Shown piece by piece: positions 1-64,000 of a stretch of DNA of 64,000 nucleotides. Made by a program: the position numbers and the translations under genes. The first letter of the stretch is position 1; each line of letters begins with the position of its first letter. The stretch is taken from NCBI RefSeq assembly GCF_030733745.1, contig NZ_JASHIK010000008.1:124001-188000 (forward strand), read 5' to 3'. The stretch is from Stappia sp. MMSF_3263. Its GTDB lineage: Bacteria > Pseudomonadota > Alphaproteobacteria > Rhizobiales > Stappiaceae. Below the pieces are notes generated by a model that was not told the DNA's origin, searched no databases, and saw only the letters and a program-made list of their open reading frames with translations.

Positions 1-387
1 CATCGCCCGAAAAGCGCCGCGCGCGATCAGGAATGCGCCGTCTAGGTTGACCGACATCACCTTGCGCCAATCCTCAAAGGACAGATCCCCTACCGGCGTA
101 CCCAGTACCGTCGTGCCGGCATTGTTGAAGACCACATCGAGCCGACCGAACCGGTCCTGGATCGCGCCGAACAGATCGTCGACCGCGGTCGGCTCGCTGA
201 CGTCGCAGGCAACGGCAAGCGCGTTGGCCGGGTCGGCACCGGATTCTTCGATGGCACTGTCGAGAAGCGCCGCGCGCCGCCCGGCAAGAACCGTCCGGTA
301 TCCCGCCCGCAGGAAGGCAAGTGCGCAGGCCTTGCCCACGCCCGCCGTTGCTCCTGTCACCAGCGCCACATCGCCCGCACCCGCCAT
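1..387 (-). CDS. Short-chain dehydrogenase/reductase (SDR), C-terminus beyond window
   Basis: The N-terminal 129 codons of an SDR oxidoreductase run off the left edge with no stop. The start at 387 (MAGAGDVALVTGAT) is preceded by a GGAGGAAAC ribosome site. Near residues 10-18 lies the classical nucleotide-binding motif TGATAGVG. An NNAG motif (FNNAGTT) follows about residue 88, and the helix segment MSVNLDGAFLIARGAFRAM ends the visible part. The family uses NAD(P)H to oxidise or reduce alcohols and ketones in the cytoplasm. The catalytic Ser and Tyr-x-x-x-Lys would lie outside the window, so activity and substrate cannot be judged. It resembles FabG-type classical SDRs. It is transcribed away from the neighbouring DUF2177 gene's promoter, and no operon partner is visible. 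Confidence 0.9.
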   Translation of the reverse strand, partial: MAGAGDVALVTGATAGVGKACALAFLRAGYRTVLAGRRAALLDSAIEESGADPANALAVACDVSEPTAVDDLFGAIQDRFGRLDVVFNNAGTTVLGTPVGDLSFEDWRKVMSVNLDGAFLIARGAFRAM

Positions 388-523
388 GCCGTTTCCTCCG
401 CTTTGCGTATCCCGGCGCCGCTGACCATCGGGCACCCTTCATGGCCGCTACAATGAACGCGGAGGATCGGAAAACGCAAGTCGTGACGGCAGCTTGAAGG
501 CGTCTGCTCCCTCGGCCAACCTG

Positions 524-922
524 TCAGGCGAAGCTGCGGGCAACAAGAAAGGCGGATGTTGCCGAGACCCCCGTCACGAAGGTTCCCCAGGCAACGTCGA
601 TTATGGTCACGTCGAGCGGCCAGTTCCGCAGGGTCGCGAGATTGGTGAAATCATAGGTCGCGTAGGCGAAGAACCCGAACAGGCATCCGTAAAGAAGGGC
701 GTCTTGCCACTGCCCTGAACGCAATGCCGGAGCGACCGCGAAGATCACGATCCCGACCACATAGACGGCATAGAACGCACCCGCGACCGCGAAATTCACC
801 TCATCCGCCATCAGCGTCCCGAGTCGCTCGCGGTAGAAGGGGCCGGCGATCCGGGCAAGCCACAGATAGTCGAGCGCGAAAAAGACAATGGCTGTGCCGA
901 GGAAGGCGATCGCATGCGACAT
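524..922 (-). CDS. DUF2177 family membrane protein
   Basis: A 132-residue, very hydrophobic protein with about four predicted membrane segments: residues 5-23, 44-64, 75-92 and 108-128. The sequence pattern (FFALDYLWLARIAGPFYRE near the N-terminus, then FGFFAYATYDFTNLATLRNWP) is that of the DUF2177 family of small inner-membrane proteins, whose function is unknown. The ATG at 922 is preceded by AAGGAACCTCCC, an acceptable ribosome site. The gene stands alone between the SDR gene and the bacterioferritin promoter region, and nothing in the context suggests a role. The family call rests on recognised motif spacing, not on a search. Confidence 0.8.
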   Translation of the reverse strand: MSHAIAFLGTAIVFFALDYLWLARIAGPFYRERLGTLMADEVNFAVAGAFYAVYVVGIVIFAVAPALRSGQWQDALLYGCLFGFFAYATYDFTNLATLRNWPLDVTIIDVAWGTFVTGVSATSAFLVARSFA

Positions 923-1110
923 GGGAGGTTCCTTGCGTGACGTCTGCTACGTTTAACGCAATCCGAAGCCCAGCGGTTCACCAGGCGCCGCAATCGGGAG
1001 GCCCGTCGCGAACCCTGCCGCCGGACAGTCTTTTGCCCGCTCGGACCTGTTCATGCACCGGAAAATGTCGATCCGCATGCGCTTTTCTCGCGTATCCCCT
1101 TCACTCTCGA

Positions 1111-1125
1111 TTGGAATGATTCTAA
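1111..1125. promoter_or_regulatory. Irr-box-like palindrome upstream of bfr
   Basis: TTGGAATGATTCTAA is an interrupted palindrome close to the alphaproteobacterial iron control element TTAGAAT-N-ATTCTAA, with one deviation (G for A) in the left arm. It lies about 70 bp upstream of the bacterioferritin start, where Irr is known to act on iron-storage genes in rhizobia. The Irr assignment is inferred from the motif and the target gene; no irr gene is in the window. Confidence 0.55.
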
Positions 1126-1193
1126 ATTAACACCCAAGCGCGGCCCCCTCGCACACTCTGCGTGGCCTGCGAAACACGAAAGGAGAGCATCGC

Positions 1194-1679
1194 ATGAAAG
1201 GCAGTAGCAAGGTTATCGAAAGGCTGAACGAGGCCCTCTTTCTGGAGCTCGGCGCCGTCAACCAGTACTGGCTGCACTATCGCATGCTTGACGACTGGGG
1301 CCTCACCAAGCTTGCCAAGAAGGAGCGGGCAGAGTCCATCGAGGAGATGCAGCACGCCGACAAGATCATCGAGCGCATCCTGTTCCTAGAGGGTCATCCG
1401 AACCTGCAGAAAGTCGCTCCGCTGCGCATCGGCCAGGACGTCAAGGAAGTCCTGGAATCCGATCTTGCCGGCGAGCAGGATGCCCGCGCCTCCTATTCCA
1501 AGTCGCGCGACATCTGTCACGACGAAGGCGATTACGTCTCCATGAAGCTGTTCGAGGAGCTTCTGGCCGACGAGGAAGGCCATATCGACTTCCTCGAGAC
1601 CCAACTCGACCTGCTCGACAAGATCGGTGTGGAGCGTTACTCGCTGCTCAACTCCGCATCCGCCGACGAGGCCGAATAG
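1194..1679 (+). CDS. bfr: Bacterioferritin
   Basis: A 161-residue ferritin-fold iron-storage protein that assembles into 24-subunit cytoplasmic shells and oxidises Fe(II). All diiron ligands expected for the family are present: Glu18, Glu51, His54, Glu94, Glu127 and His130. Met52, the axial ligand of the inter-subunit haem, is also present, so this is a haem-binding Bfr rather than a plain ferritin. The length matches the E. coli protein (158). The ATG is preceded by GAAAGGAGAG. The gene is monocistronic, with an Irr-like box upstream and a strong intrinsic terminator downstream. No bfd ferredoxin gene is adjacent. Confidence 0.97.
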
Positions 1680-1708
1680 GCCTTCGCTCACATCCCGCCC
1701 CGCATTCA

Positions 1709-1739
1709 GCCGCCGCGCAACTCGCGTGGCGGCTTTTTT
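1709..1739 (+). terminator. Rho-independent terminator after bfr
   Basis: A nine-base-pair GC-rich stem (GCCGCCGCG pairing with CGTGGCGGC, one G-T pair) with a 7-nt loop is followed by six T residues, 29 bp after the bfr stop. Confidence 0.88.
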
Positions 1740-1866
1740 CATGTACACGTTTGCATCTGCACGTGAGAAATCCCGCATAAGACGCAATCTTAAAATATAC
1801 AACCATAAACCCGGTTCCCCGGTCTATGCTGTGGCAACATCCACGTATGCAGAAGGAACCGGTAGC

Positions 1867-3039
1867 ATGGCACTCCAGCCGGGTTTCGATTTCACTGAGG
1901 CAACCGCGATGATCGCCCTGTCGCAGGCGATCTACGGCGTTCCTGCGATCCCCGTCCCCACACCGGATCCCGACAAGCTCGGCTGGTCGAAGGTCGACAG
2001 TCTTTCACCGTCCGCCCCCACGCTGCTCGACAATCTCTGGCAGGTCTGGCGCAACGACAACAAGCCCGGCCAATATGCGATCGTCGTACGCGGCACGGTG
2101 GACACGGAGGCGAGCATCCTCGCCGACCTGCTGTTTCCCCTGATCGACGCCCGGCTCGATCTCGCAATCAAAGTCGGTGGAGTGGAACTGGATTTTCCCT
2201 TTCACCTTGCCCGCGACGAGACCGGCAGCGCGGTTGTCGCCGGCACACATCTGGGCTTCAGCCTCAGCCTGCTGTTGATGCTGCTGACAACGGATCGCCC
2301 GCTTCTCGCCACGTTGAGCGAACTCTCGCTCGATCCACAGGCTGAAATCCTCGTCACCGGACATAGCCAGGGTGCTTCCATCGCAACGCTGCTGACGTCC
2401 TTCATCCGGCACGCCTCGGGCATCTTTTCCGGACTGTCCGGGCTGCCCTGCAAGACCTATGTCTACGCTCCCGCCAAACCCGGCAACGATCACTACGGAT
2501 ACGACTACGACTTCATTGCCGGCGTCAGGGGGCTCGGCTGGACGATCGTCAGCACGCAAGGCTGGGTGCCGCAGGTTCCGTTCACGCTCCAGGGCCCCGG
2601 TGATCTCGATACGCCCAACCCGCTGCGTGAATATGACGGCACACGGCCCCCTCTCGTCGATCCGCGCATCGCCGCGCTTTGTGCCAGCGTGGAGCCGGCT
2701 GTCGAGGTCGCCCGCCTTCAAACCGTTGCTCGTGCGCTTGAGGTCGCAAACGATCTCAAGACGAAGCTGATCCGTGAAGGTACTGTGTCGCCGAACGCAC
2801 TTCCCGGCCTCCCGACAGGCATGCGGCTCGACGGAGCATCGGTGGCCGGCGCGGTCGACGGCATGCTCTCGCGCATCCAGCTCTCGTTGAATTTCACCAC
2901 TGCCGGATCCCTGGTCCCGTTGTTTGCGGCGCCGGGCGGCAATCCCGCCGACCCCAAGGACTTCTTCTGGCAGCACCATCTTGGCAACTACTGGACCTAC
3001 CTGCAGGAGCAGTACGCGCCAACCCGGCCACTCTCGTGA
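1867..3039 (+). CDS. Lipase class 3 family protein
   Basis: A 390-residue alpha/beta-hydrolase. The nucleophile elbow is clear: GHSQGAS with Ser167, in the Lipase_3 context (ILVTGHSQGASIATLL). An upstream strand YAIVVRGTV (residues 70-78) corresponds to the oxyanion-hole region of the family. Candidate acid and base residues lie in the C-terminal half (for example the HHLGNYW segment near the end), but I cannot assign them securely. No signal peptide or membrane segment is visible at the N-terminus (MALQPGFDFTEATAMIALS), so a cytoplasmic location is likely unless another export route is used. I chose ATG 1867 because it has an AAGGAACC site and begins the conserved region; longer in-frame extensions run into the bfr terminator. 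Confidence 0.82.
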   Translation: MALQPGFDFTEATAMIALSQAIYGVPAIPVPTPDPDKLGWSKVDSLSPSAPTLLDNLWQVWRNDNKPGQYAIVVRGTVDTEASILADLLFPLIDARLDLAIKVGGVELDFPFHLARDETGSAVVAGTHLGFSLSLLLMLLTTDRPLLATLSELSLDPQAEILVTGHSQGASIATLLTSFIRHASGIFSGLSGLPCKTYVYAPAKPGNDHYGYDYDFIAGVRGLGWTIVSTQGWVPQVPFTLQGPGDLDTPNPLREYDGTRPPLVDPRIAALCASVEPAVEVARLQTVARALEVANDLKTKLIREGTVSPNALPGLPTGMRLDGASVAGAVDGMLSRIQLSLNFTTAGSLVPLFAAPGGNPADPKDFFWQHHLGNYWTYLQEQYAPTRPLS

Positions 3040-3116
3040 GAACGCTTGTCATTGCCCCCGCCGCCCGGCACTCTCCCGCGCAGGTACTGAAGAGGTCGTT
3101 GGGAGGTATTTGGAAA

Positions 3117-3983
3117 ATGCACAAGCTCGGTCTCGCGCTGGCGCTCGGCGTGACATTCGCACTCATGTCCCCGGCCCGCGCCGCATGCCCGGACGCCGCC
3201 GCAATCGACGCCTTCCTCGCCGATCGCGCCGCCGCGCGACCAACGGCGGCACCTGTCGCGGCCGGAGGCTCGATCACAGACGCACTGTGCGCGCAGGACA
3301 AGATCGTCACCCGGCTGTCGCGTGACCTCGGCCCTGTGGTTGGCTACAAGGCCGGTCTTACCTCGCCAAAGTCACAGGAGGTCTTCGGCGTCACCGAGCC
3401 GGTCTTCGGCACGCTGCTCAAGGGCATGCTTCTGCAACCCGGCGCAAGTGTCAGCTCGTCCGATGCCGTCCGCGCGCTCTTCGAGGCCGACCTTGTCGTC
3501 GAGATTTCCGATGCGGCGGTGAACGAGGCATCCACGCCTGAGGAGGTTCTGGCCTCGATCGCCGGCGTCCGTCCGTTCCTGGAGCTTCCCGCCCTTGTTG
3601 TCGGCAAGGACGAGAAACTCGACGGCGCGGCGATCACTGCCATCAATGTCGGAGCCTGGCGCGGCGTCATCGGCGAGTTGGTTGTCCTTCCCCAAGGCGC
3701 GGAAGGCGTCGCCATGCTCGCCGATTTCACCGCGAAACTGACGGACGATGCCAGCGGCGAAACACTCTCGGCCGCCCCCGGCAAGGCGGTTCTCGGTAAC
3801 CCGCTCAACGCGGTGACGTGGATCGCCGGCGTCCTCAAGGCACAAGGCAAGGCGCTGAAGCCGGGAGACCTCGTCTCCGTCGGCTCGATCGGCCCGCTCC
3901 ACCCGATGAAGCCGGGGATGAGCGTGACGCTGACCTATGAGGGCCTGCCAGGTACGCCGAAGATCGGCGCGCGATTCGATTAG
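3117..3983 (+). CDS. Exported 2-keto-4-pentenoate hydratase-like protein
   Basis: A 288-residue protein with a clear Sec signal peptide (MHKLGLALALGVTFALMSPARA, cleavage predicted before Ala-Cys-Pro). The mature part resembles the MhpD/2-hydroxypenta-2,4-dienoate hydratase branch of the fumarylacetoacetase superfamily. It has GYKAGLTSPKSQEVFGV, then two acidic residues in FEADLVVEI and a third Glu in FLELP, placed like the divalent-metal ligands of the family. The start at 3117 has GGGAGG at good distance; a longer ORF from 3036 would destroy the signal peptide. Characterised relatives act in cytoplasmic aromatic degradation, so a periplasmic form is unusual and the substrate is unknown. It follows the lipase gene by 77 bp on the same strand and ends convergently to tex. 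Confidence 0.75.
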   Translation: MHKLGLALALGVTFALMSPARAACPDAAAIDAFLADRAAARPTAAPVAAGGSITDALCAQDKIVTRLSRDLGPVVGYKAGLTSPKSQEVFGVTEPVFGTLLKGMLLQPGASVSSSDAVRALFEADLVVEISDAAVNEASTPEEVLASIAGVRPFLELPALVVGKDEKLDGAAITAINVGAWRGVIGELVVLPQGAEGVAMLADFTAKLTDDASGETLSAAPGKAVLGNPLNAVTWIAGVLKAQGKALKPGDLVSVGSIGPLHPMKPGMSVTLTYEGLPGTPKIGARFD

Positions 3984-4018
3984 GAGCAGGGCAAGAAGGG
4001 ACGGCTGCCCGTCCCCGC

Positions 4019-6400
<2,382 letters not shown>

Positions 6401-6527
6401 GCGGGCATCCATGCGATCTGGCGGTCTTGCACCCGGCTTGGCAACAGGCACGGGCGGGCGCGCACCATACGCTCCGCAGCGATCGGACGCCACTCCTGCG
6501 CCCGATTGCCCACAGGCGCGCCGGCAG

Positions 6528-7640
6528 TCAGCGTACGACGGTGATGGTGTGCGCGGCCCGCGTCACGGCCGTGTAGAGCCACCGGTCGCGGTATTCGCGA
6601 AAGGCCCAGCTCTCGTCGAACAGCACCACGTCGTCCCACTGCGAGCCCTGCGCCTTGTGTACGGTCAGCGCGTAACCGTAGTCGAACTCGTCGGAGCGCC
6701 GGCGTATCGCATAGGGGAGTTGTTCGGCACCTTCCTCGAAAAGACCCGGCAGCACCTTGACCTGAACCTTGGACTTGCCGCCCGCCTCGTCTTCCGGGCG
6801 CACGTCGAAGCGCAGCGTGTTGCCCCGCGCCGGCCGCAACCGGTCAACGGTCCACAACCCGCCGTTCAGCAGCCCCTTGGTCTTGTCGTTGCGCAGACAC
6901 ACGAGCTTGTCGCCCACCGCCGGCATCGGCGTGGTGAACCCCTTCAGTTCACGGATGCGGCCATTGTAGAGCCGCCGCGTCTTGTTGGTGCCGACCAGCA
7001 CCTGGTCGGCTGCCAGGATCGCGCCCGCATCGATCTCCCGACGGGAGATGATCCGGCTGTCGCCGTAGCGGCCCGGCGTCAGGTCGCCGCCTTCCCGGAT
7101 CAGCATCGACATGTGGACGATCGGATTGTCGCGCGCCTGCCGGTGCACCTCCGACAGCATGATGTCGGGCTCCGCCTCGGTGAAGAAGCCGCCGCCCTTG
7201 ACCGGCGGAAGCTGCGCCGGATCGCCGAGCACCAGCACCGGCGTCCCGAAGGAGAGCAGGTCCCGGCCAAGGTCCTCGTCCACCATCGAGCATTCATCGA
7301 TGACGATCAGCTTGGCCTTCGCCGCGACACTGTCCCGGTTGATGGAGAAGCTGAGCGAGCCCTCTTCCTCTTCCGTGTCGTCCTTGCGGCCGCGCGGCCG
7401 GTAGATCATCGCGTGGATCGTTGTGGCGTCGACGCAGCCCTTCTGCCGCAGCACATGCGCCGCCTTGCCGGTAAACGCACCGAAGGCCACATCTCCATCA
7501 AGACCTTCGGCCAGATGCCGGGCAAGTGTCGTCTTGCCCGTTCCGGCATAGCCGAAAAGACGGAACACCTGCTTGTCGCGCGTTTTCAGCCAGCGCGCCG
7601 TTTCAGCAAGCGCGTCCTGTTGCTGGGGAGACCAGTCCAT
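6528..7640 (-). CDS. RecD/Dda-like SF1B DNA helicase
   Basis: A compact 370-residue superfamily 1 helicase (AAA_30 plus UvrD_C_2 architecture). Motif I is GYAGTGKT (residues 30-37) and motif II is DECSMVD (from Asp115). A motif III-like [10 protein letters not shown], the C-terminal [13 protein letters not shown] and YTAVTRA (motif VI) are all intact. The family unwinds DNA 5'-3' using ATP. This protein is far shorter than RecD2 and lacks its N-terminal helix-hairpin-helix domains, so it resembles phage T4 Dda in scale. No recB or recC is adjacent; tex lies downstream, separated by 127 bp. A DNA-repair or replication-restart role is inferred. Confidence 0.85.
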
Positions 7641-7714
7641 GAAGCGATTCCCGTTTGGTTCGCTCCCTGTCTACAGCTTCGGCACGCGAAATGGCACCCG
7701 CAACACAGGGCTTT

Positions 7715-8746
7715 TCACGGTCGCGGATAGAGCTTCACGCCCGTGCCGGTGACGGAAAAGCCGGCCATGTAGGGATCGCGTTCGTCGAGCGTGATCGTCG
7801 ACGTTCCTGTCTTCACTGCCCAGCCCTCGATGGTCGGAACGATGGCGGGCAGACCGCCCACCTTCGTCTCCTCCTTGATCCCGCCGGTGAAGAGCGAACC
7901 GATGACGCTTTCATGCACGAACCGGTCGCCGGTTTTCAGATGCCCGCGCGCGTGCAACTGGGCAAGGCGCGCTGATGTTCCGGTTCCGCAAGGGCTCCGG
8001 TCGATCGCCTTGTCGCCGTAGAAGACGGCGTTGCGGGCATCCGCTCCCGGTTGTGTCGCACGCCCCGTCCATTGGATGTGCGTGATGCCGCGGATACGCG
8101 CGTCTGCCGGGTGGACCATCTCGTAGGTCTCGTTCAGCGCCACGCGAAGAGCGGGACTGACCGCCACGAGCCGGTCGATCTCCACCGAGCCGACACCGCC
8201 GAAGTTTTCCTGTGGCTCGATGATCGCGTAGAAATTGCCGCCATAGGCGACATCGAATCTTAGCCGGCCAAATTCCGGGCAGTCGATCTCCAGATCGCGC
8301 GCCGCAAGGAAGGAGGGCACATTGGTCAGGCGCACGCTCCTCACGTGTTCGCCGTCCATCTCGTAGTCGGCAATCACGAGGCCAGCCGGAGTTTCCAGCC
8401 GCGCCGTCCCCGGCGTTGCCGGCCGCAACAGCCCTTCCTCGATCGCCATCGTCACCGTGCCGATGGTTCCGTGCCCGCACATCGGCAGGCAGCCCGAGGT
8501 CTCGATGTAGAGCACGCCGATATCGCAGTCAGGTCTGGTCGGCGGATAGAGGATCGAGCCGGACATCATGTCGTGGCCGCGCGGCTCGAACATGAGCCCG
8601 GTTCGGATCCAGTCGTAGCGAGCGAGGAAATCCGCCCTCCGCGCCAGCATGCTGTCACCGGCAAGCTGCGGACCGCCGCTGGCGACAAGGCGCACGGGAT
8701 TGCCGCAAGTATGGCCGTCGATGCAGAAGAACGTATGGCGGGCCAC
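7715..8746 (-). CDS. 4-hydroxyproline 2-epimerase
   Basis: A 343-residue member of the proline racemase family. Both catalytic cysteines are present: Cys90 in MCGHGTIG and Cys253 in SPCGTGTSARLA. The Cys/Cys pair separates racemases and epimerases from the Cys/Thr dehydratases. It should convert trans-4-hydroxy-L-proline to cis-4-hydroxy-D-proline in the cytoplasm. The start is GTG at 8746, preceded by GGGGAG. The next gene upstream, the FAD oxidase, ends 28 bp away and the deaminase follows, so the three probably form one operon read from the operator region near 11 kb. Substrate preference for hydroxyproline over proline is inferred from these neighbours. Confidence 0.92.
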   Translation of the reverse strand: MARHTFFCIDGHTCGNPVRLVASGGPQLAGDSMLARRADFLARYDWIRTGLMFEPRGHDMMSGSILYPPTRPDCDIGVLYIETSGCLPMCGHGTIGTVTMAIEEGLLRPATPGTARLETPAGLVIADYEMDGEHVRSVRLTNVPSFLAARDLEIDCPEFGRLRFDVAYGGNFYAIIEPQENFGGVGSVEIDRLVAVSPALRVALNETYEMVHPADARIRGITHIQWTGRATQPGADARNAVFYGDKAIDRSPCGTGTSARLAQLHARGHLKTGDRFVHESVIGSLFTGGIKEETKVGGLPAIVPTIEGWAVKTGTSTITLDERDPYMAGFSVTGTGVKLYPRP

Positions 8747-8774
8747 GATGAACTCCCCGGATGGAGACCGGATG

Positions 8775-10019
8775 TCAGAACCGGTCGATGGCGTAGGGCG
8801 AAAGGTCGATCTCCGGCTCTTTTCCGGCGATCAGGTCGGCAACCAGATCGCCGGTAACGGCGGCTTGCGTCAAGCCGTGATGCGCGTGACCGAAGGCATA
8901 GACGACCCCCGGCGTGGTCCGGCTGGCGGAAATGACTGGCAGGCTGTCGGGGAGCGAGGGGCGAAAACCCATCCAGCGCTCGCCCCGTGCCGTGTCAAGC
9001 TGCGGCACCACTCGCTTCGCCCGGGTCACGAGCGCATCGACCCGCTTCCAGTTCGGTGCGGCATCGAGCCCTGCAAACTCCACCGCGCCACCGATGCGCA
9101 GGCCCGCCTGGATCGGCGACAACACGAACCCATAGCCCGCCAGCATGACGAAACGCCGGAAGGCGACCCCGGGATCAGGCACCGTGATGTTGTAGCCGCG
9201 CTCTGTGTCGAGCGGCACATCCTCGCCGAGTTTCGAGGCGAATCGGCGCGACCACGCACCGCAGGCGATCACCAGTTGCCCGGCACGCCGAACCGGCCCC
9301 TCGCGCATGCGCAACAGCACATCGTCACCGCTGCGCCCGACGCACACGGCCTCACCCTCCTCGATCACGCCGCCGCGTGCCCGCACATGGGCGGCGAGGT
9401 CGAGGCACATGCCATGCGGGTCGTCGAGATGCATCCAGCCCGGGACAAAGGCGCCTCCGGCAACGCCCGGCCCGAGATCCGGTTCCATCTCGCGCAATGC
9501 GTCGCCGGACAGTTCGTGCACCTCAATGCCGTGATCGCGCTGCAACTGCCAACCGGCACGCGCGCCGGCGATCTCCCGTTGCTTGTCGAAGACATCAAGG
9601 CATCCCTCGCGGCGCACCCGAGCCCCGCTTCCCGTTTCGCTCCACAACCGCTCCCATGCCGGTACGGCCGCGCCGTTCAGCGCGGCGATGGCGGAAACCG
9701 ACTTCCGCCAGTTGGCCGGCCGCGAGGCCCCCATGAAGCGCAACATCCACGGCAGGATCGAGATCGCATAGGAGGGACGCAACGACAACGGACCGAGCGG
9801 ATCGAGCAGCCAGCCGGGCGCCTTGCGCCAGATGCCGGGCGAGGCGAGTGGCGCGACATCCGTCCAGGCAATGCCTGAGGCATTGCCGCGCGAGGTCGCG
9901 CCGCCCGGTTCTCCCCGGTCGATCACCGTGACGGCATGGCCACGACCCAGCAGCGTCGCCGCCGTGGCGAGGCCGATGACGCCGGCGCCCAGAATGGTCA
10001 CGTGGGGCAGATCGCTCAT
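8775..10019 (-). CDS. FAD-dependent D-hydroxyproline oxidase/dehydrogenase (DadA-like)
   Basis: A 414-residue DAO-fold flavoenzyme. The N-terminal dinucleotide-binding motif is GAGVIGLATAATLL, followed by VIDRGEPGGATS. The C-terminal GMRP-like region appears as ERWMGFRPSLPDSLPVIS, followed by the VYAFGHAHHGLTQA segment typical of DadA-like enzymes. Between the epimerase and the deaminase genes, its likely reaction is oxidation of cis-4-hydroxy-D-proline to delta1-pyrroline-4-hydroxy-2-carboxylate. Single-subunit dehydrogenase versus oxygen-using oxidase cannot be told from sequence. ATG at 10019. It is 44 bp downstream of the deaminase gene. Confidence 0.88.
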   Translation of the reverse strand: MSDLPHVTILGAGVIGLATAATLLGRGHAVTVIDRGEPGGATSRGNASGIAWTDVAPLASPGIWRKAPGWLLDPLGPLSLRPSYAISILPWMLRFMGASRPANWRKSVSAIAALNGAAVPAWERLWSETGSGARVRREGCLDVFDKQREIAGARAGWQLQRDHGIEVHELSGDALREMEPDLGPGVAGGAFVPGWMHLDDPHGMCLDLAAHVRARGGVIEEGEAVCVGRSGDDVLLRMREGPVRRAGQLVIACGAWSRRFASKLGEDVPLDTERGYNITVPDPGVAFRRFVMLAGYGFVLSPIQAGLRIGGAVEFAGLDAAPNWKRVDALVTRAKRVVPQLDTARGERWMGFRPSLPDSLPVISASRTTPGVVYAFGHAHHGLTQAAVTGDLVADLIAGKEPEIDLSPYAIDRF

Positions 10020-10063
10020 GATGCGCTGTCAGACCTCGATGCGATGATGCGCCCGCTGGCGCA

Positions 10064-10957
10064 TCAAACGTTGGGCAGAACCGGCCGGCACTCAAGGGCC
10101 GCACGGACGATACCGTCGACCCGGTCCGCCTCGGCTCCCGAAAGCGCCATGCGCGGTGCCCGGCAACGGTCGTTGGACCGGATCGCGTGAACCTCCGCGC
10201 GCTTGATGTTCTGGACCAGATTGGTCGACACATCGAGGTCGAGCAAGGGGCGGAACCAGCGGTAAATCGCCCGCGCTTCCTCGATGCGTCCGGCCTGCGC
10301 CAGCTTCCAGATCGCCACCGTCTCTTTCGGGAAGGCGACGACGAGGCCGGCGACCCAGCCGGTTGCGCCCATCACAAGGCTTTCCAGCGCCAGGTTGTCG
10401 ACACCGGTAAAGACGTCGAAACGATCGCCGAAATGCGAGATCACCTCGCTGACGCGGCGGATGTCGTCGGTGGATTCCTTCATCGCCACGACCAGCGGCT
10501 CGACGGCGAGCGCCTCGAACATCGGCTGGGTCACATCGACGCCATAGGCCACCGGATTGTTGTAGATCATCGTCGGCACGCCGGCGGCACGTGTCACGGC
10601 CAGCAGGTGGGCAACCGTCTCGTGCGGCGCCGACTTGTAGGGAACGCCCGGCAGCACCATCAACCCGTCGGCTCCGGCCTTCGCCGCCGCCTGCGCTGCC
10701 GAAACGGCGCGCCTTGTCGAACTCTCGCAGACCGTCATCAGCACCGGGCGACCTCCGGAGACCGACTTCCCGATCGCCAGGATCTCGAGCTTTTCCTCCG
10801 GCTCCAGCGCCATTGCCTCGCCAAGTGAACCGCACACGATGAGGCCGTCGACACCAGCCTCGACCTGCAACGCGAAGCAGCGCTCCATTTCGGCCCTGTC
10901 GAGCCTGTCATCATCGGTGAACTTGGTCGTTACCGCCGGAAAGACGCCCTGCCACAT
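10064..10957 (-). CDS. Pyrroline-4-hydroxy-2-carboxylate deaminase (DapA/NAL superfamily)
   Basis: A 297-residue class I aldolase-fold protein of the dihydrodipicolinate synthase family. The Schiff-base lysine is Lys160 (VVAMKESTDD) and the partner tyrosine is Tyr132 (MIYNNPVAYG). A GSLGEAMAL segment near residue 43 replaces the usual GTTGE. In hydroxyproline operons, members of this family deaminate and dehydrate pyrroline-4-hydroxy-2-carboxylate to alpha-ketoglutarate semialdehyde. I chose ATG 10957 because AAGGAG lies just upstream; the in-frame extension to 11014 would run through the operator. First gene of the minus-strand operon; divergent from the GntR regulator. Confidence 0.88.
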   Translation of the reverse strand: MWQGVFPAVTTKFTDDDRLDRAEMERCFALQVEAGVDGLIVCGSLGEAMALEPEEKLEILAIGKSVSGGRPVLMTVCESSTRRAVSAAQAAAKAGADGLMVLPGVPYKSAPHETVAHLLAVTRAAGVPTMIYNNPVAYGVDVTQPMFEALAVEPLVVAMKESTDDIRRVSEVISHFGDRFDVFTGVDNLALESLVMGATGWVAGLVVAFPKETVAIWKLAQAGRIEEARAIYRWFRPLLDLDVSTNLVQNIKRAEVHAIRSNDRCRAPRMALSGAEADRVDGIVRAALECRPVLPNV

Positions 10958-10981
10958 GATTGGATACTCCTTGCCGTCAAC

Positions 10982-10991
10982 TGATATATCA
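10982..10991. promoter_or_regulatory. TGATATATCA operator, copy 1
   Basis: A perfect 10-bp palindrome 24 bp upstream of the deaminase start codon, in the divergent promoter region shared with the GntR gene. An identical copy lies 56 bp away and a third lies upstream of the dioxovalerate dehydrogenase. Assignment to the adjacent GntR protein is inferred from position and repetition. Confidence 0.72.
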
Positions 10992-11037
10992 GAAGCTGGA
11001 GGCCACATTTTCACGTGACTTTCTTTCTGTCAACAAC

Positions 11038-11047
11038 TGATATATCA
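11038..11047. promoter_or_regulatory. TGATATATCA operator, copy 2
   Basis: The second perfect copy of the palindrome, 52 bp upstream of the GntR start. It shares the left-flanking bases CAAC with copy 1. Spacing between the copies is 56 bp centre to centre, so a regulator could control both divergent promoters and its own synthesis. Confidence 0.72.
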
Positions 11048-11099
11048 AGACTGGACAGCACGTATCGCGATGCCTCTGAAGAAGCATGAGGAGACAAGG

Positions 11100-11837
11100 A
11101 TGGCCCCCGAGCACACCGTGGCGACCGCCCTCGACAACGGCAACGGGCGGCCCGTGGCAGCGGACGACGGCGGCAACGAGGAAAGCCGGGCGGCGCGGGC
11201 CTACCGGGCGCTCGAAGAACAGATCGTCACCTTGCGCCTTGCTCCCGGCGCGGCAATCACCGAGAACCGGCTTGCCGCGCTGCTCGAAATGGGCCGCACC
11301 CCGATCCGCGAGGCCATCCAGCGTTTGGCCTGGGAAGGCCTGGTCACCATCCGCCCGCGCCTTGGCATTCTTGTTGCGGACATCAATCCCGGCGACTTCG
11401 GCCGCGTTCTGGATGCCCGCCACGCGCTGGAACTGCTGTTGACGGGGGCAGCCGCGCATCTTGCCAGCCGCACCGAACGCGACCGGCTGGCGGACTGCGC
11501 CCGCGCCATGCGCGATGCCGCAGCACGTGGCGATGTCGAGGATTTCATGCGACAGGACAAGACCTTCGACGAGATCGTCGCAGTCGCCGCCTGCAATCCC
11601 TTCGCCGCCCGGGTGGTCGCCCCGCTGCAGACCCATTCGCGCCGTTTCTGGTTCCGCTATTTCGGCGAGACGGACCTCAACTCGGCCGCCTGGCATCACA
11701 TGGAGCTGATGCAGGCAATCGCAGATGGCGATGTCGCTGCCGCGCGCGGCAAGGCCGACGACCTCATGCACTATCTCCGCCGCCAGGCGATGACCCTCGC
11801 CTCGACCGGCATCCAGGCCCCCGTCTCAGCCAGCTGA
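11100..11837 (+). CDS. GntR family (FadR/FCD) regulator of hydroxyproline catabolism
   Basis: A 245-residue regulator. The N-terminal winged helix-turn-helix spans about residues 25-95 (YRALEEQIVTLRLAPG, then MGRTPIREAIQRLAWEGLV). It is followed by an all-helical FCD ligand-binding domain with the metal-site histidine region (AAWHHMELMQAIADGD). ATG 11100 has GAGGAG at the right distance; ATG 11070 is a weaker alternative. It sits divergent to the deaminase-oxidase-epimerase operon, with two TGATATATCA palindromes between them. A role sensing hydroxyproline or a pathway intermediate is inferred from this arrangement. Its last 12 bp overlap the 3' end of the convergent MFS gene. Confidence 0.88.
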   Translation: MAPEHTVATALDNGNGRPVAADDGGNEESRAARAYRALEEQIVTLRLAPGAAITENRLAALLEMGRTPIREAIQRLAWEGLVTIRPRLGILVADINPGDFGRVLDARHALELLLTGAAAHLASRTERDRLADCARAMRDAAARGDVEDFMRQDKTFDEIVAVAACNPFAARVVAPLQTHSRRFWFRYFGETDLNSAAWHHMELMQAIADGDVAAARGKADDLMHYLRRQAMTLASTGIQAPVSAS

Positions 11838-13064
11838 TCCGGTCTCCTGCCCGGCCTCCGAACGCCGCTGCGTCCGCATGAGAAGCGCAATCCCGGCCAG
11901 CGCCGAAAACGACAGGCAACCGGCGACAAAAGCGAGAGCCAGGCCGGCGGCCGGGCCGCCCGCATCGATCGCGGCACCAATCGTGAAAGGCGCCGCGGCC
12001 CCGACGATCAGCACCGGTCGCGCGATCCGCCCGAGGAGACGCGCGTAGCCGTCTGCCCCGAACAGCGCCAACGGCAAGGTCCCGCGCACGATCGTCACCA
12101 GTCCGTTCGATCCGCCATAGATGACCGCGAAGACGGCTGCCTGCAGCGGTGCGATGCCCGCCAGGGCCAGCACCGCGAAGGCAAGCAGGATGAGCCCGGC
12201 CGCGGCGATGGCCACGCCAAGCGGATGCGTCCTGCGGGCAAAAACCAGCTCAATGACCCGTGCCGCCACCTGCGACGGGCCGATCAGCGTTCCCACGGCA
12301 ACGGCAGCGACCGCCGGCAGGCCGAGCGCGACGAGCATGGCAAGCAGATGTGCCGAAAGACCGATGAACAGGAATGCGTTGCAGGAAAAGGAGAGCGCCA
12401 GCAGACCGAAGACCCGGCCTCGCGCACCTGCGACAAGACCCGCCGGCGGTGTTGCGGCAACCGGATCTCCTGCCCTGTCCCTGCCCGCACCCGCGAGTGC
12501 GTCGACGCTCGCCGCCGGCAGGAGCAGATGCGCGGGAAAAGCCAGAAGCAGCATTGCCCCGGCGAAGACCAGGTAGGTCGCCCGCCAGCCATGGTTCTCA
12601 ATCAACCAGTGGGTCGCTGGCCAGGCCAGCGTCGAGGCAAAACCCGCAATCAGCGTCAGCGCGGTGATCCGGGTGCGGGCGGCCGCGCCAAACAGGCGAC
12701 CAAGTGTTGCGAAGGCGGGATCGTAGAGCGTCATCGACATGGCCAGCCCCAGCAATGTCCACACCGCAAGATAGCCCGCAAGGCCATTGACGAGCGACAT
12801 TGCCGCCAGTCCCGCGGCCGCCACCAGAGATCCGGCGGCCATCACCCTGCGCCCGCCATGCATCTCGATCAACCCGCCGATACGCGGCGATGCCAGTCCG
12901 GCGACGAGCAGCCCGAGCGAGAAACCGCCAAGCCCGGTCGCCTTGGACCAGCCGAATGTCTCGGCGATGCGGGGCGCCGTCAGGACGACGGCATAGAACA
13001 GCGTCCCGTAGCCGAGGATTTGCGTGAGGCCGAGCAGCGCCACCGCGCGAACGGAAGGTTTCAC
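11826..13064 (-). CDS. MFS transporter of the arsR-aqpS operon
   Basis: A 412-residue major facilitator with about 12 membrane segments. The first visible is ALLGLTQILGYGTLFYAVVL, and a hydrophilic central loop (AGAGRDRAGDP) separates the halves. The GTG start at 13064 overlaps the aqpS stop as GTGA, so it is translationally coupled to the aquaglyceroporin and arsR. That context suggests export of an arsenic or antimony compound. It is not accompanied by the GAPDH gene that marks ArsJ systems, nor by arsC, acr3 or arsH. The substrate is therefore unknown. A longer minus-strand reading frame extends upstream but is Arg/Gly-rich and overlaps aqpS, so I reject it. Confidence 0.82.
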   Translation of the reverse strand: MKPSVRAVALLGLTQILGYGTLFYAVVLTAPRIAETFGWSKATGLGGFSLGLLVAGLASPRIGGLIEMHGGRRVMAAGSLVAAAGLAAMSLVNGLAGYLAVWTLLGLAMSMTLYDPAFATLGRLFGAAARTRITALTLIAGFASTLAWPATHWLIENHGWRATYLVFAGAMLLLAFPAHLLLPAASVDALAGAGRDRAGDPVAATPPAGLVAGARGRVFGLLALSFSCNAFLFIGLSAHLLAMLVALGLPAVAAVAVGTLIGPSQVAARVIELVFARRTHPLGVAIAAAGLILLAFAVLALAGIAPLQAAVFAVIYGGSNGLVTIVRGTLPLALFGADGYARLLGRIARPVLIVGAAAPFTIGAAIDAGGPAAGLALAFVAGCLSFSALAGIALLMRTQRRSEAGQETGSAG

Positions 13065-13744
13065 GCCACCTCCGGATCCCGGAGAGCGTCTCCCAGCAAC
13101 CACGACATCACGGCCAGCGCCAGCACCGCGCCGCCGGCCTGGCACAGTACGAAAGCCGGCACGTCGAGGGGGCGAATTCCGGCGAACGTGTCGCTGGCGG
13201 CGCGTGCGATGGCCACCGCCGGGTTGGCGAAGGAGGTCGAGGCGGTGAACCAGTAGGCGGCGGTGATGTAGAGGCCGACCAGCCAGGGCACCGCCTGTCG
13301 CGCGTGCTTCAGTCCGCCGAGGATCGCCGCCAGCAGGCCGAATGTCGCAACAACCTCCGCCAGCCATTGGCCCGCACCGCTGCGCACCGTCTGCGACGCT
13401 TGCACAAGCGGCAACTCGAACATCGCGTGCGCAAGGACCGTCCCGGCCAGCCCGCCAGCGATCTGCGCCGCCACATAGGCAAACGCTTCACGGGAGGCAA
13501 GATCGCGCCTGATCCAGAACACCAGGGTGACGGCCGGGTTGAAATGAGCGCCCGAGACAGGTCCGAGGATGGTGATCAGCACGACCAGGATCGCCCCGGT
13601 CGGCAATGTGTTCCCGAGAAGCGAGACGGCCGTGTCGGCGCTCAGCCGGTCGGCCATGATGCCGGACCCGACGACCGTTGCCACAAGCAGGAGCGTGCCG
13701 AGCCCCTCGGCGACCAGGCGGCGGGAAAGCGTCGGTGTGGTCAT
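13061..13744 (-). CDS. aqpS: AqpS-like aquaglyceroporin
   Basis: A 227-residue MIP-family channel with six membrane segments and two half-helix signatures: HFNPAVTL in the first half and SFANPAVAIARAASDTF in the second. In most aquaporins the second NPA is followed by Arg of the selectivity filter; here it is Val. From memory the same substitution occurs in the Sinorhizobium meliloti arsenite channel AqpS. Start ATG 13744 overlaps the arsR stop as ATGA. The likely role is passage of arsenite down its gradient after reduction in the cytoplasm. No arsenate reductase gene is in the operon, so one elsewhere in the genome would be needed for arsenate. Confidence 0.88.
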   Translation of the reverse strand: MTTPTLSRRLVAEGLGTLLLVATVVGSGIMADRLSADTAVSLLGNTLPTGAILVVLITILGPVSGAHFNPAVTLVFWIRRDLASREAFAYVAAQIAGGLAGTVLAHAMFELPLVQASQTVRSGAGQWLAEVVATFGLLAAILGGLKHARQAVPWLVGLYITAAYWFTASTSFANPAVAIARAASDTFAGIRPLDVPAFVLCQAGGAVLALAVMSWLLGDALRDPEVA

Positions 13745-14091
13745 GATCCGGCCTTTGCCGGCAACGCCCCGGACAATCCGGTGATGAACGGGGCACAGAG
13801 CTCGGGACGGTCGGCGCAACAATCGCCGACGAGAAAACCGATCAGCGCACGAGTGCCGTCAAAATCCGCACGGTAGAGGATCGTGCGCCCCTCCCGCTCG
13901 GAAGCGATGAGACCGGCGCGCACCAGCACGGCAAGATGGGTCGACAGCGTGTTGGACCGCACGCCAAGACGCTCCGCCAGGTCGCCGGCGGCGACGCCGC
14001 CCGGCCCGGCGCGCATCAGCATCCGGAACACGTCGAGACGCGTTTCCTGTCCAAGAGCACTGAGCGCCGCAATGGCATTTATCTTTTCCAT
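13741..14091 (-). CDS. arsR: ArsR family arsenic-responsive repressor
   Basis: A 116-residue winged-helix repressor. The recognition helix region is LGVRSNTLSTHLAVLVRAGLI, followed by the wing SEREGRTILYRAD. Three C-terminal cysteines, Cys91, Cys92 and Cys99 (GDCCADRPELC), form a plausible As(III) site of the C-terminal type rather than the classical alpha3 CVC site. It heads the arsR-aqpS-MFS operon with ATGA and GTGA overlaps. There is no Shine-Dalgarno sequence; instead a palindrome abuts the start codon, so a leaderless or very short leader transcript is possible. Confidence 0.9.
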   Translation of the reverse strand: MEKINAIAALSALGQETRLDVFRMLMRAGPGGVAAGDLAERLGVRSNTLSTHLAVLVRAGLIASEREGRTILYRADFDGTRALIGFLVGDCCADRPELCAPFITGLSGALPAKAGS

Positions 14092-14092
14092 G

Positions 14093-14110
14093 ATTCGAGA
14101 ATTATCGAAT
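14093..14110. promoter_or_regulatory. Probable ArsR operator abutting arsR start
   Basis: ATTCGA-N6-TCGAAT, perfect 6-bp arms, begins one base upstream of the arsR start codon. Its place, symmetry and size suit an autoregulatory ArsR dimer site that would cover the transcription start. Confidence 0.65.
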
Positions 14111-14111
14111 T

Positions 14112-14152
14112 AAAAATCCCGACGCAAGCCTCGTCTGGCACGCGTCGGGTTT
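14112..14152 (-). terminator. Intrinsic terminator after mscS
   Basis: CCCGACGC (14118-14125) pairs perfectly with GCGTCGGG (14142-14149) across a 16-nt loop. On the minus strand the stem is followed by ATTTTT, and on the plus strand by TTTT. It sits between the mscS stop and the arsR promoter and should insulate arsR. Confidence 0.75.
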
Positions 14153-14213
14153 TCGCCCACCAACAAGCGCAGCCGTACCTGGGCCGCGCTCTCCGACAGC
14201 CTGGATCCCGACC

Positions 14214-16685
14214 CTAGATCTCGTCCTCGGACGGCAGATCCTGTTTGCGCTTGCGCGGCCGCGAGGCGCGTTTTGCCGGCTTCGGCGCGGACGCCTCTTC
14301 AGCCGGCAGGTCGACCGTCTTGCCGTCCTCGGCCGCATCGGCTGACTGGGCATCGGCCACCGCAGCGGCGGTCAGTGCCACCGCAGCGGGGGGAACCGAG
14401 GTCGGCGGAGCATGATAGGTGACCTGCGGGAACGGAATCTCTATGCCGCGCTCGTCGAACACCGTCTTGATATGCTCGTTATAGGCACGGCCCACGGACC
14501 ATTGCGAACCCGGCCGGGTCTTTATGCGGGCACGCACGGTGATGGCGCTGTCACCGAAGGCGGTGACGCCGTGCATCTCGAGCGGCTCCAGGATTTCAGA
14601 CGCCAGTTCGCCGGCCTTGAGGCGGTCGAAGGCGACATGCATCGCCATTTTCACTTCGCTCAGGTCGCTGTCATAGGCAACGCCGATGGCCGCCACATGA
14701 TAGGCCCAGCCGCGCATGAAGTTGGCAACCCGGTCGACCGTGGAGAACGGGATCATGTGCGCCGTCCCGTCGAGATCGCGCAGCCGCACGGAGCGGATCG
14801 TGAGCTTCTCCACCGTTCCCGTCACGCCGCCCAGCGTCACCACGTCTCCCTCGTTCATCGCGTTTTCGAACTGGATGAAGGCACCGGTGATGATGTCCTG
14901 CACGAGCTTCTGCGAACCGAAGGAGATCGCCAGGCCGAAGACGCCGGCACCGGCGATCAGCGGGCCGATATTGACGCCGATTTCGGACAGTGCCAGCAGC
15001 GTGATCATCACCACCAGCAGGATCGAGAAAGCGTTGCGGAACAGCCCGAACAGCGTCTTCTCCCGCGAGGTCGGCAGCCGCCCGCGCGGGTTCATGCGCA
15101 GATCCACCCAGGACATCACACCGAGCCAGATCAGGAAGCCGACCAGCACGACAATACCCGCCGACGCGGAACGCCCGACCCAGTCGCGGCCGTCGTCCGA
15201 CCCGAACCAGGTCAGCACGTCGACCGCACCCCAGGCATGCAGGATGCCGATCACGACACCGATGAAAACACCGATGCGAATGAACGAGAGTACCCTGGGA
15301 ACGAAGGTGTTGAGACGCCGCTCCAGCAACGGCATCCGCTCATGCACGGATTGCGGCAGCCGCACCCCGCCGATGATCGCGCGCGTCAGGGCCAGCGACA
15401 CGATGGTTCCCGCCATCACCGTCAGAACGGACAATGCGGTCGCCCGCACCATGAAGGTCGTGGCATCGAACGGCCGCGACAGCCACACAGACAGCAGCAG
15501 CAGCACATAGAGGATCGCACCTACGTGCCACACCCGCGCCGCCACCTCGACAAGCCCGGAGGTGAACACATTGGTCTGGTTCTCGGCATAGGACAGGATG
15601 CGGTCGCGGGTCGCCTGCCGGTTGCGCATGATCGCGACGATGGCAAGCGCGACGCTTGCAAGAACGATCATCATCCGCACGGAATCGGCCAGCAGGAACG
15701 AGATGTTGCTGGATACGAGCGGCACCACGACCATCGTCCCGTAACCAAGCAGGTTGTAGATCGCGAAGAGCCAGCGGCGCCAGTAGAGCGCTTGTTCGTC
15801 GTCCAGCGGGACCAGGCGCAGCGCGCTGAATTTCGGGCTGAGCGCGAAGCGCGTCGCAACCTTCGCCACCTGAACCAGGAAAAAGGCATTCAGGAAAAGG
15901 GACTCGACAAGCTCGACCTTGCCCTCACTTCCGCTGGCATAGACGGCCACCGCATAGCCGGCGGCGATCGCGATGGCCACCACCGCCGCCTCGATCACGG
16001 CCCGCAGCAGCAACAGGATCACACGGCGCACGATCTTCGTACTTTCGCCGGCCCCCGTCAGCTTCAAGAAGACGCCGTCGGCAATACGCCGCAAGCCGAA
16101 GACGATGACGAAAACCACCGAGGCGATGACAAGTAGCCGCAGGACGATTCCCTGGACGCGTTCCCAGTTTGCACCCGCGCTGTAGGACAACGCGGTCGGC
16201 AATGAAGTGAAGGCACGGGTAATCCGCTCGGCATATGTCAGGGCCTCGCGCAGGAAGTCCTGCGTCGCCACGGCGATCCGGACCGCGATATGGGTCGGTT
16301 GGCGCTCCGCCGTTTGCACCGCGCTTTCCGCCTCCGCCACCGCCGCATCGCCAGTCGTTCCTCCGGCCGCGGCTTCAGCAGGCGCATCGGCCACGGGGCC
16401 GGCTGCGGGGGCTGTTTTGCCAACGGACTGCGCCGGCTGGCGGCGCAGATAATCGATGAGCGCATCGCGCGCACCCGGATCCTGTAGCAACCGGATAAGC
16501 GCATCCGCCCCCTGTTCGGGTGAGGATACAGGAGGTGTCGCCTGTGTCTCAGCACCCTGCCCTGCCGACTGCGCGGCAGAGGGTTCCGCGAAGGCGAACG
16601 CGATCAGAACCGTCAAAAGCAGGCCGGCAACGGGTGCAAGCCAGGACGGGAGAGAGGTAGGGGCAAAACGGCCGTGGCTGGGCAT
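14214..16685 (-). CDS. Large MscS family mechanosensitive channel
   Basis: An 823-residue protein. It begins with a signal-like segment (LLLTVLIAFAFAEPSAAQ) and a periplasmic Ala/Pro-rich region to about residue 190. Around ten further hydrophobic segments follow, then the MscS core: LAISFGSQKLVQDIITGAFI (pore-lining region), FENAMNEGDVVTLGGVTGTVEKLTIRSVRLRD (beta domain) and a C-terminal cytoplasmic part. A Lys/Arg-rich tail (AKRASRPRKRKQD) ends the protein. It opens on membrane tension to release osmolytes; large forms of this kind resemble YbiO. Start ATG 16685 has AGGAG. It is not obviously linked to the arsenic or hydroxyproline genes around it. Confidence 0.88.
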   Translation of the reverse strand: MPSHGRFAPTSLPSWLAPVAGLLLTVLIAFAFAEPSAAQSAGQGAETQATPPVSSPEQGADALIRLLQDPGARDALIDYLRRQPAQSVGKTAPAAGPVADAPAEAAAGGTTGDAAVAEAESAVQTAERQPTHIAVRIAVATQDFLREALTYAERITRAFTSLPTALSYSAGANWERVQGIVLRLLVIASVVFVIVFGLRRIADGVFLKLTGAGESTKIVRRVILLLLRAVIEAAVVAIAIAAGYAVAVYASGSEGKVELVESLFLNAFFLVQVAKVATRFALSPKFSALRLVPLDDEQALYWRRWLFAIYNLLGYGTMVVVPLVSSNISFLLADSVRMMIVLASVALAIVAIMRNRQATRDRILSYAENQTNVFTSGLVEVAARVWHVGAILYVLLLLSVWLSRPFDATTFMVRATALSVLTVMAGTIVSLALTRAIIGGVRLPQSVHERMPLLERRLNTFVPRVLSFIRIGVFIGVVIGILHAWGAVDVLTWFGSDDGRDWVGRSASAGIVVLVGFLIWLGVMSWVDLRMNPRGRLPTSREKTLFGLFRNAFSILLVVMITLLALSEIGVNIGPLIAGAGVFGLAISFGSQKLVQDIITGAFIQFENAMNEGDVVTLGGVTGTVEKLTIRSVRLRDLDGTAHMIPFSTVDRVANFMRGWAYHVAAIGVAYDSDLSEVKMAMHVAFDRLKAGELASEILEPLEMHGVTAFGDSAITVRARIKTRPGSQWSVGRAYNEHIKTVFDERGIEIPFPQVTYHAPPTSVPPAAVALTAAAVADAQSADAAEDGKTVDLPAEEASAPKPAKRASRPRKRKQDLPSEDEI

Positions 16686-16809
16686 GCAGTCTCCTGGTTG
16701 CCCGCCTTTCCGGCCCGGCGCCGAGTACGGGGGCGCTGCCGGGAAACAAGCGAGACGCGGCAATGGGAGGGACCCGCACCCGGCGTGCGGGCCCTCGAAT
16801 CTTCCTTAC

Positions 16810-18396
16810 TTACCTAGCCGATAGAGCCGCCCCGTCAACCAGACACGGTCCGTGGTCCCCATCGCCAAGCCCTTCGGGCAACAGCGCTACCGGCATGTTC
16901 TGATAGGCCACCGGCCTCAGGAAGCGCAGGATCGCCCGTGACCCCACCGAGGTCGAGCGGGTGTCCGTGGAGGCGGGATACGGTCCGCCATGCATCATCG
17001 AATGGCACACTTCCACGCCTGTGGAATAACCGTTGACGAGCAGCCGCCCGGCCTTGCGCTCGAGCACCGGCAGCAATGCCCGCGCGATCGCCGTGTCGGC
17101 ATCTTCCATCAGCAGCGTCGCCGTCAGCTGCCCCTCGAGCGCTGCGGCCACCGCCGCCCGCTCGCCCTCGTCCCGGCAGCGCACCACCAGCGCGGCAGGG
17201 CCGAACACTTCCTCGTGAAGGCCCGACCTAGCAAGGAACGCCGCCGCACTTGTCTCAAACACTGCGGGCGCCACGTGACAGCCCTTTCCGGCGCTTCGGT
17301 CCGCCTCGTCTCCTCTCTCGCCACGACGTCGGGCATCCCCTTCCTGATCGCGTGTCTCGACCGCGCGGCGATAGGCACCGGCAATTCCCGCGTTCAACAT
17401 CGGTTGCGCGGAAACATTGGCCAGCACTTCGTCCGCGGCCGCGAGGAACGCATCCAGATCCGCTCCGTCGAGTGCCACCACGACGCCAGGATTGGTGCAG
17501 AACTGGCCGACCCCGAGCGTCAACGACTGCGCCCACGCCGCGCCGTGCTCTGCCGCACGCCCGGCAAGGGCTGCGGGCAGGGCAAAGACCGGATTGATGC
17601 TGCCCAGCTCCCCGTAGAAGGGGATCGGCTGCTCCCGCGAAACCGCAATGTCGAAAAGCGCCCGCCCGCCCCTCAGGGAGCCGGTGAACCCCACGGCCTG
17701 GATCAGCGGATGGGCGACCAACGCAGCCCCCGAGGCATGTCCGGCACCCTGAACCAGAGAGAACACCCCATCCGGCATGTCGCAGGCGCGAATCGCCGCC
17801 AACACGGCGCGTGCGACCAGTTCGGCCGTGCCGGGATGCGACGGATGTCCCTTGACCACGACCGGGCAACCGGCCGCGAGCGCGGAGGCGGTGTCGCCGC
17901 CGGTGGTGGAGAAGGCGAGCGGAAAGTTCGACGCACCGAAAACGGCCACCGGCCCGATCGGACGCAGGATCGAGCGGATATCGGGACGCGGCGCCGGCTT
18001 GCGCTCCGGCAGGGCCTTGTCGATACGTGCATCGAAGCAATGTCCGGCCTCGATCCAGTCGGCGAAGAACCGGAGCTGGCCGGTGGTTCGGCCGAGTTCA
18101 CCGGTCAGACGCGCCTCCGGCAGGGCACTTTCGGCCCGTGCCCGCGCGATGATTTCGGCGCCCGCTACCTCCATCTCGCTGGCGATGCTGCGCAGGAACG
18201 CGGCCCGCGCCGCGATCGGGCGAGTGGCGTAATCGGCAAAGGCGGCCTCGGCCGCCGCCGCCGCACGGTCGACGATTGCCGCATCGGCCTCCGCGAAAGC
18301 AGGTGCAAGCGTTTTCCCGGTCTCGGGATTGCTGGCCTGGAAGGTGGCGGTTCCCACAATCCAGGTTCCGTCGACGAGATGCTGGCCGCTTGGCAT
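16810..18396 (-). CDS. 2,5-dioxovalerate (alpha-ketoglutarate semialdehyde) dehydrogenase
   Basis: A 528-residue aldehyde dehydrogenase that should make alpha-ketoglutarate from its semialdehyde, the last step of hydroxyproline catabolism. Visible residues: Asn157 in GASNFPL; Lys182 in the KGHPSHPGT signature of the KGSADH branch; general base Glu263 (YGELGSINP); and nucleophile Cys300 (GVGQFCTNPG). ATG 18396 has AAGGAGA. A TGATATATCA palindrome 81 bp upstream matches those at the GntR regulator 7 kb away. Residues 354-369 (nt 17290-17337) are abnormally Arg-rich, and the +1 frame reads more naturally there, hinting at a pair of compensating indels. Confidence 0.88.
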   Translation of the reverse strand: MPSGQHLVDGTWIVGTATFQASNPETGKTLAPAFAEADAAIVDRAAAAAEAAFADYATRPIAARAAFLRSIASEMEVAGAEIIARARAESALPEARLTGELGRTTGQLRFFADWIEAGHCFDARIDKALPERKPAPRPDIRSILRPIGPVAVFGASNFPLAFSTTGGDTASALAAGCPVVVKGHPSHPGTAELVARAVLAAIRACDMPDGVFSLVQGAGHASGAALVAHPLIQAVGFTGSLRGGRALFDIAVSREQPIPFYGELGSINPVFALPAALAGRAAEHGAAWAQSLTLGVGQFCTNPGVVVALDGADLDAFLAAADEVLANVSAQPMLNAGIAGAYRRAVETRDQEGDARRRGERGDEADRSAGKGCHVAPAVFETSAAAFLARSGLHEEVFGPAALVVRCRDEGERAAVAAALEGQLTATLLMEDADTAIARALLPVLERKAGRLLVNGYSTGVEVCHSMMHGGPYPASTDTRSTSVGSRAILRFLRPVAYQNMPVALLPEGLGDGDHGPCLVDGAALSAR

Positions 18397-18476
18397 GAAA
18401 GTCTCCTTGATGGCTTTCCGGACACGCCATGCCGGGCATCTGCTGGCCGACGAAAGCGCGACTTGAACTCGGAACG

Positions 18477-18486
18477 TGATATATCA
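18477..18486. promoter_or_regulatory. TGATATATCA operator, copy 3
   Basis: The third identical palindrome, 81 bp upstream of the dioxovalerate dehydrogenase start and 89 bp upstream of the divergent DUF2336 gene. It links the dehydrogenase to the GntR-controlled hydroxyproline genes. Confidence 0.7.
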
Positions 18487-18574
18487 GAGTGAAATCAGCG
18501 GCGCGACCGCCATTTCAGTGCAACTGATTGGTAACGGCCTGCTGTTATCCTTCGCTCCCTGAGAAGGACACTGG

Positions 18575-19675
18575 ATGCTCAACGAACTGTTGAAGCTCGC
18601 TCGCAATCCGACACGCGAGGCGCGCCGCAAGTTGTTGCAGCGCGTCGCCGACCTTTTTTTGGACCGCGTCGGGCATCACAGCGACGAAGAGCTTCGCCTG
18701 TTCTGCGAAGTCATCATGAAGCTTCTGGACGGCAGCCAGATCGAGGATCGCGCCCGCCTGTCGCAACGCATGGCGCCATGGAGCGAGACACCGCATCCCA
18801 TTGCCTATCGTCTCGCCACCGACGAAATCACCGTCGCCCAGCCGATGCTCGAGCTCAGCCCCGCCCTGACGGAGGCCGATCTGGTCAAGATCGCCAGGCG
18901 GATGCCGCAATCCCACCTTGTCTCAATTGCCAGGCGCGCCGACCTTCCCGGCCGGGTTTCCGACGCGCTGGTCGAACGGGGCCCCACCAGGGTCTGGCGC
19001 GCCGTGGCGGAGAACACCAATAGCGACCTGTCCGACTGGGCCCTGCGGACGCTGGCCAAGCGCTCGCTCTCCGACATGCCGCTGCGCAACAAGATGGCCG
19101 CGCGCTCTGATCTGACCCCGCTGATCTGCGAATGGCTGATCCCGCATGTCAATGCCAGCACACGGGTGCGGCTCGAGGCCATCATGAGCGGCGCGGACCC
19201 GCGCGAGTTGACCGCGGCCGACGTCATGCGCCAGGACATGCGCCGTCGCTTCAACCTGTTCATGGAAACCTGCGACGTGGAGGAAGCCTGGCGTCTCGTC
19301 CAGTCCGGCGATTACGGGCTTGGCTCGATGCTGCTTGTCCTGCTTGCCGAGGGACGTACCAACGACGCCTTTGACCTGCTTGCCCGGCAGACCCGTCGCA
19401 GCCTCGGCGCCGTCCAGAAGGCGGTCTTCCAGGACGGCATCGACGAGCTCATTTCGCTGTGCCACGCGGCCGGCACCTCGGACCAGGTCTTTCTCGCCCT
19501 GGCGCATCTGCGCTGCAAGCACCTGCGCATCCCCGAAAGCCAGGCCGTGCGCTGGCTCGATGCATACCGACGCTCCAGACCGGCCCGGTCAACGCAAGAC
19601 GCGGCGTCGAACGATCCTGCGGACAAGAGCCCGTCCTCATCTCCCCAGAAGCGCGATCACCGCCCCAATCGCTGA
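18575..19675 (+). CDS. DUF2336 domain-containing protein
   Basis: A 366-residue soluble protein, almost wholly helical with HEAT-like repeating units. Examples are ADLVKIARRMPQSHLVSIARR, VSDALVERGPTRVWRAVAEN and WALRTLAKRSLSDMPLRNKM. The pattern is that of the DUF2336 family, common in alphaproteobacteria and of unknown function. The C-terminal 35 residues are polar and likely disordered. ATG 18575 follows GAGAAGGACA. It is divergent from the dioxovalerate dehydrogenase, so the nearby operator could touch its promoter, but a metabolic link is not suggested by the protein itself. No operon partner is visible downstream. Confidence 0.8.
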   Translation: MLNELLKLARNPTREARRKLLQRVADLFLDRVGHHSDEELRLFCEVIMKLLDGSQIEDRARLSQRMAPWSETPHPIAYRLATDEITVAQPMLELSPALTEADLVKIARRMPQSHLVSIARRADLPGRVSDALVERGPTRVWRAVAENTNSDLSDWALRTLAKRSLSDMPLRNKMAARSDLTPLICEWLIPHVNASTRVRLEAIMSGADPRELTAADVMRQDMRRRFNLFMETCDVEEAWRLVQSGDYGLGSMLLVLLAEGRTNDAFDLLARQTRRSLGAVQKAVFQDGIDELISLCHAAGTSDQVFLALAHLRCKHLRIPESQAVRWLDAYRRSRPARSTQDAASNDPADKSPSSSPQKRDHRPNR

Positions 19676-19741
19676 AACGGCGTTCTTGCGACACCCGGCA
19701 CAATGATGCGGCCACGCTCTGGCGACAGGCTCTCCCGAAAC

Positions 19742-20179
19742 CTAACCACGATGTACGAACCAGGCCCCACAGGCTGTCAGCAGCGTGGCGGCGCCATAGC
19801 ACCACAGGCCGGGCAAGGTCGCTGCCGCGGCAAGACCACTGGTCTTCGCCGCGAAGACGACCAGGGCAACCAGCATCACATCCATCATCGACCATTTGCC
19901 AAGTCCGTGCATGAGCGCAAGTCCCAGTCCCGACCGGCCGGCAACTGCGGCGACATGCAGGGCCAGGATCTTGGCCGCCGGAAAGGCAATCGACAGGGCT
20001 CCCACAAGCACGGCAAGTCCGGCCTCTCCGTCCCGCCAGAGTCCGTTGACGATTTCGAGCAAGGACGGTCGATCGGTGAGGAAGAAGAGCCGTTCCAGCT
20101 CCATCAGGGGCAGCGTCAGGCCGAGCACGAAAGAAACCGTTGCTGCGGGAAGCACAAGGGCGAGAACAAGACGGCGCAC
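19742..20179 (-). CDS. PqiA-like paraquat-inducible membrane protein
   Basis: A 145-residue inner-membrane protein with four hydrophobic segments, at about residues 3-25, 53-80, 92-112 and 117-140. It matches one PqiA domain: LPLMELERLFFLTDRPSLLEIVNGLWRDGE, then FPAAKILALHVAA and KWSMMDVMLVALVVFAAK. E. coli PqiA has two such domains plus zinc ribbons; this version has one and no CxxC motifs. Typical PqiA partners (MCE proteins PqiB and PqiC) are absent here. The start is GTG 20179. Roles in envelope lipid homeostasis are known for PqiABC but cannot be assumed for this orphan domain. Confidence 0.78.
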   Translation of the reverse strand: MRRLVLALVLPAATVSFVLGLTLPLMELERLFFLTDRPSLLEIVNGLWRDGEAGLAVLVGALSIAFPAAKILALHVAAVAGRSGLGLALMHGLGKWSMMDVMLVALVVFAAKTSGLAAAATLPGLWCYGAATLLTACGAWFVHRG

Positions 20180-20532
20180 GCGTCAGCTACTCCGCAGTCT
20201 GCTCGGCGAGATCGGCGGCAAGATCTGGCAGACGTTCCAGCGCATGGGTGCCGCGTGCAGACCGGCATCGCGCCCGTTGCCAACAGGTGCGGAAACGCAC
20301 TGCCTCGCCGCGACGGAGCGCCGCCGGATATCGATGGAGGCCGCGACCCCGCTCCGGGCACCTTCTTTGTGGGCCTTGCCGGCCGCCGCATCTCGGATCG
20401 TCGACATGGGTGTTGCTATCCCATGAGACGGGCCCGGCCGCAAGCTCGCCGACCGCTGACATCGGCACAGCGCGAAAAGGGCGCGCGCCAGGCCGGCGTC
20501 CACCCCAAAACAGACTCAGAAAAATCGAACTC
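20180..20532. other. 353-bp region without a supported gene
   Basis: Lies between fliJ and the PqiA-like gene. Two minus-strand frames stay open into the PqiA start. One ends at 20187 (ERLPDLAADLAEQTAE) and one runs 20407-20183 (MSTIRDAAAGKAHKEG). Neither has a convincing ribosome site or a recognisable domain, and both are Arg/Cys-rich in part. A decayed small gene is possible. I see no terminator or RNA gene here. Confidence 0.4.
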
Positions 20533-20952
20533 CTAGCGCGAGGTTCCGCCAGTCTTGCGACGCGAGGCGATCTCGTCCAGGGCTTCTTGCTCGGCCGCCT
20601 CGCGCTCGTTGCGCTCGCGGATCTGATCACGCTCTTCCAGCAGCTCGAACTTCTTCAATTCCTCGAGCGCGGCACGCAGGTCCTCGCGCGCGGCTTCCAG
20701 CTGGTCGGTCAGTTCCTCAGCCGAATTCAGCAGGTTGTCGCGACGCTGCGCGGCTGCCTTTGCAAAGGTCGGATAAGCGAAATGACCGACATCCGTGATC
20801 CCGACACGCTGCTGCTCCGCGGCGATCTGATCGTCCAGCTCACGGGCCATGCGCTTGAACTCGTCGACCATCGACTCGATCTGAGCCAGCTGGCGGCGGC
20901 GCTCGTCGACCTGGAACTGCTTCAGGCGAATGAGACTCTCACGCGACTTCAT
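20533..20952 (-). CDS. fliJ: Flagellar export chaperone FliJ
   Basis: A 139-residue protein that is almost entirely alpha-helical coiled coil, rich in Glu, Arg, Gln and Ala. Examples are LIRLKQFQVDERRRQLAQIE at the N-terminus and EELKKFELLEERDQIRERNE near the C-terminus. FliJ forms the central stalk of the flagellar type III export ATPase and escorts substrates. Identification rests on length, coiled-coil character and its place 29 bp downstream of fliI on the same strand. ATG 20952. Sequence conservation in this family is weak, so the context carries much of the weight. Confidence 0.88.
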   Translation of the reverse strand: MKSRESLIRLKQFQVDERRRQLAQIESMVDEFKRMARELDDQIAAEQQRVGITDVGHFAYPTFAKAAAQRRDNLLNSAEELTDQLEAAREDLRAALEELKKFELLEERDQIRERNEREAAEQEALDEIASRRKTGGTSR

Positions 20953-20981
20953 TACTCGATACTCCCGTTACCGATGCCAAC

Positions 20982-22307
20982 CTACGCGAGAGTCATTTCC
21001 AAAAGGTTGGCAAGATCAACATAGCCCGCTTCGATCGAACTCGCCTCTCCTTTCGATTGCCCGAGAAACGTTTCAAGCGCGTCATGGCGCCGGATGGCCT
21101 CGTCGACAACCGCATCCGAACCGCGCTTGTAGGCGCCAAGCCGGATCAGTTCCTCCATGTCGGTGTAGGTCGCCATCAGGGCACGGGCCTTGCGCAGCAA
21201 AGGCTGCACATTGTCCGGCACGCAGCGCGGCATGGTGCGCGACACGGATTTCAGCACATTGATAGCCGGATAGCGGCCGCGCTCGGCGATCGCACGCTCC
21301 ATCACGATATGCCCGTCGAGAATGCCGCGCACCGCATCGGCAACGGGTTCGTTGTGATTGTCGCCCTCGACCAGCACCGTGAACAACCCCGTCACCGAGC
21401 CGGAGCCGGAACGGCCCGGTCCGGCTCGTTCCAGTAGTCTCGGCAGTTCCGTGAAGACGGTCGGCGTGTATCCTTTCGAGGTCGGCGGCTCACCGACCGA
21501 CAGGCCGATCTCGCGCTGCGCCATGGCGAAACGCGTCACCGAATCCATCATGCACATGACATTCTTGCCGGCGTCGCGAAAATGCTCCGCCACGGTCATC
21601 GTCAGATAGGCGGCCTGGCGGCGCATCAGCACGCTTTCGTCCGAGGTGGCGACCACCACCACGGAACGGGCCAGACCCTCCGGCCCGAGATCGTCCTCGA
21701 TGAATTCCTGAACCTCGCGGCCGCGTTCCCCGATCAGGCCGATGACCGCGACATCGGCGGCCATGTTGCGCGCGATCATCGACATCAACACCGACTTGCC
21801 GACGCCGGAGCCGGCGAAGATGCCCATCCGCTGTCCCTCGCAGCAGGTGACGAACGTGTTGAGCGCCCTGACGCCGAGATCAAGCGGCGGGCCGACACGG
21901 CCGCGCTCGTTGGCCGGCGGCGGCGTCGACCTGAGCCGGCGTGGCTCACCTCCCGCCGGCAACGCACCGCGGCCGTCGATCGGCTCGCCCATGGCGTTGA
22001 CCACACGTCCGAGCCAGGCGTCGCAGGGATAGGAAAGGCTTTCGCGCGCCACCAGAACCGCCCGGCAGCCCATCCGTACCCCTTCCAGACCCGCGAAGGG
22101 CATGCAAAGCGCCCGCTCCTCGCGAAAACCGACGACCTCCGCATGAACCGGCAGACCGCCCTCCCCGCTTTCCACAGCGAGCAGCGCGCCGACGCTCATC
22201 TCGTGGATCGGACCGGCGATTTCCAGCAGCAAACCCTGCACGGAGACCACCCGGCCATAGACCTCCGCGGGCATGAGCGCTTCCAGTTCTGCAAACAGCG
22301 GGTCCAT
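20982..22307 (-). CDS. fliI: Flagellum-specific export ATPase FliI
   Basis: A 441-residue AAA-type rotary ATPase of the flagellar type III secretion apparatus at the cytoplasmic face of the basal body. The Walker A motif is GSGVGKS ([12 protein letters not shown]). A Walker B-like strand [21 protein letters not shown] follows, then the family signature [24 protein letters not shown]. An N-terminal beta-barrel (residues 15-85) precedes the nucleotide-binding core. Length matches the family. ATG 22307. It forms a two-gene operon with fliJ and is divergent from ctrA; in related alphaproteobacteria CtrA controls early flagellar genes, so shared regulation through the 22.3-22.7 kb region is likely. 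Confidence 0.97.
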
Positions 22308-22494
22308 CTGATCCTCAAGGGTCGGTAAAGAAGGTCCCAGAAAGCGACCTCACGGTAACCTATCATTTACGAGTTTGGTTAATCTTAATTGCGAGGGTTC
22401 ATGGATGGAAAGCCAGCCTGGGACCCGCGTTCGGCGTAGAGGTGAGTCACGTGAGTCGTTTGTAGCGGCTCGTTAATGTGAAACTTGAAGATTC

Positions 22495-22513
22495 TATGGA
22501 AAGGATTTCCATA
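22495..22513. repeat. Inverted repeat 1 in ctrA leader
   Basis: TATGGAAA-N3-TTTCCATA, perfect 8-bp arms, shares the core TGGAAA-N3-TTTCCA with the next repeat. Their centres (22504 and 22536) are 32 bp apart, about three helical turns. It looks like one of a pair of dimer-binding sites upstream of ctrA. Confidence 0.7.
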
Positions 22514-22525
22514 TATTTTTCAAGT

Positions 22526-22546
22526 GATTGGAAAAGATTTCCAATC
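22526..22546. repeat. Inverted repeat 2 in ctrA leader
   Basis: GATTGGAAA-N3-TTTCCAATC, perfect 9-bp arms, with the same core and spacer length as repeat 1. It is about 147 bp upstream of the ctrA start. I do not recognise the cognate regulator. Confidence 0.7.
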
Positions 22547-22692
22547 TACCCTCATCGGAGCTTGCAGGTGTGAATCAGAATTTGTTAACCATTGTCTCAC
22601 ACAGTGAGTCGAAGTTAACTGCAGTCCTTAGAGCACCGGGAGCGTATCGGCCGGCGCGGCTTGCCCAGGATAGGCAGACATAGGGGATTGGC

Positions 22693-23382
22693 ATGCGTGT
22701 CCTGTTGATCGAGGATGACAGCGCCACGGCGCAGAGCATCGAGTTGATGCTTAAGTCCGAAAATTTCAACGTCTACACGACGGATCTTGGCGAGGAAGGT
22801 ATCGACCTCGGCAAACTCTACGACTACGACATTATCATGCTGGATCTCAACCTGCCCGACATGTCGGGCTACGAGGTCCTGCGCACGCTTCGCGTGTCCA
22901 AGGTGAAGACACCGATCCTTATCCTGTCCGGTCTTGCCGGCATCGAGGACAAGGTACGCGGTCTCGGCTTCGGCGCCGACGACTACATGACCAAGCCGTT
23001 CCACAAGGACGAGCTCGTGGCCCGCATCCATGCGATCGTGCGCCGCTCCAAGGGTCATGCCCAGTCGGTCATCACCACGGGCGACCTGATCGTCAATCTC
23101 GACACCAAGACCGTCGAGGTTTCCGGCCAGCGCGTGCATCTGACCGGCAAGGAATACCAGATGCTCGAGCTTCTTTCCCTGCGCAAGGGAACGACGCTCA
23201 CCAAGGAGATGTTCCTCAATCATCTCTACGGCGGCATGGACGAGCCGGAACTGAAGATCATCGACGTGTTCATCTGCAAGCTGCGCAAGAAGCTCGCAGC
23301 CGCCACGTCGGGGAAGAACTACATCGAGACCGTCTGGGGCCGCGGCTATGTGCTGCGCGAACCCGAGGAGAAGGCCGCCTGA
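22693..23382 (+). CDS. ctrA: Cell-cycle response regulator CtrA
   Basis: A 229-residue OmpR/PhoB-type regulator. The receiver domain has the acidic pocket (IEDDSAT), the phospho-acceptor Asp51 ([12 protein letters not shown]) and Lys in TKPFHKDE. The DNA-binding winged helix spans about residues 130-220 and contains segments near-identical to Caulobacter CtrA, such as [20 protein letters not shown] and [19 protein letters not shown]. CtrA binds TTAA-N7-TTAA boxes and controls cell cycle, flagella and envelope genes after phosphorylation through CckA-ChpT. The C-terminus ends in EEKAA, compatible with ClpXP degradation. AGGGGA precedes the ATG. The phosphotransferase chpT is 9 kb away in this window. 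Confidence 0.98.
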
Positions 23383-23525
23383 GGCACACGCCTCCCGCGT
23401 CTGCCTTGTCGGTTCCTCCGGCCCTCGACTCGAGCCCGCCCGTCGGCACTGGCCGACTGCCCGGCCCCGCTTCTTGCGGGTCCCGGCGTCGGTAAATGCC
23501 CGGATGGCTCATCGGAACGCCTGTC

Positions 23526-23552
23526 AAAAGCCCCGCCACTGGCGGGGCTTTT
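23526..23552 (+). terminator. Intrinsic terminator downstream of ctrA
   Basis: A ten-base-pair stem AAGCCCCGCC/GGCGGGGCTT with an ACT loop and flanking A and T runs, 145 bp after the ctrA stop. It could work in both directions. Confidence 0.8.
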
Positions 23553-23760
23553 GTCGTTGAGCCGGCCTGATCGGGGCCGTTTGTTTCCGCTCTGCTTGTC
23601 CGGCAGCGCGGGTTGACGTTGACATCGAGCCGCCACGCGGTCGCCCTCCGCGTGTGCGCCTTGCGCACCGGCCTTGCCTGCACACGCATGCAAGCAACAA
23701 GTGACGAAAGCAGTTCTGCAATCGACGCTCCCAGGAAGAAAATTCCGTTCAGGCAGGCAA

Positions 23761-23781
23761 AATAGAACAATGCGTTCTATT
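23761..23781. promoter_or_regulatory. Inverted repeat (candidate operator) upstream of dppA
   Basis: AATAGAAC-N5-GTTCTATT, perfect 8-bp arms, centred 132 bp upstream of the dppA start. Form and position suit a dimeric repressor site controlling the transporter operon. No regulator gene is adjacent. Confidence 0.6.
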
Positions 23782-23902
23782 GTAAGCGATAGAGCGCGGC
23801 TTTATCGTGCGCGCAAGGCCGCCGCCACGCAAATGCAGCTTCCACAAGGTAAAATACCGGGATGCTTCCGGCGCGGCCGAAGATACAAACGGGAGATTTT
23901 CA

Positions 23903-25507
23903 ATGATCATTCGCCGCACCATGAAGGCTGCGCTACTGGGCGTCAGTCTCGCCCTTATCGCGGCTACCGCCGCGCAATCCAAGACCCTTGTCTATTGCTC
24001 GGAAGGCTCGCCGGAGGGTTTCGACACCGCACTCTATACCGCGGGCACCACCTTCGACGCGTCTTCCAAGCCGGTGTACAACCGCCTTGTCGAGTTCAAG
24101 CGCGGCACCACCGAAGTCCTGCCGGGTCTTGCCGAAAGCTGGAGCGTTTCCGACGACGGCCTGGAATACACGTTCAACCTGCGCAAGGGCGTGAAGTTCC
24201 ACACCACATCCTTTTTCACGCCGACGCGCGACTTCAACGCCGACGACGTGATCTACTCTTTCGGTCGCCAGCTCGACAAGGATCACCCTTGGCACGCCTA
24301 TACGGCCGGGGCCTCCTGGGAATATTTCAACGGCATGTCGATGCCTGATCTCATCAAGGAGATCGTCAAGGTCGACGACCACACTGTGAAATTCGTGCTC
24401 AACCGGCCGGAAGCGCCGATGATCGCCAACCTCGCGATGGATTTCGCCTCGATCCTCTCCGCCGAATACGCCGACAAGCTCGCTGCCGACGGCAAGATGG
24501 AGATGATGAACCAGGAGCCGCTCGGCACCGGTCCGTTCTCCTTCGTCGGTTACCAGAAGGACGCGGTCATCCGCTATCAGGCCTTCGCCGATTACTGGGG
24601 TGGCAAGCAGCCGATCGACAATCTCGTATTCGCCATCACGACCGACGCGGCCGTGCGCCTGCAGAAGCTGAAGGCCGGCGAGTGCCACGTGGCGCCCTAT
24701 CCGGCGCCCGCCGACATCGCCGACATCAAGGCTGACGGCAACCTGACGCTGATGGAGCAGCAGGGGCTCAACGTCGGCTACCTCGCCTACAACACTCAGA
24801 TGACCCCCTTCGACAATCCGAAGGTCCGCAAGGCCCTGAACATGGCCATCAACAAGCAGGCCATTCTCGACGCGGTGTTCCAGGGCTCCGGCCAGGCAGC
24901 CAAGAACCCGATCCCGCCGACCATGTGGTCCTACAACGACACCATCCAGGACGATCCCTACGATCCGGATGCGGCCAAGGCGATGCTCGAGGAAGCCGGT
25001 GTTTCCGACCTGAAGATGAAGGTCTGGGCGATGCCGGTGCAGCGCCCCTACAATCCGAACGCACGCCGCATGGCCGAGGTGATCCAGGCCGACTTCGCCA
25101 AGGTTGGCGTCGAGGTCGAGATCGTTTCCTATGAGTGGGGCGAGTATCTCTCCCGTTCCAAGGAAAAGGACCGCGACGGCGCCGTGCTGCTCGGCTGGAC
25201 CGGCGACAACGGCGATCCGGACAACTTCCTCGCCGTGCTGCTCGGTTGCGATGCCGTCGGCGGCGCCAACCGCGCCCAGTGGTGCCATCAGCCCTTCGAG
25301 GACCTGATCCAGAAGGCCAAGGTGGTCTCCGACAAGGAAGAGCGCACCAAGCTCTACGAGCAGGCGCAGGTCGTGTTCAAGGAACAGGCTCCGTGGGCGA
25401 CCATAGCCCATTCGGTCGTGTTCATGCCGATGTCCTCGAAGGTCAGCGGCTATGTCATGGACCCGCTCGGCGGCCACTGGTTCGACGGCGTCGACATCGC
25501 CGAATGA
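23903..25507 (+). CDS. dppA: Dipeptide ABC transporter, periplasmic binding protein
   Basis: A 534-residue family 5 solute-binding protein with a Sec signal (MKAALLGVSLALIAATAAQS, mature start at Lys-Thr-Leu). The mature N-terminus TLVYCSEGSPEGFDTALYTAG and the following KPVYNRLVEFKRGTTEVLPGLAE follow E. coli DppA closely. This supports a dipeptide role over nickel or glutathione homologues. It delivers peptides in the periplasm to the DppBCDF importer encoded just downstream. ATG 23903 follows CGGGAGATTTTCA; the upstream in-frame extension has no signal peptide character. A strong hairpin separates it from dppB, and an inverted repeat precedes the operon. Confidence 0.95.
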   Translation: MIIRRTMKAALLGVSLALIAATAAQSKTLVYCSEGSPEGFDTALYTAGTTFDASSKPVYNRLVEFKRGTTEVLPGLAESWSVSDDGLEYTFNLRKGVKFHTTSFFTPTRDFNADDVIYSFGRQLDKDHPWHAYTAGASWEYFNGMSMPDLIKEIVKVDDHTVKFVLNRPEAPMIANLAMDFASILSAEYADKLAADGKMEMMNQEPLGTGPFSFVGYQKDAVIRYQAFADYWGGKQPIDNLVFAITTDAAVRLQKLKAGECHVAPYPAPADIADIKADGNLTLMEQQGLNVGYLAYNTQMTPFDNPKVRKALNMAINKQAILDAVFQGSGQAAKNPIPPTMWSYNDTIQDDPYDPDAAKAMLEEAGVSDLKMKVWAMPVQRPYNPNARRMAEVIQADFAKVGVEVEIVSYEWGEYLSRSKEKDRDGAVLLGWTGDNGDPDNFLAVLLGCDAVGGANRAQWCHQPFEDLIQKAKVVSDKEERTKLYEQAQVVFKEQAPWATIAHSVVFMPMSSKVSGYVMDPLGGHWFDGVDIAE

Positions 25508-25567
25508 CCCTGACATCGAAGCGCCGCCGCGACCCCGTTCGGGTCCGGCGGTAGCCCATCGATTTCC

Positions 25568-25593
25568 CGCACCGGCCCTTACCGGCCGGTGCG
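25568..25593 (+). other. Intra-operon hairpin between dppA and dppB
   Basis: CGCACCGGCC pairs with GGCCGGTGCG (10 bp, 6-nt loop) in the 105-bp dppA-dppB gap, with only three Ts after a short spacer. It is probably an mRNA-stabilising or attenuating hairpin that favours high binding-protein levels. Confidence 0.65.
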
Positions 25594-25612
25594 GTCGTTT
25601 GGATGCATCAAG

Positions 25613-26620
25613 ATGATCCGTTTCCTGTTCAGCCGGCTGCTGCTGCTCGTGCCGACCTTTCTCGGCGTGACCATCGTCTCCTTCGGCTTCATTCGCGTGC
25701 TGCCCGGCGACCCCGTGCTGCTGCTCGCCGGAGAGCGCGGCGTTTCGGAGGAACGCTACCGTCAGTTGATGGAACAGTTCGGCTTCTCCCGCCCTATCTG
25801 GGAGCAGTATTTCGACTATCTCGGCGGCGTTCTCACAGGCGATCTCGGCAATTCGATCGTCACCAAGAAGCCGGTGGTCACCGAGTTCTTCACCCTGTTC
25901 CCAGCCACCGTCGAACTGGCTTTGTGCGCCATCGTCCTGGCCGTCGCGATAGGACTGCCGCTTGGCATCTTCGCCGCCGTTCGTCGGGGCTCCGTCGCCG
26001 ACCAGGCAATCATGGGGACGGCTCTGATCGGCTATTCGATGCCGATCTTCTGGTGGGGCCTGCTGCTCATCATCCTGTTTTCAGGCATCCTGCAATGGAC
26101 GCCGGTCTCGGGCCGCATCTCCCTGATGTTCTTCTTTCCTCAGGTGACCGGCTTCATGTTGATCGACAGTCTCCTGTCTGGCCAGAAAGGTGCCTTCACC
26201 TCCGCTCTCAGCCATCTCGCCCTGCCCTCGATCGTGCTGGCGACGATCCCGCTCGCGGTGATCGCCCGCCAGACCCGCTCGGCCATGCTCGAGGTGCTCG
26301 GCGAGGACTACGTGCGCACGGCCCGTGCCAAGGGCCTCGCACCCTCCCGGGTCATAGGACTGCACGCGCTGCGCAATGCCCTCATTCCGGTGATCACGAC
26401 GATCGGCCTACAGGTCGGCGTGCTGCTGGGCGGAGCGATCCTTACCGAGACGATCTTCTCCTGGCCTGGCATCGGCAAGTGGATGCTCGACAGCATTTCG
26501 AGACGCGACTACCCGGTCGTCCAGGGCGGCCTGTTGATGATCGCCGCCATCGTGATGATCGTGAACCTGACGGTCGACATGCTCTACGGCCTCGTCAATC
26601 CGCGCATCCGCCACCACTGA
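25613..26620 (+). CDS. dppB: Dipeptide ABC transporter permease DppB
   Basis: A 335-residue inner-membrane permease with six membrane segments. The first is RFLFSRLLLLVPTFLGVTIV, and FIRVLPGDPVLLLAGERG follows in the first periplasmic loop, typical of DppB/OppB. The cytoplasmic EAA loop is visible as YVRTARAKGLAPSRVIGLHALRNALIPV. It pairs with DppC to form the translocation pore. ATG 25613 (MIRFLFSR) is chosen by family alignment; the ribosome site is weak, and a longer frame from 25589 would start inside the hairpin. It lies 17 bp before dppC. Confidence 0.95.
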   Translation: MIRFLFSRLLLLVPTFLGVTIVSFGFIRVLPGDPVLLLAGERGVSEERYRQLMEQFGFSRPIWEQYFDYLGGVLTGDLGNSIVTKKPVVTEFFTLFPATVELALCAIVLAVAIGLPLGIFAAVRRGSVADQAIMGTALIGYSMPIFWWGLLLIILFSGILQWTPVSGRISLMFFFPQVTGFMLIDSLLSGQKGAFTSALSHLALPSIVLATIPLAVIARQTRSAMLEVLGEDYVRTARAKGLAPSRVIGLHALRNALIPVITTIGLQVGVLLGGAILTETIFSWPGIGKWMLDSISRRDYPVVQGGLLMIAAIVMIVNLTVDMLYGLVNPRIRHH

Positions 26621-26637
26621 GCGCCGGAGAAAAGACA

Positions 26638-27567
26638 ATGACAGAACCGTCCACCGGAGCTTCCGCGATTCCCGCCTCCGTCGCAGCCGAAAGCCGCGAC
26701 GCGACGCGCAAGATGCTCGCCGAGTTCTGGTTCTATTTTTCCCAGAACCGCGGCGCCGTTATCGGCCTTGTCGTGTTCGTCACCCTCGTCATCGTGGCAC
26801 TGGCCGCCCCGCTCATTGCTCCGCACGATCCCGACCTGCAATACCGCGACAGCTTCCTGACGCCGCCCGTATGGCAGGACGGCGGCAAGGCCGCCTTCCT
26901 GCTGGGCACCGATGCGGTCGGCCGCGACATTCTCTCGCGGTTGATCTACGGCGCCCGCTTCTCGCTGTTCATCGGTCTCGTCGTGGTCACCATCGCCCTT
27001 TCGGGCGGCATCGTGCTGGGTCTCGTCGCCGGTTATCTCCGCGGTTGGGTCGACACGGTCATCATGCGGATCATGGACGTCATCCTCGCGTTCCCCTCAC
27101 TGCTGCTCGCGCTGGTTCTCGTCGCCGTGCTGGGCCCGGGCCTCGTCAACGCGATGATCGCCATCGCACTGGTCCTCCAGCCGCATTTCGTCCGCCTCAC
27201 CCGGGCCGCCGTGCTGTCGGAGCGCAGCCGCGACTATGTCGTCGCCGCACGCCTTGCCGGCGCCGGCAATATCCGGCTGATGTTCAGGACGATCCTGCCC
27301 AACTGCCTCGCACCTCTTATCGTCCAGGCGACACTCTCCTTCTCCAGTGCGATCCTCGACGCCGCCGCCCTCGGCTTCCTCGGCATGGGCGCCCAGCCTC
27401 CCACGCCGGAATGGGGCACAATGCTGGCCGAGGCGCGCGAGTTCATCCTGCGGGCCTGGTGGGTCGTCACCTTTCCCGGCCTTGCCATTCTGGTGACGGT
27501 GCTTGCCATCAACCTTGTCGGCGACGGATTGCGCGATGCCCTCGATCCCAAGCTGAAGCGGAGCTGA
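26638..27567 (+). CDS. dppC: Dipeptide ABC transporter permease DppC
   Basis: A 309-residue permease. A polar N-terminal 40 residues lead into the OppC-type first membrane helix (GAVIGLVVFVTLVIVALAAPLI). The HLGTDAVGRDILSRL-like motif of the family appears as FLLGTDAVGRDILSRLIYG. The EAA loop reads YVVAARLAGAGNIRLMFRTILPN. Five further helices follow. ATG 26638 is preceded by GGAG. It is in tight linkage with dppB and with dppD, which starts 4 bp after its stop. Confidence 0.95.
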   Translation: MTEPSTGASAIPASVAAESRDATRKMLAEFWFYFSQNRGAVIGLVVFVTLVIVALAAPLIAPHDPDLQYRDSFLTPPVWQDGGKAAFLLGTDAVGRDILSRLIYGARFSLFIGLVVVTIALSGGIVLGLVAGYLRGWVDTVIMRIMDVILAFPSLLLALVLVAVLGPGLVNAMIAIALVLQPHFVRLTRAAVLSERSRDYVVAARLAGAGNIRLMFRTILPNCLAPLIVQATLSFSSAILDAAALGFLGMGAQPPTPEWGTMLAEAREFILRAWWVVTFPGLAILVTVLAINLVGDGLRDALDPKLKRS

Positions 27568-27571
27568 GACA

Positions 27572-28432
27572 ATGAGCCTGCTCGAAATCCGCAATCTCAG
27601 GGTCGAGTTCGACACCGTTGGCGGCGCGTTCCGCGCGCTCGACGGGGTCGACTACTCCGTCGAGGCGGGCGAGGTGCTTGCGATTGTCGGTGAAAGCGGC
27701 TCCGGCAAGTCGGTCGCCATGCTGGCCCTGATGGGCCTCCTGCCCGACACCGCGACCGTCTCCGCCGACCGCATGGCCTTCGAAGGCATCGACCTGCGCA
27801 CGCTGACCGCGGCCCAGCGCCGCAAGGTCATCGGCAAGGACATCTCGATGATCTTCCAGGAACCGATCGCGAGCCTCAATCCCTGTTTCACCGTAAGCTT
27901 CCAGCTCGACGAGGTGCTCAAGGCGCATACGGACTTGAATCGCCGGCAACGGCACGACCGCATCGTCGAACTGCTGACCGCCGTCGGCATCCCCGAGCCG
28001 GAGCGCCGCATGAAGGCCTTCCCGCACCAGATGTCCGGCGGCCAATGCCAGCGCGTCATGATTGCCATCGCCACCGCCTGCCATCCCAAGCTGCTGATCG
28101 CCGACGAACCGACCACCGCGCTCGACGTGACCATCCAGAAGCAGATTCTCGACCTCCTGACGGCACTGCAACGTGACCACGGCATGGGACTGATCATGAT
28201 CACCCATGACATGGGTGTCGTCGCCGAGACCGCCGACCGTGTCGTCGTCCAGTACCAGGGGCGACAGATGGAGACGGCAGATGTGCTGACGCTCTTCGAG
28301 AGCCCGTCCAGTTCCTACACCAAGGCGCTGCTTTCGGCGCTGCCGGAAAACGCCACCGGCGACCGGTTGCCGACCGTTGCCGATTTCGCCGAGACATTCG
28401 CAGCTCATGGCAACACGGAGGTCCGCCCGTGA
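27572..28432 (+). CDS. dppD: Dipeptide ABC transporter ATPase DppD
   Basis: A 286-residue cytoplasmic ATPase. Walker A is GESGSGKS (about residues 41-48), the Q-loop is IFQEPIASLNP, the ABC signature is MSGGQCQR, Walker B is LLIADEPTTALD and the switch is THDMG. It is shorter than E. coli DppD (327), mainly by lacking most of the C-terminal oligopeptide/dipeptide (oligo_HPY) extension with its cysteines. Whether this affects the iron-sulphur site seen in some homologues is unknown. Its stop overlaps the dppF GTG start as GTGA. Confidence 0.93.
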   Translation: MSLLEIRNLRVEFDTVGGAFRALDGVDYSVEAGEVLAIVGESGSGKSVAMLALMGLLPDTATVSADRMAFEGIDLRTLTAAQRRKVIGKDISMIFQEPIASLNPCFTVSFQLDEVLKAHTDLNRRQRHDRIVELLTAVGIPEPERRMKAFPHQMSGGQCQRVMIAIATACHPKLLIADEPTTALDVTIQKQILDLLTALQRDHGMGLIMITHDMGVVAETADRVVVQYQGRQMETADVLTLFESPSSSYTKALLSALPENATGDRLPTVADFAETFAAHGNTEVRP

Positions 28433-29265
28433 GCGACCCGATCCTCAAGGTCCGCAACCTGAAGCGCGACTATGTCATCGCAGGGGGCCTGTTCGCCTCC
28501 CCGCGCCTTCTGCATGCCGTCAAGGATGTCAGCTTCGACGTCGAGCGCGGCTCGACACTCGCGGTCGTCGGCGAAAGCGGTTGCGGCAAGTCGACACTCG
28601 CCCGCATGCTGACGATGATCGATGCTGCCACCTCCGGAACGATCGAGATCGACGGCACGCGGATCGACATTGGCCGGCACGGCATCACGCGCGACATGCG
28701 CCAGGCGGTGCAGATCGTCTTCCAGAATCCGTACGGCTCACTCAATCCGCGCCAGAAGATCGGCGCCGTGCTCGAGGAGCCCCTGCTTCTGAACACGACC
28801 ATGAGCGCGGGCGAGCGGCGCGACGCCGCGCTTTCCATGCTGGAAAAGGTCGGTCTGAAGCCGGAACATTACGGCCGCTACCCGCATATGTTCTCCGGCG
28901 GACAACGCCAGCGCGTCGCCATCGCCCGCGCCATCATGCTTCGTCCCAAGCTTCTGGTGCTCGACGAGCCGGTCTCCGCGCTCGATCTTTCCGTCCAGGC
29001 CCAGATCCTCAACCTGCTTGCCGACCTGCAGGAGGAATTCAACCTCACCTATGTCTTCATCAGCCATGACCTCTCGGTCGTGCGCTACATCGCCGACAAG
29101 GTGATGGTGATGTATTTCGGGGAGGCAGTCGAATACGGCACACGCGACGAGGTCTTCACGAACCCGGCGCATGAATACACGCGCACTCTCTTCGCCGCCA
29201 CACCGCGCGCCGACGTCGAAAGCATCCGCGCGCGCCTCGCTGCAAAGAGCACGGCCACCGGCTGA
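28429..29265 (+). CDS. dppF: Dipeptide ABC transporter ATPase DppF
   Basis: A 278-residue ATPase and last gene of dppABCDF. Walker A is GESGCGKS, the Q-loop is VFQNPYGSLNPR (typical of DppF/OppF), the signature is FSGGQRQR, Walker B is LLVLDEPVSALD and the switch is SHDLS. The start is GTG at 28429, overlapping the dppD stop, which argues for translational coupling of the two ATPases. It is shorter than the E. coli protein at the C-terminus, like DppD here. The operon ends convergent with the coiled-coil protein gene; no terminator is obvious in the 35-bp gap. Confidence 0.93.
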   Translation: MSDPILKVRNLKRDYVIAGGLFASPRLLHAVKDVSFDVERGSTLAVVGESGCGKSTLARMLTMIDAATSGTIEIDGTRIDIGRHGITRDMRQAVQIVFQNPYGSLNPRQKIGAVLEEPLLLNTTMSAGERRDAALSMLEKVGLKPEHYGRYPHMFSGGQRQRVAIARAIMLRPKLLVLDEPVSALDLSVQAQILNLLADLQEEFNLTYVFISHDLSVVRYIADKVMVMYFGEAVEYGTRDEVFTNPAHEYTRTLFAATPRADVESIRARLAAKSTATG

Positions 29266-29300
29266 CGGGCCTTGCGCGTCACCGCGGCCGGGCCAATGCC

Positions 29301-30527
29301 CTAGCCACCGGCCTTGCGTTTGCCGCGGGAGCTGGCACGGGCGGGTCCCGGCAGGATCGGCGGCGTCGAGGCGCCTCCCTTGTCGGCCTCCGCCGTCCCG
29401 TTTCTGGCGGCCTCCAACGTGCCGGCACCCATGCGGCTACGCACCGCGCGGATGCGGGCGGCCAGCGACTGGGTCACGTTGCCGGAGGCGGCCAGCTCGT
29501 CCCCGCCATCCTTGTCGGTGACGGCGACCGGCTCCAGATCCTCCTCGGTACCGAGCGAGAGAACAACGGCGGAGGCAAGGTCGGCCAGTTCGCCCCGCAG
29601 CGCGAGGAAATCGGCGTTGGCGCCGAGCTCGCCCCGCAGCCTCTCGTTCTCCGCCGCAAGCCGTGCAGCCTCGGCCGCCGGAGCCTCGCTGTCGGACCCG
29701 GTTCCCTCGGCGAGCACCGACAGACGGGTAATCTCCGCGCGTGCGGCAATCAGTTTTGACTCCGCCTCGAAGAGCCGGTCGTCACGGGCGCGCAATTCCT
29801 GCCGCGTGAGCTGCGAGGCGGCGCGGTCCGTTTCAGCGCCGCTGCTCTCTCCCGCATCTTCGCCGGTCTGGCGCGTGTTGCGGTCCGTCGCCCGCTTCAA
29901 CTGCCGGCGCAGCGCCGCGATCTCGGTCTCCAGCGCGGTTACGCGCATCGTGTCGGAAGCGCTGCCAAGCGTATCGTCAGCCGGCATCGAAGCCTTTTCC
30001 GCCATCGCATCCGAGGTGATCACGACCTCACCCGGTTCGCCAAGCGACGCGCTGCCGGCCACCGCCTCCGGCGTCTCCCCGGCCTGTGCGCTCATCAACC
30101 GCTTCAACAGGCGCTCGAGATCGCGGATACGCGCTCCCGATCGGGCAATCGTCTCCTGGTTTTCCTGGATTTCGCGGCGCAGATCCGCCTCGCGGCTCAT
30201 GGCGTCGGCAAGAGCCTGTTCGCGGGAGATGAATTCCTTGCGCAGATCGCCCGACAGCGCTTCCGCCCGATCCCGGGCGATGCGGTTTGCCGTCGCCTGC
30301 TGCTGCAGTCGCTCGAGCCCGGATTCCAACCGCCGGTACTCGATGGCATGGCTTGCGCGCAGGGCCGCTATCTCGGCACGCACATCGGCATGGGTCATAG
30401 GCGTGGTCGCCTCGACCGCCCTTCGTGTCAGCCGCACCGCACGCCGCCATATCGACGGCACGAGAGCCACCGCGAGAAGGCCGGCGAGGCAAAAGCCGAG
30501 CGCCACATACATTGCCGATTCAATCAA
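29301..30527 (-). CDS. Membrane-anchored coiled-coil protein, function unknown
   Basis: A 408-residue protein. One N-terminal membrane helix (YVALGFCLAGLLAVALVPSIW) is followed by basic WRRAVRLTRRAVE. A long heptad-rich coiled coil then covers about residues 45-150 (LESGLERLQQQATANRIARD, LRREIQENQETIARSGARIR), with a second helical stretch at about 215-330. The ends are low-complexity and Ala/Gly-rich. I infer a cytoplasmic rod anchored in the inner membrane. The likely start is TTG 30527 (MIESAM); ATG 30512 is the alternative. The protein is not assigned to a named family. It is upstream-adjacent to nothing in the same operon except possibly eipA, 214 bp away. Confidence 0.72.
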   Translation of the reverse strand: MIESAMYVALGFCLAGLLAVALVPSIWRRAVRLTRRAVEATTPMTHADVRAEIAALRASHAIEYRRLESGLERLQQQATANRIARDRAEALSGDLRKEFISREQALADAMSREADLRREIQENQETIARSGARIRDLERLLKRLMSAQAGETPEAVAGSASLGEPGEVVITSDAMAEKASMPADDTLGSASDTMRVTALETEIAALRRQLKRATDRNTRQTGEDAGESSGAETDRAASQLTRQELRARDDRLFEAESKLIAARAEITRLSVLAEGTGSDSEAPAAEAARLAAENERLRGELGANADFLALRGELADLASAVVLSLGTEEDLEPVAVTDKDGGDELAASGNVTQSLAARIRAVRSRMGAGTLEAARNGTAEADKGGASTPPILPGPARASSRGKRKAGG

Positions 30528-30741
30528 GACCGCTCACCACCGTCTGGAACCCTGATCGCCTCGACCATCCATGTTCCTGGCCATGTCCCTGGCCATACTG
30601 CCTGGGCCCGCCTTCGCCGGACGGGCTTTTTCGTGTGATTGCCCGGATACGCATCCGGCAGCGCGACGCTGCCCGGGCGCTACGCTCCCTCCCTGATACA
30701 AGACGCAAGGTCCCGCGCCAAGCGCGACGGCATTGCCCTTG

Positions 30742-31365
30742 TCAAAAAGGATTCCAGGTCGGCTTCTGCGTGAACTTCAGATAGCCGACATTGACGCCAA
30801 GCCGGGCGCCGACACCGGCGCGCACCGGAACCACGTAGACGTCGTGGTTGGACAGCACCGTCATGCCGAAACCGCCGATCAGATAGGCCGAGCCGTTGAC
30901 GCCCACATAGCGCCGGTAGATCGCCGAAGTGTCCGGCAGATTGTAGACCAGCATCATCACACGGGCACCGTCGCCGCCGATGTCCCATCCGAACGAGGGC
31001 CCTTGCCAGAACACCTTGTGCGTGCCGGCGTTGCGGGTGAAGAGCTGTCCCTCGCCATAGCGCGCTCCGGCCAGCAGCGCGCCCGAGCCTTCCTCGCCGA
31101 GAATATAGCCGTTCGGCTGGCCGTATTGCTGCACCGCGCGCTCGACGACCGAGGCAAGACCGCCTGAAATCTGGCCGAAGAAGCGGTGCCCTGCCCCGAC
31201 CAGTTCGTCCTGGCTATACTGCTCAGGCTGCTGCGCCGTCGCCGGCGACCCGGCAAGCGCAAGGCCCAGCGCAAGGGCGGCGGCGGGCATCAGTGCCAAG
31301 CTCCCTGCCTTGCGAAAGACGCTGGCGAAGAAGGGGGCAAGGCGGGCGGAAAGGGCTGCTATCAT
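30742..31365 (-). CDS. eipA: EipA-like (DUF1134) envelope protein
   Basis: A 207-residue exported protein. A long N-terminal signal (about 45 residues, ending LAGSPATAQQ) precedes a DUF1134 domain. The domain contains FFGQISGGLASVVERAVQQYGQPNGYILGEE, GPSFGWDIGGDG and GVNGSAYLIGGFGMTVL. In Brucella, DUF1134 protein EipA is a periplasmic beta-barrel-like protein needed for envelope integrity and is CtrA-regulated. I see no full CtrA box immediately upstream here. ATG 31365 follows AAGGACC. The final residues FTQKPTWNPF match the family's conserved end. The call of family is firm; the function is carried over from Brucella. Confidence 0.87.
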   Translation of the reverse strand: MIAALSARLAPFFASVFRKAGSLALMPAAALALGLALAGSPATAQQPEQYSQDELVGAGHRFFGQISGGLASVVERAVQQYGQPNGYILGEEGSGALLAGARYGEGQLFTRNAGTHKVFWQGPSFGWDIGGDGARVMMLVYNLPDTSAIYRRYVGVNGSAYLIGGFGMTVLSNHDVYVVPVRAGVGARLGVNVGYLKFTQKPTWNPF

Positions 31366-31573
31366 CTCGGTCTGGTCCTTCGCAGGTAGGTGGCCCCGAT
31401 TGCGTTCCCGGGCGCATGGTCATGGTGCCTCCGGTGGCGGAGGCAGGGTCTCCCGGTCCGCTCCGGGCGGTGACGGCCGGCGGTTCCCGTCGACCTGGCG
31501 GAAGATCTGCGGTTGCCCGCCGGCCCGGGATGCGGGCACAGTCACATGCCTTTCGGGCGTCAGGACTGATTCG

Positions 31574-32062
31574 ATGTCAGAGTGTAGTCGAAATCGGAAA
31601 AGATTATGGTCGACCACCTCGGCCTGGCTCGTGCTCGCGTCATGGCTCGCCCTTGCCGCCCCGCAAGCGGTAGAAGCCCTCGACTACGCCACGGACCCCG
31701 TCAGCGGCTATGCGCTTGGCGGCAATGATCCGGTTGCCTATTTCATCGACAGAAAACCCCGGCGCGGGCAACAGAAATACGAGCTGCGCTGGGGCGATAC
31801 CGTCTGGATGTTCGTCAACGAGGGCAACCGCGCGGCCTTCGAAAAGGCCCCGCGGATCTACGCACCCCATCTGACAGGCTGCGACCCGACCGCGCTTGCC
31901 GGCGGTTTCGTCACCATCGGAAATCCGGCGATCTTTGCCCTTCACGACGGCCACCTTCTTCTGTTTCACTCTGAAATCAATCGCTTCCTCTTCCTCGCCG
32001 ACCCGCAAACGCTGCTCGATACCGCGCGCGACGCCGCCGTGCGGCTGGGGTGTGCCTGGTAA
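31574..32062 (+). CDS. Exported YHS domain protein
   Basis: A 162-residue protein with a signal peptide (STTSAWLVLASWLALAAPQAVEA) and a small YHS-like domain: DPVSGYALGGNDPVAYFIDRKP, then YELRWGDTVWMFVNEGNRAAFEKAPRIYAPHLTG. The DPVAYF and F-x-x-E-x-N-R-x-x-F patterns are typical of exported YHS proteins, which have been linked to metal or copper handling, though unproven. Cys97-like and Cys160-like residues (GCDPTA and LGCAW) could form a disulphide. ATG 31574 is chosen because it starts the signal peptide; the ribosome site is poor. It is on the plus strand, 150 bp before chpT. Confidence 0.75.
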   Translation: MSECSRNRKRLWSTTSAWLVLASWLALAAPQAVEALDYATDPVSGYALGGNDPVAYFIDRKPRRGQQKYELRWGDTVWMFVNEGNRAAFEKAPRIYAPHLTGCDPTALAGGFVTIGNPAIFALHDGHLLLFHSEINRFLFLADPQTLLDTARDAAVRLGCAW

Positions 32063-32212
32063 ATGGCGGCCAACTGCCCCTGGTGACCGGGTTTGCGCCG
32101 GCGCCACCGCTTGGCAGTGCGGGACGAGGAGTGTAACGCTTTCGCAAATCCGCGAATCGCGCAGGACTGCCATTTGGAACGACCGACACCACGCCCGCCC
32201 AAGGACGACCGC

Positions 32213-32857
32213 ATGACCGCCATCGACGACCTCAGCGCCCTGGACCTGGCCGCCCTCGTGGCGAGCCGCGTCTGCCACGACATCATCTCCCCCGTCGGCG
32301 CCATTACCAATGGCCTCGAGGTTCTCGATGAAGAGGACAACGAGGACATGAAGGACTTCGCCATGGACCTGATCCGCAAGAGCGCGCGGCAGGCCTCGGC
32401 CAAGCTCCAGTTCGCCCGCCTTGCCTTTGGTGCGGCCGGGTCCGCCGGCGCCGAGATCGACCTGGGCGATGCCCACTCGGTCGCCGCCGGGTTCCTTGCC
32501 AACGAAAAGGCCGATCTCAACTGGCAGGTTCCCCGCCTCCTGATGGCGAAGAACAGGGTCAAGCTGCTGCTCAACCTTATTCTTCTCGCCAACCAGTGCG
32601 TTCCCCGTGGCGGCCTGATTACCGTCAGCATGGACGGCGAGGCACAGTCGCCCACCTTCCGGTTGAAAGTAACAGGATCAACAACCAAGGTTCCTGCTCT
32701 CGTTCTTGACATGACATCCGGCAAGGAACCCGAAAGAATCGATGCACACACCGTCCAGCCGGTCTATGCGGTCTTGCTGGCTCGGGAGTCGGGCATGGAT
32801 TTAGAAGTCGTTAAGGAAGATGATGGGGTGAAAATTACTGCATCATCAGCAGGATAA
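32213..32857 (+). CDS. chpT: Histidine phosphotransferase ChpT
   Basis: A 214-residue cytoplasmic protein. The phosphoryl-accepting His22 sits in RVCHDIISPVGAITNGLEVL, the hallmark of ChpT, whose fold imitates a histidine kinase dimer. A degenerate ATPase-like domain follows (KNRVKLLLNLILLANQCVPRGG). ChpT passes phosphate from CckA to CtrA and CpdR. ATG 32213 follows AAGGACGACC; the longer frame from 32093 is not conserved in character. Its location directly before cheA on the same strand is common in alphaproteobacteria. The target ctrA is also in this window. Confidence 0.93.
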   Translation: MTAIDDLSALDLAALVASRVCHDIISPVGAITNGLEVLDEEDNEDMKDFAMDLIRKSARQASAKLQFARLAFGAAGSAGAEIDLGDAHSVAAGFLANEKADLNWQVPRLLMAKNRVKLLLNLILLANQCVPRGGLITVSMDGEAQSPTFRLKVTGSTTKVPALVLDMTSGKEPERIDAHTVQPVYAVLLARESGMDLEVVKEDDGVKITASSAG

Positions 32858-32988
32858 ACTGACTTCAAAGGCCATCGTTTCGTTTCAGTCTATCTTAACT
32901 GTTTGAGACGCATTCTCACTGGCAGGGATGGGTTGCCCGGACACAACGTCCGGGTCGTGTACCAGTAACCAGTCGGGTGAGTTTGGCC

Positions 32989-35757
32989 ATGGACGACTTG
33001 CTTAGCGAGTTCCTCACAGAAACGAACGAGAGCCTGGACGTCGTCGACGTCGAGCTCGTCAAGTTCGAACAAGAACCGAATAACGCGAAGATTCTCGATA
33101 ACGTCTTCCGTCTCGTCCATACGATCAAGGGCACCTGCGGCTTCCTCGGCCTGCCCCGGCTTGAGGCTCTCGCCCATGCCGGCGAGACCTTGATGGGCAA
33201 GTTCCGCGACGGCGCCAAGGTGACGCCCGACGCGGTGTCGCTCATTCTGTCGTCCATCGATCGCATCAAGGAAATCCTTGCCGATCTCGAAGCGGCCGGC
33301 GGCGCCGAGCCCGAGGGCAGCGACGACGATCTGATTTCCGAGCTCGAGCGCATGTCGCTCTCCGCCGACACCACCGGTGGCAAGGCTGCGGCGCCGACCG
33401 CAGAGGACGAGGCGATGGCGCGCGGCGAGTTGGTCGAGCAGGTGCTCGAACGCCCCTTGCGCCCCGGCGAGGTCTCGCTTGACGATCTCGAGCGCGCCTT
33501 CCGCGAAGCCGAGTGCGAGGTCGAGCTTCCCGTGTCCGATCCGATCTCCGAGATCGACGCGGCCGAGCTTGCCGCCGATGCAGAGATCGAGGCGGAGACG
33601 GCTCCCCCGCTCGCCGTCAAGGCCCGCCCCCGCGGTGGAGAGACCGCCGCCCGCGAGCCCGCTGAGAAGGGTGAGAAGAAAGCTTCCGTGTCGAGCCAGT
33701 CGATCCGCGTCGCGGTCGAGACGCTCGAACACCTGATGACGATGGTCTCCGAGCTGGTCCTCACCCGAAACCAGCTGCTCGAGATCTCCCGTCGCCACGA
33801 GGATTCCGAATTCAAGGTGCCGTTGCAGCGCCTGTCCAACGTGACCGCCGAGCTGCAGGAAGGCGTCATGAAGACGCGCATGCAGCCGATCGGCAACGCC
33901 TGGCAGAAGCTGCCGCGCATCGTGCGCGACCTCAGCCAGGAACTCGACAAGCCGATTGAGCTGGAGATGGTCGGCGCCGAGACCGAGCTTGACCGGCAGG
34001 TCCTGGAGCTGATCAAGGATCCGCTCACCCACATGATCCGCAACTCCGCCGATCACGGCCTGGAGATGCCGAGCGACCGCAAGGCGGCCGGCAAGTCGGA
34101 AAAGGGCACGATCACGCTCTCCGCCTATCATGAAGGCGGCCACATCATCATCGAGGTCAAGGACGACGGTCGCGGCATCGATGTCGACCGGGTCAAGGCC
34201 AAGGTGCTGGAGCGCGGGCTGGCCTCCGAGGCCGAGCTCGACAAGATGACGGATCAGCAGATCCACAAATACATCTTCCACGCCGGCTTCTCGACCGCCC
34301 AGAACATCACCAGCGTCTCGGGCCGCGGCGTCGGCATGGACGTGGTGCGCAACAATGTCGAGCTGATCGGCGGGTCGATTGACCTGCGTTCCACTCCCGG
34401 CCGCGGTTCCAGCTTTATCATCAAGATCCCGCTGACGCTGGCCATTGTCTCGGCGCTGATCGTCGAGGCGGGTGGCGACCGTTTCGCGATCCCGCAGCTT
34501 TCCGTGGTCGAGCTCGTTCGCGTGCAGTCGAATTCCGAGCACCGGATCGAACGCATCAAGGACACGCCTGTCCTGCGCCTGCGCAACAAGCTGCTGCCGC
34601 TGGTCCACATGTCGCACCTGCTCGGCTTCGACGGACCCGACGGCGAGACGGAGATCGAGGCCGACACCGGTTTCATCGTCGTAATGCAGGTTGGCAGCCA
34701 GACCTTCGGCGTTGTCGTCGACGGCGTCTTCCACACCGAGGAAATCGTCGTCAAGCCGATGTCGACGATGCTGCGCAACCTGACCATGTTCTCCGGCAAC
34801 ACCATTCTGGGTGACGGCGCGGTGATCATGATCATCGACCCGAACGGCGTCGCCTCGGCCATGGCAAGCCATGCCTCCAGCGTCGTCGCCGAAGGCGAGC
34901 GCAAGGAAGCCGAAGAAGCGATGGCCTCCGCCATCGACGGCCAGTCGAGCGTATCCATGCTGCTCTTCCGCGCCGGTTCGCCCGAGCCCAAGGCCGTGCC
35001 GCTGTCGCTGGTCACCCGTCTGGAAGAGTTCGATGTCTCCAAGATCGAGCATTCCAACGGTCGCGACCTGGTGCAGTATCGCGGCGCGCTGATGCCGCTG
35101 GTCTACATCGATCCCTCGCAGGCGCATCGCGGCGAAGGCACCCAGCCGATGCTGGTCTTCTCCGATGCCGGGCGTTCGATGGGCCTCGTGGTCGACGAGA
35201 TCGTCGATATCGTCGAGGATCGCATGAACATCGAGGTCGGATCCGACCGCGCCGGTGTCCTCGGCTCGGCCGTCATCAAGGACAAGGCAACCGAGATCAT
35301 CGATCTTGGCTACTACCTGCCGCAGGCCTTCGAGGACTGGTTCATGCGCAAGGAGATGGACATCGCCGCGCTGACCAAGAAGGTCCTTCTGGTCGACGAC
35401 AGCGCCTTCTTCCGCAACATGCTGACGCCGGTTCTCAAGGCCGCCGGCTACGACGTGACCGCCTGCACCGGGGCCAACCAGGCATTCGAGCTGCTGGAAA
35501 ACGGCGACCGCTTCCAGGCCATCGTCAGCGACATCGAGATGCCGGAAATCAACGGCTTTGAGTTCTGCGAGGCGCTTCGTCGCGATCCGCGCTTCCGCAA
35601 GATGCCGATCCTGGCCCTGTCGGCGGTCGTCTCGCCGGCCTCGATCGAGCGCGGACGCCAGGCAGGCTTCGACGATTATGTGGCGAAATTCGACCGTCCG
35701 GGGCTGATCGCCTCGCTCAAGGACCTCTTCGCCGGTGAAATGGGGATTGCGGCATGA
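32989..35757 (+). CDS. cheA: Chemotaxis histidine kinase CheA with C-terminal receiver domain
   Basis: A 922-residue hybrid kinase. The Hpt domain comes first, with phospho-accepting His44 (RLVHTIKGTCGFLG). A Glu/Ala-rich linker spans about 120-235, then the dimerisation domain (IRVAVETLEHLMTMVSELVL). The catalytic domain contains the N box (LTHMIRNSADHGLE) and G boxes (DDGRGID, GRGVGMDV). A CheW-like domain precedes a full receiver (about 797-922) with DD, Asp848 (VSDIEMPEING) and Lys in YVAKF. The receiver may act as a phosphate sink. ATG 32989 is favoured over GTG 32977. It is the first che gene, with cheW overlapping as ATGA. Confidence 0.95.
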   Translation: MDDLLSEFLTETNESLDVVDVELVKFEQEPNNAKILDNVFRLVHTIKGTCGFLGLPRLEALAHAGETLMGKFRDGAKVTPDAVSLILSSIDRIKEILADLEAAGGAEPEGSDDDLISELERMSLSADTTGGKAAAPTAEDEAMARGELVEQVLERPLRPGEVSLDDLERAFREAECEVELPVSDPISEIDAAELAADAEIEAETAPPLAVKARPRGGETAAREPAEKGEKKASVSSQSIRVAVETLEHLMTMVSELVLTRNQLLEISRRHEDSEFKVPLQRLSNVTAELQEGVMKTRMQPIGNAWQKLPRIVRDLSQELDKPIELEMVGAETELDRQVLELIKDPLTHMIRNSADHGLEMPSDRKAAGKSEKGTITLSAYHEGGHIIIEVKDDGRGIDVDRVKAKVLERGLASEAELDKMTDQQIHKYIFHAGFSTAQNITSVSGRGVGMDVVRNNVELIGGSIDLRSTPGRGSSFIIKIPLTLAIVSALIVEAGGDRFAIPQLSVVELVRVQSNSEHRIERIKDTPVLRLRNKLLPLVHMSHLLGFDGPDGETEIEADTGFIVVMQVGSQTFGVVVDGVFHTEEIVVKPMSTMLRNLTMFSGNTILGDGAVIMIIDPNGVASAMASHASSVVAEGERKEAEEAMASAIDGQSSVSMLLFRAGSPEPKAVPLSLVTRLEEFDVSKIEHSNGRDLVQYRGALMPLVYIDPSQAHRGEGTQPMLVFSDAGRSMGLVVDEIVDIVEDRMNIEVGSDRAGVLGSAVIKDKATEIIDLGYYLPQAFEDWFMRKEMDIAALTKKVLLVDDSAFFRNMLTPVLKAAGYDVTACTGANQAFELLENGDRFQAIVSDIEMPEINGFEFCEALRRDPRFRKMPILALSAVVSPASIERGRQAGFDDYVAKFDRPGLIASLKDLFAGEMGIAA

Positions 35758-36236
35758 AGCACAATGACAACCTCGCGGCCAGTATCGACGATACCATCCA
35801 GTATGTGACGGTCATCATCGGCGGCCAGCTTTTCGGCCTCCCGATCAGCCAGGTGCACGACGTCTTCGTTCCCGAGAGCCTCACCCGTGTGCCGCTCGCG
35901 GCGCCGGAAGTTGCCGGCGTGCTCAACCTGCGCGGCCGCATCGTCACCGCCATCGACATGCGCAAGCGCCTGCACCTGCCCAACCGGGACAAGAACGCCC
36001 AGGTCATGGCAGTCGGGATCGAGCACAAGGGCGAAAGCTACGGTCTGGTCATCGACCAGGTGGGCGAAGTGCTCCGCCTGTCCGGCGACTCGATGGAGGC
36101 CAATCCGTCCAACCTCGACAAACGCTGGGCCGAGATCTCGGGCGGTGTCCACCGCCTCGACGGCAAGCTGATGATCATCCTCGATGTCGCCCGCTTGTTC
36201 GGCGCCATGGTTTCTGAGCCGCTGGCGGCCGCCTGA
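35754..36236 (+). CDS. cheW: Chemotaxis coupling protein CheW
   Basis: A 160-residue CheW-domain protein that links receptors to CheA at the membrane array. The conserved strands are visible: YVTVIIGGQLFGLPISQVHDVF, RVPLAAPEVAGVLNLRGRIVTAIDMRKRL (with the NLRG motif) and a terminal LMIILDVARLF. ATG 35754 overlaps the cheA stop, implying translational coupling. No methyl-accepting receptor gene is in the cluster, so receptors must be encoded elsewhere. Confidence 0.95.
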   Translation: MKHNDNLAASIDDTIQYVTVIIGGQLFGLPISQVHDVFVPESLTRVPLAAPEVAGVLNLRGRIVTAIDMRKRLHLPNRDKNAQVMAVGIEHKGESYGLVIDQVGEVLRLSGDSMEANPSNLDKRWAEISGGVHRLDGKLMIILDVARLFGAMVSEPLAAA

Positions 36237-36288
36237 GGCGCGCGCGTTGGAACGAAATGCCGATCTACGGCACTCGGGAGCAAATGAA

Positions 36289-36654
36289 ATGAAACACTGT
36301 CTCGTCGTCGACGATTCCAGCGTGATCCGCAAGGTGGCCCGACGCATCCTGGAAGATCTCTCCTTCGAGATCTCCGAGGCGGAAGACGGTCTGAAGGCCC
36401 TCACCGCCTGCCGCGAGCGGATGCCCGACGCGATCCTTCTCGACTGGAACATGCCGGAAATGGACGGCCTGGAGTTCCTGCTGTCGCTGCGCAAGGAAGA
36501 CGGCGGCAACAAGCCGATCGTCGTCTTCTGCACGACCGAGAACGATGTGGCGCATATCACCCGCGCGATGCGGGCCGGGGCCAATGAGTACATCATGAAG
36601 CCTTTCGACAAGGACATCGTGGAAGCGAAGTTCCAGGAAGCTGGGCTGCTGTAA
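36289..36654 (+). CDS. cheY: CheY-like response regulator
   Basis: A 121-residue single-domain receiver. The acidic pair is in VVDDSS, the phosphorylation site is Asp52 (LLDWNMPEMDG), the Thr switch is in FCTTEND, and Lys is in IMKPFDKD. There is no output domain, so it should act on the flagellar switch or as a phosphate sink. ATG 36289 has GGGAG upstream; the longer frame from 36184 overlaps cheW and is rejected. It is 52 bp after cheW and 21 bp before cheB. Confidence 0.94.
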   Translation: MKHCLVVDDSSVIRKVARRILEDLSFEISEAEDGLKALTACRERMPDAILLDWNMPEMDGLEFLLSLRKEDGGNKPIVVFCTTENDVAHITRAMRAGANEYIMKPFDKDIVEAKFQEAGLL

Positions 36655-36675
36655 CCCCTTACGGGACATGTCAAG

Positions 36676-37890
36676 ATGATCGCCAGTTCTACAGCGCCGG
36701 CCCCCCGGGACGGTGCAAGGGCAGACTGTGTCCGCGTCATGGTGGTGGACGATTCCGTCGTCATTCGCGGGCTTCTGAGCCGCTGGGTCGAAGCAGATCC
36801 GGCGCTCCAGCTGGTCGCGTCCCACCGGAACGGCCGGCTTGCCGTCGAGGACATCGAGCGCAGCAATCCTGATGTCGTCGTGCTCGACATCGAGATGCCG
36901 GAGATGGACGGGCTGACCGCCCTTCCCCTGATGCTCAGGAAAAAGCGCGACCTGATCGTCGTGATGGCCTCCACGCTGACAAGGCGCAATGCCGAGATCA
37001 GCCTGCGGGCCCTGTCGCTGGGCGCGCAGGACTATGTGCCCAAGCCGGAATCCTCCAGCGAGGTCACCACCTCCGTCGACTTCCGTCGCGAGTTGATCGA
37101 GAAGGTCAAGGCCCTCGGCCAGCGCAGGCGTGCCAGCGGCGGCTTTGGCGGACGCCAGATGCGCGCCCAGACGACCGCGGGACAGACCGTGTCGCAGGGG
37201 CCCGTGTCGCGCGCGGCGACCGCCTCGGCGGGTTACAGCCGCCTTGCCGCGGCGCCGGCCCAGGCTGCCCCGCCGGCCCTGAAGACACGCCCCTATTCGA
37301 GCGTCCGGCCGCGCATCGTCGCCATCGGCTCCTCGACCGGCGGACCGCAGGCGCTGCAGCAGGTGTTCACCGACATCGGCACCGCCATTCGCGAGGTTCC
37401 GGTCGTCGTCACCCAGCACATGCCGCCGACCTTCACCGCGATCCTGGCCGAACATGTCGCCAAGGCGGCACTCAGGCCGGCCAAGGAAGCAGCGGATGGC
37501 GAGATTCTCATGCCCGGCCACATCTATGTGGCGCCGGGCGGGTTGCACATGACCGTCGTCAAGGATGGCGGCCAGCCGGTCGCCCGCCTGACCGACGGCG
37601 CCCCGGTGAATTTCTGCAAGCCTGCCGTCGATCCCCTGTTCGACAGCGTCGCCAAGGTCTACGGCTCCGCCGTCCTGGCGGTTGTGCTGACCGGCATGGG
37701 CCATGACGGAGCAGCCGGCATCCGCACCATCGCGGCCGGTGGCGGCAGCGTCATCGCCCAGGACGAGGCAACCAGCGTCGTGTGGGGAATGCCGGGAGCG
37801 GCTGCCCAGACCGGATTATGCTGCGATATTCTGCCAATCACCCGGATTGGTCCGAAAATCGCCGGATTGTTGAGTGGAGGCCTCAGGTGA
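36676..37890 (+). CDS. cheB: Chemotaxis glutamate methylesterase CheB
   Basis: A 404-residue two-domain enzyme. The N-terminal receiver has Asp71 (VLDIEMPEMDG). An Ala/Gln-rich linker (about 150-205) joins it to the methylesterase domain. Its catalytic triad is visible: Ser220 (GSSTGGP), His248 (TQHMPP) and Asp344 (GMGHDG). It removes methyl groups from receptors for adaptation. ATG 36676. Its TGA overlaps the GTG start of cheR, coupling the two opposing receptor-modifying enzymes. Confidence 0.96.
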   Translation: MIASSTAPAPRDGARADCVRVMVVDDSVVIRGLLSRWVEADPALQLVASHRNGRLAVEDIERSNPDVVVLDIEMPEMDGLTALPLMLRKKRDLIVVMASTLTRRNAEISLRALSLGAQDYVPKPESSSEVTTSVDFRRELIEKVKALGQRRRASGGFGGRQMRAQTTAGQTVSQGPVSRAATASAGYSRLAAAPAQAAPPALKTRPYSSVRPRIVAIGSSTGGPQALQQVFTDIGTAIREVPVVVTQHMPPTFTAILAEHVAKAALRPAKEAADGEILMPGHIYVAPGGLHMTVVKDGGQPVARLTDGAPVNFCKPAVDPLFDSVAKVYGSAVLAVVLTGMGHDGAAGIRTIAAGGGSVIAQDEATSVVWGMPGAAAQTGLCCDILPITRIGPKIAGLLSGGLR

Positions 37891-38744
37891 TTGCGTCCCA
37901 GTTCGAGTATCTCAAGCAGTACCTGAAGGCGAAGTCCGGACTGGTGCTCACCAACGAGAAACAGTACCTGGTCGAGAGCCGGCTCCTGCCGGTGGCTCGC
38001 CGGCACGGCCATGCCGGGCTCTCCGAACTCGTCCAGGCGATGCAGAAGCCGGGCTCCACCCAGGTCTGCTCCGACGTGGTCGAGGCGATGACCACCAACG
38101 AGAGCTTCTTCTTCCGCGACGGAACGCCCTTCCAGCACTTCAAGGAGGTGATGCTTCCGGCGATGCTGAAGGCGCGCGCCGACCGCCGCACGATCCGCAT
38201 CTGGTGCGCTGCGGCCTCCACCGGCCAGGAACCTTACTCGCTGGCGATCTGCCTGAAGGAAGCCGCGGCAAAGCTTGCCGGCTTCCGCGTCGAGATCATC
38301 GGCACGGACCTGTCCAACGAGGTTCTGGAGAAGGCGAAGAACGGCATCTACAGCCAGTTCGAGGTGCAGCGCGGCCTGCCGATCCAGATGCTGCTCAAGT
38401 ACTTCACCCAGAAGGGCGATCTGTGGCAGATCAATCCCGAGCTGCGCTCGATGGTGCAGTGGCGCAAACTGAACCTTCTGGAGAACTTCTCCTCGCTCGG
38501 GTCCTTCGACATTGTCTACTGCCGCAACGTGTTGATCTATTTCGACCAGCCGACCAAGGTCGACGTGCTGCAGCGAATGGCGAAGCAGTTGCCTTCCGAC
38601 GGCTACCTGGTGCTCGGCGCGGCGGAGACCGTTGTCGGCCTCACCGATGCCTTCCGCCCGGTGCAGGATCTGCGCGGTCTCTACCAGACCGCAGCCGCCG
38701 GCGCCCAGGGCGTTGTCCGCCCCCGTTTCCAGGTTGCCGGCTGA
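37887..38744 (+). CDS. cheR: Chemotaxis methyltransferase CheR
   Basis: A 285-residue SAM-dependent receptor methyltransferase. The N-terminal helical domain (FEYLKQYLKAKSGLVLTNEK) is followed by TTNESFFFRD. The SAM-binding motif is RIWCAAASTGQEPYSLAICL, then IIGTDLSNEVLEKAKNGIYS and FDIVYCRNVLIYF. The start is GTG at 37887 within the cheB stop (GTGA), which fits the family's N-terminus; the longer frame from 37782 lies inside cheB. Last gene of the cluster, followed by a strong terminator. Confidence 0.95.
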   Translation: MIASQFEYLKQYLKAKSGLVLTNEKQYLVESRLLPVARRHGHAGLSELVQAMQKPGSTQVCSDVVEAMTTNESFFFRDGTPFQHFKEVMLPAMLKARADRRTIRIWCAAASTGQEPYSLAICLKEAAAKLAGFRVEIIGTDLSNEVLEKAKNGIYSQFEVQRGLPIQMLLKYFTQKGDLWQINPELRSMVQWRKLNLLENFSSLGSFDIVYCRNVLIYFDQPTKVDVLQRMAKQLPSDGYLVLGAAETVVGLTDAFRPVQDLRGLYQTAAAGAQGVVRPRFQVAG

Positions 38745-38781
38745 GAAGACCGCCGACCGACCTGCTTGTGCAACGATCCAG

Positions 38782-38816
38782 CCCCGCCAGCGCGACCTCG
38801 CGCTGGCGGGGTTTTT
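38782..38816 (+). terminator. Strong intrinsic terminator of the che operon
   Basis: A perfect 13-bp stem (CCCCGCCAGCGCG with CGCGCTGGCGGGG), ACCT loop and TTTTT, 37 bp after the cheR stop. Confidence 0.92.
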
Positions 38817-39036
38817 GATTCGCTCCATGCCGGAGGGCAGGGCCGCTCCCGTCTCGTCGCGCGGTGTCGAACCGATATACGCGTCCGCATCAAGAACTTC
38901 GGCGTGACCGCTGAGCACAGAAATCCGGAAAGGCGACTGAAGGGAAAGCAGAATCCACCGTATCGCACCATGTCGGTGCCGCGTCTTCCGTCATGCCGGC
39001 CACCTCGTCTCCCGCGCGCTTCGCTGCGGAAAGGAA

Positions 39037-39112
39037 TGGCACCCCCAAGGGGACTCGAACCCCTGTTTCCGCCGTGAGAGGGCGGCGTCCTAGACCGCTA
39101 GACGATGGGGGC
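39037..39112 (-). tRNA. tRNA-Glu(CTC)
   Basis: A 76-nt tRNA including an encoded CCA. The acceptor stem pairs GCCCCCA with TGGGGGT. The anticodon stem CCGCC/GGCGG closes the loop CTCTCAC with anticodon CTC. The T arm reads GGGGTTCGAATCCCC. Folded by eye from the minus strand; all four arms are intact. Confidence 0.95.
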
Positions 39113-39249
39113 ATCGGCTGGTCTTCGACGAAGAGCCGCGTAAATAGAACGCCCGAACGGGGAATGCAAGCCCCATTTCAGCCCCGCCTGTGGAGATTTT
39201 CCGCACATACGCTCACCGCTCCCCGCGCGCCGCGGAAAACCGCCACGTG

Positions 39250-39606
39250 TTACTGCGCGACAAAAGCCGTTTCGCCCAGAACCCGGCCGGTTGCGGCATC
39301 CAGATAGAGAAGCTTGCTTTGCGCCCCGGAACGCACCAGCAGGATCAGCCGGTCGTCGGCCTGCGCCATGCCCTCGACCCGGCCGTCCTTGCCGATTGCG
39401 ACGGTAGCGGCTATATCGCTGGCATCCGGACGCGTGCCGCCTTCGGACAGCTTGTAGACGATCGCCGCCAGCACTGCCAGGAAACCGAGCACCATCACGA
39501 GGCTCGAAACCGCCAGCAGCCGCTTGAGCTTGACCTGGACCCGCTCCATCGCGGGGTCCAGCGGAGCTTCCTGGTCGTGTTCGTCGTCCATAGCCGGATG
39601 TGTCAT
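39250..39606 (-). CDS. Small single-pass membrane protein (possibly DUF6476)
   Basis: A 118-residue protein. A charged N-terminus is followed by one membrane helix (about residues 33-55, LLAVSSLVMVLGFLAVLAAIVYKL). A periplasmic domain of about 60 residues has beta-strand character (RVEGMAQADDRLILLVRSG, LLYLDAATGRVLGE). It resembles small DUF6476-type proteins found next to rluD in alphaproteobacteria; I recall this only loosely. Its ATG at 39606 and the rluD ATG at 39605 share bases on opposite strands; ATG 39591 is an alternative start. Function unknown. Confidence 0.7.
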   Translation of the reverse strand: MTHPAMDDEHDQEAPLDPAMERVQVKLKRLLAVSSLVMVLGFLAVLAAIVYKLSEGGTRPDASDIAATVAIGKDGRVEGMAQADDRLILLVRSGAQSKLLYLDAATGRVLGETAFVAQ

Positions 39607-40642
39607 GTCAATGTCCAATGAAGATGCGAGCGACGCGGATGCCGTCGCAATGAAGACCGTTGCCGTCGGGCAGGAGGATGCGGGCATCAGGCTCGATGCC
39701 TGCCTTGCCCGCCATCTGGCCGAACTCAGCCGGAACCGCCTCCAGACATTGATCCGCCAGGGCCGGGTCCGTGTCGACGGGCGGACCATAGTCGAGCCGA
39801 AATACCGGGTCAATTCGGGCGAGGCCTTGATACTCGACATGCCCGAACCGGACGTTGCCGAGCCGGAGCCCGAGGCAATCCCGCTTGCTGTAGTCTTCGA
39901 GGATGACGAGTTGATCGTCATCGACAAGCCGGCCGGCCTTGTCGTCCATCCCGGTCCCGGCAACTGGAGCGGCACAATGGTCAACGCCCTGCTCCACCAT
40001 TGCGGCGACAGCCTGTCGGGCGTCGGCGGGGTCAAGCGGCCGGGCATCGTCCACCGGCTCGACAAGGACACCAGCGGATTGCTCGTGGTCGCCAAGACCG
40101 ACCGCGCGCATCAGGGCCTTGCCGCTCAATTCGCCGATCATGGCCGCACCGGACCGCTGGAACGGGAATACACCGCCCTGGTCTGGGGCGCGCCGATGCA
40201 ACTGCGCGGCACGGTCGACGCCGATCTCGCCCGCTCCGCCGCCAACCGCCAGAAGATCGCCGTGACGAAGTCGGGCGGGCGCAATGCCATCACCCACTGG
40301 CAGGTGCGAGAGCGCTTCGGCCCCATGGGTGCCGCTCCGCTGGCAGCGCTGATGACCTGCCGCCTGGAAACCGGACGCACCCACCAGATCCGCGTCCACA
40401 TGTCCTATATAGGCCATCCGCTCATCGGCGATGCCGACTACGGGGCGCATTTCAAGACCAAGTCGGCGCGCCTGCCGGAAGACATTCGCGCCGTCGTCGA
40501 CGCCTTTCCCCGCCAGGCGCTGCATGCAGGCCTGCTGGCCTTCGCCCATCCGGTGAGCGGCGAGACGCTGCGCTTCGAAAGTCCGCTGCCCGAAGACCTG
40601 GCCGGCCTGATCCACGCAATCCGGACAATCCCTGCCACATAA
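39605..40642 (+). CDS. rluD: 23S rRNA pseudouridine synthase, RluA/RluD family
   Basis: A 345-residue RNA-modifying enzyme. An N-terminal S4 domain (LDACLARHLAELSRNRLQTLIRQGRVRVDG) precedes the RluA catalytic core. The active-site Asp is in HRLDKDTSGLLVVAKT, and the later motif TGRTHQIRVHM is typical. RluD makes pseudouridines in helix 69 of 23S rRNA. Starts at 39605, 39611 and 39650 are all possible, and none has a strong ribosome site; I take the first. It lies 152 bp before rpoH on the same strand, with an RpoH-type promoter in the gap. Confidence 0.93.
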   Translation: MSMSNEDASDADAVAMKTVAVGQEDAGIRLDACLARHLAELSRNRLQTLIRQGRVRVDGRTIVEPKYRVNSGEALILDMPEPDVAEPEPEAIPLAVVFEDDELIVIDKPAGLVVHPGPGNWSGTMVNALLHHCGDSLSGVGGVKRPGIVHRLDKDTSGLLVVAKTDRAHQGLAAQFADHGRTGPLEREYTALVWGAPMQLRGTVDADLARSAANRQKIAVTKSGGRNAITHWQVRERFGPMGAAPLAALMTCRLETGRTHQIRVHMSYIGHPLIGDADYGAHFKTKSARLPEDIRAVVDAFPRQALHAGLLAFAHPVSGETLRFESPLPEDLAGLIHAIRTIPAT

Positions 40643-40657
40643 TTTCGGGGATCAGGC

Positions 40658-40688
40658 CCTGATATTGTCGAAATGCCACCTATATTGG
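40658..40688 (+). promoter_or_regulatory. RpoH-type promoter upstream of rpoH
   Basis: CCTG (40658-40661; consensus CTTG, one mismatch), a 17-bp spacer, and CCTATATTGG (40679-40688), a full match to the alphaproteobacterial heat-shock -10 form CYTATNTNNG. It would give a leader of about 100 nt. It suggests that rpoH is partly self-activated. Confidence 0.55.
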
Positions 40689-40794
40689 GGGTTCGGCGTG
40701 CCGACAGGGCGCCGGAATATGGATGCCCGGCGAGGGTCCGGGGCGGCGACGGCCGCGTCGGTCCGGAGGGATCGTTAGGGAGAAAGGGTGCTTC

Positions 40795-41700
40795 ATGGCC
40801 CAGAACATACCGATGCTGAGTTCCGGAGAAGGCGGCCTCAGCCGCTACCTGGACGAAATCCGACGGTTTCCGATGCTGGAGCCGCAGGAAGAATACATGC
40901 TCGCCAAGCGCTACAAGGAGCATGACGATCCTCGCGCAGCCGAACGGCTCGTAACCTCGCATCTGCGCCTCGTCGCCAAGATCGCCATGGGCTATCGCGG
41001 CTACGGCCTGCCGATTTCCGAGGTTGTCTCCGAAGGCAATGTCGGCCTCATGCAGGCGGTCAAGCGCTTCGAGCCGGACAAGGGCTTCCGCCTCGCTACC
41101 TACGCCATGTGGTGGATCAAGGCGGCGATCCAGGAATACATCCTGCGCTCCTGGTCGCTGGTGAAAATGGGGACGACCGCCAATCAGAAGCGGCTGTTCT
41201 TCAATCTCCGCCGTCTCAAGGGCAAGATCCAGGCGCTCGACGAGGGCGATCTGCGACCCGAGCACGTCACCCAAATCGCCACCAAGCTCGGCGTGTCCGA
41301 GGAAGAGGTCGTGTCGATGAACCGGCGCCTTGCCGGCGATGCCTCGCTCAACGCACCGATCCGCGCGGAAGCCGACAGCGGTGGCGAGTGGCAGGACTGG
41401 CTCGTCGACGAGAGCGACAGCCAGGAAGCCGTCTTCGCCCGCCAGGAAGAGCTCGACCAGCGGCGCAAGCTTCTGGGTGATGCCATGGACGTGCTCAACG
41501 AGCGCGAGCGGCGGATTTTCGAGGCCCGGCGCCTGTCCGAGGACCCGATCACGCTGGAGGACCTGTCGAGCGAATTCGGCGTCAGCCGGGAACGTGTCCG
41601 CCAGATCGAGGTGCGTGCCTTCGAAAAGGTGCAAAAGGCGGTGAAACGCGGCGCCCGCGAACTGGAGCAACCGGCGGCACAACTCGCCGACCAGCGCTAA
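40795..41700 (+). CDS. rpoH: Heat-shock sigma factor RpoH (sigma-32)
   Basis: A 301-residue sigma-70 family factor. Region 2 contains SEGNVGLMQAVKRFEPDKGFRLATYAMWWIKAAIQEYI, followed directly by the RpoH box QKRLFFNLR that marks sigma-32. Region 4 ends with FGVSRERVRQIEVRAFEKV. ATG 40795 begins the conserved MAQNIPML N-terminus. It directs transcription of chaperones and proteases such as ftsH, also in this window, whose promoter fits the expected form. Many Hyphomicrobiales have two rpoH genes; whether this is RpoH1 or RpoH2 I cannot say. Confidence 0.96.
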   Translation: MAQNIPMLSSGEGGLSRYLDEIRRFPMLEPQEEYMLAKRYKEHDDPRAAERLVTSHLRLVAKIAMGYRGYGLPISEVVSEGNVGLMQAVKRFEPDKGFRLATYAMWWIKAAIQEYILRSWSLVKMGTTANQKRLFFNLRRLKGKIQALDEGDLRPEHVTQIATKLGVSEEEVVSMNRRLAGDASLNAPIRAEADSGGEWQDWLVDESDSQEAVFARQEELDQRRKLLGDAMDVLNERERRIFEARRLSEDPITLEDLSSEFGVSRERVRQIEVRAFEKVQKAVKRGARELEQPAAQLADQR

Positions 41701-41894
41701 GGCCGGCAGCCGGCGCGCGGCCGGCCGGATCATCGGGATCCGGCGGCGGCAGCCGGCCCGCCCGCGATCGGCTCACCGGTTCGCTGCAACCGTATGGTTT
41801 TCCCTTTTCCCCACCCGTGCTCTAACCTTGCCCGGACGGTCGGTGCGACAAAGCACTACCCGGCCGCGAGCAGGAACAAGGGGCGAGGGGAACC

Positions 41895-44093
41895 ATGCGC
41901 ATCACTCGGCGCAAGCATCTGTTGGTGGCAAGTGTCGCGTGCTTCTTTCTTCTCGTGGTAACCGCTCTGCGGGCCTACGATCCCGGCTTCGTCTCCTCCA
42001 TCCGCCTCCTCGGTTTCGACGGCTACCAGCGCTTCTGGCCGAGAGAGCAGGGAGAGTTCCCGGTCCGCATCGTCGATATCGACGAGCGTTCGCTCGCCGT
42101 CCACGGCCAATGGCCCTGGCGACGCGACATGCTGGCCAGGCTCACCGAGGCTCTTGCGGACATGGGAGCGGCTGCGATCGCCTATGACGTGATCTTCGCC
42201 GAGCCCGACCGCCTGTCGCCGCATCGCTACGTGCCCGACCTTGATCTCGGCGGCGATATCAACGCTGCCAGTCTCGCCGGAAAGCTGCCCGACACGGACC
42301 AGGTGTTCGCGGCCGCCATAGCCGAGGCGCCAGTGGTCCTTGGCTACGCAGTGCTTCCCGATGCCAGCGGCGGAAAACCTCCGGTGAAAGCCGGTGTTTC
42401 CTACGCCGGAAGCGACCCTGTCGCCAGTGTGCCGGCTTTCGCCTCGACGCTGAACAGCCTGACTGTCCTGGAGGCGCCTGCCGCCGGCTCGGGCGGCGTC
42501 AGCCTGTCGAGCCGCGACACGGCCGGCATCGTGCGCCGCATCCCGATGGTCTTCACCGACGGCAAGACGCTTTTCCCAAGCCTTGTCATGGAGGCCCTGC
42601 GCGTTGCGCAAGGGGCGAGCGGCTTTATTGTACGTTCCTCGGATGCCAGCGGGGAGATCGATGTCGGCACAGCGGAAGTGACCGACATCAAGGTCGGCGC
42701 CATTCCCTTCCCGACCACCGCCCAAGGGGAATTCTGGGTCTATTTCAACGAGGATCGGGCCGATCGCTACGTCTCCGCCGCTGATGTGCTTGATCCTGCC
42801 AGGCGGGCTGAAACCGTCGCGCGGATCGAGGGGCACGTTGTTTTCGTCGGCACCTCCTCGGTTGGCCTCTACGACATCCGGGCAACGCCGCTGGGCGATC
42901 TGGTGCCCGGCGTTTCCGTCCATGCTCAGGCCGCGGAGCAGATCCTCGCCGGCTCCTTCCTGAGCCGGCCGGACTGGGCCGACGGCACGGAGGTCATCGT
43001 TACCTTCTTGCTCGGCCTGATCGTCATCGCACTCGTTCTCAGCCTCGGTTCCATCTGGGCGGCGGCCATCGGCGGCGTCATCGCCTTCGGCCTTTACGCC
43101 GGCGCCATCCATCTCTTCCGCACGGAGGGCCTGCTCCTCGATCCCGTCTATCCGACAGCGGTCAATCTCTTCGTCGTCTATGCGGCGGCGACCGCCCTGC
43201 TCTACTTCCTGACCGAACGGGAAAAGCGCTTCGTACGCGCCGCCTTCGGCCAGTATCTCGCGCCCGAGATGGTCAAGCGGCTGGAGACGGCACCGGATTC
43301 GCTCAAGCTCGGCGGCGAGATGCGCGACATGACCATCCTGTTCATGGATGTGCGCGGCTTCACGCCGATCTCCGAGCAGCTCACCCCGACCGACCTCGTC
43401 GCCTTTCTCAACGCGCTCCTGTCGCCTTTGTCGGACGAGATCCAGAACCGCGACGGCACCATCGACAAGTATATCGGCGACAGCATCATGGCCTTCTGGA
43501 ATGCCCCCATGGATGTCGAGGCCCATGCCGCACAGGCTTGCCGGGCGGCGCTGGAGATGGTCCGCATCACCGAGCGTCTGAACGCCGAGGACGCCTTCCA
43601 GTTTCGCGCCCGCGACCTGCCGATCCAGTCGGTGCGCATCGGCGTCGGTCTCAACACCGGCGAAGCCTGTGTCGGCAACATGGGGTCGAACCGCCGTTTC
43701 AACTATTCGGTGATCGGCGATGCGGTGAACGTCGCGGCCCGGATCGAATCCAGCTGCAAGGCCGTCGGCGCCGATTGCGTCGTCTCCGAAGACACGGCAC
43801 GCGCGGCGCCCGATTTTGCCTTCCTCGAGGCCGGCGCGATCCCGCTAAAGGGCAAGAGCGTCCCGATCAAGCTCTTCGCGCTCGTCGGCGAGCCGGACTA
43901 TGCCGCGGGCACCGCCTTCCAGACCCTTGCCCGGGCGCATGCGCAAATGGTCGCGGCCATCGACGAAGGAGACCGGGTCAGCGCCCTTGCAGGCCTCAAG
44001 GACTGCCGCGACAAGGCGCCCTCCCGCCTTGCCGACTTCTACGACCGCTTTCAGGAGCGCATCGAGGCCTTGCCGGAAACCGCCCTTGCCTGA
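41895..44093 (+). CDS. CHASE2-domain class III adenylate/guanylate cyclase
   Basis: A 732-residue membrane enzyme. An N-terminal membrane helix (HLLVASVACFFLLVVTALRA) leads to a periplasmic CHASE2 sensor of about 300 residues (FPVRIVDIDERSLAVHGQWPWRRD; VVFVGTSSVGLYDIRATPLG near its end). Three membrane helices follow at about 370-440, then a cytoplasmic cyclase domain (from about 475): FMDVRGFTPISE with the first metal Asp, KYIGDSIMAFWNAP, and YSVIGDAVNVAARIE. It should make cAMP (or cGMP) in response to an external signal. ATG 41895 after AGGGGAACC. It stands alone between rpoH and a convergent transporter. Confidence 0.93.
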   Translation: MRITRRKHLLVASVACFFLLVVTALRAYDPGFVSSIRLLGFDGYQRFWPREQGEFPVRIVDIDERSLAVHGQWPWRRDMLARLTEALADMGAAAIAYDVIFAEPDRLSPHRYVPDLDLGGDINAASLAGKLPDTDQVFAAAIAEAPVVLGYAVLPDASGGKPPVKAGVSYAGSDPVASVPAFASTLNSLTVLEAPAAGSGGVSLSSRDTAGIVRRIPMVFTDGKTLFPSLVMEALRVAQGASGFIVRSSDASGEIDVGTAEVTDIKVGAIPFPTTAQGEFWVYFNEDRADRYVSAADVLDPARRAETVARIEGHVVFVGTSSVGLYDIRATPLGDLVPGVSVHAQAAEQILAGSFLSRPDWADGTEVIVTFLLGLIVIALVLSLGSIWAAAIGGVIAFGLYAGAIHLFRTEGLLLDPVYPTAVNLFVVYAAATALLYFLTEREKRFVRAAFGQYLAPEMVKRLETAPDSLKLGGEMRDMTILFMDVRGFTPISEQLTPTDLVAFLNALLSPLSDEIQNRDGTIDKYIGDSIMAFWNAPMDVEAHAAQACRAALEMVRITERLNAEDAFQFRARDLPIQSVRIGVGLNTGEACVGNMGSNRRFNYSVIGDAVNVAARIESSCKAVGADCVVSEDTARAAPDFAFLEAGAIPLKGKSVPIKLFALVGEPDYAAGTAFQTLARAHAQMVAAIDEGDRVSALAGLKDCRDKAPSRLADFYDRFQERIEALPETALA

Positions 44094-44133
44094 TCCCGTC
44101 GCCAGGAGGAAGACCGACCCTGCCGGCGTCCGC

Positions 44134-45075
44134 TCAGGACGCGCGTACGGCTCTCAGGAGACGCCCCGGCAAGGCAAGTATGCGCCCGTCCAGCACGGCC
44201 AGCCCCAGCAGCAGCAGCGCCATGCCGCCCAGTTGCGGCAGCGTCAGAACCTCGTCCAGGAAAAACGCGGCGATCAGGCTCGCACTGAGTGGAATGAGCA
44301 AGGTCACCAGGGAAGCATTGGTCGCGCCGGCCTCGCTCAGCAGACGGAAATAGATGAGATAGGCGAAGGCCGTGCAGAGCGTGCCAAGCGCCAACACCGA
44401 GAGCCATGCGGCCGGACCCGTTGCCGCCGGCGACCAGCCCTCTCCGTGCCATGCAAAGGCCTGCCAGATCGCCAGCGGCAACAAGAGCAGGCTGGATCCC
44501 GTAAGCTGGCCGGCGGCCGAGATCATCACCGGCACGCCCTTGAAGACCCGCGCGAAGGAGGCGGCAAAGGCATATGAAAGGGCCGCGCCAAGGCACAGCG
44601 CCTGCGCCCAGAGCGGCGCCCCGGAAAAACCGGCGAGCGGTCCGAAATCCAGCGCCGGCGCCATCAGCAGCGCGACACCCGCGAAACCGATGACGATCCC
44701 GGCGACCCGGTGCGCCCGCAGCACCTCCTGCGAGAACAGCAGCGAGGCCACCAGCACCGTGAAGATCGGCGTCGTGGCGTTGAGGATCGAGGCAAGGCTT
44801 GCCGGGATCGCGGTCTGGCCCCAGAAAATCAGCGAAAACGGGATGGCGTTGTTGAGGAGCCCCATCAACAGGAACGCGCCGAGCATGCGTCGCGACAGCG
44901 GAAACGCCTGGCCCGTCATCCGCAACACGGCATGAAGCACCCCTGCCGCGATCGCCACCCGCAGGAAGGCCAGCGTCATCGGCGGCACCTCGGCCACCGC
45001 GACCTTGGCGAAAGGAAAGGTCGCGCCCCAGATCAGTGACAGGAGCCCGAGCAGCAGCCAGTTCTTCCAGGTCAT
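44134..45075 (-). CDS. EamA family (DMT) transporter
   Basis: A 313-residue inner-membrane protein with ten membrane segments in two EamA repeats. The first repeat starts NWLLLGLLSLIWGATFPFAKVAV and the second starts near LWAQALCLGAALSYAFAASFARV. Such proteins export metabolites or amino acids, but the substrate is unknown. ATG 45075 (MTWKN) has GGAAGG upstream; ATG 45096 and 45117 are alternatives. The very long upstream reading frame (to 45342) runs through the divergent MFS start and is rejected. Convergent with the cyclase gene, divergent from the MFS gene. Confidence 0.88.
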   Translation of the reverse strand: MTWKNWLLLGLLSLIWGATFPFAKVAVAEVPPMTLAFLRVAIAAGVLHAVLRMTGQAFPLSRRMLGAFLLMGLLNNAIPFSLIFWGQTAIPASLASILNATTPIFTVLVASLLFSQEVLRAHRVAGIVIGFAGVALLMAPALDFGPLAGFSGAPLWAQALCLGAALSYAFAASFARVFKGVPVMISAAGQLTGSSLLLLPLAIWQAFAWHGEGWSPAATGPAAWLSVLALGTLCTAFAYLIYFRLLSEAGATNASLVTLLIPLSASLIAAFFLDEVLTLPQLGGMALLLLGLAVLDGRILALPGRLLRAVRAS

Positions 45076-45236
45076 CCAGGCCTTCCGGGCATTCATGAAA
45101 TCGGGCAGGGCCGGCATGCGCGACGGTAACGCAAAGGGCACCCCATCCTCGGTAGCACCCGTCGTTGAGGGCCGCCACCCGTTTCGCGACAGCTTTCCCG
45201 CGCGCATGTCCCGGTTCTGTTGGCGAGGGGAAAACA

Positions 45237-46586
45237 ATGCTTGTGAGCGCCACCGCGAGCGGTCAGGATCAAGGTCCCGCCGCGCGCTTTCCGCCCCTGG
45301 TCCCAATGCCCGACAATCCTGCCCCGCTGACGTCCCGGCCACTGCTCTTCCGCCTCGTACCCCTGCTTGTCGCAGCAGCGCTCCTGCTTGGCGCCAACGG
45401 TCTTGCGATGACGGTGATTGCGGTGCGCGGCCGTCTCGCCGGACTGTCCGACACGATGATCGGCGTCTTCGGCTCCGCCTATTATGCGGGTTTCATCCTC
45501 GGCGTGCTGCTGACCCCCTTGCTGATCCGACGGGTCGGGCATATCCGCGTGTTTTCCGCGCTCGCCGCCCTGAGCGCGATCGCCGTGCTCGGCCTTTTCC
45601 TGACCCAGCCGGGCCTTGGCTGGGCGGCGCTGCGTTTCACCAGCGGCATCGCGTTCTGCGGCACCGCGATGGTGCTGGAAAGCTGGCTCAACGCACTTGC
45701 CTCCAATGCCGAACGCGGTCGCATTCTCAGCATCTACCGGATCGTGGACCTCGGCGCGGTAACCGGCGGGCAGTTCCTGCTGCCGGCCTTCGGCGCGGGC
45801 GGCGCCGCGATCCTCGTTGTCATCGGCATCGTTTTCTGCGCCGCCCTCATCCCCGTCTCTCTCGCCCGCGAAGGCAACCCTCCCGTCTCCGATGCCAGAG
45901 GCGTCAACTATCTGGCCATATGGGCGATCTCTCCGGTCGCCGCCGTCGGCTGCCTGACCATAGGCTTGACCAACGGCGCCTTCCGGACCGTCGGTCCGGT
46001 CTATGCCGAAGGGGTCGGCCTTGATGCCGACGGGCTGGCGCTCCTCATCAGCCTTTGGGTCATCGCCGGCGCGATCTTCCAGTACCCGCTCGGCTGGGCC
46101 TCCGATCGTACCGACCGGCGCTATGTCCTGATCCTGGCTACAGCCGGTGCCGGTCTTTCCTGCCTGTTCCTGTCCGGCGTCAGCTTCCAGGCCGCGATCT
46201 TCCTGGGTGCCTTCCTGTTCGGCGGCTTCGCTCTGCCGCTCTATTCTCTCTCCGCCGCCCATGCCAACGATCACGCCGGCCCCGGCCAGTATGTCGAGCT
46301 TGCCGCCGGCCTCACCATGTTCTTCGCGATCGGTGCCGTCATCGGACCGCTGCTGGCCTCCGCCATCATGGACAGGTTCGGCCCCTCGGCCTTTTTCCTC
46401 TACACCGGGGGTCTGCATCTTGCCTTCGTTGCCTTTGTCGGCGCGCGCCTCCTGACCCGAGGCGCCGTTCCGGCCGAGCATCGCAAGCGCTTCGTCTGGC
46501 TGCTGCGCAACTCGCCAGCGATCTACCGCATGGCCGGAGGACAGAAAGCCACCCGGCCGGAAAGGGACAGGCCTTCGCCGGATTGA
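45237..46586 (+). CDS. MFS transporter, YcaD-like
   Basis: A 449-residue major facilitator with twelve membrane segments. The first is LFRLVPLLVAAALLLGANGLAM. The loop after helix 2 has LTPLLIRRVGHIRVFSALAAL, and the mid-protein loop contains GWASDRTDRRYVLI, an MFS motif A variant. The overall pattern resembles E. coli YcaD-type transporters of unknown substrate. A cytoplasmic basic tail ends the protein. ATG 45237 is preceded by GAGGGGAAAACA. Divergent from the EamA gene and followed by a terminator before purA. Confidence 0.86.
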   Translation: MLVSATASGQDQGPAARFPPLVPMPDNPAPLTSRPLLFRLVPLLVAAALLLGANGLAMTVIAVRGRLAGLSDTMIGVFGSAYYAGFILGVLLTPLLIRRVGHIRVFSALAALSAIAVLGLFLTQPGLGWAALRFTSGIAFCGTAMVLESWLNALASNAERGRILSIYRIVDLGAVTGGQFLLPAFGAGGAAILVVIGIVFCAALIPVSLAREGNPPVSDARGVNYLAIWAISPVAAVGCLTIGLTNGAFRTVGPVYAEGVGLDADGLALLISLWVIAGAIFQYPLGWASDRTDRRYVLILATAGAGLSCLFLSGVSFQAAIFLGAFLFGGFALPLYSLSAAHANDHAGPGQYVELAAGLTMFFAIGAVIGPLLASAIMDRFGPSAFFLYTGGLHLAFVAFVGARLLTRGAVPAEHRKRFVWLLRNSPAIYRMAGGQKATRPERDRPSPD

Positions 46587-46715
46587 GCGACAAGGCGGCT
46601 CGATCAAACCGCCAATTGTGGGGCACTGCGCGTAGCAAACGGTCCGGGCGCTGGTGGAAAGACCGGCTGAGGGCTCGTCAATCCGGCTTCGGACCGCTAT
46701 AGTCCGCTCGCTTTG

Positions 46716-46741
46716 CCCCGGTTAGCAAGACCGGGGTTTTT
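46716..46741 (+). terminator. Intrinsic terminator between MFS gene and purA
   Basis: CCCCGG/CCGGGG stem with a 9-nt loop, followed by TTTTT. It lies 130 bp after the MFS stop and 68 bp before purA, so a purA promoter must lie at or beyond it, or it works as an attenuator in the purA leader. Confidence 0.7.
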
Positions 46742-46808
46742 CGTGTGCGCGGCGCAAGGCCCGCGCGGGGTTTTGCCGGCAACGCCGGATGCAAGGGAAC
46801 TTACAGGC

Positions 46809-48101
46809 ATGGCCAATGTCGTCGTCGTCGGATCACAGTGGGGTGACGAGGGAAAAGGCAAGATCGTCGACTGGCTGTCGGAACAGGCAGACGTCGTCGT
46901 GCGCTTCCAGGGCGGGCACAATGCCGGCCACACGCTGGTGATCGACGGGATCAGCTACAAGCTGTCGCTGCTGCCTTCCGGCGTGGTGCGCGGCAAGCTC
47001 TCGGTGATCGGCAATGGCGTAGTGATCGACCCGCATGCGCTGGTCGCCGAAATCGCCCGTCTTGCCGAGCAGGGCGTGAGTGTGTCGCCGGAGACGCTTG
47101 CCATCGCCGGAAACGCGACACTCATCCTGTCGCTGCATCGCGAACTCGACGCATTGCGCGAGACAGCCGCGGCCGCCGGTACCAAGATCGGCACCACCAA
47201 GCGCGGCATCGGGCCTGCCTATGAGGACAAGGTCGGCCGCCGCGCGATCCGCGTGATGGATCTGGCCAACCTCAAGACCCTGCCGGCGAAGATCGAGCGG
47301 CTGCTGACCCATCACAACGCCCTGCGGCGCGGCCTCGGCGAGCCCGAAATCGAACCGGGCGCGATCTTTTCCGAGCTGGAAAGCGTTTCCGGCCAGGTGC
47401 TGCCCTACATGCAGACGGTCTGGTCGCTGCTCGACACGTGCCGGCGCGAGGGCAAGCGCATCCTTTTCGAGGGCGCGCAGGGCACCTTGCTCGACATCGA
47501 CCACGGCACCTATCCGTTCGTCACCTCGTCCAACACCGTCTCCGGCCAGGCGGCTGCCGGCAGCGGTCTCGGCCCGGGCTCGATCGGCTATGTGCTCGGC
47601 ATTACCAAAGCCTACACGACCCGCGTCGGCGAAGGCCCCTTCCCGACCGAGCAGGACAACGAGGTCGGCAATTTCCTGGGAACGCGCGGCCACGAATTCG
47701 GCACGGTGACGGGGCGCAAGCGTCGCTGCGGCTGGTTCGACGCGGTGCTCGTTCGCCAGTCCTGCTGTATCAACGGCATCCACGGTATCGCGCTGACCAA
47801 GCTGGACGTGCTCGACGGCCTTGATGAGATCAAGATCTGCGTGGCTTATGAGCTCGACGGCGAACGGATCGACCACCTGCCGGCCTCGCAAGGGGCCCAG
47901 GCGCGGGTCAAGCCGATCTATGAAACGCTTCCAGGGTGGAAGGAATCGACGGAAGGTGCGAGAACATGGGCTGACCTTCCCGCGCAGGCGGTAAAATACG
48001 TACGCCATGTCGAGGAGTTGATCGGTGCGCCGGTCACGCTGCTCTCGACCTCTCCGGAACGGGATGACACAATCCTTGTCCAGAATCCTTTTCAGGATTA
48101 A
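46809..48101 (+). CDS. purA: Adenylosuccinate synthetase
   Basis: A 430-residue cytoplasmic enzyme that joins IMP and aspartate with GTP, the first committed step to AMP. The N-terminal P-loop-like [16 protein letters not shown] holds the catalytic Asp and Lys, and GGHNAGHT holds the catalytic His. The IMP-binding [13 protein letters not shown] and the family motif [23 protein letters not shown] are all intact. Length is standard. ATG 46809 is set by the conserved start; the 32-residue upstream extension has no conservation and overlaps the terminator. The next gene starts 61 bp downstream and could be co-transcribed. Confidence 0.98.
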
Positions 48102-48162
48102 GCGTTAGAACGGGGTTCGCGTCCATGCGCGACCCTGTGTGCGGCGATCATGAGTTGATGAC

Positions 48163-49917
48163 ATGGCAGATTACTATCCGGTTTTGAAGAAAACCGTTGC
48201 TGCGCTCCCGGAAAACACGGGAGCGGCGCGGCGCGAAATATACCAACGCGCCCGAAAAGCCATTGTCGCGCAGTTGAAAGCCTATGATCCGCCGCTTTCG
48301 CCGTCGGAGATCACCAGCGAACAGCTTCGCCTGGAGGAATCGATCCGCAAGGTCGAGGCCGAGGCGGCGCGTGAGACGCTGGGCTTTTCGGCCAGCCAGC
48401 AGCCGGTCACCCCTCCCCGTCCACAGCCGCGACAGACTGAGGCAGGGGAGCGGACTGCACCGGCCGTCGCAGCCGAGCCCAGGGGCGAGCCGAAACCCGC
48501 TATGCGGGAAGCACAGGCCCCGACCTCCACCCCGACCGCGACCCCGTCTCCGACCAGAAACGCGCCGGCTCCGGAGGCCAAGCAGACCTCCACGGCACCG
48601 GAAAACCGCGACCTTCTCAAGACCGCCATCGACGATGCCCGCAAGCTTGGTGAGGCTGCCGATCAGGCAACGCGCAGCGCCAGGGGCGCACTTGACGGCG
48701 AGAGCTCAGGCCAGCCCCAGAAGCGCGAGCCGACGCTCGGCCGGGACGACACCGACAGGCAGGACCAGACGCTGACCGCGCATGGCGGCCGCGATCACGG
48801 CCGCCCCCTGCCGCCCATCGACGGATCAATGCGCCCTTCCCGCCTGCCGGCGATCCTCGGCGGCGTGGCGCTTCTGATGCTGATCATCGGCGTCGGCGCC
48901 GTCGGCTATTCCCAGCGTGATGCCCTGATGGGCCTCTTCGAAGGCGGCGACGAACCGCAGGTCGCAAGGCCGGCGGACCCCGCGCCGACAAGCACGCCGA
49001 CGCAGGAAGAAACATCGGCCTCGCGCAAGAACAGCGCCCGGCTGCTCGACGGCGGCGAGACTGGCGCGGCTCCGGACGCGCGCAGCGTCACCACGACGCG
49101 GATCACCCCGGCCGAACCGCAGACGGACACCGCCGCACCGCGTGCGCCGGCGGGAACGCCGCCACCCGTGCGCAGCGTCGAGCCCGAGCCGTCGGCGCCC
49201 ACCACCCCGCCGGCCGGCGAGGCGGAAGGAACGGAAGAGCCTGACGAAACGCCGACCGATACCGCCACGGACGAAACACCGGCGGATCCGGAGCCCAGCC
49301 AGCAGGACCAGGTCGCCTCGGCAACCCCGCAGGCAGGCGCCCCGGGTACGGACAGCGCTGCCGGATCCGATGCTCCCGTCGCACAGCGGGCCATTCTCTA
49401 CGAAGAAGGTGCGCAGGCGGGCAGCGCCGGGCAGGCGTCCACCGGTCGCGCCGTGTGGAGCGTTTCACAGGAAGCCGTCGACGGGCGCACCGAGACAGTG
49501 CTGAAGATGCGCATCGAGGTGCCCGACCGCAACATCGCCGCCAACCTAACGCTGCGGCCCAACCGCGACGACACCCTGCCAGCCAGCCACCTCCTCGAGG
49601 TGCAGTTCGACCTGCCGCCGAATTTCAGTGGCAGCAGTGTCGCGGAGGTTCCCGGCCTCGTCATGAAGACCACCGAGGAAGCCCGGGGCGACGCGCTGAT
49701 CGGCGCCTCGGTCAAGGTCGCGGACGGCTACTTCTGGGTGGCGCTGTCGAACATTCCCGACGAGCAGGAGCGCAACCTGACGCTGCTGCGCGACCGCGGC
49801 TGGATCGACATTCCGATGCTCTACGAGAACGGCAAGCGCGCCATCCTGACGCTGGAAAAGGGCACGCCTGGTGCCCGCGCCGTCGAACAGGCGACAACAG
49901 CCTGGCGGGCCGGCTGA
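48163..49917 (+). CDS. Uncharacterised bitopic membrane protein with disordered linkers
   Basis: A 584-residue protein I do not recognise by function. Residues 1-75 form a charged helical cytoplasmic domain (VLKKTVAALPENTGAARREIYQRARKA; SEQLRLEESIRKVEAEAARE). About 80-225 is Pro/Thr/Ala-rich and disordered. One membrane helix (LPAILGGVALLMLIIGVGAVGY, about 228-249) follows. A second Pro/Thr/Glu-rich stretch reaches about 415. The C-terminal 165 residues form a folded, beta-rich domain (RAVWSVSQEAVDGRTETVLKMRIEVPDRNIAANLTLRPN; YFWVALSNIPDEQERNLTLLRDRGWIDIPMLYENGKRAIL) likely in the periplasm. ATG 48163. It follows purA and ends convergent to serA. Confidence 0.78.
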   Translation: MADYYPVLKKTVAALPENTGAARREIYQRARKAIVAQLKAYDPPLSPSEITSEQLRLEESIRKVEAEAARETLGFSASQQPVTPPRPQPRQTEAGERTAPAVAAEPRGEPKPAMREAQAPTSTPTATPSPTRNAPAPEAKQTSTAPENRDLLKTAIDDARKLGEAADQATRSARGALDGESSGQPQKREPTLGRDDTDRQDQTLTAHGGRDHGRPLPPIDGSMRPSRLPAILGGVALLMLIIGVGAVGYSQRDALMGLFEGGDEPQVARPADPAPTSTPTQEETSASRKNSARLLDGGETGAAPDARSVTTTRITPAEPQTDTAAPRAPAGTPPPVRSVEPEPSAPTTPPAGEAEGTEEPDETPTDTATDETPADPEPSQQDQVASATPQAGAPGTDSAAGSDAPVAQRAILYEEGAQAGSAGQASTGRAVWSVSQEAVDGRTETVLKMRIEVPDRNIAANLTLRPNRDDTLPASHLLEVQFDLPPNFSGSSVAEVPGLVMKTTEEARGDALIGASVKVADGYFWVALSNIPDEQERNLTLLRDRGWIDIPMLYENGKRAILTLEKGTPGARAVEQATTAWRAG

Positions 49918-49982
49918 GCCAGAAGAGCGGGCCGCTCCCGGGCGCGCACCGCATTCCGGCCTACCCAAGGACGCTGACGACA

Positions 49983-50014
49983 AAGGGCCGGAGCGGCAGC
50001 GCTCCGGCCCTTTT
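49983..50014. terminator. Bidirectional intrinsic terminator
   Basis: AAAGGGCCGGAGCG and CGCTCCGGCCCTTT form a 14-bp stem with a GCAG loop between two convergent genes. A and T flanks allow termination in both directions. Confidence 0.9.
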
Positions 50015-50041
50015 CATGTTGCAGCGGTCAATCGCCGGTTG

Positions 50042-51628
50042 TCAGAAGCGCAGCGGCTTTGCCTGCTTCACATGCGGCAGGCTGGTGATGCGCTCAAGCA
50101 CGGCTGCCGGCACTTCGCCGTCCACCTCGACGAGGCAGATCGCGTCCTCGCCCGGTGCGGTGCGGCCAAGGTTGAACGTCGCGATATTGACACCCGCCTC
50201 GCCGAGCACCGTCCCCAGATGGCCGATGAAGCCGGGCTTGTCCTCGTTGGTGACATAAAGCATGTGGGGGCCGAGTTCGGCCTCCATGTTGATGCCCTTC
50301 ACCTGGATGACGCGCGGCTTGCCGTCGGCGAAGACCGTGCCGGCAACGGAGCGTTCCTGGCGCTCGGTCTTCACCGTCAGGCGGATATAGCTCTCATAGG
50401 CGCCTGCCTGGCCGCGGCGCACCTCCTCCACCGGGATGCCGCGCTCGCGCGCCATGATCGGGGCGGAGACCATGTTCACGGTCTGCAGCAACGGCTGGAG
50501 AATGCCCGTGAGCGCTGCCGCCGTCAGCGCCTTGACGTTCATCTCCGCGACCTCGCCCTCGTATTCCAGCCGGATGCCGGACAGACCTGTTTCCGTCAGT
50601 TGACCGGCGAAGGAACCAAGCAGTTCGGCAAGCTTGACAAAGGGTGTCAGGCGCGGGGCTTCCTCGGCCGTGATCGAGGGCATGTTGAGCGCGTTGGAAA
50701 CCGCGCCCTTGACCAGGTAGTCCGACATCTGCTCGGCGACCTGCAGGGCGACGTTTTCCTGCGCCTCGCTCGTCGAGGCGCCCAGATGCGGCGTGCACAC
50801 CAGGTTCGGTGCGCCGAAAAGAATGTTCTCGGTCGCCGGTTCCTCGACAAAGACGTCGACGCCGGCGCCGCCGACCTTGCCGCTGTCGAGGGCGGCGCGC
50901 AGGGCTTGTTCGTCGATCAGCCCGCCGCGTGCGCAGTTGATCAATATGACCCCGTCTCGCATCTTCGCAATCGCCGCCGCGTCGATGATGTTGCGCGTCT
51001 TGTCGGTCAATGGCGTGTGCAGCGAGATGACTTCGGCGCGTGCGAACAGCGTGTCGAGATCGACCTTCTCGACGCCCAGGTCGATGGCCCGCTCGTCGGA
51101 CAGGAACGGATCATAGGCGATGACACGCATCTTCAGCCCGATCGCGCGATCGGCGACGATCGAGCCGATATTGCCGCAACCGATCAGGCCGAGCGTCTTG
51201 GAGGTGATCTCCGCGCCCATGAATTTCGACTTTTCCCACTTGCCGGCCTGGGTCGAGGCATCGGCCCGCGGTACCTGGCGGGCAACCGCGAACATCATCG
51301 CGATAGCATGTTCGGCCGTGGTGATCGAGTTGCCGAACGGCGTGTTCATGACGATCACGCCCTTGGCGGAGGCTGCCGTGATGTCGACATTGTCGACCCC
51401 GATGCCGGCACGGCCGACGACTTTCAGCCGGTCGGCTGCGGCGAGCAGCTTGTCGGTGACCTTGGTCGCCGAGCGGATTGCAAGGCCGTCATATTGGCCG
51501 ATCGCGGCGAGGAGCTTGTCCTTGTCCTTGCCCAGGTCTGGCAGGTAGTCGACCTCGACGCCGCGCGACTTGAAAATCTCGACGGCCGCAGCCGAAAGCT
51601 TGTCGGAAATCAGGACCCTCGGGGCCAT
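50042..51628 (-). CDS. serA: D-3-phosphoglycerate dehydrogenase
   Basis: A 528-residue enzyme of the long SerA type that starts serine synthesis from 3-phosphoglycerate. The NAD-binding motif is LGLIGCGNIGSIVADRAIG. Catalytic-site segments VGRAGIGVDNVD, INCARGGLIDEQAL and CTPHLGASTSEAQENVA are present, the last with the catalytic His. An intervening domain follows. A C-terminal ACT domain (about 455-528, HMLYVTNEDKPGFIGHLGTVLGEAGVNIATF) suggests feedback by serine. ATG 51628 has GGGAGA; the 17-residue extension is not conserved. Downstream of serC with 110 bp between them. Confidence 0.97.
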   Translation of the reverse strand: MAPRVLISDKLSAAAVEIFKSRGVEVDYLPDLGKDKDKLLAAIGQYDGLAIRSATKVTDKLLAAADRLKVVGRAGIGVDNVDITAASAKGVIVMNTPFGNSITTAEHAIAMMFAVARQVPRADASTQAGKWEKSKFMGAEITSKTLGLIGCGNIGSIVADRAIGLKMRVIAYDPFLSDERAIDLGVEKVDLDTLFARAEVISLHTPLTDKTRNIIDAAAIAKMRDGVILINCARGGLIDEQALRAALDSGKVGGAGVDVFVEEPATENILFGAPNLVCTPHLGASTSEAQENVALQVAEQMSDYLVKGAVSNALNMPSITAEEAPRLTPFVKLAELLGSFAGQLTETGLSGIRLEYEGEVAEMNVKALTAAALTGILQPLLQTVNMVSAPIMARERGIPVEEVRRGQAGAYESYIRLTVKTERQERSVAGTVFADGKPRVIQVKGINMEAELGPHMLYVTNEDKPGFIGHLGTVLGEAGVNIATFNLGRTAPGEDAICLVEVDGEVPAAVLERITSLPHVKQAKPLRF

Positions 51629-51738
51629 TGGCTTGTCTCCCTGACTGGCCGCCGCCCGGATATGTCCCGCAAGGGACATGCCGGACTGCGACCGGATCTG
51701 TTGCCATGCATTGTCGGAAATGAAAGCGGCTGGACCGC

Positions 51739-52914
51739 TCAGGCAGCCTTGCCGAGCGCTTGCAATTCACGCTCGAATGCCCAGTCGAGCCACGGCAGCA
51801 ATGCCGTGACGTCGGATGTCTCGACAGTCGCTCCGCACCAGATGCGGAAGCCGCTCGGCGCATCGCGATAGGCGCCGATGTCATGGGCGACGCCGGCCTT
51901 GTCGAGCGCGCCGGCCATGGCCTTGGCGAAGGCGGCCTGCCCGTCGGCGTCGAGACCGGTGACCCTCGGATCGACGATCCGCAGGCAGACCGAGGTGTTG
52001 GACCGCGTTGCCGGGTCGCTCGCCAGGAAATCCACCCAGCCGGTGCGCCCGACCCAATCGGCAACCGCCCCCGCGTTGGCGTCCGCCCTGGCGATCAGTG
52101 CCGGGAGCCCGCCAAGATCCCGCGCCCATTTCAGCGCGTCGATATAGTCCTCGACGCAGAGCATGGACGGGGTGTTGATGGTCTCGCCCTTGAAGATGCC
52201 CTCGATCAGCTTGCCGCCCTTGGTCAGGCGGAAGACTTTCGGCATCGGCCAGGCCGGCGTATGGCTCTCCAGCCGTTCGACGGCGCGCGGGCTCAGGATG
52301 AGCATGCCATGCGCCGCCTCGCCGCCCAGCACCTTTTGCCAGGAGAAGGTAACGACATCGAGCTTGGCGAAATCGAGCGGCTGGGCGAAGGCGGCCGACG
52401 TGGCGTCGCAGATGGTCAGACCCTCGCGGCCCGCCGCGATCCACTCCGCATCCGGCACGCGCACGCCGGAGGTGGTGCCGTTCCAGGTGAAGATCACGTC
52501 ACGGGAAAAATCCGGCGTCGAAAGATCGACGATCTCGCCGTAACCGGCCTCCAGGACACGCACGTCCTTGAGGCGGAGTTGCTTGACCACATCCGTGACC
52601 CAGCCCGAACCGAAGCTCTCCCACGCCAGGACGTCAACGCCGCGCGCGCCCAGAAGCGACCACATGGCCATTTCCATGGCGCCCGTGTCGGACGCCGGAA
52701 CGATACCGATGCGATAGTCGTCGGGAACCTGCAGGATCTGGCGGGTAAGGTCGATGGCCTCGGCAAGTTTCGCCTTGCCGGGCTTGGCCCGGTGCGAGCG
52801 GCCGAGTGGCGCGTCGGACAGCGCTTCGGCGGACCAGCCGGGGCGTTTGGCGCAGGGACCTGAGGAAAAACGGGGATTCTCCGGCCGCACGGCCGGTTCG
52901 ATATGCTGTGTCAT
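51739..52914 (-). CDS. serC: Phosphoserine aminotransferase
   Basis: A 391-residue PLP enzyme for the second step of serine synthesis; it may also serve pyridoxine synthesis. The PLP lysine is in [16 protein letters not shown], the cofactor-binding aspartate segment is [16 protein letters not shown], and [17 protein letters not shown] binds phosphate. It belongs to the longer alphaproteobacterial SerC branch. The ATG at 52914 is directly preceded by a hairpin that holds the Shine-Dalgarno sequence in its loop. serA follows on the same strand. Confidence 0.96.
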
Positions 52915-52960
52915 GAACTATCCTTCCAGATAGGTGCCCCTCGTTGGGGAGGGGTGTCCC
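52915..52960 (-). ncRNA. serC-type leader RNA motif
   Basis: Two adjacent hairpins immediately before the serC start codon. On the minus strand, CCCCTC-N6-GAGGGG (52937-52954) is followed by CTATC-TGGAAG-GATAG (52918-52933), whose loop carries the Shine-Dalgarno sequence four bases from the stem end. A conserved serC leader motif in alphaproteobacteria is known from comparative work; this arrangement fits it. The ligand, if any, is unknown. Confidence 0.65.
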
Positions 52961-52970
52961 ACGGACGGAG

Positions 52971-53247
52971 ATAGCCGAAGTGACACAGGCCTGCAAGCGG
53001 TGAAAAAGACGGAGGCAGAGGCAGACAGCTCCGATTCGGACGTACCGGATGGCCGGTCAGGGCAACGCGTGCTGCGCCCTGGATGACATCCCGCCGGTCT
53101 ATTTCCCTTTGATTGCAAAGGCGAAACGAAAACGGGGAACCGGGTTTGCACCCGGTTCCCCTGGATCTGGCGTTCCTGGCGGGAACGTGTCGCGAAACGG
53201 GTCCCGCCGCGCCGCGCCGCCGGCGGGCCGGCGGCCGCTGGCCGGGA
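52971..53247. other. Intergenic region between barrel gene and serC
   Basis: Apart from the terminator at 53124-53161 and the serC leader next to it, I find no gene. The reading frames here are Arg/Pro-rich shadows. The serC promoter should lie at about 52975-53120 on the minus strand. Confidence 0.5.
53124..53161 (-). terminator. Intrinsic terminator of the outer-membrane protein gene
   Basis: A perfect 12-bp stem (GGGGAACCGGGT with ACCCGGTTCCCC, 4-nt loop), followed on the minus strand by GTTTTCGTTT. It separates the barrel gene from serC. Confidence 0.88.
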
Positions 53248-54045
53248 TCAGTAACGCGTGATGATCGGCTCTTCGATGAAGGACGGGCCGGAATTGAACG
53301 TGTAGCGCATGCCGACGCGGAACTCGTGAGCCGCAAGATCCTCGTAGCGGATCTTGTAGGACGGGTTGCCGCCGCCCGTGGAGAAGCTCTTGGAATAGGC
53401 ATTGCCGATGTTCAGGTAGCGGTAACCCGCATCGATCGACCAGTTCGGGGTGACCGCGTAGGAACCACCGGCCATCAGCGCCCAGGAGAAGTTCCAGGTG
53501 CTGTCGCCCGGATAGGTGCCGGAGACACCGTTCGGGTTGGCGAACTTGATGTTGCTGGTCGTCACGTAGGACGTGCCGACGCCGGCGCCGACATAGGGCG
53601 TGAAACCGCCCCAGGTGCCGATGTCGATGTAGCCGTTGACCAGAAGGGTCAGCACGTCGATATCGGCCGTCTCCGTGGAGAACCCGCCAAGGCCGGGTCC
53701 GCCGCAAGGGGCGGGACAGGGCGCGTAGCCCTTGACACGTGCCGGGAATTCATAGTCCAGCGTCAGGTCGCCGCGCAGGTAGTCGCTGAACTTGTAGCCG
53801 ACACCGACACCGACCATGCCGGTGTTGTTCAGCTTCTCGTTGGAGAAAGCCGTCGGGCCGTAGGCGACGCTCGGTGACTGGTACACCTTGTAGCCGATGT
53901 CGCCGCGCAAATACCAGCCGCCCGTAACAACCGGCACCTGCGGAACGTGCTCGATCACGGGGATCGGCATGTCTGCTGCATGGACGGCTGACGAGACGAT
54001 CATCGCGACGCCAGCCAGGCAAAGTTTCTTGATATGGCTGCTCAT
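53248..54045 (-). CDS. Outer-membrane beta-barrel protein (Omp31/RopB-like)
   Basis: A 265-residue exported protein. Signal peptide KKLCLAGVAMIVSSAVHA is cleaved before Ala-Asp. The mature part alternates beta-strands with Gly/Tyr-rich turns: GGWYLRGDIGYKVYQ, MVGVGVGYKFSDYLRGDLTLDYEF, WSIDAGYRYLNIG and HEFRVGMRYTF. It ends in Tyr, as expected for BAM recognition. An unusual loop has two cysteines close together (YAPCPAPCGG). ATG 54045. A perfect CtrA box lies 86-102 bp upstream. The family resembles Brucella Omp31 and rhizobial RopB; the exact subfamily is not settled. Confidence 0.87.
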   Translation of the reverse strand: MSSHIKKLCLAGVAMIVSSAVHAADMPIPVIEHVPQVPVVTGGWYLRGDIGYKVYQSPSVAYGPTAFSNEKLNNTGMVGVGVGYKFSDYLRGDLTLDYEFPARVKGYAPCPAPCGGPGLGGFSTETADIDVLTLLVNGYIDIGTWGGFTPYVGAGVGTSYVTTSNIKFANPNGVSGTYPGDSTWNFSWALMAGGSYAVTPNWSIDAGYRYLNIGNAYSKSFSTGGGNPSYKIRYEDLAAHEFRVGMRYTFNSGPSFIEEPIITRY

Positions 54046-54130
54046 GTCTCGGTCCTCGTTGAATGCGTCCGAACACTCTTTTCCTGCCGGCCGCGCACGT
54101 GAAACACGAGAGTAGATTTGCTGAAAATGC

Positions 54131-54147
54131 TTAAGACGGGCTTAACC
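54131..54147. promoter_or_regulatory. CtrA box upstream of outer-membrane protein gene
   Basis: TTAA-GACGGGC-TTAACC matches the full CtrA consensus TTAA-N7-TTAACC. Additional TTAACC half sites follow at 54155 and near 54242. As glmM ends upstream on the same strand, the target is the barrel gene. Confidence 0.7.
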
Positions 54148-54326
54148 GTAATATTTAACCGTGATTTTTTACCTTAACAAAGAGTAAATCTTTCCTCCTG
54201 CTTTGGCAGTCGGCAACAACTGTCCACCGTTCTTCGCAAATCGTTAACCATAGAGGTGAAACCGAGCGCTCCGAACCTCTCCGGGAAGTTCCGTGCGCCC
54301 GCGCGCTTCCCGCCCGGATCGCCTGC

Positions 54327-55673
54327 TCAGGCGGCCGCGTGGGCAACCGCGTCGGCGATCCGGTCGACGACACCGGCCAGCACATCCTCGTTGTCGGCCT
54401 CACCCATCACGCGGATCAAGGGTTCGGTGCCGGAGGCACGTATGAGCAGGCGTCCGGAATTGCCGAGCGTCTTGCGGCCCTCTTCTATGGCCGCCTGCAC
54501 GGACGGATTGTCCAGCGGGGTGGCGCCGGCATAGCGCACGTTCTTGAGGATCTGGGGCACGGGATCGAAGCGACGGCAGACCTCTGAAACCGGCCGGCCC
54601 AGTTTCGACACGCAGGCCAGAACCTGCAGGGCGGCAACGAGGCCATCGCCGGTCGTCGCGAAATCGGACAGGACGATATGGCCGGACTGCTCGCCGCCGA
54701 CATTGTAGCCGTGCTGGCGCATGTGCTCGACCACGTAGCGATCGCCGACCTTGGTGCGGGCCAGCGTCAGGCCGAGGCCGCCGAGATAGCGTTCCAGGCC
54801 GAGATTGGACATCACCGTTGCGACGATGCCGGAGGCTGCCAGACGGCCATCCTCCAGCCACGACTGAGCCACAACCGCCATCAACTGGTCGCCGTCGACG
54901 ACCCGTCCGTTCTCGTCGACGATGATCACCCGGTCGGCATCGCCGTCGAGCGCGATACCGATATCGGCGCGCACCTCATGCACCTTCTGGCACAGGGCTT
55001 CCGTATCGGTGGAACCGCATTTGAGATTGATATTGTAGCCATCCGGATCCACGCCGATGGCGATCACTTCCGCGCCCAGTTCCCACAGCACCTCGGGCGC
55101 CACCTTGTAGGCAGCGCCATTGGCGCAATCGACGACGATCCTCAGACCCGCCAGGCTCATCTCGCGCGGCAGCGTGCGCTTGGCGAATTCCACGTAGCGA
55201 TCGCGCATGCCGTCGATGCGCTTGGCGCGGCCGAGATCGGACGGCGCGGCGAGCTGGCGCGACAGGTCCTGGTCGATCAACGTCTCGATTTCCTTCTCCA
55301 CCCCGTCCGACAGCTTGTAGCCGTCCGGGCCGAAGAACTTGATGCCATTGTCGTGATAGGGATTGTGCGAGGCGGAGATCATCACGCCGAGATCGGCACG
55401 CACCGAGCGCGTCAGCATCGCAACCGCGGGGGTGGGCATCGGGCCGAGCAGCAGCACATCGAGACCGACGGCGGTGAAGCCGGCAACCAGCGCGTTCTCG
55501 ATCATGTAGCCGGAGAGCCGCGTGTCCTTGCCGATCACCACCCGGTGGCGGTGCGAACCGTTGCGGAAGGAAAGTCCCGCGGCCATGCCCACCTTGAGCG
55601 CGATTTCCGGCGTCATCGGTGCGCGATTGGCCGTGCCGCGAATGCCGTCGGTTCCGAAATACTTGCGTGTCAT
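54327..55673 (-). CDS. glmM: Phosphoglucosamine mutase
   Basis: A 448-residue enzyme that turns glucosamine-6-phosphate into glucosamine-1-phosphate for peptidoglycan and LPS. The N-terminal [16 protein letters not shown] is diagnostic. The phosphoserine is Ser102 (MISASHNP), the metal loop is ALDGDADR, the sugar-binding loop is GGEQSGH and the phosphate loop is [15 protein letters not shown] 55673 fits the family; a much longer frame extends into ftsH in another reading frame and is spurious. Downstream of ftsH, separated by 280 bp with a hairpin, so it may have its own promoter. Confidence 0.97.
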
Positions 55674-55897
55674 GTCGACCCTGTCGTTTCCCGTGGCTCC
55701 GGATGCCGCAGCGCTCACAGGCGCCTGCCGGCATTCCGGCCCGCCCTTCGCGCTCGCGCGCGATGCCGGACGAACCGTCGAACCCTGTCTCCACGCGCGC
55801 CGCTTCTGCCGGCATCGCGCGGACCCTCCATGTATCACCATGCTCGCATGAAGAGGTTCAAAATTTGTTTTCGTTCGTAACAGTCCGCACAACGCAA

Positions 55898-55926
55898 ACG
55901 CCCGGCAGGAAGCCTGCCGGGCGTTG
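55898..55926 (-). terminator. Hairpin terminator after ftsH
   Basis: A perfect 13-bp stem (AACGCCCGGCAGG with CCTGCCGGGCGTT, 3-nt loop), 28 bp after the ftsH stop. The T-tract on the minus strand is weak (arm TT plus TGCGTTG), so termination may be partial. Confidence 0.65.
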
Positions 55927-55953
55927 TCACGATCATCGCTCGCTGCGGGCCTG

Positions 55954-57885
<1,932 letters not shown>

Positions 57886-57943
57886 TAGCGGTTCCTTCGC
57901 CCCGCCGGCGTGGCGGTTTGCGCTGGGGACATGATCTCTATAG

Positions 57944-57975
57944 CCAAGATAGGTCCCGCAAGGGGGACTGCCAAG
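57944..57975 (-). promoter_or_regulatory. RpoH-type promoter of ftsH
   Basis: On the minus strand: CTTG (57975-57972), an 18-bp spacer, then CCTATCTTGG (57953-57944), a full match to CTTG-N17/18-CYTATNTNNG used by alphaproteobacterial RpoH. The predicted start of transcription is near 57937, giving a leader of about 50 nt. Confidence 0.72.
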
Positions 57976-58014
57976 GCGGCGAAGAAGATTCGCATGAAAC
58001 AGGTCTCATTTTTC

Positions 58015-59400
58015 TTAAATTTCATCACGATCGAAGGGATTTGAGGCAAGTTCCCGCCGCCACAGGCTTTCCTCCCCCGTCAATCTGGCAAGCCGGACGC
58101 CCTGCGGCGGCGATCCGCCCAGTCCGGGACAATAGGCCGCATCCTCCCCAAGGTGCAGGAGCGGTGCCGCATTGAATGCGGCGACTGGCCAGTCGCCGGC
58201 CGCCGAGCGCGGGAACGGCGAGGCCGCCAGCGACCCCAATGCGGTGACCTCGCCGCAGGCACCGACTGGCAGGACGAGTTCGAAACGGCGGTCGAAGACG
58301 AAGCGTCCCGGGCCGCGTGCCGCGAGCGGCGCGATTCCCCCGCGCCCGCTCTCTCGCCACAAGAACAGCATCTCCCCGCGACGACGGGCGACGACCCCGG
58401 CAAGCGTCGACTGCACGGAAGGCCCGCCCGCAAGCTGCCCGGCTAGCCGCTCCAGCCGCTCCAGCCGCGGCGGATAGGCCTCTCCTCCGGTCATCCTCAG
58501 CAACCGCGCCAGCAACCGCAGCAGGACCTCGCGCGGCAGGCCGGCAAGGTCCGTGACGGCCACGCGCACCGGCCCGGCCGGATGGAACGTCGCATGCCGG
58601 GCGAGGGTCTGCTCGACAAGCACGTCGAGCGCGGCGGCGGCGCGCGCCAGGCGCCCCGCCGTCCGTCCCAGCGTTTCCGCGTCGAGCCCCTCACCCGCAA
58701 GCTGAGGCATCAGCGCCCGCATCCGGGTCCGCGTGTAGGCGACATCGTCGTTGGAAGGGTCCTCGCACCAGGGCACGTCCGCCACCCGGCAGGTCGCCAC
58801 CAGTCGCTCCTTGGCAAAGACGAGCAGCGGCCGCAGGACCGGCAGCGACAGCCCTTCGTCATCCTGCCAGGCCGCGATCCCATCCATGGCGGCAAGACCG
58901 TAGACGCCGCTTCCCCGCGCCAGGCGGATCAGGAAGGTTTCCGCCTGGTCATCGAGATGATGGGCCAGCACAAGGGCCTCGGCACCAAGCTCCCGGGCGG
59001 CGGCGACAAGCAACGCCTGCCTCGCGGCACGCGCCCCGGCCTGGCGGTTGGAGGCGGGCTTGGGCCCCGACCAGACAAGGATCCGGCAGGGCAGGCCCAG
59101 CCGGCCCGCAAGCGCTGCGACACCGCGCGCCTCGGCGGCGGATTCGCGGCGCAAGTCGTGATCGACGGTCAGGATATGAATTTCGGGTCCGTCCGGCCTG
59201 CGCGCGCGCCACGAGGCGACCAGCAGCAGCAAGGCGGTGGAGTCGGCGCCGCCCGAAACGGCCAGCGCGATACAGGAATGCCGGAGAAGCGGGGCGAACG
59301 CGGCATCGGCCTCGTCGTCACCGACCGGCCGGCCGCGATCAGGCGCAGCCACCGCTCTGCTTCTGGGCCTGGGCTTCGGCGCGGATCGGGGTCGGCGCAC
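58015..59400 (-). CDS. tilS: tRNA(Ile)-lysidine synthetase
   Basis: A 461-residue PP-loop enzyme that attaches lysine to C34 of tRNA-Ile(CAU), so that it reads AUA. The PP-loop is SGGADST (about residue 49), followed by ILTVDHDLR, LVLAHHLDDQAETFLIRLARGSG and PWCEDPSNDD, all typical. The C-terminal TilS domains are present but divergent. The only start upstream of the PP-loop is GTG 59400, which puts the first 62 bp inside cpoB. This suggests coupled translation. Three genes, cpoB-tilS-ftsH, follow in order on the minus strand. Confidence 0.93.
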   Translation of the reverse strand: MRRPRSAPKPRPRSRAVAAPDRGRPVGDDEADAAFAPLLRHSCIALAVSGGADSTALLLLVASWRARRPDGPEIHILTVDHDLRRESAAEARGVAALAGRLGLPCRILVWSGPKPASNRQAGARAARQALLVAAARELGAEALVLAHHLDDQAETFLIRLARGSGVYGLAAMDGIAAWQDDEGLSLPVLRPLLVFAKERLVATCRVADVPWCEDPSNDDVAYTRTRMRALMPQLAGEGLDAETLGRTAGRLARAAAALDVLVEQTLARHATFHPAGPVRVAVTDLAGLPREVLLRLLARLLRMTGGEAYPPRLERLERLAGQLAGGPSVQSTLAGVVARRRGEMLFLWRESGRGGIAPLAARGPGRFVFDRRFELVLPVGACGEVTALGSLAASPFPRSAAGDWPVAAFNAAPLLHLGEDAAYCPGLGGSPPQGVRLARLTGEESLWRRELASNPFDRDEI

Positions 59401-60361
59401 CGGGATATTTGGTCAGGAGTTCGCTGAAAGTCGCGCAAGCCGCATCGTTCTGGCCGATGCCCTTGAGCGAAAGCCCCAGCTTGAGCAGACTGTCAGTCAC
59501 CTTGTTGCTGTCGGGATAGTCGGTATAGCTCTTCAGGAACGCATCCGCTGCGTCGCGATACTGCTTGCGCGCGAAATAGCTCTCGCCCAGCCAGAACTGG
59601 GCATTGGCCGCCAGCGGGTCGTTGGGATGCGAGGCCAGGAAGCGCGCAAAGCCCGCCTCTGCGCCGGCATAGTCGCCCGACAACACCATCGCATAGGCCG
59701 CGTCATAGTCGCCGCGCGGCGAGGAGACACCGGAAAGCGAGGCCGCGTCGAGCGTTCCGCTCGGCGCATTCGAAGGATCTGCACCCGGCAGGCCGGCATT
59801 GCCGATATCGCCGGGAACCGCAGGGTCGCCACCGCCGGAAAAACCACCCGACTGACCGCGTGCCAGCGCCGACAGATCGAGCGGGCCGGTGCCGGCCCCC
59901 TGATCCTGGTCTTGCCCCTGGCCATAACCGCCTGACGCTGCGAATTCCGCATCACCGCTGCCGGCCTCCGCCGGCAGCTGTCCGAGTGTTCCGTTCGCCG
60001 GACCGTAGCTCTCGGCCCCGCCCGTGCCCGCCCCGGCGCCAGCGACGGCATTGCCGCCGCCGCTGCCGGCATCGGACCGCTTGCCGCCGCTCTGCTCGAG
60101 CTGCTGCAGGCGATACTCGTTGTCTTCCTGCATCCGCCGGATCGTGTCCTGCAGCTGCCGGATCTGGAAATTGAGCTGCTCCACCTGGCCGGTCAGATTG
60201 CGCATCTGCTCCTCGACCTGGTTGAGCCGCACCGCGGCCTCGCTGTCATCGCGCGAGCCGAAGAGCTGCGCCGAGGCCGGCACCGGAATGAGCGAAATGG
60301 CGAACACGACCGCCACCGCGCAAAGAAAACTTCTCGAGATCATGGATTTCAATCGCTTCAT
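59339..60361 (-). CDS. cpoB: Cell division coordinator CpoB (YbgF)
   Basis: A 340-residue periplasmic protein of the Tol-Pal system. A signal peptide (FLCAVAVVFAISLIPVPASA) is followed by a coiled-coil trimerisation segment (RLNQVEEQMRNLTGQVEQLNFQIRQLQDTI). A Gly/Ala-rich linker of about 130 residues comes next, then C-terminal TPR repeats (DYAGAEAGFARFLASHPNDPLAANAQFWLGESYFARKQY). CpoB links peptidoglycan synthesis with outer-membrane constriction. The linker is long for the family. ATG 60361 has GGAGG; the frame upstream is not signal-like. It overlaps tilS by 62 bp and is separated from pal by a strong terminator. Confidence 0.93.
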   Translation of the reverse strand: MKRLKSMISRSFLCAVAVVFAISLIPVPASAQLFGSRDDSEAAVRLNQVEEQMRNLTGQVEQLNFQIRQLQDTIRRMQEDNEYRLQQLEQSGGKRSDAGSGGGNAVAGAGAGTGGAESYGPANGTLGQLPAEAGSGDAEFAASGGYGQGQDQDQGAGTGPLDLSALARGQSGGFSGGGDPAVPGDIGNAGLPGADPSNAPSGTLDAASLSGVSSPRGDYDAAYAMVLSGDYAGAEAGFARFLASHPNDPLAANAQFWLGESYFARKQYRDAADAFLKSYTDYPDSNKVTDSLLKLGLSLKGIGQNDAACATFSELLTKYPGAPTPIRAEAQAQKQSGGCA

Positions 60362-60501
60362 ACCTGTCCTCCGCCGTCGCAGCCGCGGCGGGTGCCGCAG
60401 GGCTGCCCGTGCGAACGCAATAGCACAGGGCGCCGCGACTTCGGCCAAATTTTGGCGCCAGGCCGTCTCTTAACCCCATCGGGACGGACAAATGCCGCGG
60501 T

Positions 60502-60536
60502 AAACAAAAAAAGCCGGAGCGGCGAACCGCTCCGGC
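60502..60536 (-). terminator. Intrinsic terminator of pal
   Basis: GCCGGAGCGG/CCGCTCCGGC 10-bp stem, CGAA loop, followed on the minus strand by seven Ts. It ends the pal transcript, so cpoB needs its own promoter at 60362-60500. Confidence 0.92.
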
Positions 60537-60615
60537 CTCTTCAGCTTGCTATCGTCAGGCGAAGGCTCGCCGGTCGGTCATCGGTCGCGGCGTACTGGAC
60601 CGCGCCGAGCGCGTC

Positions 60616-61101
60616 CTAGCTGCCCGCGTTGTCCAGCACGGTCACCGCACGACGGTTCTGCGTCCAGCAGCTCTCGTCGTTGCAGACCGCCACCGGGCGC
60701 TCCTTGCCGTAGGAAAGCGTCTTGATCCGGTTGCCCGGAATGCCGCGCGCGACGAGATAGTTGCGCACCGCATCGGCCCGGCGAGCGCCAAGCGCGATGT
60801 TGTACTGGCGCGTGCCGCGCTCGTCGGCATGACCTTCGATGGTCACCGTGTAGCGGCTGTAGCTGCGCAGCCACTGTGCCTGCTTGTCCAGGGTCGCCGT
60901 TGCCTGCGGCGCCAGCGTCGACTGGTCCTCGCCGAAAAACACCCGATCACCCACATTGACCACGAAGTCCTGGCCCGTGCCGGGCTGGACGTTGCCCGTC
61001 AGCCCGTCCGGCTTGGTCTGCGCGCAGGCTGCGAGCAGCATCGCGCCTGCGACAACGGAGGCAATGCGCGCGCCACGGCTTCGCATCCCGAAATTCATCA
61101 T
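60616..61101 (-). CDS. pal: Peptidoglycan-associated lipoprotein Pal
   Basis: A 161-residue outer-membrane lipoprotein. The lipobox LLAAC gives lipidated Cys26. The C-terminal OmpA-like domain binds peptidoglycan: VFFGEDQSTLAPQATATLDKQ, then YTVTIEGHADERGTRQYNIALGARRADAVRNYL. Typical for Pal, it holds the outer membrane to the wall and interacts with TolB. ATG 61101 follows AGGAG. A CtrA-like site with one mismatch lies about 61-77 bp upstream in the tolB-pal gap. The final residues contain two cysteines (VCNDESCWTQNRRAV), as in other alphaproteobacterial Pal proteins. Confidence 0.96.
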   Translation of the reverse strand: MMNFGMRSRGARIASVVAGAMLLAACAQTKPDGLTGNVQPGTGQDFVVNVGDRVFFGEDQSTLAPQATATLDKQAQWLRSYSRYTVTIEGHADERGTRQYNIALGARRADAVRNYLVARGIPGNRIKTLSYGKERPVAVCNDESCWTQNRRAVTVLDNAGS

Positions 61102-61161
61102 GAAACCACACTCCTGATCCCCACCGCCCCGACAGGGTAAACGCTTCTACAGCGAAACCGG

Positions 61162-61178
61162 TTAAGCACACGTTCACC
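61162..61178. promoter_or_regulatory. CtrA-like box in tolB-pal gap
   Basis: TTAA-GCACACG-TTCACC differs from TTAA-N7-TTAACC at one base. A further TTAAC lies at 61186-61190. It is placed where a pal promoter would be. Confidence 0.4.
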
Positions 61179-61242
61179 GATATGGTTAACGTTTTCTTGC
61201 GCGCTTCGTGCGGATGGACCCCGCAAGCCTATCCCGCGGGCC

Positions 61243-62598
61243 TCATTCCAGCAAGGGAGACCATGCAGGGTCCGAACCGAAGGCCGGCGTCGGCAGGCGC
61301 TGCTCGTTGTAGCCGGTGAGATCCACCGTCCAAAGCTGCGGTCCGCCATTGGCGCCCGGCGTGTCGCGGAAGAACACCAGCACGCGGCCGTTCGGGGCCC
61401 AGGCCGGGCCCTCGTTGTGGTAACCCTCGGTCAGAACCCGCTCGGCCGAGCCATCCGGCTTCATCACACCGATCATGAAACGGCCCTGGTGCATCTTGGT
61501 GAAGGCGATCAGGTCGCCGCGCGGCGACCAGACCGGCGTCGAGTAACGGCCCGGGCCAAAGCTGATGCGTTGCGGATTGCCGCCGCCGGCATCCATCACA
61601 TAGAGCTGCTGGGTGCCGCCCCGGTCGGATTCGAACACGATCCGCTGACCATCCGGCGAATAAGACGGGCTCGTATCGATGGCCGGCGTGTTGGTCAGCC
61701 GCGTGGTGCGCCGCGAGCGCAGGTCCATCTCGAAGATGTTGGCGTTGCCGCCCTGCTGCAGGCTCATCGCCACCCGCTGGCCATCCGGCGAGAAGCGCGG
61801 CGCGAAGGTCATGCCGGGGAAATTGCCGACCACTTCACGCTGCCCCGTCTCGATGTTGAGCAGGTAGACACGCGGGTCCGACCCGGCATAGGCCATATAG
61901 GTGACTTCCTGGCGCGAGGGCGAGAAGCGCGGCGTCAGCACGAGTTCGTCACCCTTGGTGAGGTAGCGCACATTGGCGCCGTCCTGATCCATGATCGCGA
62001 GGCGCTTGACGCGCTTGTCCTTGGTGCCGGTCTCGTCGATGAACACGACACGGGTATCGAAATAGCCCTTTTCGCCGGTCAGCCGCTCGTAGATCGCATC
62101 GGCGATGATATGCGCCATCCGCCTCCAGTTGTCGGAGGTCGTGTAGAACTGCTGCCCGAGCATCTGCTGGCCAGCGAACACGTCCCAAAGGCGAAATTCG
62201 GCGCGGATGCGGCCGTCGGACTGGCGCTCGATCGCCCCCACGACCAGCGCCTGTGCGCCGATCGGACGCCAAGAGGCGAATTGCGGCGGCGTGCTCACGT
62301 TGACCGTGGTCTCGATGAAGCTTGCCGGATCGAGCGGCCGGAACAGGCCGGAGCGGGTCAGGTCGGCGTTGATCACATCGGTGATGTCGCTTGCCAGCTT
62401 CTCCTCGCTGCCGGCTCCGGAAAACGCCGGGAGCGCGATCGGAAGAGGCTCGATATTGCCCTGCGTGATGTCGATCTCCACCACGGCGGCAGCGCGAGGC
62501 ACCGGTAGCAGGCCGCTGCCCCACAGCACCGCCGCGAGAAGAAGGACGGCTGCGCGCGCGGCGCGCCGGGCCAGGCTGGCGGGTGCCGGTCTGATCAT
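61243..62598 (-). CDS. tolB: Tol-Pal periplasmic protein TolB
   Basis: A 451-residue periplasmic protein. A signal peptide ([26 protein letters not shown]) and the short TolA-contacting N-terminus EIDITQGN are followed by an N-terminal domain. A six-bladed beta-propeller of WD40-like repeats comes next: [56 protein letters not shown] and [18 protein letters not shown]. It shuttles between TolA and Pal during division. ATG 62598 has GGAG at 12 bp; ATG 62691 is an alternative that would lengthen the signal region. Confidence 0.96.
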
Positions 62599-62833
62599 CG
62601 CTTTCAGCTCCATCAATCGTGGTCCCCCGGTCGGTTCCAGGCGCGCCCTGCGGGCACGCGCGGTCAGATCCATCGCCTTGAAATCCGTCATTTTCACGCC
62701 TTTCGCGCGTCCTCTTGCGGGCATTACCTCCGCAATTCCGGACGGTCGTCCCCGCAATCGGGCGGCAAGCCTCTGTAGCACAGGCCGCCAGGGGGTCGAA
62801 ATTCCGGGCATTGCCCCGCCCACGTCGCCGCTC

Positions 62834-63784
62834 CTACCCGCCGAGCAATTCGCGCGGATCGAAGTTGATGATGACCTCGCGCCACGCGTCGTATTTCTCT
62901 GCCGGAAGCGAATAGGGCGCGCAGCGCAGCACAGCGCGACGCGCGCTTTCGGCCGCAATGCCGAAGGTCGGGTTGGCGCTCGAATTCATCACCTCGGGCC
63001 GCTGGTCGACCTCGCCTGCCGGCGTCAGGAACACTTTCAGCCGCACGTTCAGGTCGCCGGCGCCGGCCGCGCCCGCCGGCGGGTTCCAGCAGCGCGAGAT
63101 CTGACCGCGCAGGGCATCGAGTTCCGACTGGCTCATCGTCACGCCGCTCAGTCCCTGCCGCGACCCGAGCGAGGCGGGCGTGTCGGTTTCCGAGGTTGCG
63201 CCACCGGCCGGATCGACCTTGTTGAGCAGGGCCGCGATCTGGTTCGGGTTGAAATCGTCGCGCTTCGGCTCCTGCCGCGGCGGCGGCGTCGGCTTGGATC
63301 GCGGCCGCACCGATGGCGGTGGCGGCGCCTCCGCGACCTTCTTCTCCGGTTCGGGCGCAGGCGCAGGTTCCGGCTCCGCCTTGGGCGCCGGCTGTTCGGG
63401 AGCCGGCGGTTCCGGCGCGGGCGGCGTCGGCGCGGTCGGCGTCGGCGGTTCCGGCGGTGCAGGTGTTGGATCGGGCGTCGGGGCAGGGGGAGGCGTCGGC
63501 TCGGGCGTTGCCTGGCGCGGTTTGGCCGCGGTCTTCTCCGCCGGCTTTTCCTGCGGCTCGGGTTCCTTCACCGGCTTCTCGGACGGCTTGGTTGCCTCGA
63601 CTTCCCGGACTTCGGCGGTCTTCTCGCCGATCCGCAACCGGGTCAGTTCCGAAATCGGCACGAGATCCACGGGCAGGCTGTCGACCGGCGGGATGTCGAA
63701 CGGTTTCGCATCGGGGAAGGACACCACTCCCCAAAGCAGCACGACCAGATGGCCGGCAGTCGATGCGATCAGCCCGACGCGCAT
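62834..63784 (-). CDS. tolA: Tol-Pal inner-membrane protein TolA
   Basis: A 316-residue protein. The N-terminal membrane anchor ([20 protein letters not shown]) carries the conserved Ser-x3-His pattern for TolQ-TolR contact. The middle (about 70-175) is a Pro/Glu/Lys-rich periplasmic linker, not the long Ala-rich helix of E. coli. The C-terminal domain ([39 protein letters not shown]) with the paired cysteines (ISRCW and VLRCAP) is typical of alphaproteobacterial TolA. ATG 63784. It starts 4 bp after the tolR stop and is 235 bp from tolB. Confidence 0.94.
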
Positions 63785-63788
63785 GGGT

Positions 63789-64000
63789 TTACTGCTGCTC
63801 CTCGAGCGTCACGAGGCCGAGCCGCTTGTAGCCGGCCGCGTTGATGCGCCCCATCACCCGCATGATCGTTCCGTAATCCGCGTTCTCGTCACCGCGCACG
63901 AAGATGCGCTCCTCGTAGCCGTTGGCGGCAATGGCCTCCAGCTTCGGGATGACCTCCTCGGCGGCGATCTCCGTGTCCTGCATATAGATCCGCCCGTCGG
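63789..64000 (-). CDS. tolR: Tol-Pal protein TolR, N-terminal part beyond window
   Basis: The C-terminal 70 codons of an ExbD/TolR protein, open to the right edge. The visible part starts DGRIYMQDTEIA and continues FVRGDENADYGTIMRVMGRINAAGYKRLGLVTLEEQQ, the periplasmic domain signature. The membrane helix with the proton-channel Asp would be outside. An internal ATG at 63983 is not the start. It is 4 bp from tolA, so they are co-transcribed. Confidence 0.93.
   Translation of the reverse strand, partial: DGRIYMQDTEIAAEEVIPKLEAIAANGYEERIFVRGDENADYGTIMRVMGRINAAGYKRLGLVTLEEQQ

Follow-up and report, generated by a model that had tools for sequence, protein, structure and literature searches.

A hydroxyproline regulon divided between two loci is predicted in the window (the whole 64-kb stretch of Stappia sp. 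MMSF_3263 DNA analysed here). Its GntR regulator would bind three putative operators and repress hypD-hypO-hypE, its own gene gntR, and hypH as long as no pathway-derived inducer is present, a reading to which we assign a probability of roughly 87%. The original prediction of one FCD-type GntR regulator acting through three operators at two loci is supported by sequence comparison, namely by the co-occurrence of regulator and palindrome, conservation, upstream enrichment, and a regulator clade. The operator positions also support probable control of the hydroxyproline catabolic genes by the window GntR.

Genes, palindromes, and regulator of the two loci

The features of the two loci are as follows.

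7715..8746, minus strand: hypE, 4-hydroxyproline 2-epimerase (NF010578 equivalog, 563 bits, cut-off 376)
8775..10019, minus strand: hypO, DAO-family oxidoreductase (PF01266), probable cis-4-hydroxy-D-proline dehydrogenase
10064..10957, minus strand: hypD, DHDPS-family protein (PF00701) with its start at 10957, probable imino-acid deaminase
10982..10991, unstranded: putative operator 1, TGATATATCA, 24 bp upstream of the hypD start codon
11038..11047, unstranded: putative operator 2, TGATATATCA, 52 bp upstream of the likely gntR start codon and 56 bp from operator 1
11100..11837, plus strand: gntR, winged-helix and FCD regulator (PF00392), proposed controller of the regulon
16810..18396, minus strand: hypH, aldehyde dehydrogenase (PF00171), probable alpha-ketoglutarate (2,5-dioxovalerate) semialdehyde dehydrogenase
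18477..18486, unstranded: putative operator 3, TGATATATCA, 80 bp upstream of the hypH start codon

Profile matches identified all four enzyme families expected for the conversion of trans-4-hydroxy-L-proline to alpha-ketoglutarate (epimerase, DAO-type oxidase, DHDPS-type deaminase, and aldehyde dehydrogenase), as had been claimed, with three of the substrates assigned from context. Since no model names the substrates of hypO, hypD, and hypH, these were deduced from the gene cluster and from the pathway description in the accessible part of PMC4113996; for hypH, none of the NCBIfam models listed reached its cut-off. Compared with the hyp cluster of Sinorhizobium meliloti, the hypE product showed 64-65% identity to the epimerase, with two Cys motifs in common, and hypH showed 57% identity to the dehydrogenase, hypO 45% to its counterpart in strain 1021, and hypD just 31% to the DHDPS-family protein. 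Among solved structures, no HypD relative was found at E 1e-30 and a single distant HypO relative was found at E 1e-20. The gap between hypO and hypE is 28 bp, and the most likely gntR start is 11100, where a ribosome-binding-like sequence was seen by eye ahead of the ATG.

The dehydrogenase gene had been described as set apart behind arsenic genes and mscS, and genes for an ArsK-like carrier, a MIP-type channel, ArsR, and MscS indeed occupy the gntR-hypH interval. On the far side of operator 3, a divergent DUF2336 gene (18575) starts 88 bp from the palindrome. A Dpp-like peptide ABC transporter (23903-29265) was considered as a fourth target and rejected, as a search of 23383-23960 that allowed up to three mismatches gave no site. 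Two genomes of the Roseibium group, g2 (G044 and G050), carry the exact word about 250 bp before a dppA-like gene.

TGATATATCA is a perfect 10-bp palindrome. Its three predicted copies, at 10982-10991, 11038-11047, and 18477-18486, are all exact; the 64-kb window contains no fourth exact copy, and 100 dinucleotide shuffles of the window yielded none. Among perfect 10-bp palindromes with at least six A/T bases, it is the only one present more than twice in the window; among those richer in G/C, four occur four times. The whole genome (5,024,014 bases in 50 contigs) holds exactly these three copies, all in the hyp regulon, with 0.43 copies expected for a genome of this size at the window base composition and 0 copies of the reversed control word, so that the scan for frequent random occurrence found the word absent outside the three regulon sites. 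Sites with up to one mismatch numbered 18 genome-wide versus 10 for the control word, and near-matches therefore carry little signal in this genome; none of the extra sites lies in the window, and they were dropped as further targets. Operators 1 and 2 appeared as conserved islands in an alignment of seven Stappiaceae, and operator 3 did so in all six genomes of Stappia clade A (defined below). A promoter and terminator scan of 10850-11200 gave no match.

The gntR product combines an N-terminal GntR winged helix-turn-helix (PF00392, 59.4 bits, cut-off 27) with a C-terminal all-helical FCD domain, which places it in the FCD (FadR/VanR) subfamily of GntR regulators. In sequence alignments covering the three-His metal site, Asp157 aligns with a His of the S. 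meliloti protein, H200 is conserved, and the third His is not. TGATATATCA has no GT/AC boxes and departs from the FadR-type operator pattern TKGT/ACMA. The accessible text of PMC4494728 gives this consensus and lists BioR and NanR as FadR-subfamily exceptions, so that TKGT/ACMA boxes are common in the subfamily but not defining.

When the GntR protein of the S. meliloti hyp cluster was used as a query, its best match in this genome was another gene; the window GntR ranked ninth with 49 bits, and the two aligned well over the DNA-binding domain alone (42% over 72 residues). The gene for this query, which lies beside the hyp genes on pSymB, is unnamed in its record, and we take it to be hypR. 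Orthology to HypR of the S. meliloti type is ruled out by the ninth rank and by the confinement of the alignment to the DNA-binding domain, and the window regulator should not be called HypR because it is not an orthologue of that protein. Judged from these comparisons, it is a separate orthogroup with its own putative operator, HypR-like in its predicted working. No description of this regulator was found in the open-access literature, as far as its partial coverage extends. Among the matches listed for the letters of TGATATATCA, no title concerned hydroxyproline or GntR, and GATATATC combined with GntR returned only matches that were unrelated by title and by the opening of the abstract.

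Conservation in Stappia and the Stappiaceae

The genus set comprised 14 Stappia genomes (G000-G013), searched with a regulator match threshold of E <= 1e-40. Ten of them bear the regulator, with three copies of the word in eight and four in two, and the four genomes without a regulator match have 0, 1, 0, and 0 copies. By simple arithmetic, which ignores relatedness, a perfect 10-versus-4 separation would arise with a probability of 1 in 1001. The comparison with related genomes suggested in the original prediction thus bore it out: the word is kept at the regulator and at remote pathway genes, and within the genus it tracks the presence of the regulator.

The regulator-bearing genomes form two clades. 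All six genomes of clade A (G000, G002, G003, G005, G008, and G012) have a pair of copies in the hypD-gntR interval and a single copy before hypH, at a distance from gntR of 8-11 kb in the five relatives; DUF2336 adjoins operator 3 in the annotated members. Clade B (G004, G006, G010, and G011) has a regulator 46-49% identical. All four genomes carry two copies 45 bp apart between gntR and hypH, with hypD also present there in G010 and G011; in G004 and G006, a search at E 1e-50 gave no match for hypD. The third clade B copy precedes a hypO-hypE operon elsewhere in the genome (1.9 Mb from the regulator locus in G010), giving the mirror image of the clade A split. The right-hand neighbours of clade B hypO-hypE, presumably RecD and Tex, are the same as in the window, and we take further neighbouring genes to be FliI and CtrA. 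G007 has hypO-hypE with no regulator match and no operator before hypO. Extra copies of the word in G007 and G012 fall inside called reading frames, and G011 has one extra copy as well. What stands out most in the sequence comparison is that sister species split the pathway in mirror-image fashion and yet share an unchanged putative operator.

Elsewhere in the family, at least one copy was present in 31 of 34 genomes with a regulator match versus 6 of 25 without. These six (G017, G022, G030, G032, G060, and G069) speak against the pairing of regulator and word, and G017 and G032 hold three copies each despite having no regulator match. Where regulators were 62-71% identical, the exact word lay 8-130 bp before the gene in 18 of 19 genomes, and the nineteenth had a one-mismatch copy. 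Further copies of the word are present in G040, G044, G048, G050, and G063. Some g2 genomes show a gntR-operator-hypO arrangement without an epimerase match, which also counts against the proposed regulon.

Genus g6 is the main case that the regulator-operator pairing leaves unexplained. Its nearest regulators are 41-46% identical (15 of 16 genomes), and those inspected, from seven genomes, lacked both exact and one-mismatch operators at their genes, contrary to the pairing. Seven g6 genomes (G018, G023, G028, G039, G043, G045, and G057) nevertheless carry an exact copy just before a hypH-like gene. The hypD gene of G028 carries an exact copy 47 bp from a single-mismatch one, and that of G018 carries two copies with a single mismatch each; in both genomes, hypH has one exact copy.

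Regulator relatives, remote copies, and alternative readings

To follow the regulator beyond the family, we fetched the best 80 of at least 545 relatives, which are 37-87% identical to the window regulator; at least six of these 80 fall in Stappiaceae genomes already counted. Among these best 80, the exact word occurred within 300 bp upstream of the regulator in 56, distributed as 29 of 34 loci with an epimerase and 27 of 46 without. Their upstream windows contained 73 sites in 24,000 bp versus 5 in 1,513,479 bp elsewhere, and two of those five are the Stappia hypH operator. Start positions in loci such as L094, L095, L097, and L220 are approximate because the simple gene caller merged or missed genes there.

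A tree of 83 rows was built from 76 of the 80 relatives, the window regulator, five further word-bearing regulators, and the S. meliloti protein; four short rows, three of them word-bearing, were left out. One clade of 64 rows with support of 99/99, spanning Stappiaceae, Phyllobacteriaceae, Brucellaceae, and Rhizobiaceae, has the word in 58 of its members. The tree has 59 word-bearing rows in total; the one that is not among these 58, L161, is the single case among the 19 rows outside the clade and sits on a long branch. The 24 relatives without the exact word (17 outside the clade, one not in the tree, and six inside) weigh against the pairing; a one-mismatch copy was found in five of the six clade members and in one of the eight outside rows scanned.

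Twenty whole genomes outside the Stappiaceae, picked from those with a word-bearing regulator, contained 44 copies of the word versus 7 matches to the control word. By coordinates, 27 of the 44 copies lie at the regulator, a number that owes to the choice of genomes with word-bearing regulators, and 17 are remote; in 7 of the 20 genomes, the sole copy is the one before the regulator. Eight of the 17 remote copies precede (hydroxy)proline genes. Six of the 17 are located about 42-64 bp ahead of a ketoglutaric-semialdehyde-dehydrogenase-like gene (43 bp in Gellertiella), a PxpB-PxpC-dehydratase operon, a DAO-dehydratase operon, or trans-3-hydroxyproline-dehydratase-like genes, and two Phyllobacterium copies lie roughly 165-180 bp before a prolyl aminopeptidase gene (model above cut-off). 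At these remote sites, the dehydratase and dehydrogenase models scored below their cut-offs and PxpB above. The L220 gene was assigned as dehydratase-like because its product matches the epimerase at 34% and is 77-94% identical to the four remaining dehydratase-like proteins. The remaining nine remote copies have no clear hydroxyproline link, part of their neighbours having been identified, and the 7 control-word matches in the same genomes suggest that several of these copies arose by chance.

These distributions bear on whether the palindromes might instead be operators of another transcription factor encoded elsewhere, with gntR merely a neighbour and a target. Such a factor would fit genus g6, where hypD and hypH carry operators and no operator-bearing gntR was found, as well as G017 with its three copies and no regulator match, and the genome offers candidates, a GntR query at E <= 1e-5 having 22 matches there. 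We nevertheless regard it as unlikely: across four families, 58 of the 64 clade members have the word before gntR whether or not hyp genes are adjacent, the operator remains with gntR in clades A and B although the gene's neighbours differ, and an FCD regulator, Atu1419, has a 10-bp palindrome as its known target in the accessible part of PMC7797058.

An assignment of operator 3 to the divergent DUF2336 gene or to another process, with control of hypH incidental, has little to recommend it, even though the distances to the two starts are nearly equal (80 and 88 bp) and the two features stay adjacent in annotated clade A genomes. In the three annotated clade B regulator loci (L099, L101, and L103), operators are found next to hypH or hypD-hypH, and DUF2336 has no match there; the Gellertiella and g6 copies likewise directly precede ketoglutaric-semialdehyde-dehydrogenase-like or hypH-like genes. 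Chance formation of three AT-rich palindromes could draw on the expectation of 0.43 copies per genome, on the single copies inside reading frames in G007 and G012, and on the up to 10 copies found in low-scoring distant genomes, yet all three copies here are intergenic within one pathway and occur nowhere else in the genome. Together with conservation in relatives, upstream enrichment, and the regulator clade, this genomic uniqueness rules chance out for practical purposes. Control of all three units by the window GntR remains our preferred reading.

Proposed mechanism and comparison with known systems

In the mechanism that we propose, a dimer of the FCD-type GntR would bind each TGATATATCA palindrome and repress three units: hypD-hypO-hypE through operator 1, gntR through operator 2, and the distant hypH through operator 3. 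Repression is proposed because operator 1 lies 24 bp ahead of a start codon, and looping between operators 1 and 2, perhaps by a tetramer as for Atu1419, is conceivable. Hydroxyproline, its D-epimer, or a later intermediate would presumably bind the FCD domain and release GntR, and the four-step route from trans-4-hydroxy-L-proline to alpha-ketoglutarate would then be switched on as a whole from its two loci.

On a broader scale, we lean, with some reservation, towards a Hyphomicrobiales-wide orthogroup of hydroxyproline regulators with an unusually rigid non-consensus operator, in which genes moved and a 46-49% identical regulator was substituted in Stappia while the operators stayed letter-perfect, and in which the regulon extends to the use of trans-3-hydroxyproline and prolyl peptides. 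With trans-3-hydroxyproline and prolyl-peptide genes thus included in the regulon of other genera, the word could locate unlinked (hydroxy)proline genes. If true, it would offer a sequence-only handle on hydroxyproline genes dispersed over a genome, and the two sister clades, with opposite pathway splits, diverged regulators, and the same operator, would amount to a natural experiment in regulon evolution. Caution is warranted against calling every hydroxyproline GntR regulator HypR, because both orthology and operator differ.

White et al. 2012 is reportedly a source on the HypR regulon of S. meliloti. In the accessible portions of PMC5343134, this regulon, for which RegPrecise is a further reference, in S. 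meliloti and other Proteobacteria places hypE, hypO, hypD, and hypH under a GntR-family regulator in varied operon layouts. It resembles the present proposal in the GntR-family control of the same four enzymes, but the listed HypR sites follow a FadR-type consensus with 2 nt between GT and AC, from which the window word differs. TGATATATCA was absent from the S. meliloti hyp region examined, where TTGTCGACAA precedes hypR and hypD as seen by eye, without a control. BioR and NanR of the FadR subfamily are similar to the window regulator in having operators off the GT...AC consensus, according to the available text of PMC4494728; their words (TTATMKATAA for BioR, direct repeats for NanR) and pathways are different.

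The HypR of Streptomyces coelicolor, as far as the available part of PMC6608401 describes it, is likewise a GntR/FadR-type repressor of hydroxyproline genes, and its KGSA dehydrogenase gene is similarly located away from the operon; its own features are the target 5'-TACAATGTCAC-3', a zinc-binding protein, and a three-subunit oxidase. Atu1419 (VanR) of Agrobacterium fabrum shows a similar fold to the window regulator at 21-22% identity. The accessible part of PMC7797058 attributes to it a different palindrome, the hydroxycinnamic acids pathway, and paired sites 190 bp apart versus 56 here. In the same text, this FCD regulator has three identical 10-bp palindromes, each bound by one dimer; two of them occupy a promoter region that its own gene shares, and the third precedes a different target.

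Gene order and arsenic-type neighbours of the hyp locus

Comparison with the window (11837-23382) revealed that the block running from hypH to a neighbouring gene at the block end, which we take to be ctrA, is inverted in the clade A relatives (Stappia loci L094-L098, from genomes with the same split), so that hypH lies at the end farthest from gntR. In the window hypH adjoins mscS, as it does in the related loci L107, L108, and L256. Arsenic-type genes (ArsR, ArsK-like, AqpS-like, or ACR3) adjoin the hyp locus in the window (11826-14091) and in the Stappiaceae loci L100, L102, L104-L110, L113, and L122, with an arrangement that differs between loci; no arsenic-type neighbours were observed at the hyp locus of L094-L098.

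Loci with no match to some hyp genes or an unusual genome label

Two clade B genomes with the mirrored split, G004 and G006, both retain gntR, hypH, and hypO-hypE with putative operators, and neither yielded a hypD match at E 1e-50; a deaminase unrelated to hypD may serve in these genomes. Some loci of the Roseibium-group genus g2 (L106, L122, and others) showed the order gntR-operator-hypO, with no epimerase or hypD match nearby, and a different substrate is therefore possible there. In a metagenome-assembled genome labelled Rhodothermales (L161, 8192-14522), hypD, gntR and its exact putative operator, hypH, hypE, and a gene resembling hypO form a compact cluster, which may represent either a transfer or a misbinned contig.

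Putative operators at peptide-related and other genes

The exact putative operator precedes a prolyl aminopeptidase in two Phyllobacterium genomes, G128 and G132 (L226 4032-4934 and L229 5392-6183). This enzyme could free proline or hydroxyproline from peptides, and its position downstream of the operator suggests that the regulon extends to peptide use. In G044 and G050, an exact putative operator (L107 7982 and L108 12385) lies approximately 250 bp upstream of an operon encoding a dppA-like peptide transporter; the homologous operon of the window occupies 23903-29265. Within g6, another Stappiaceae genus, a dppA-like gene was located near a related gntR in five of the six regions read. A 235-aa Gellertiella protein (L219 4651-5358), with an exact putative operator approximately 40 bp upstream, had no match in Pfam or NCBIfam.

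A possible second operator copy upstream of gntR

In a group of related loci that includes those of Mesorhizobium and Phyllobacterium (among L120-L159 and L166), a weaker second copy of the operator is often seen upstream of gntR, 11 bp from the first. Across the 73 exact sites within 300 bp upstream of the best 80 of 545 regulator relatives, the mean match to the operator at +11 was 3.97/10 versus a background of 2.48, with at least eight matches at nine sites. Extra boxes close to GntR sites are known in general, according to PMC4494728.
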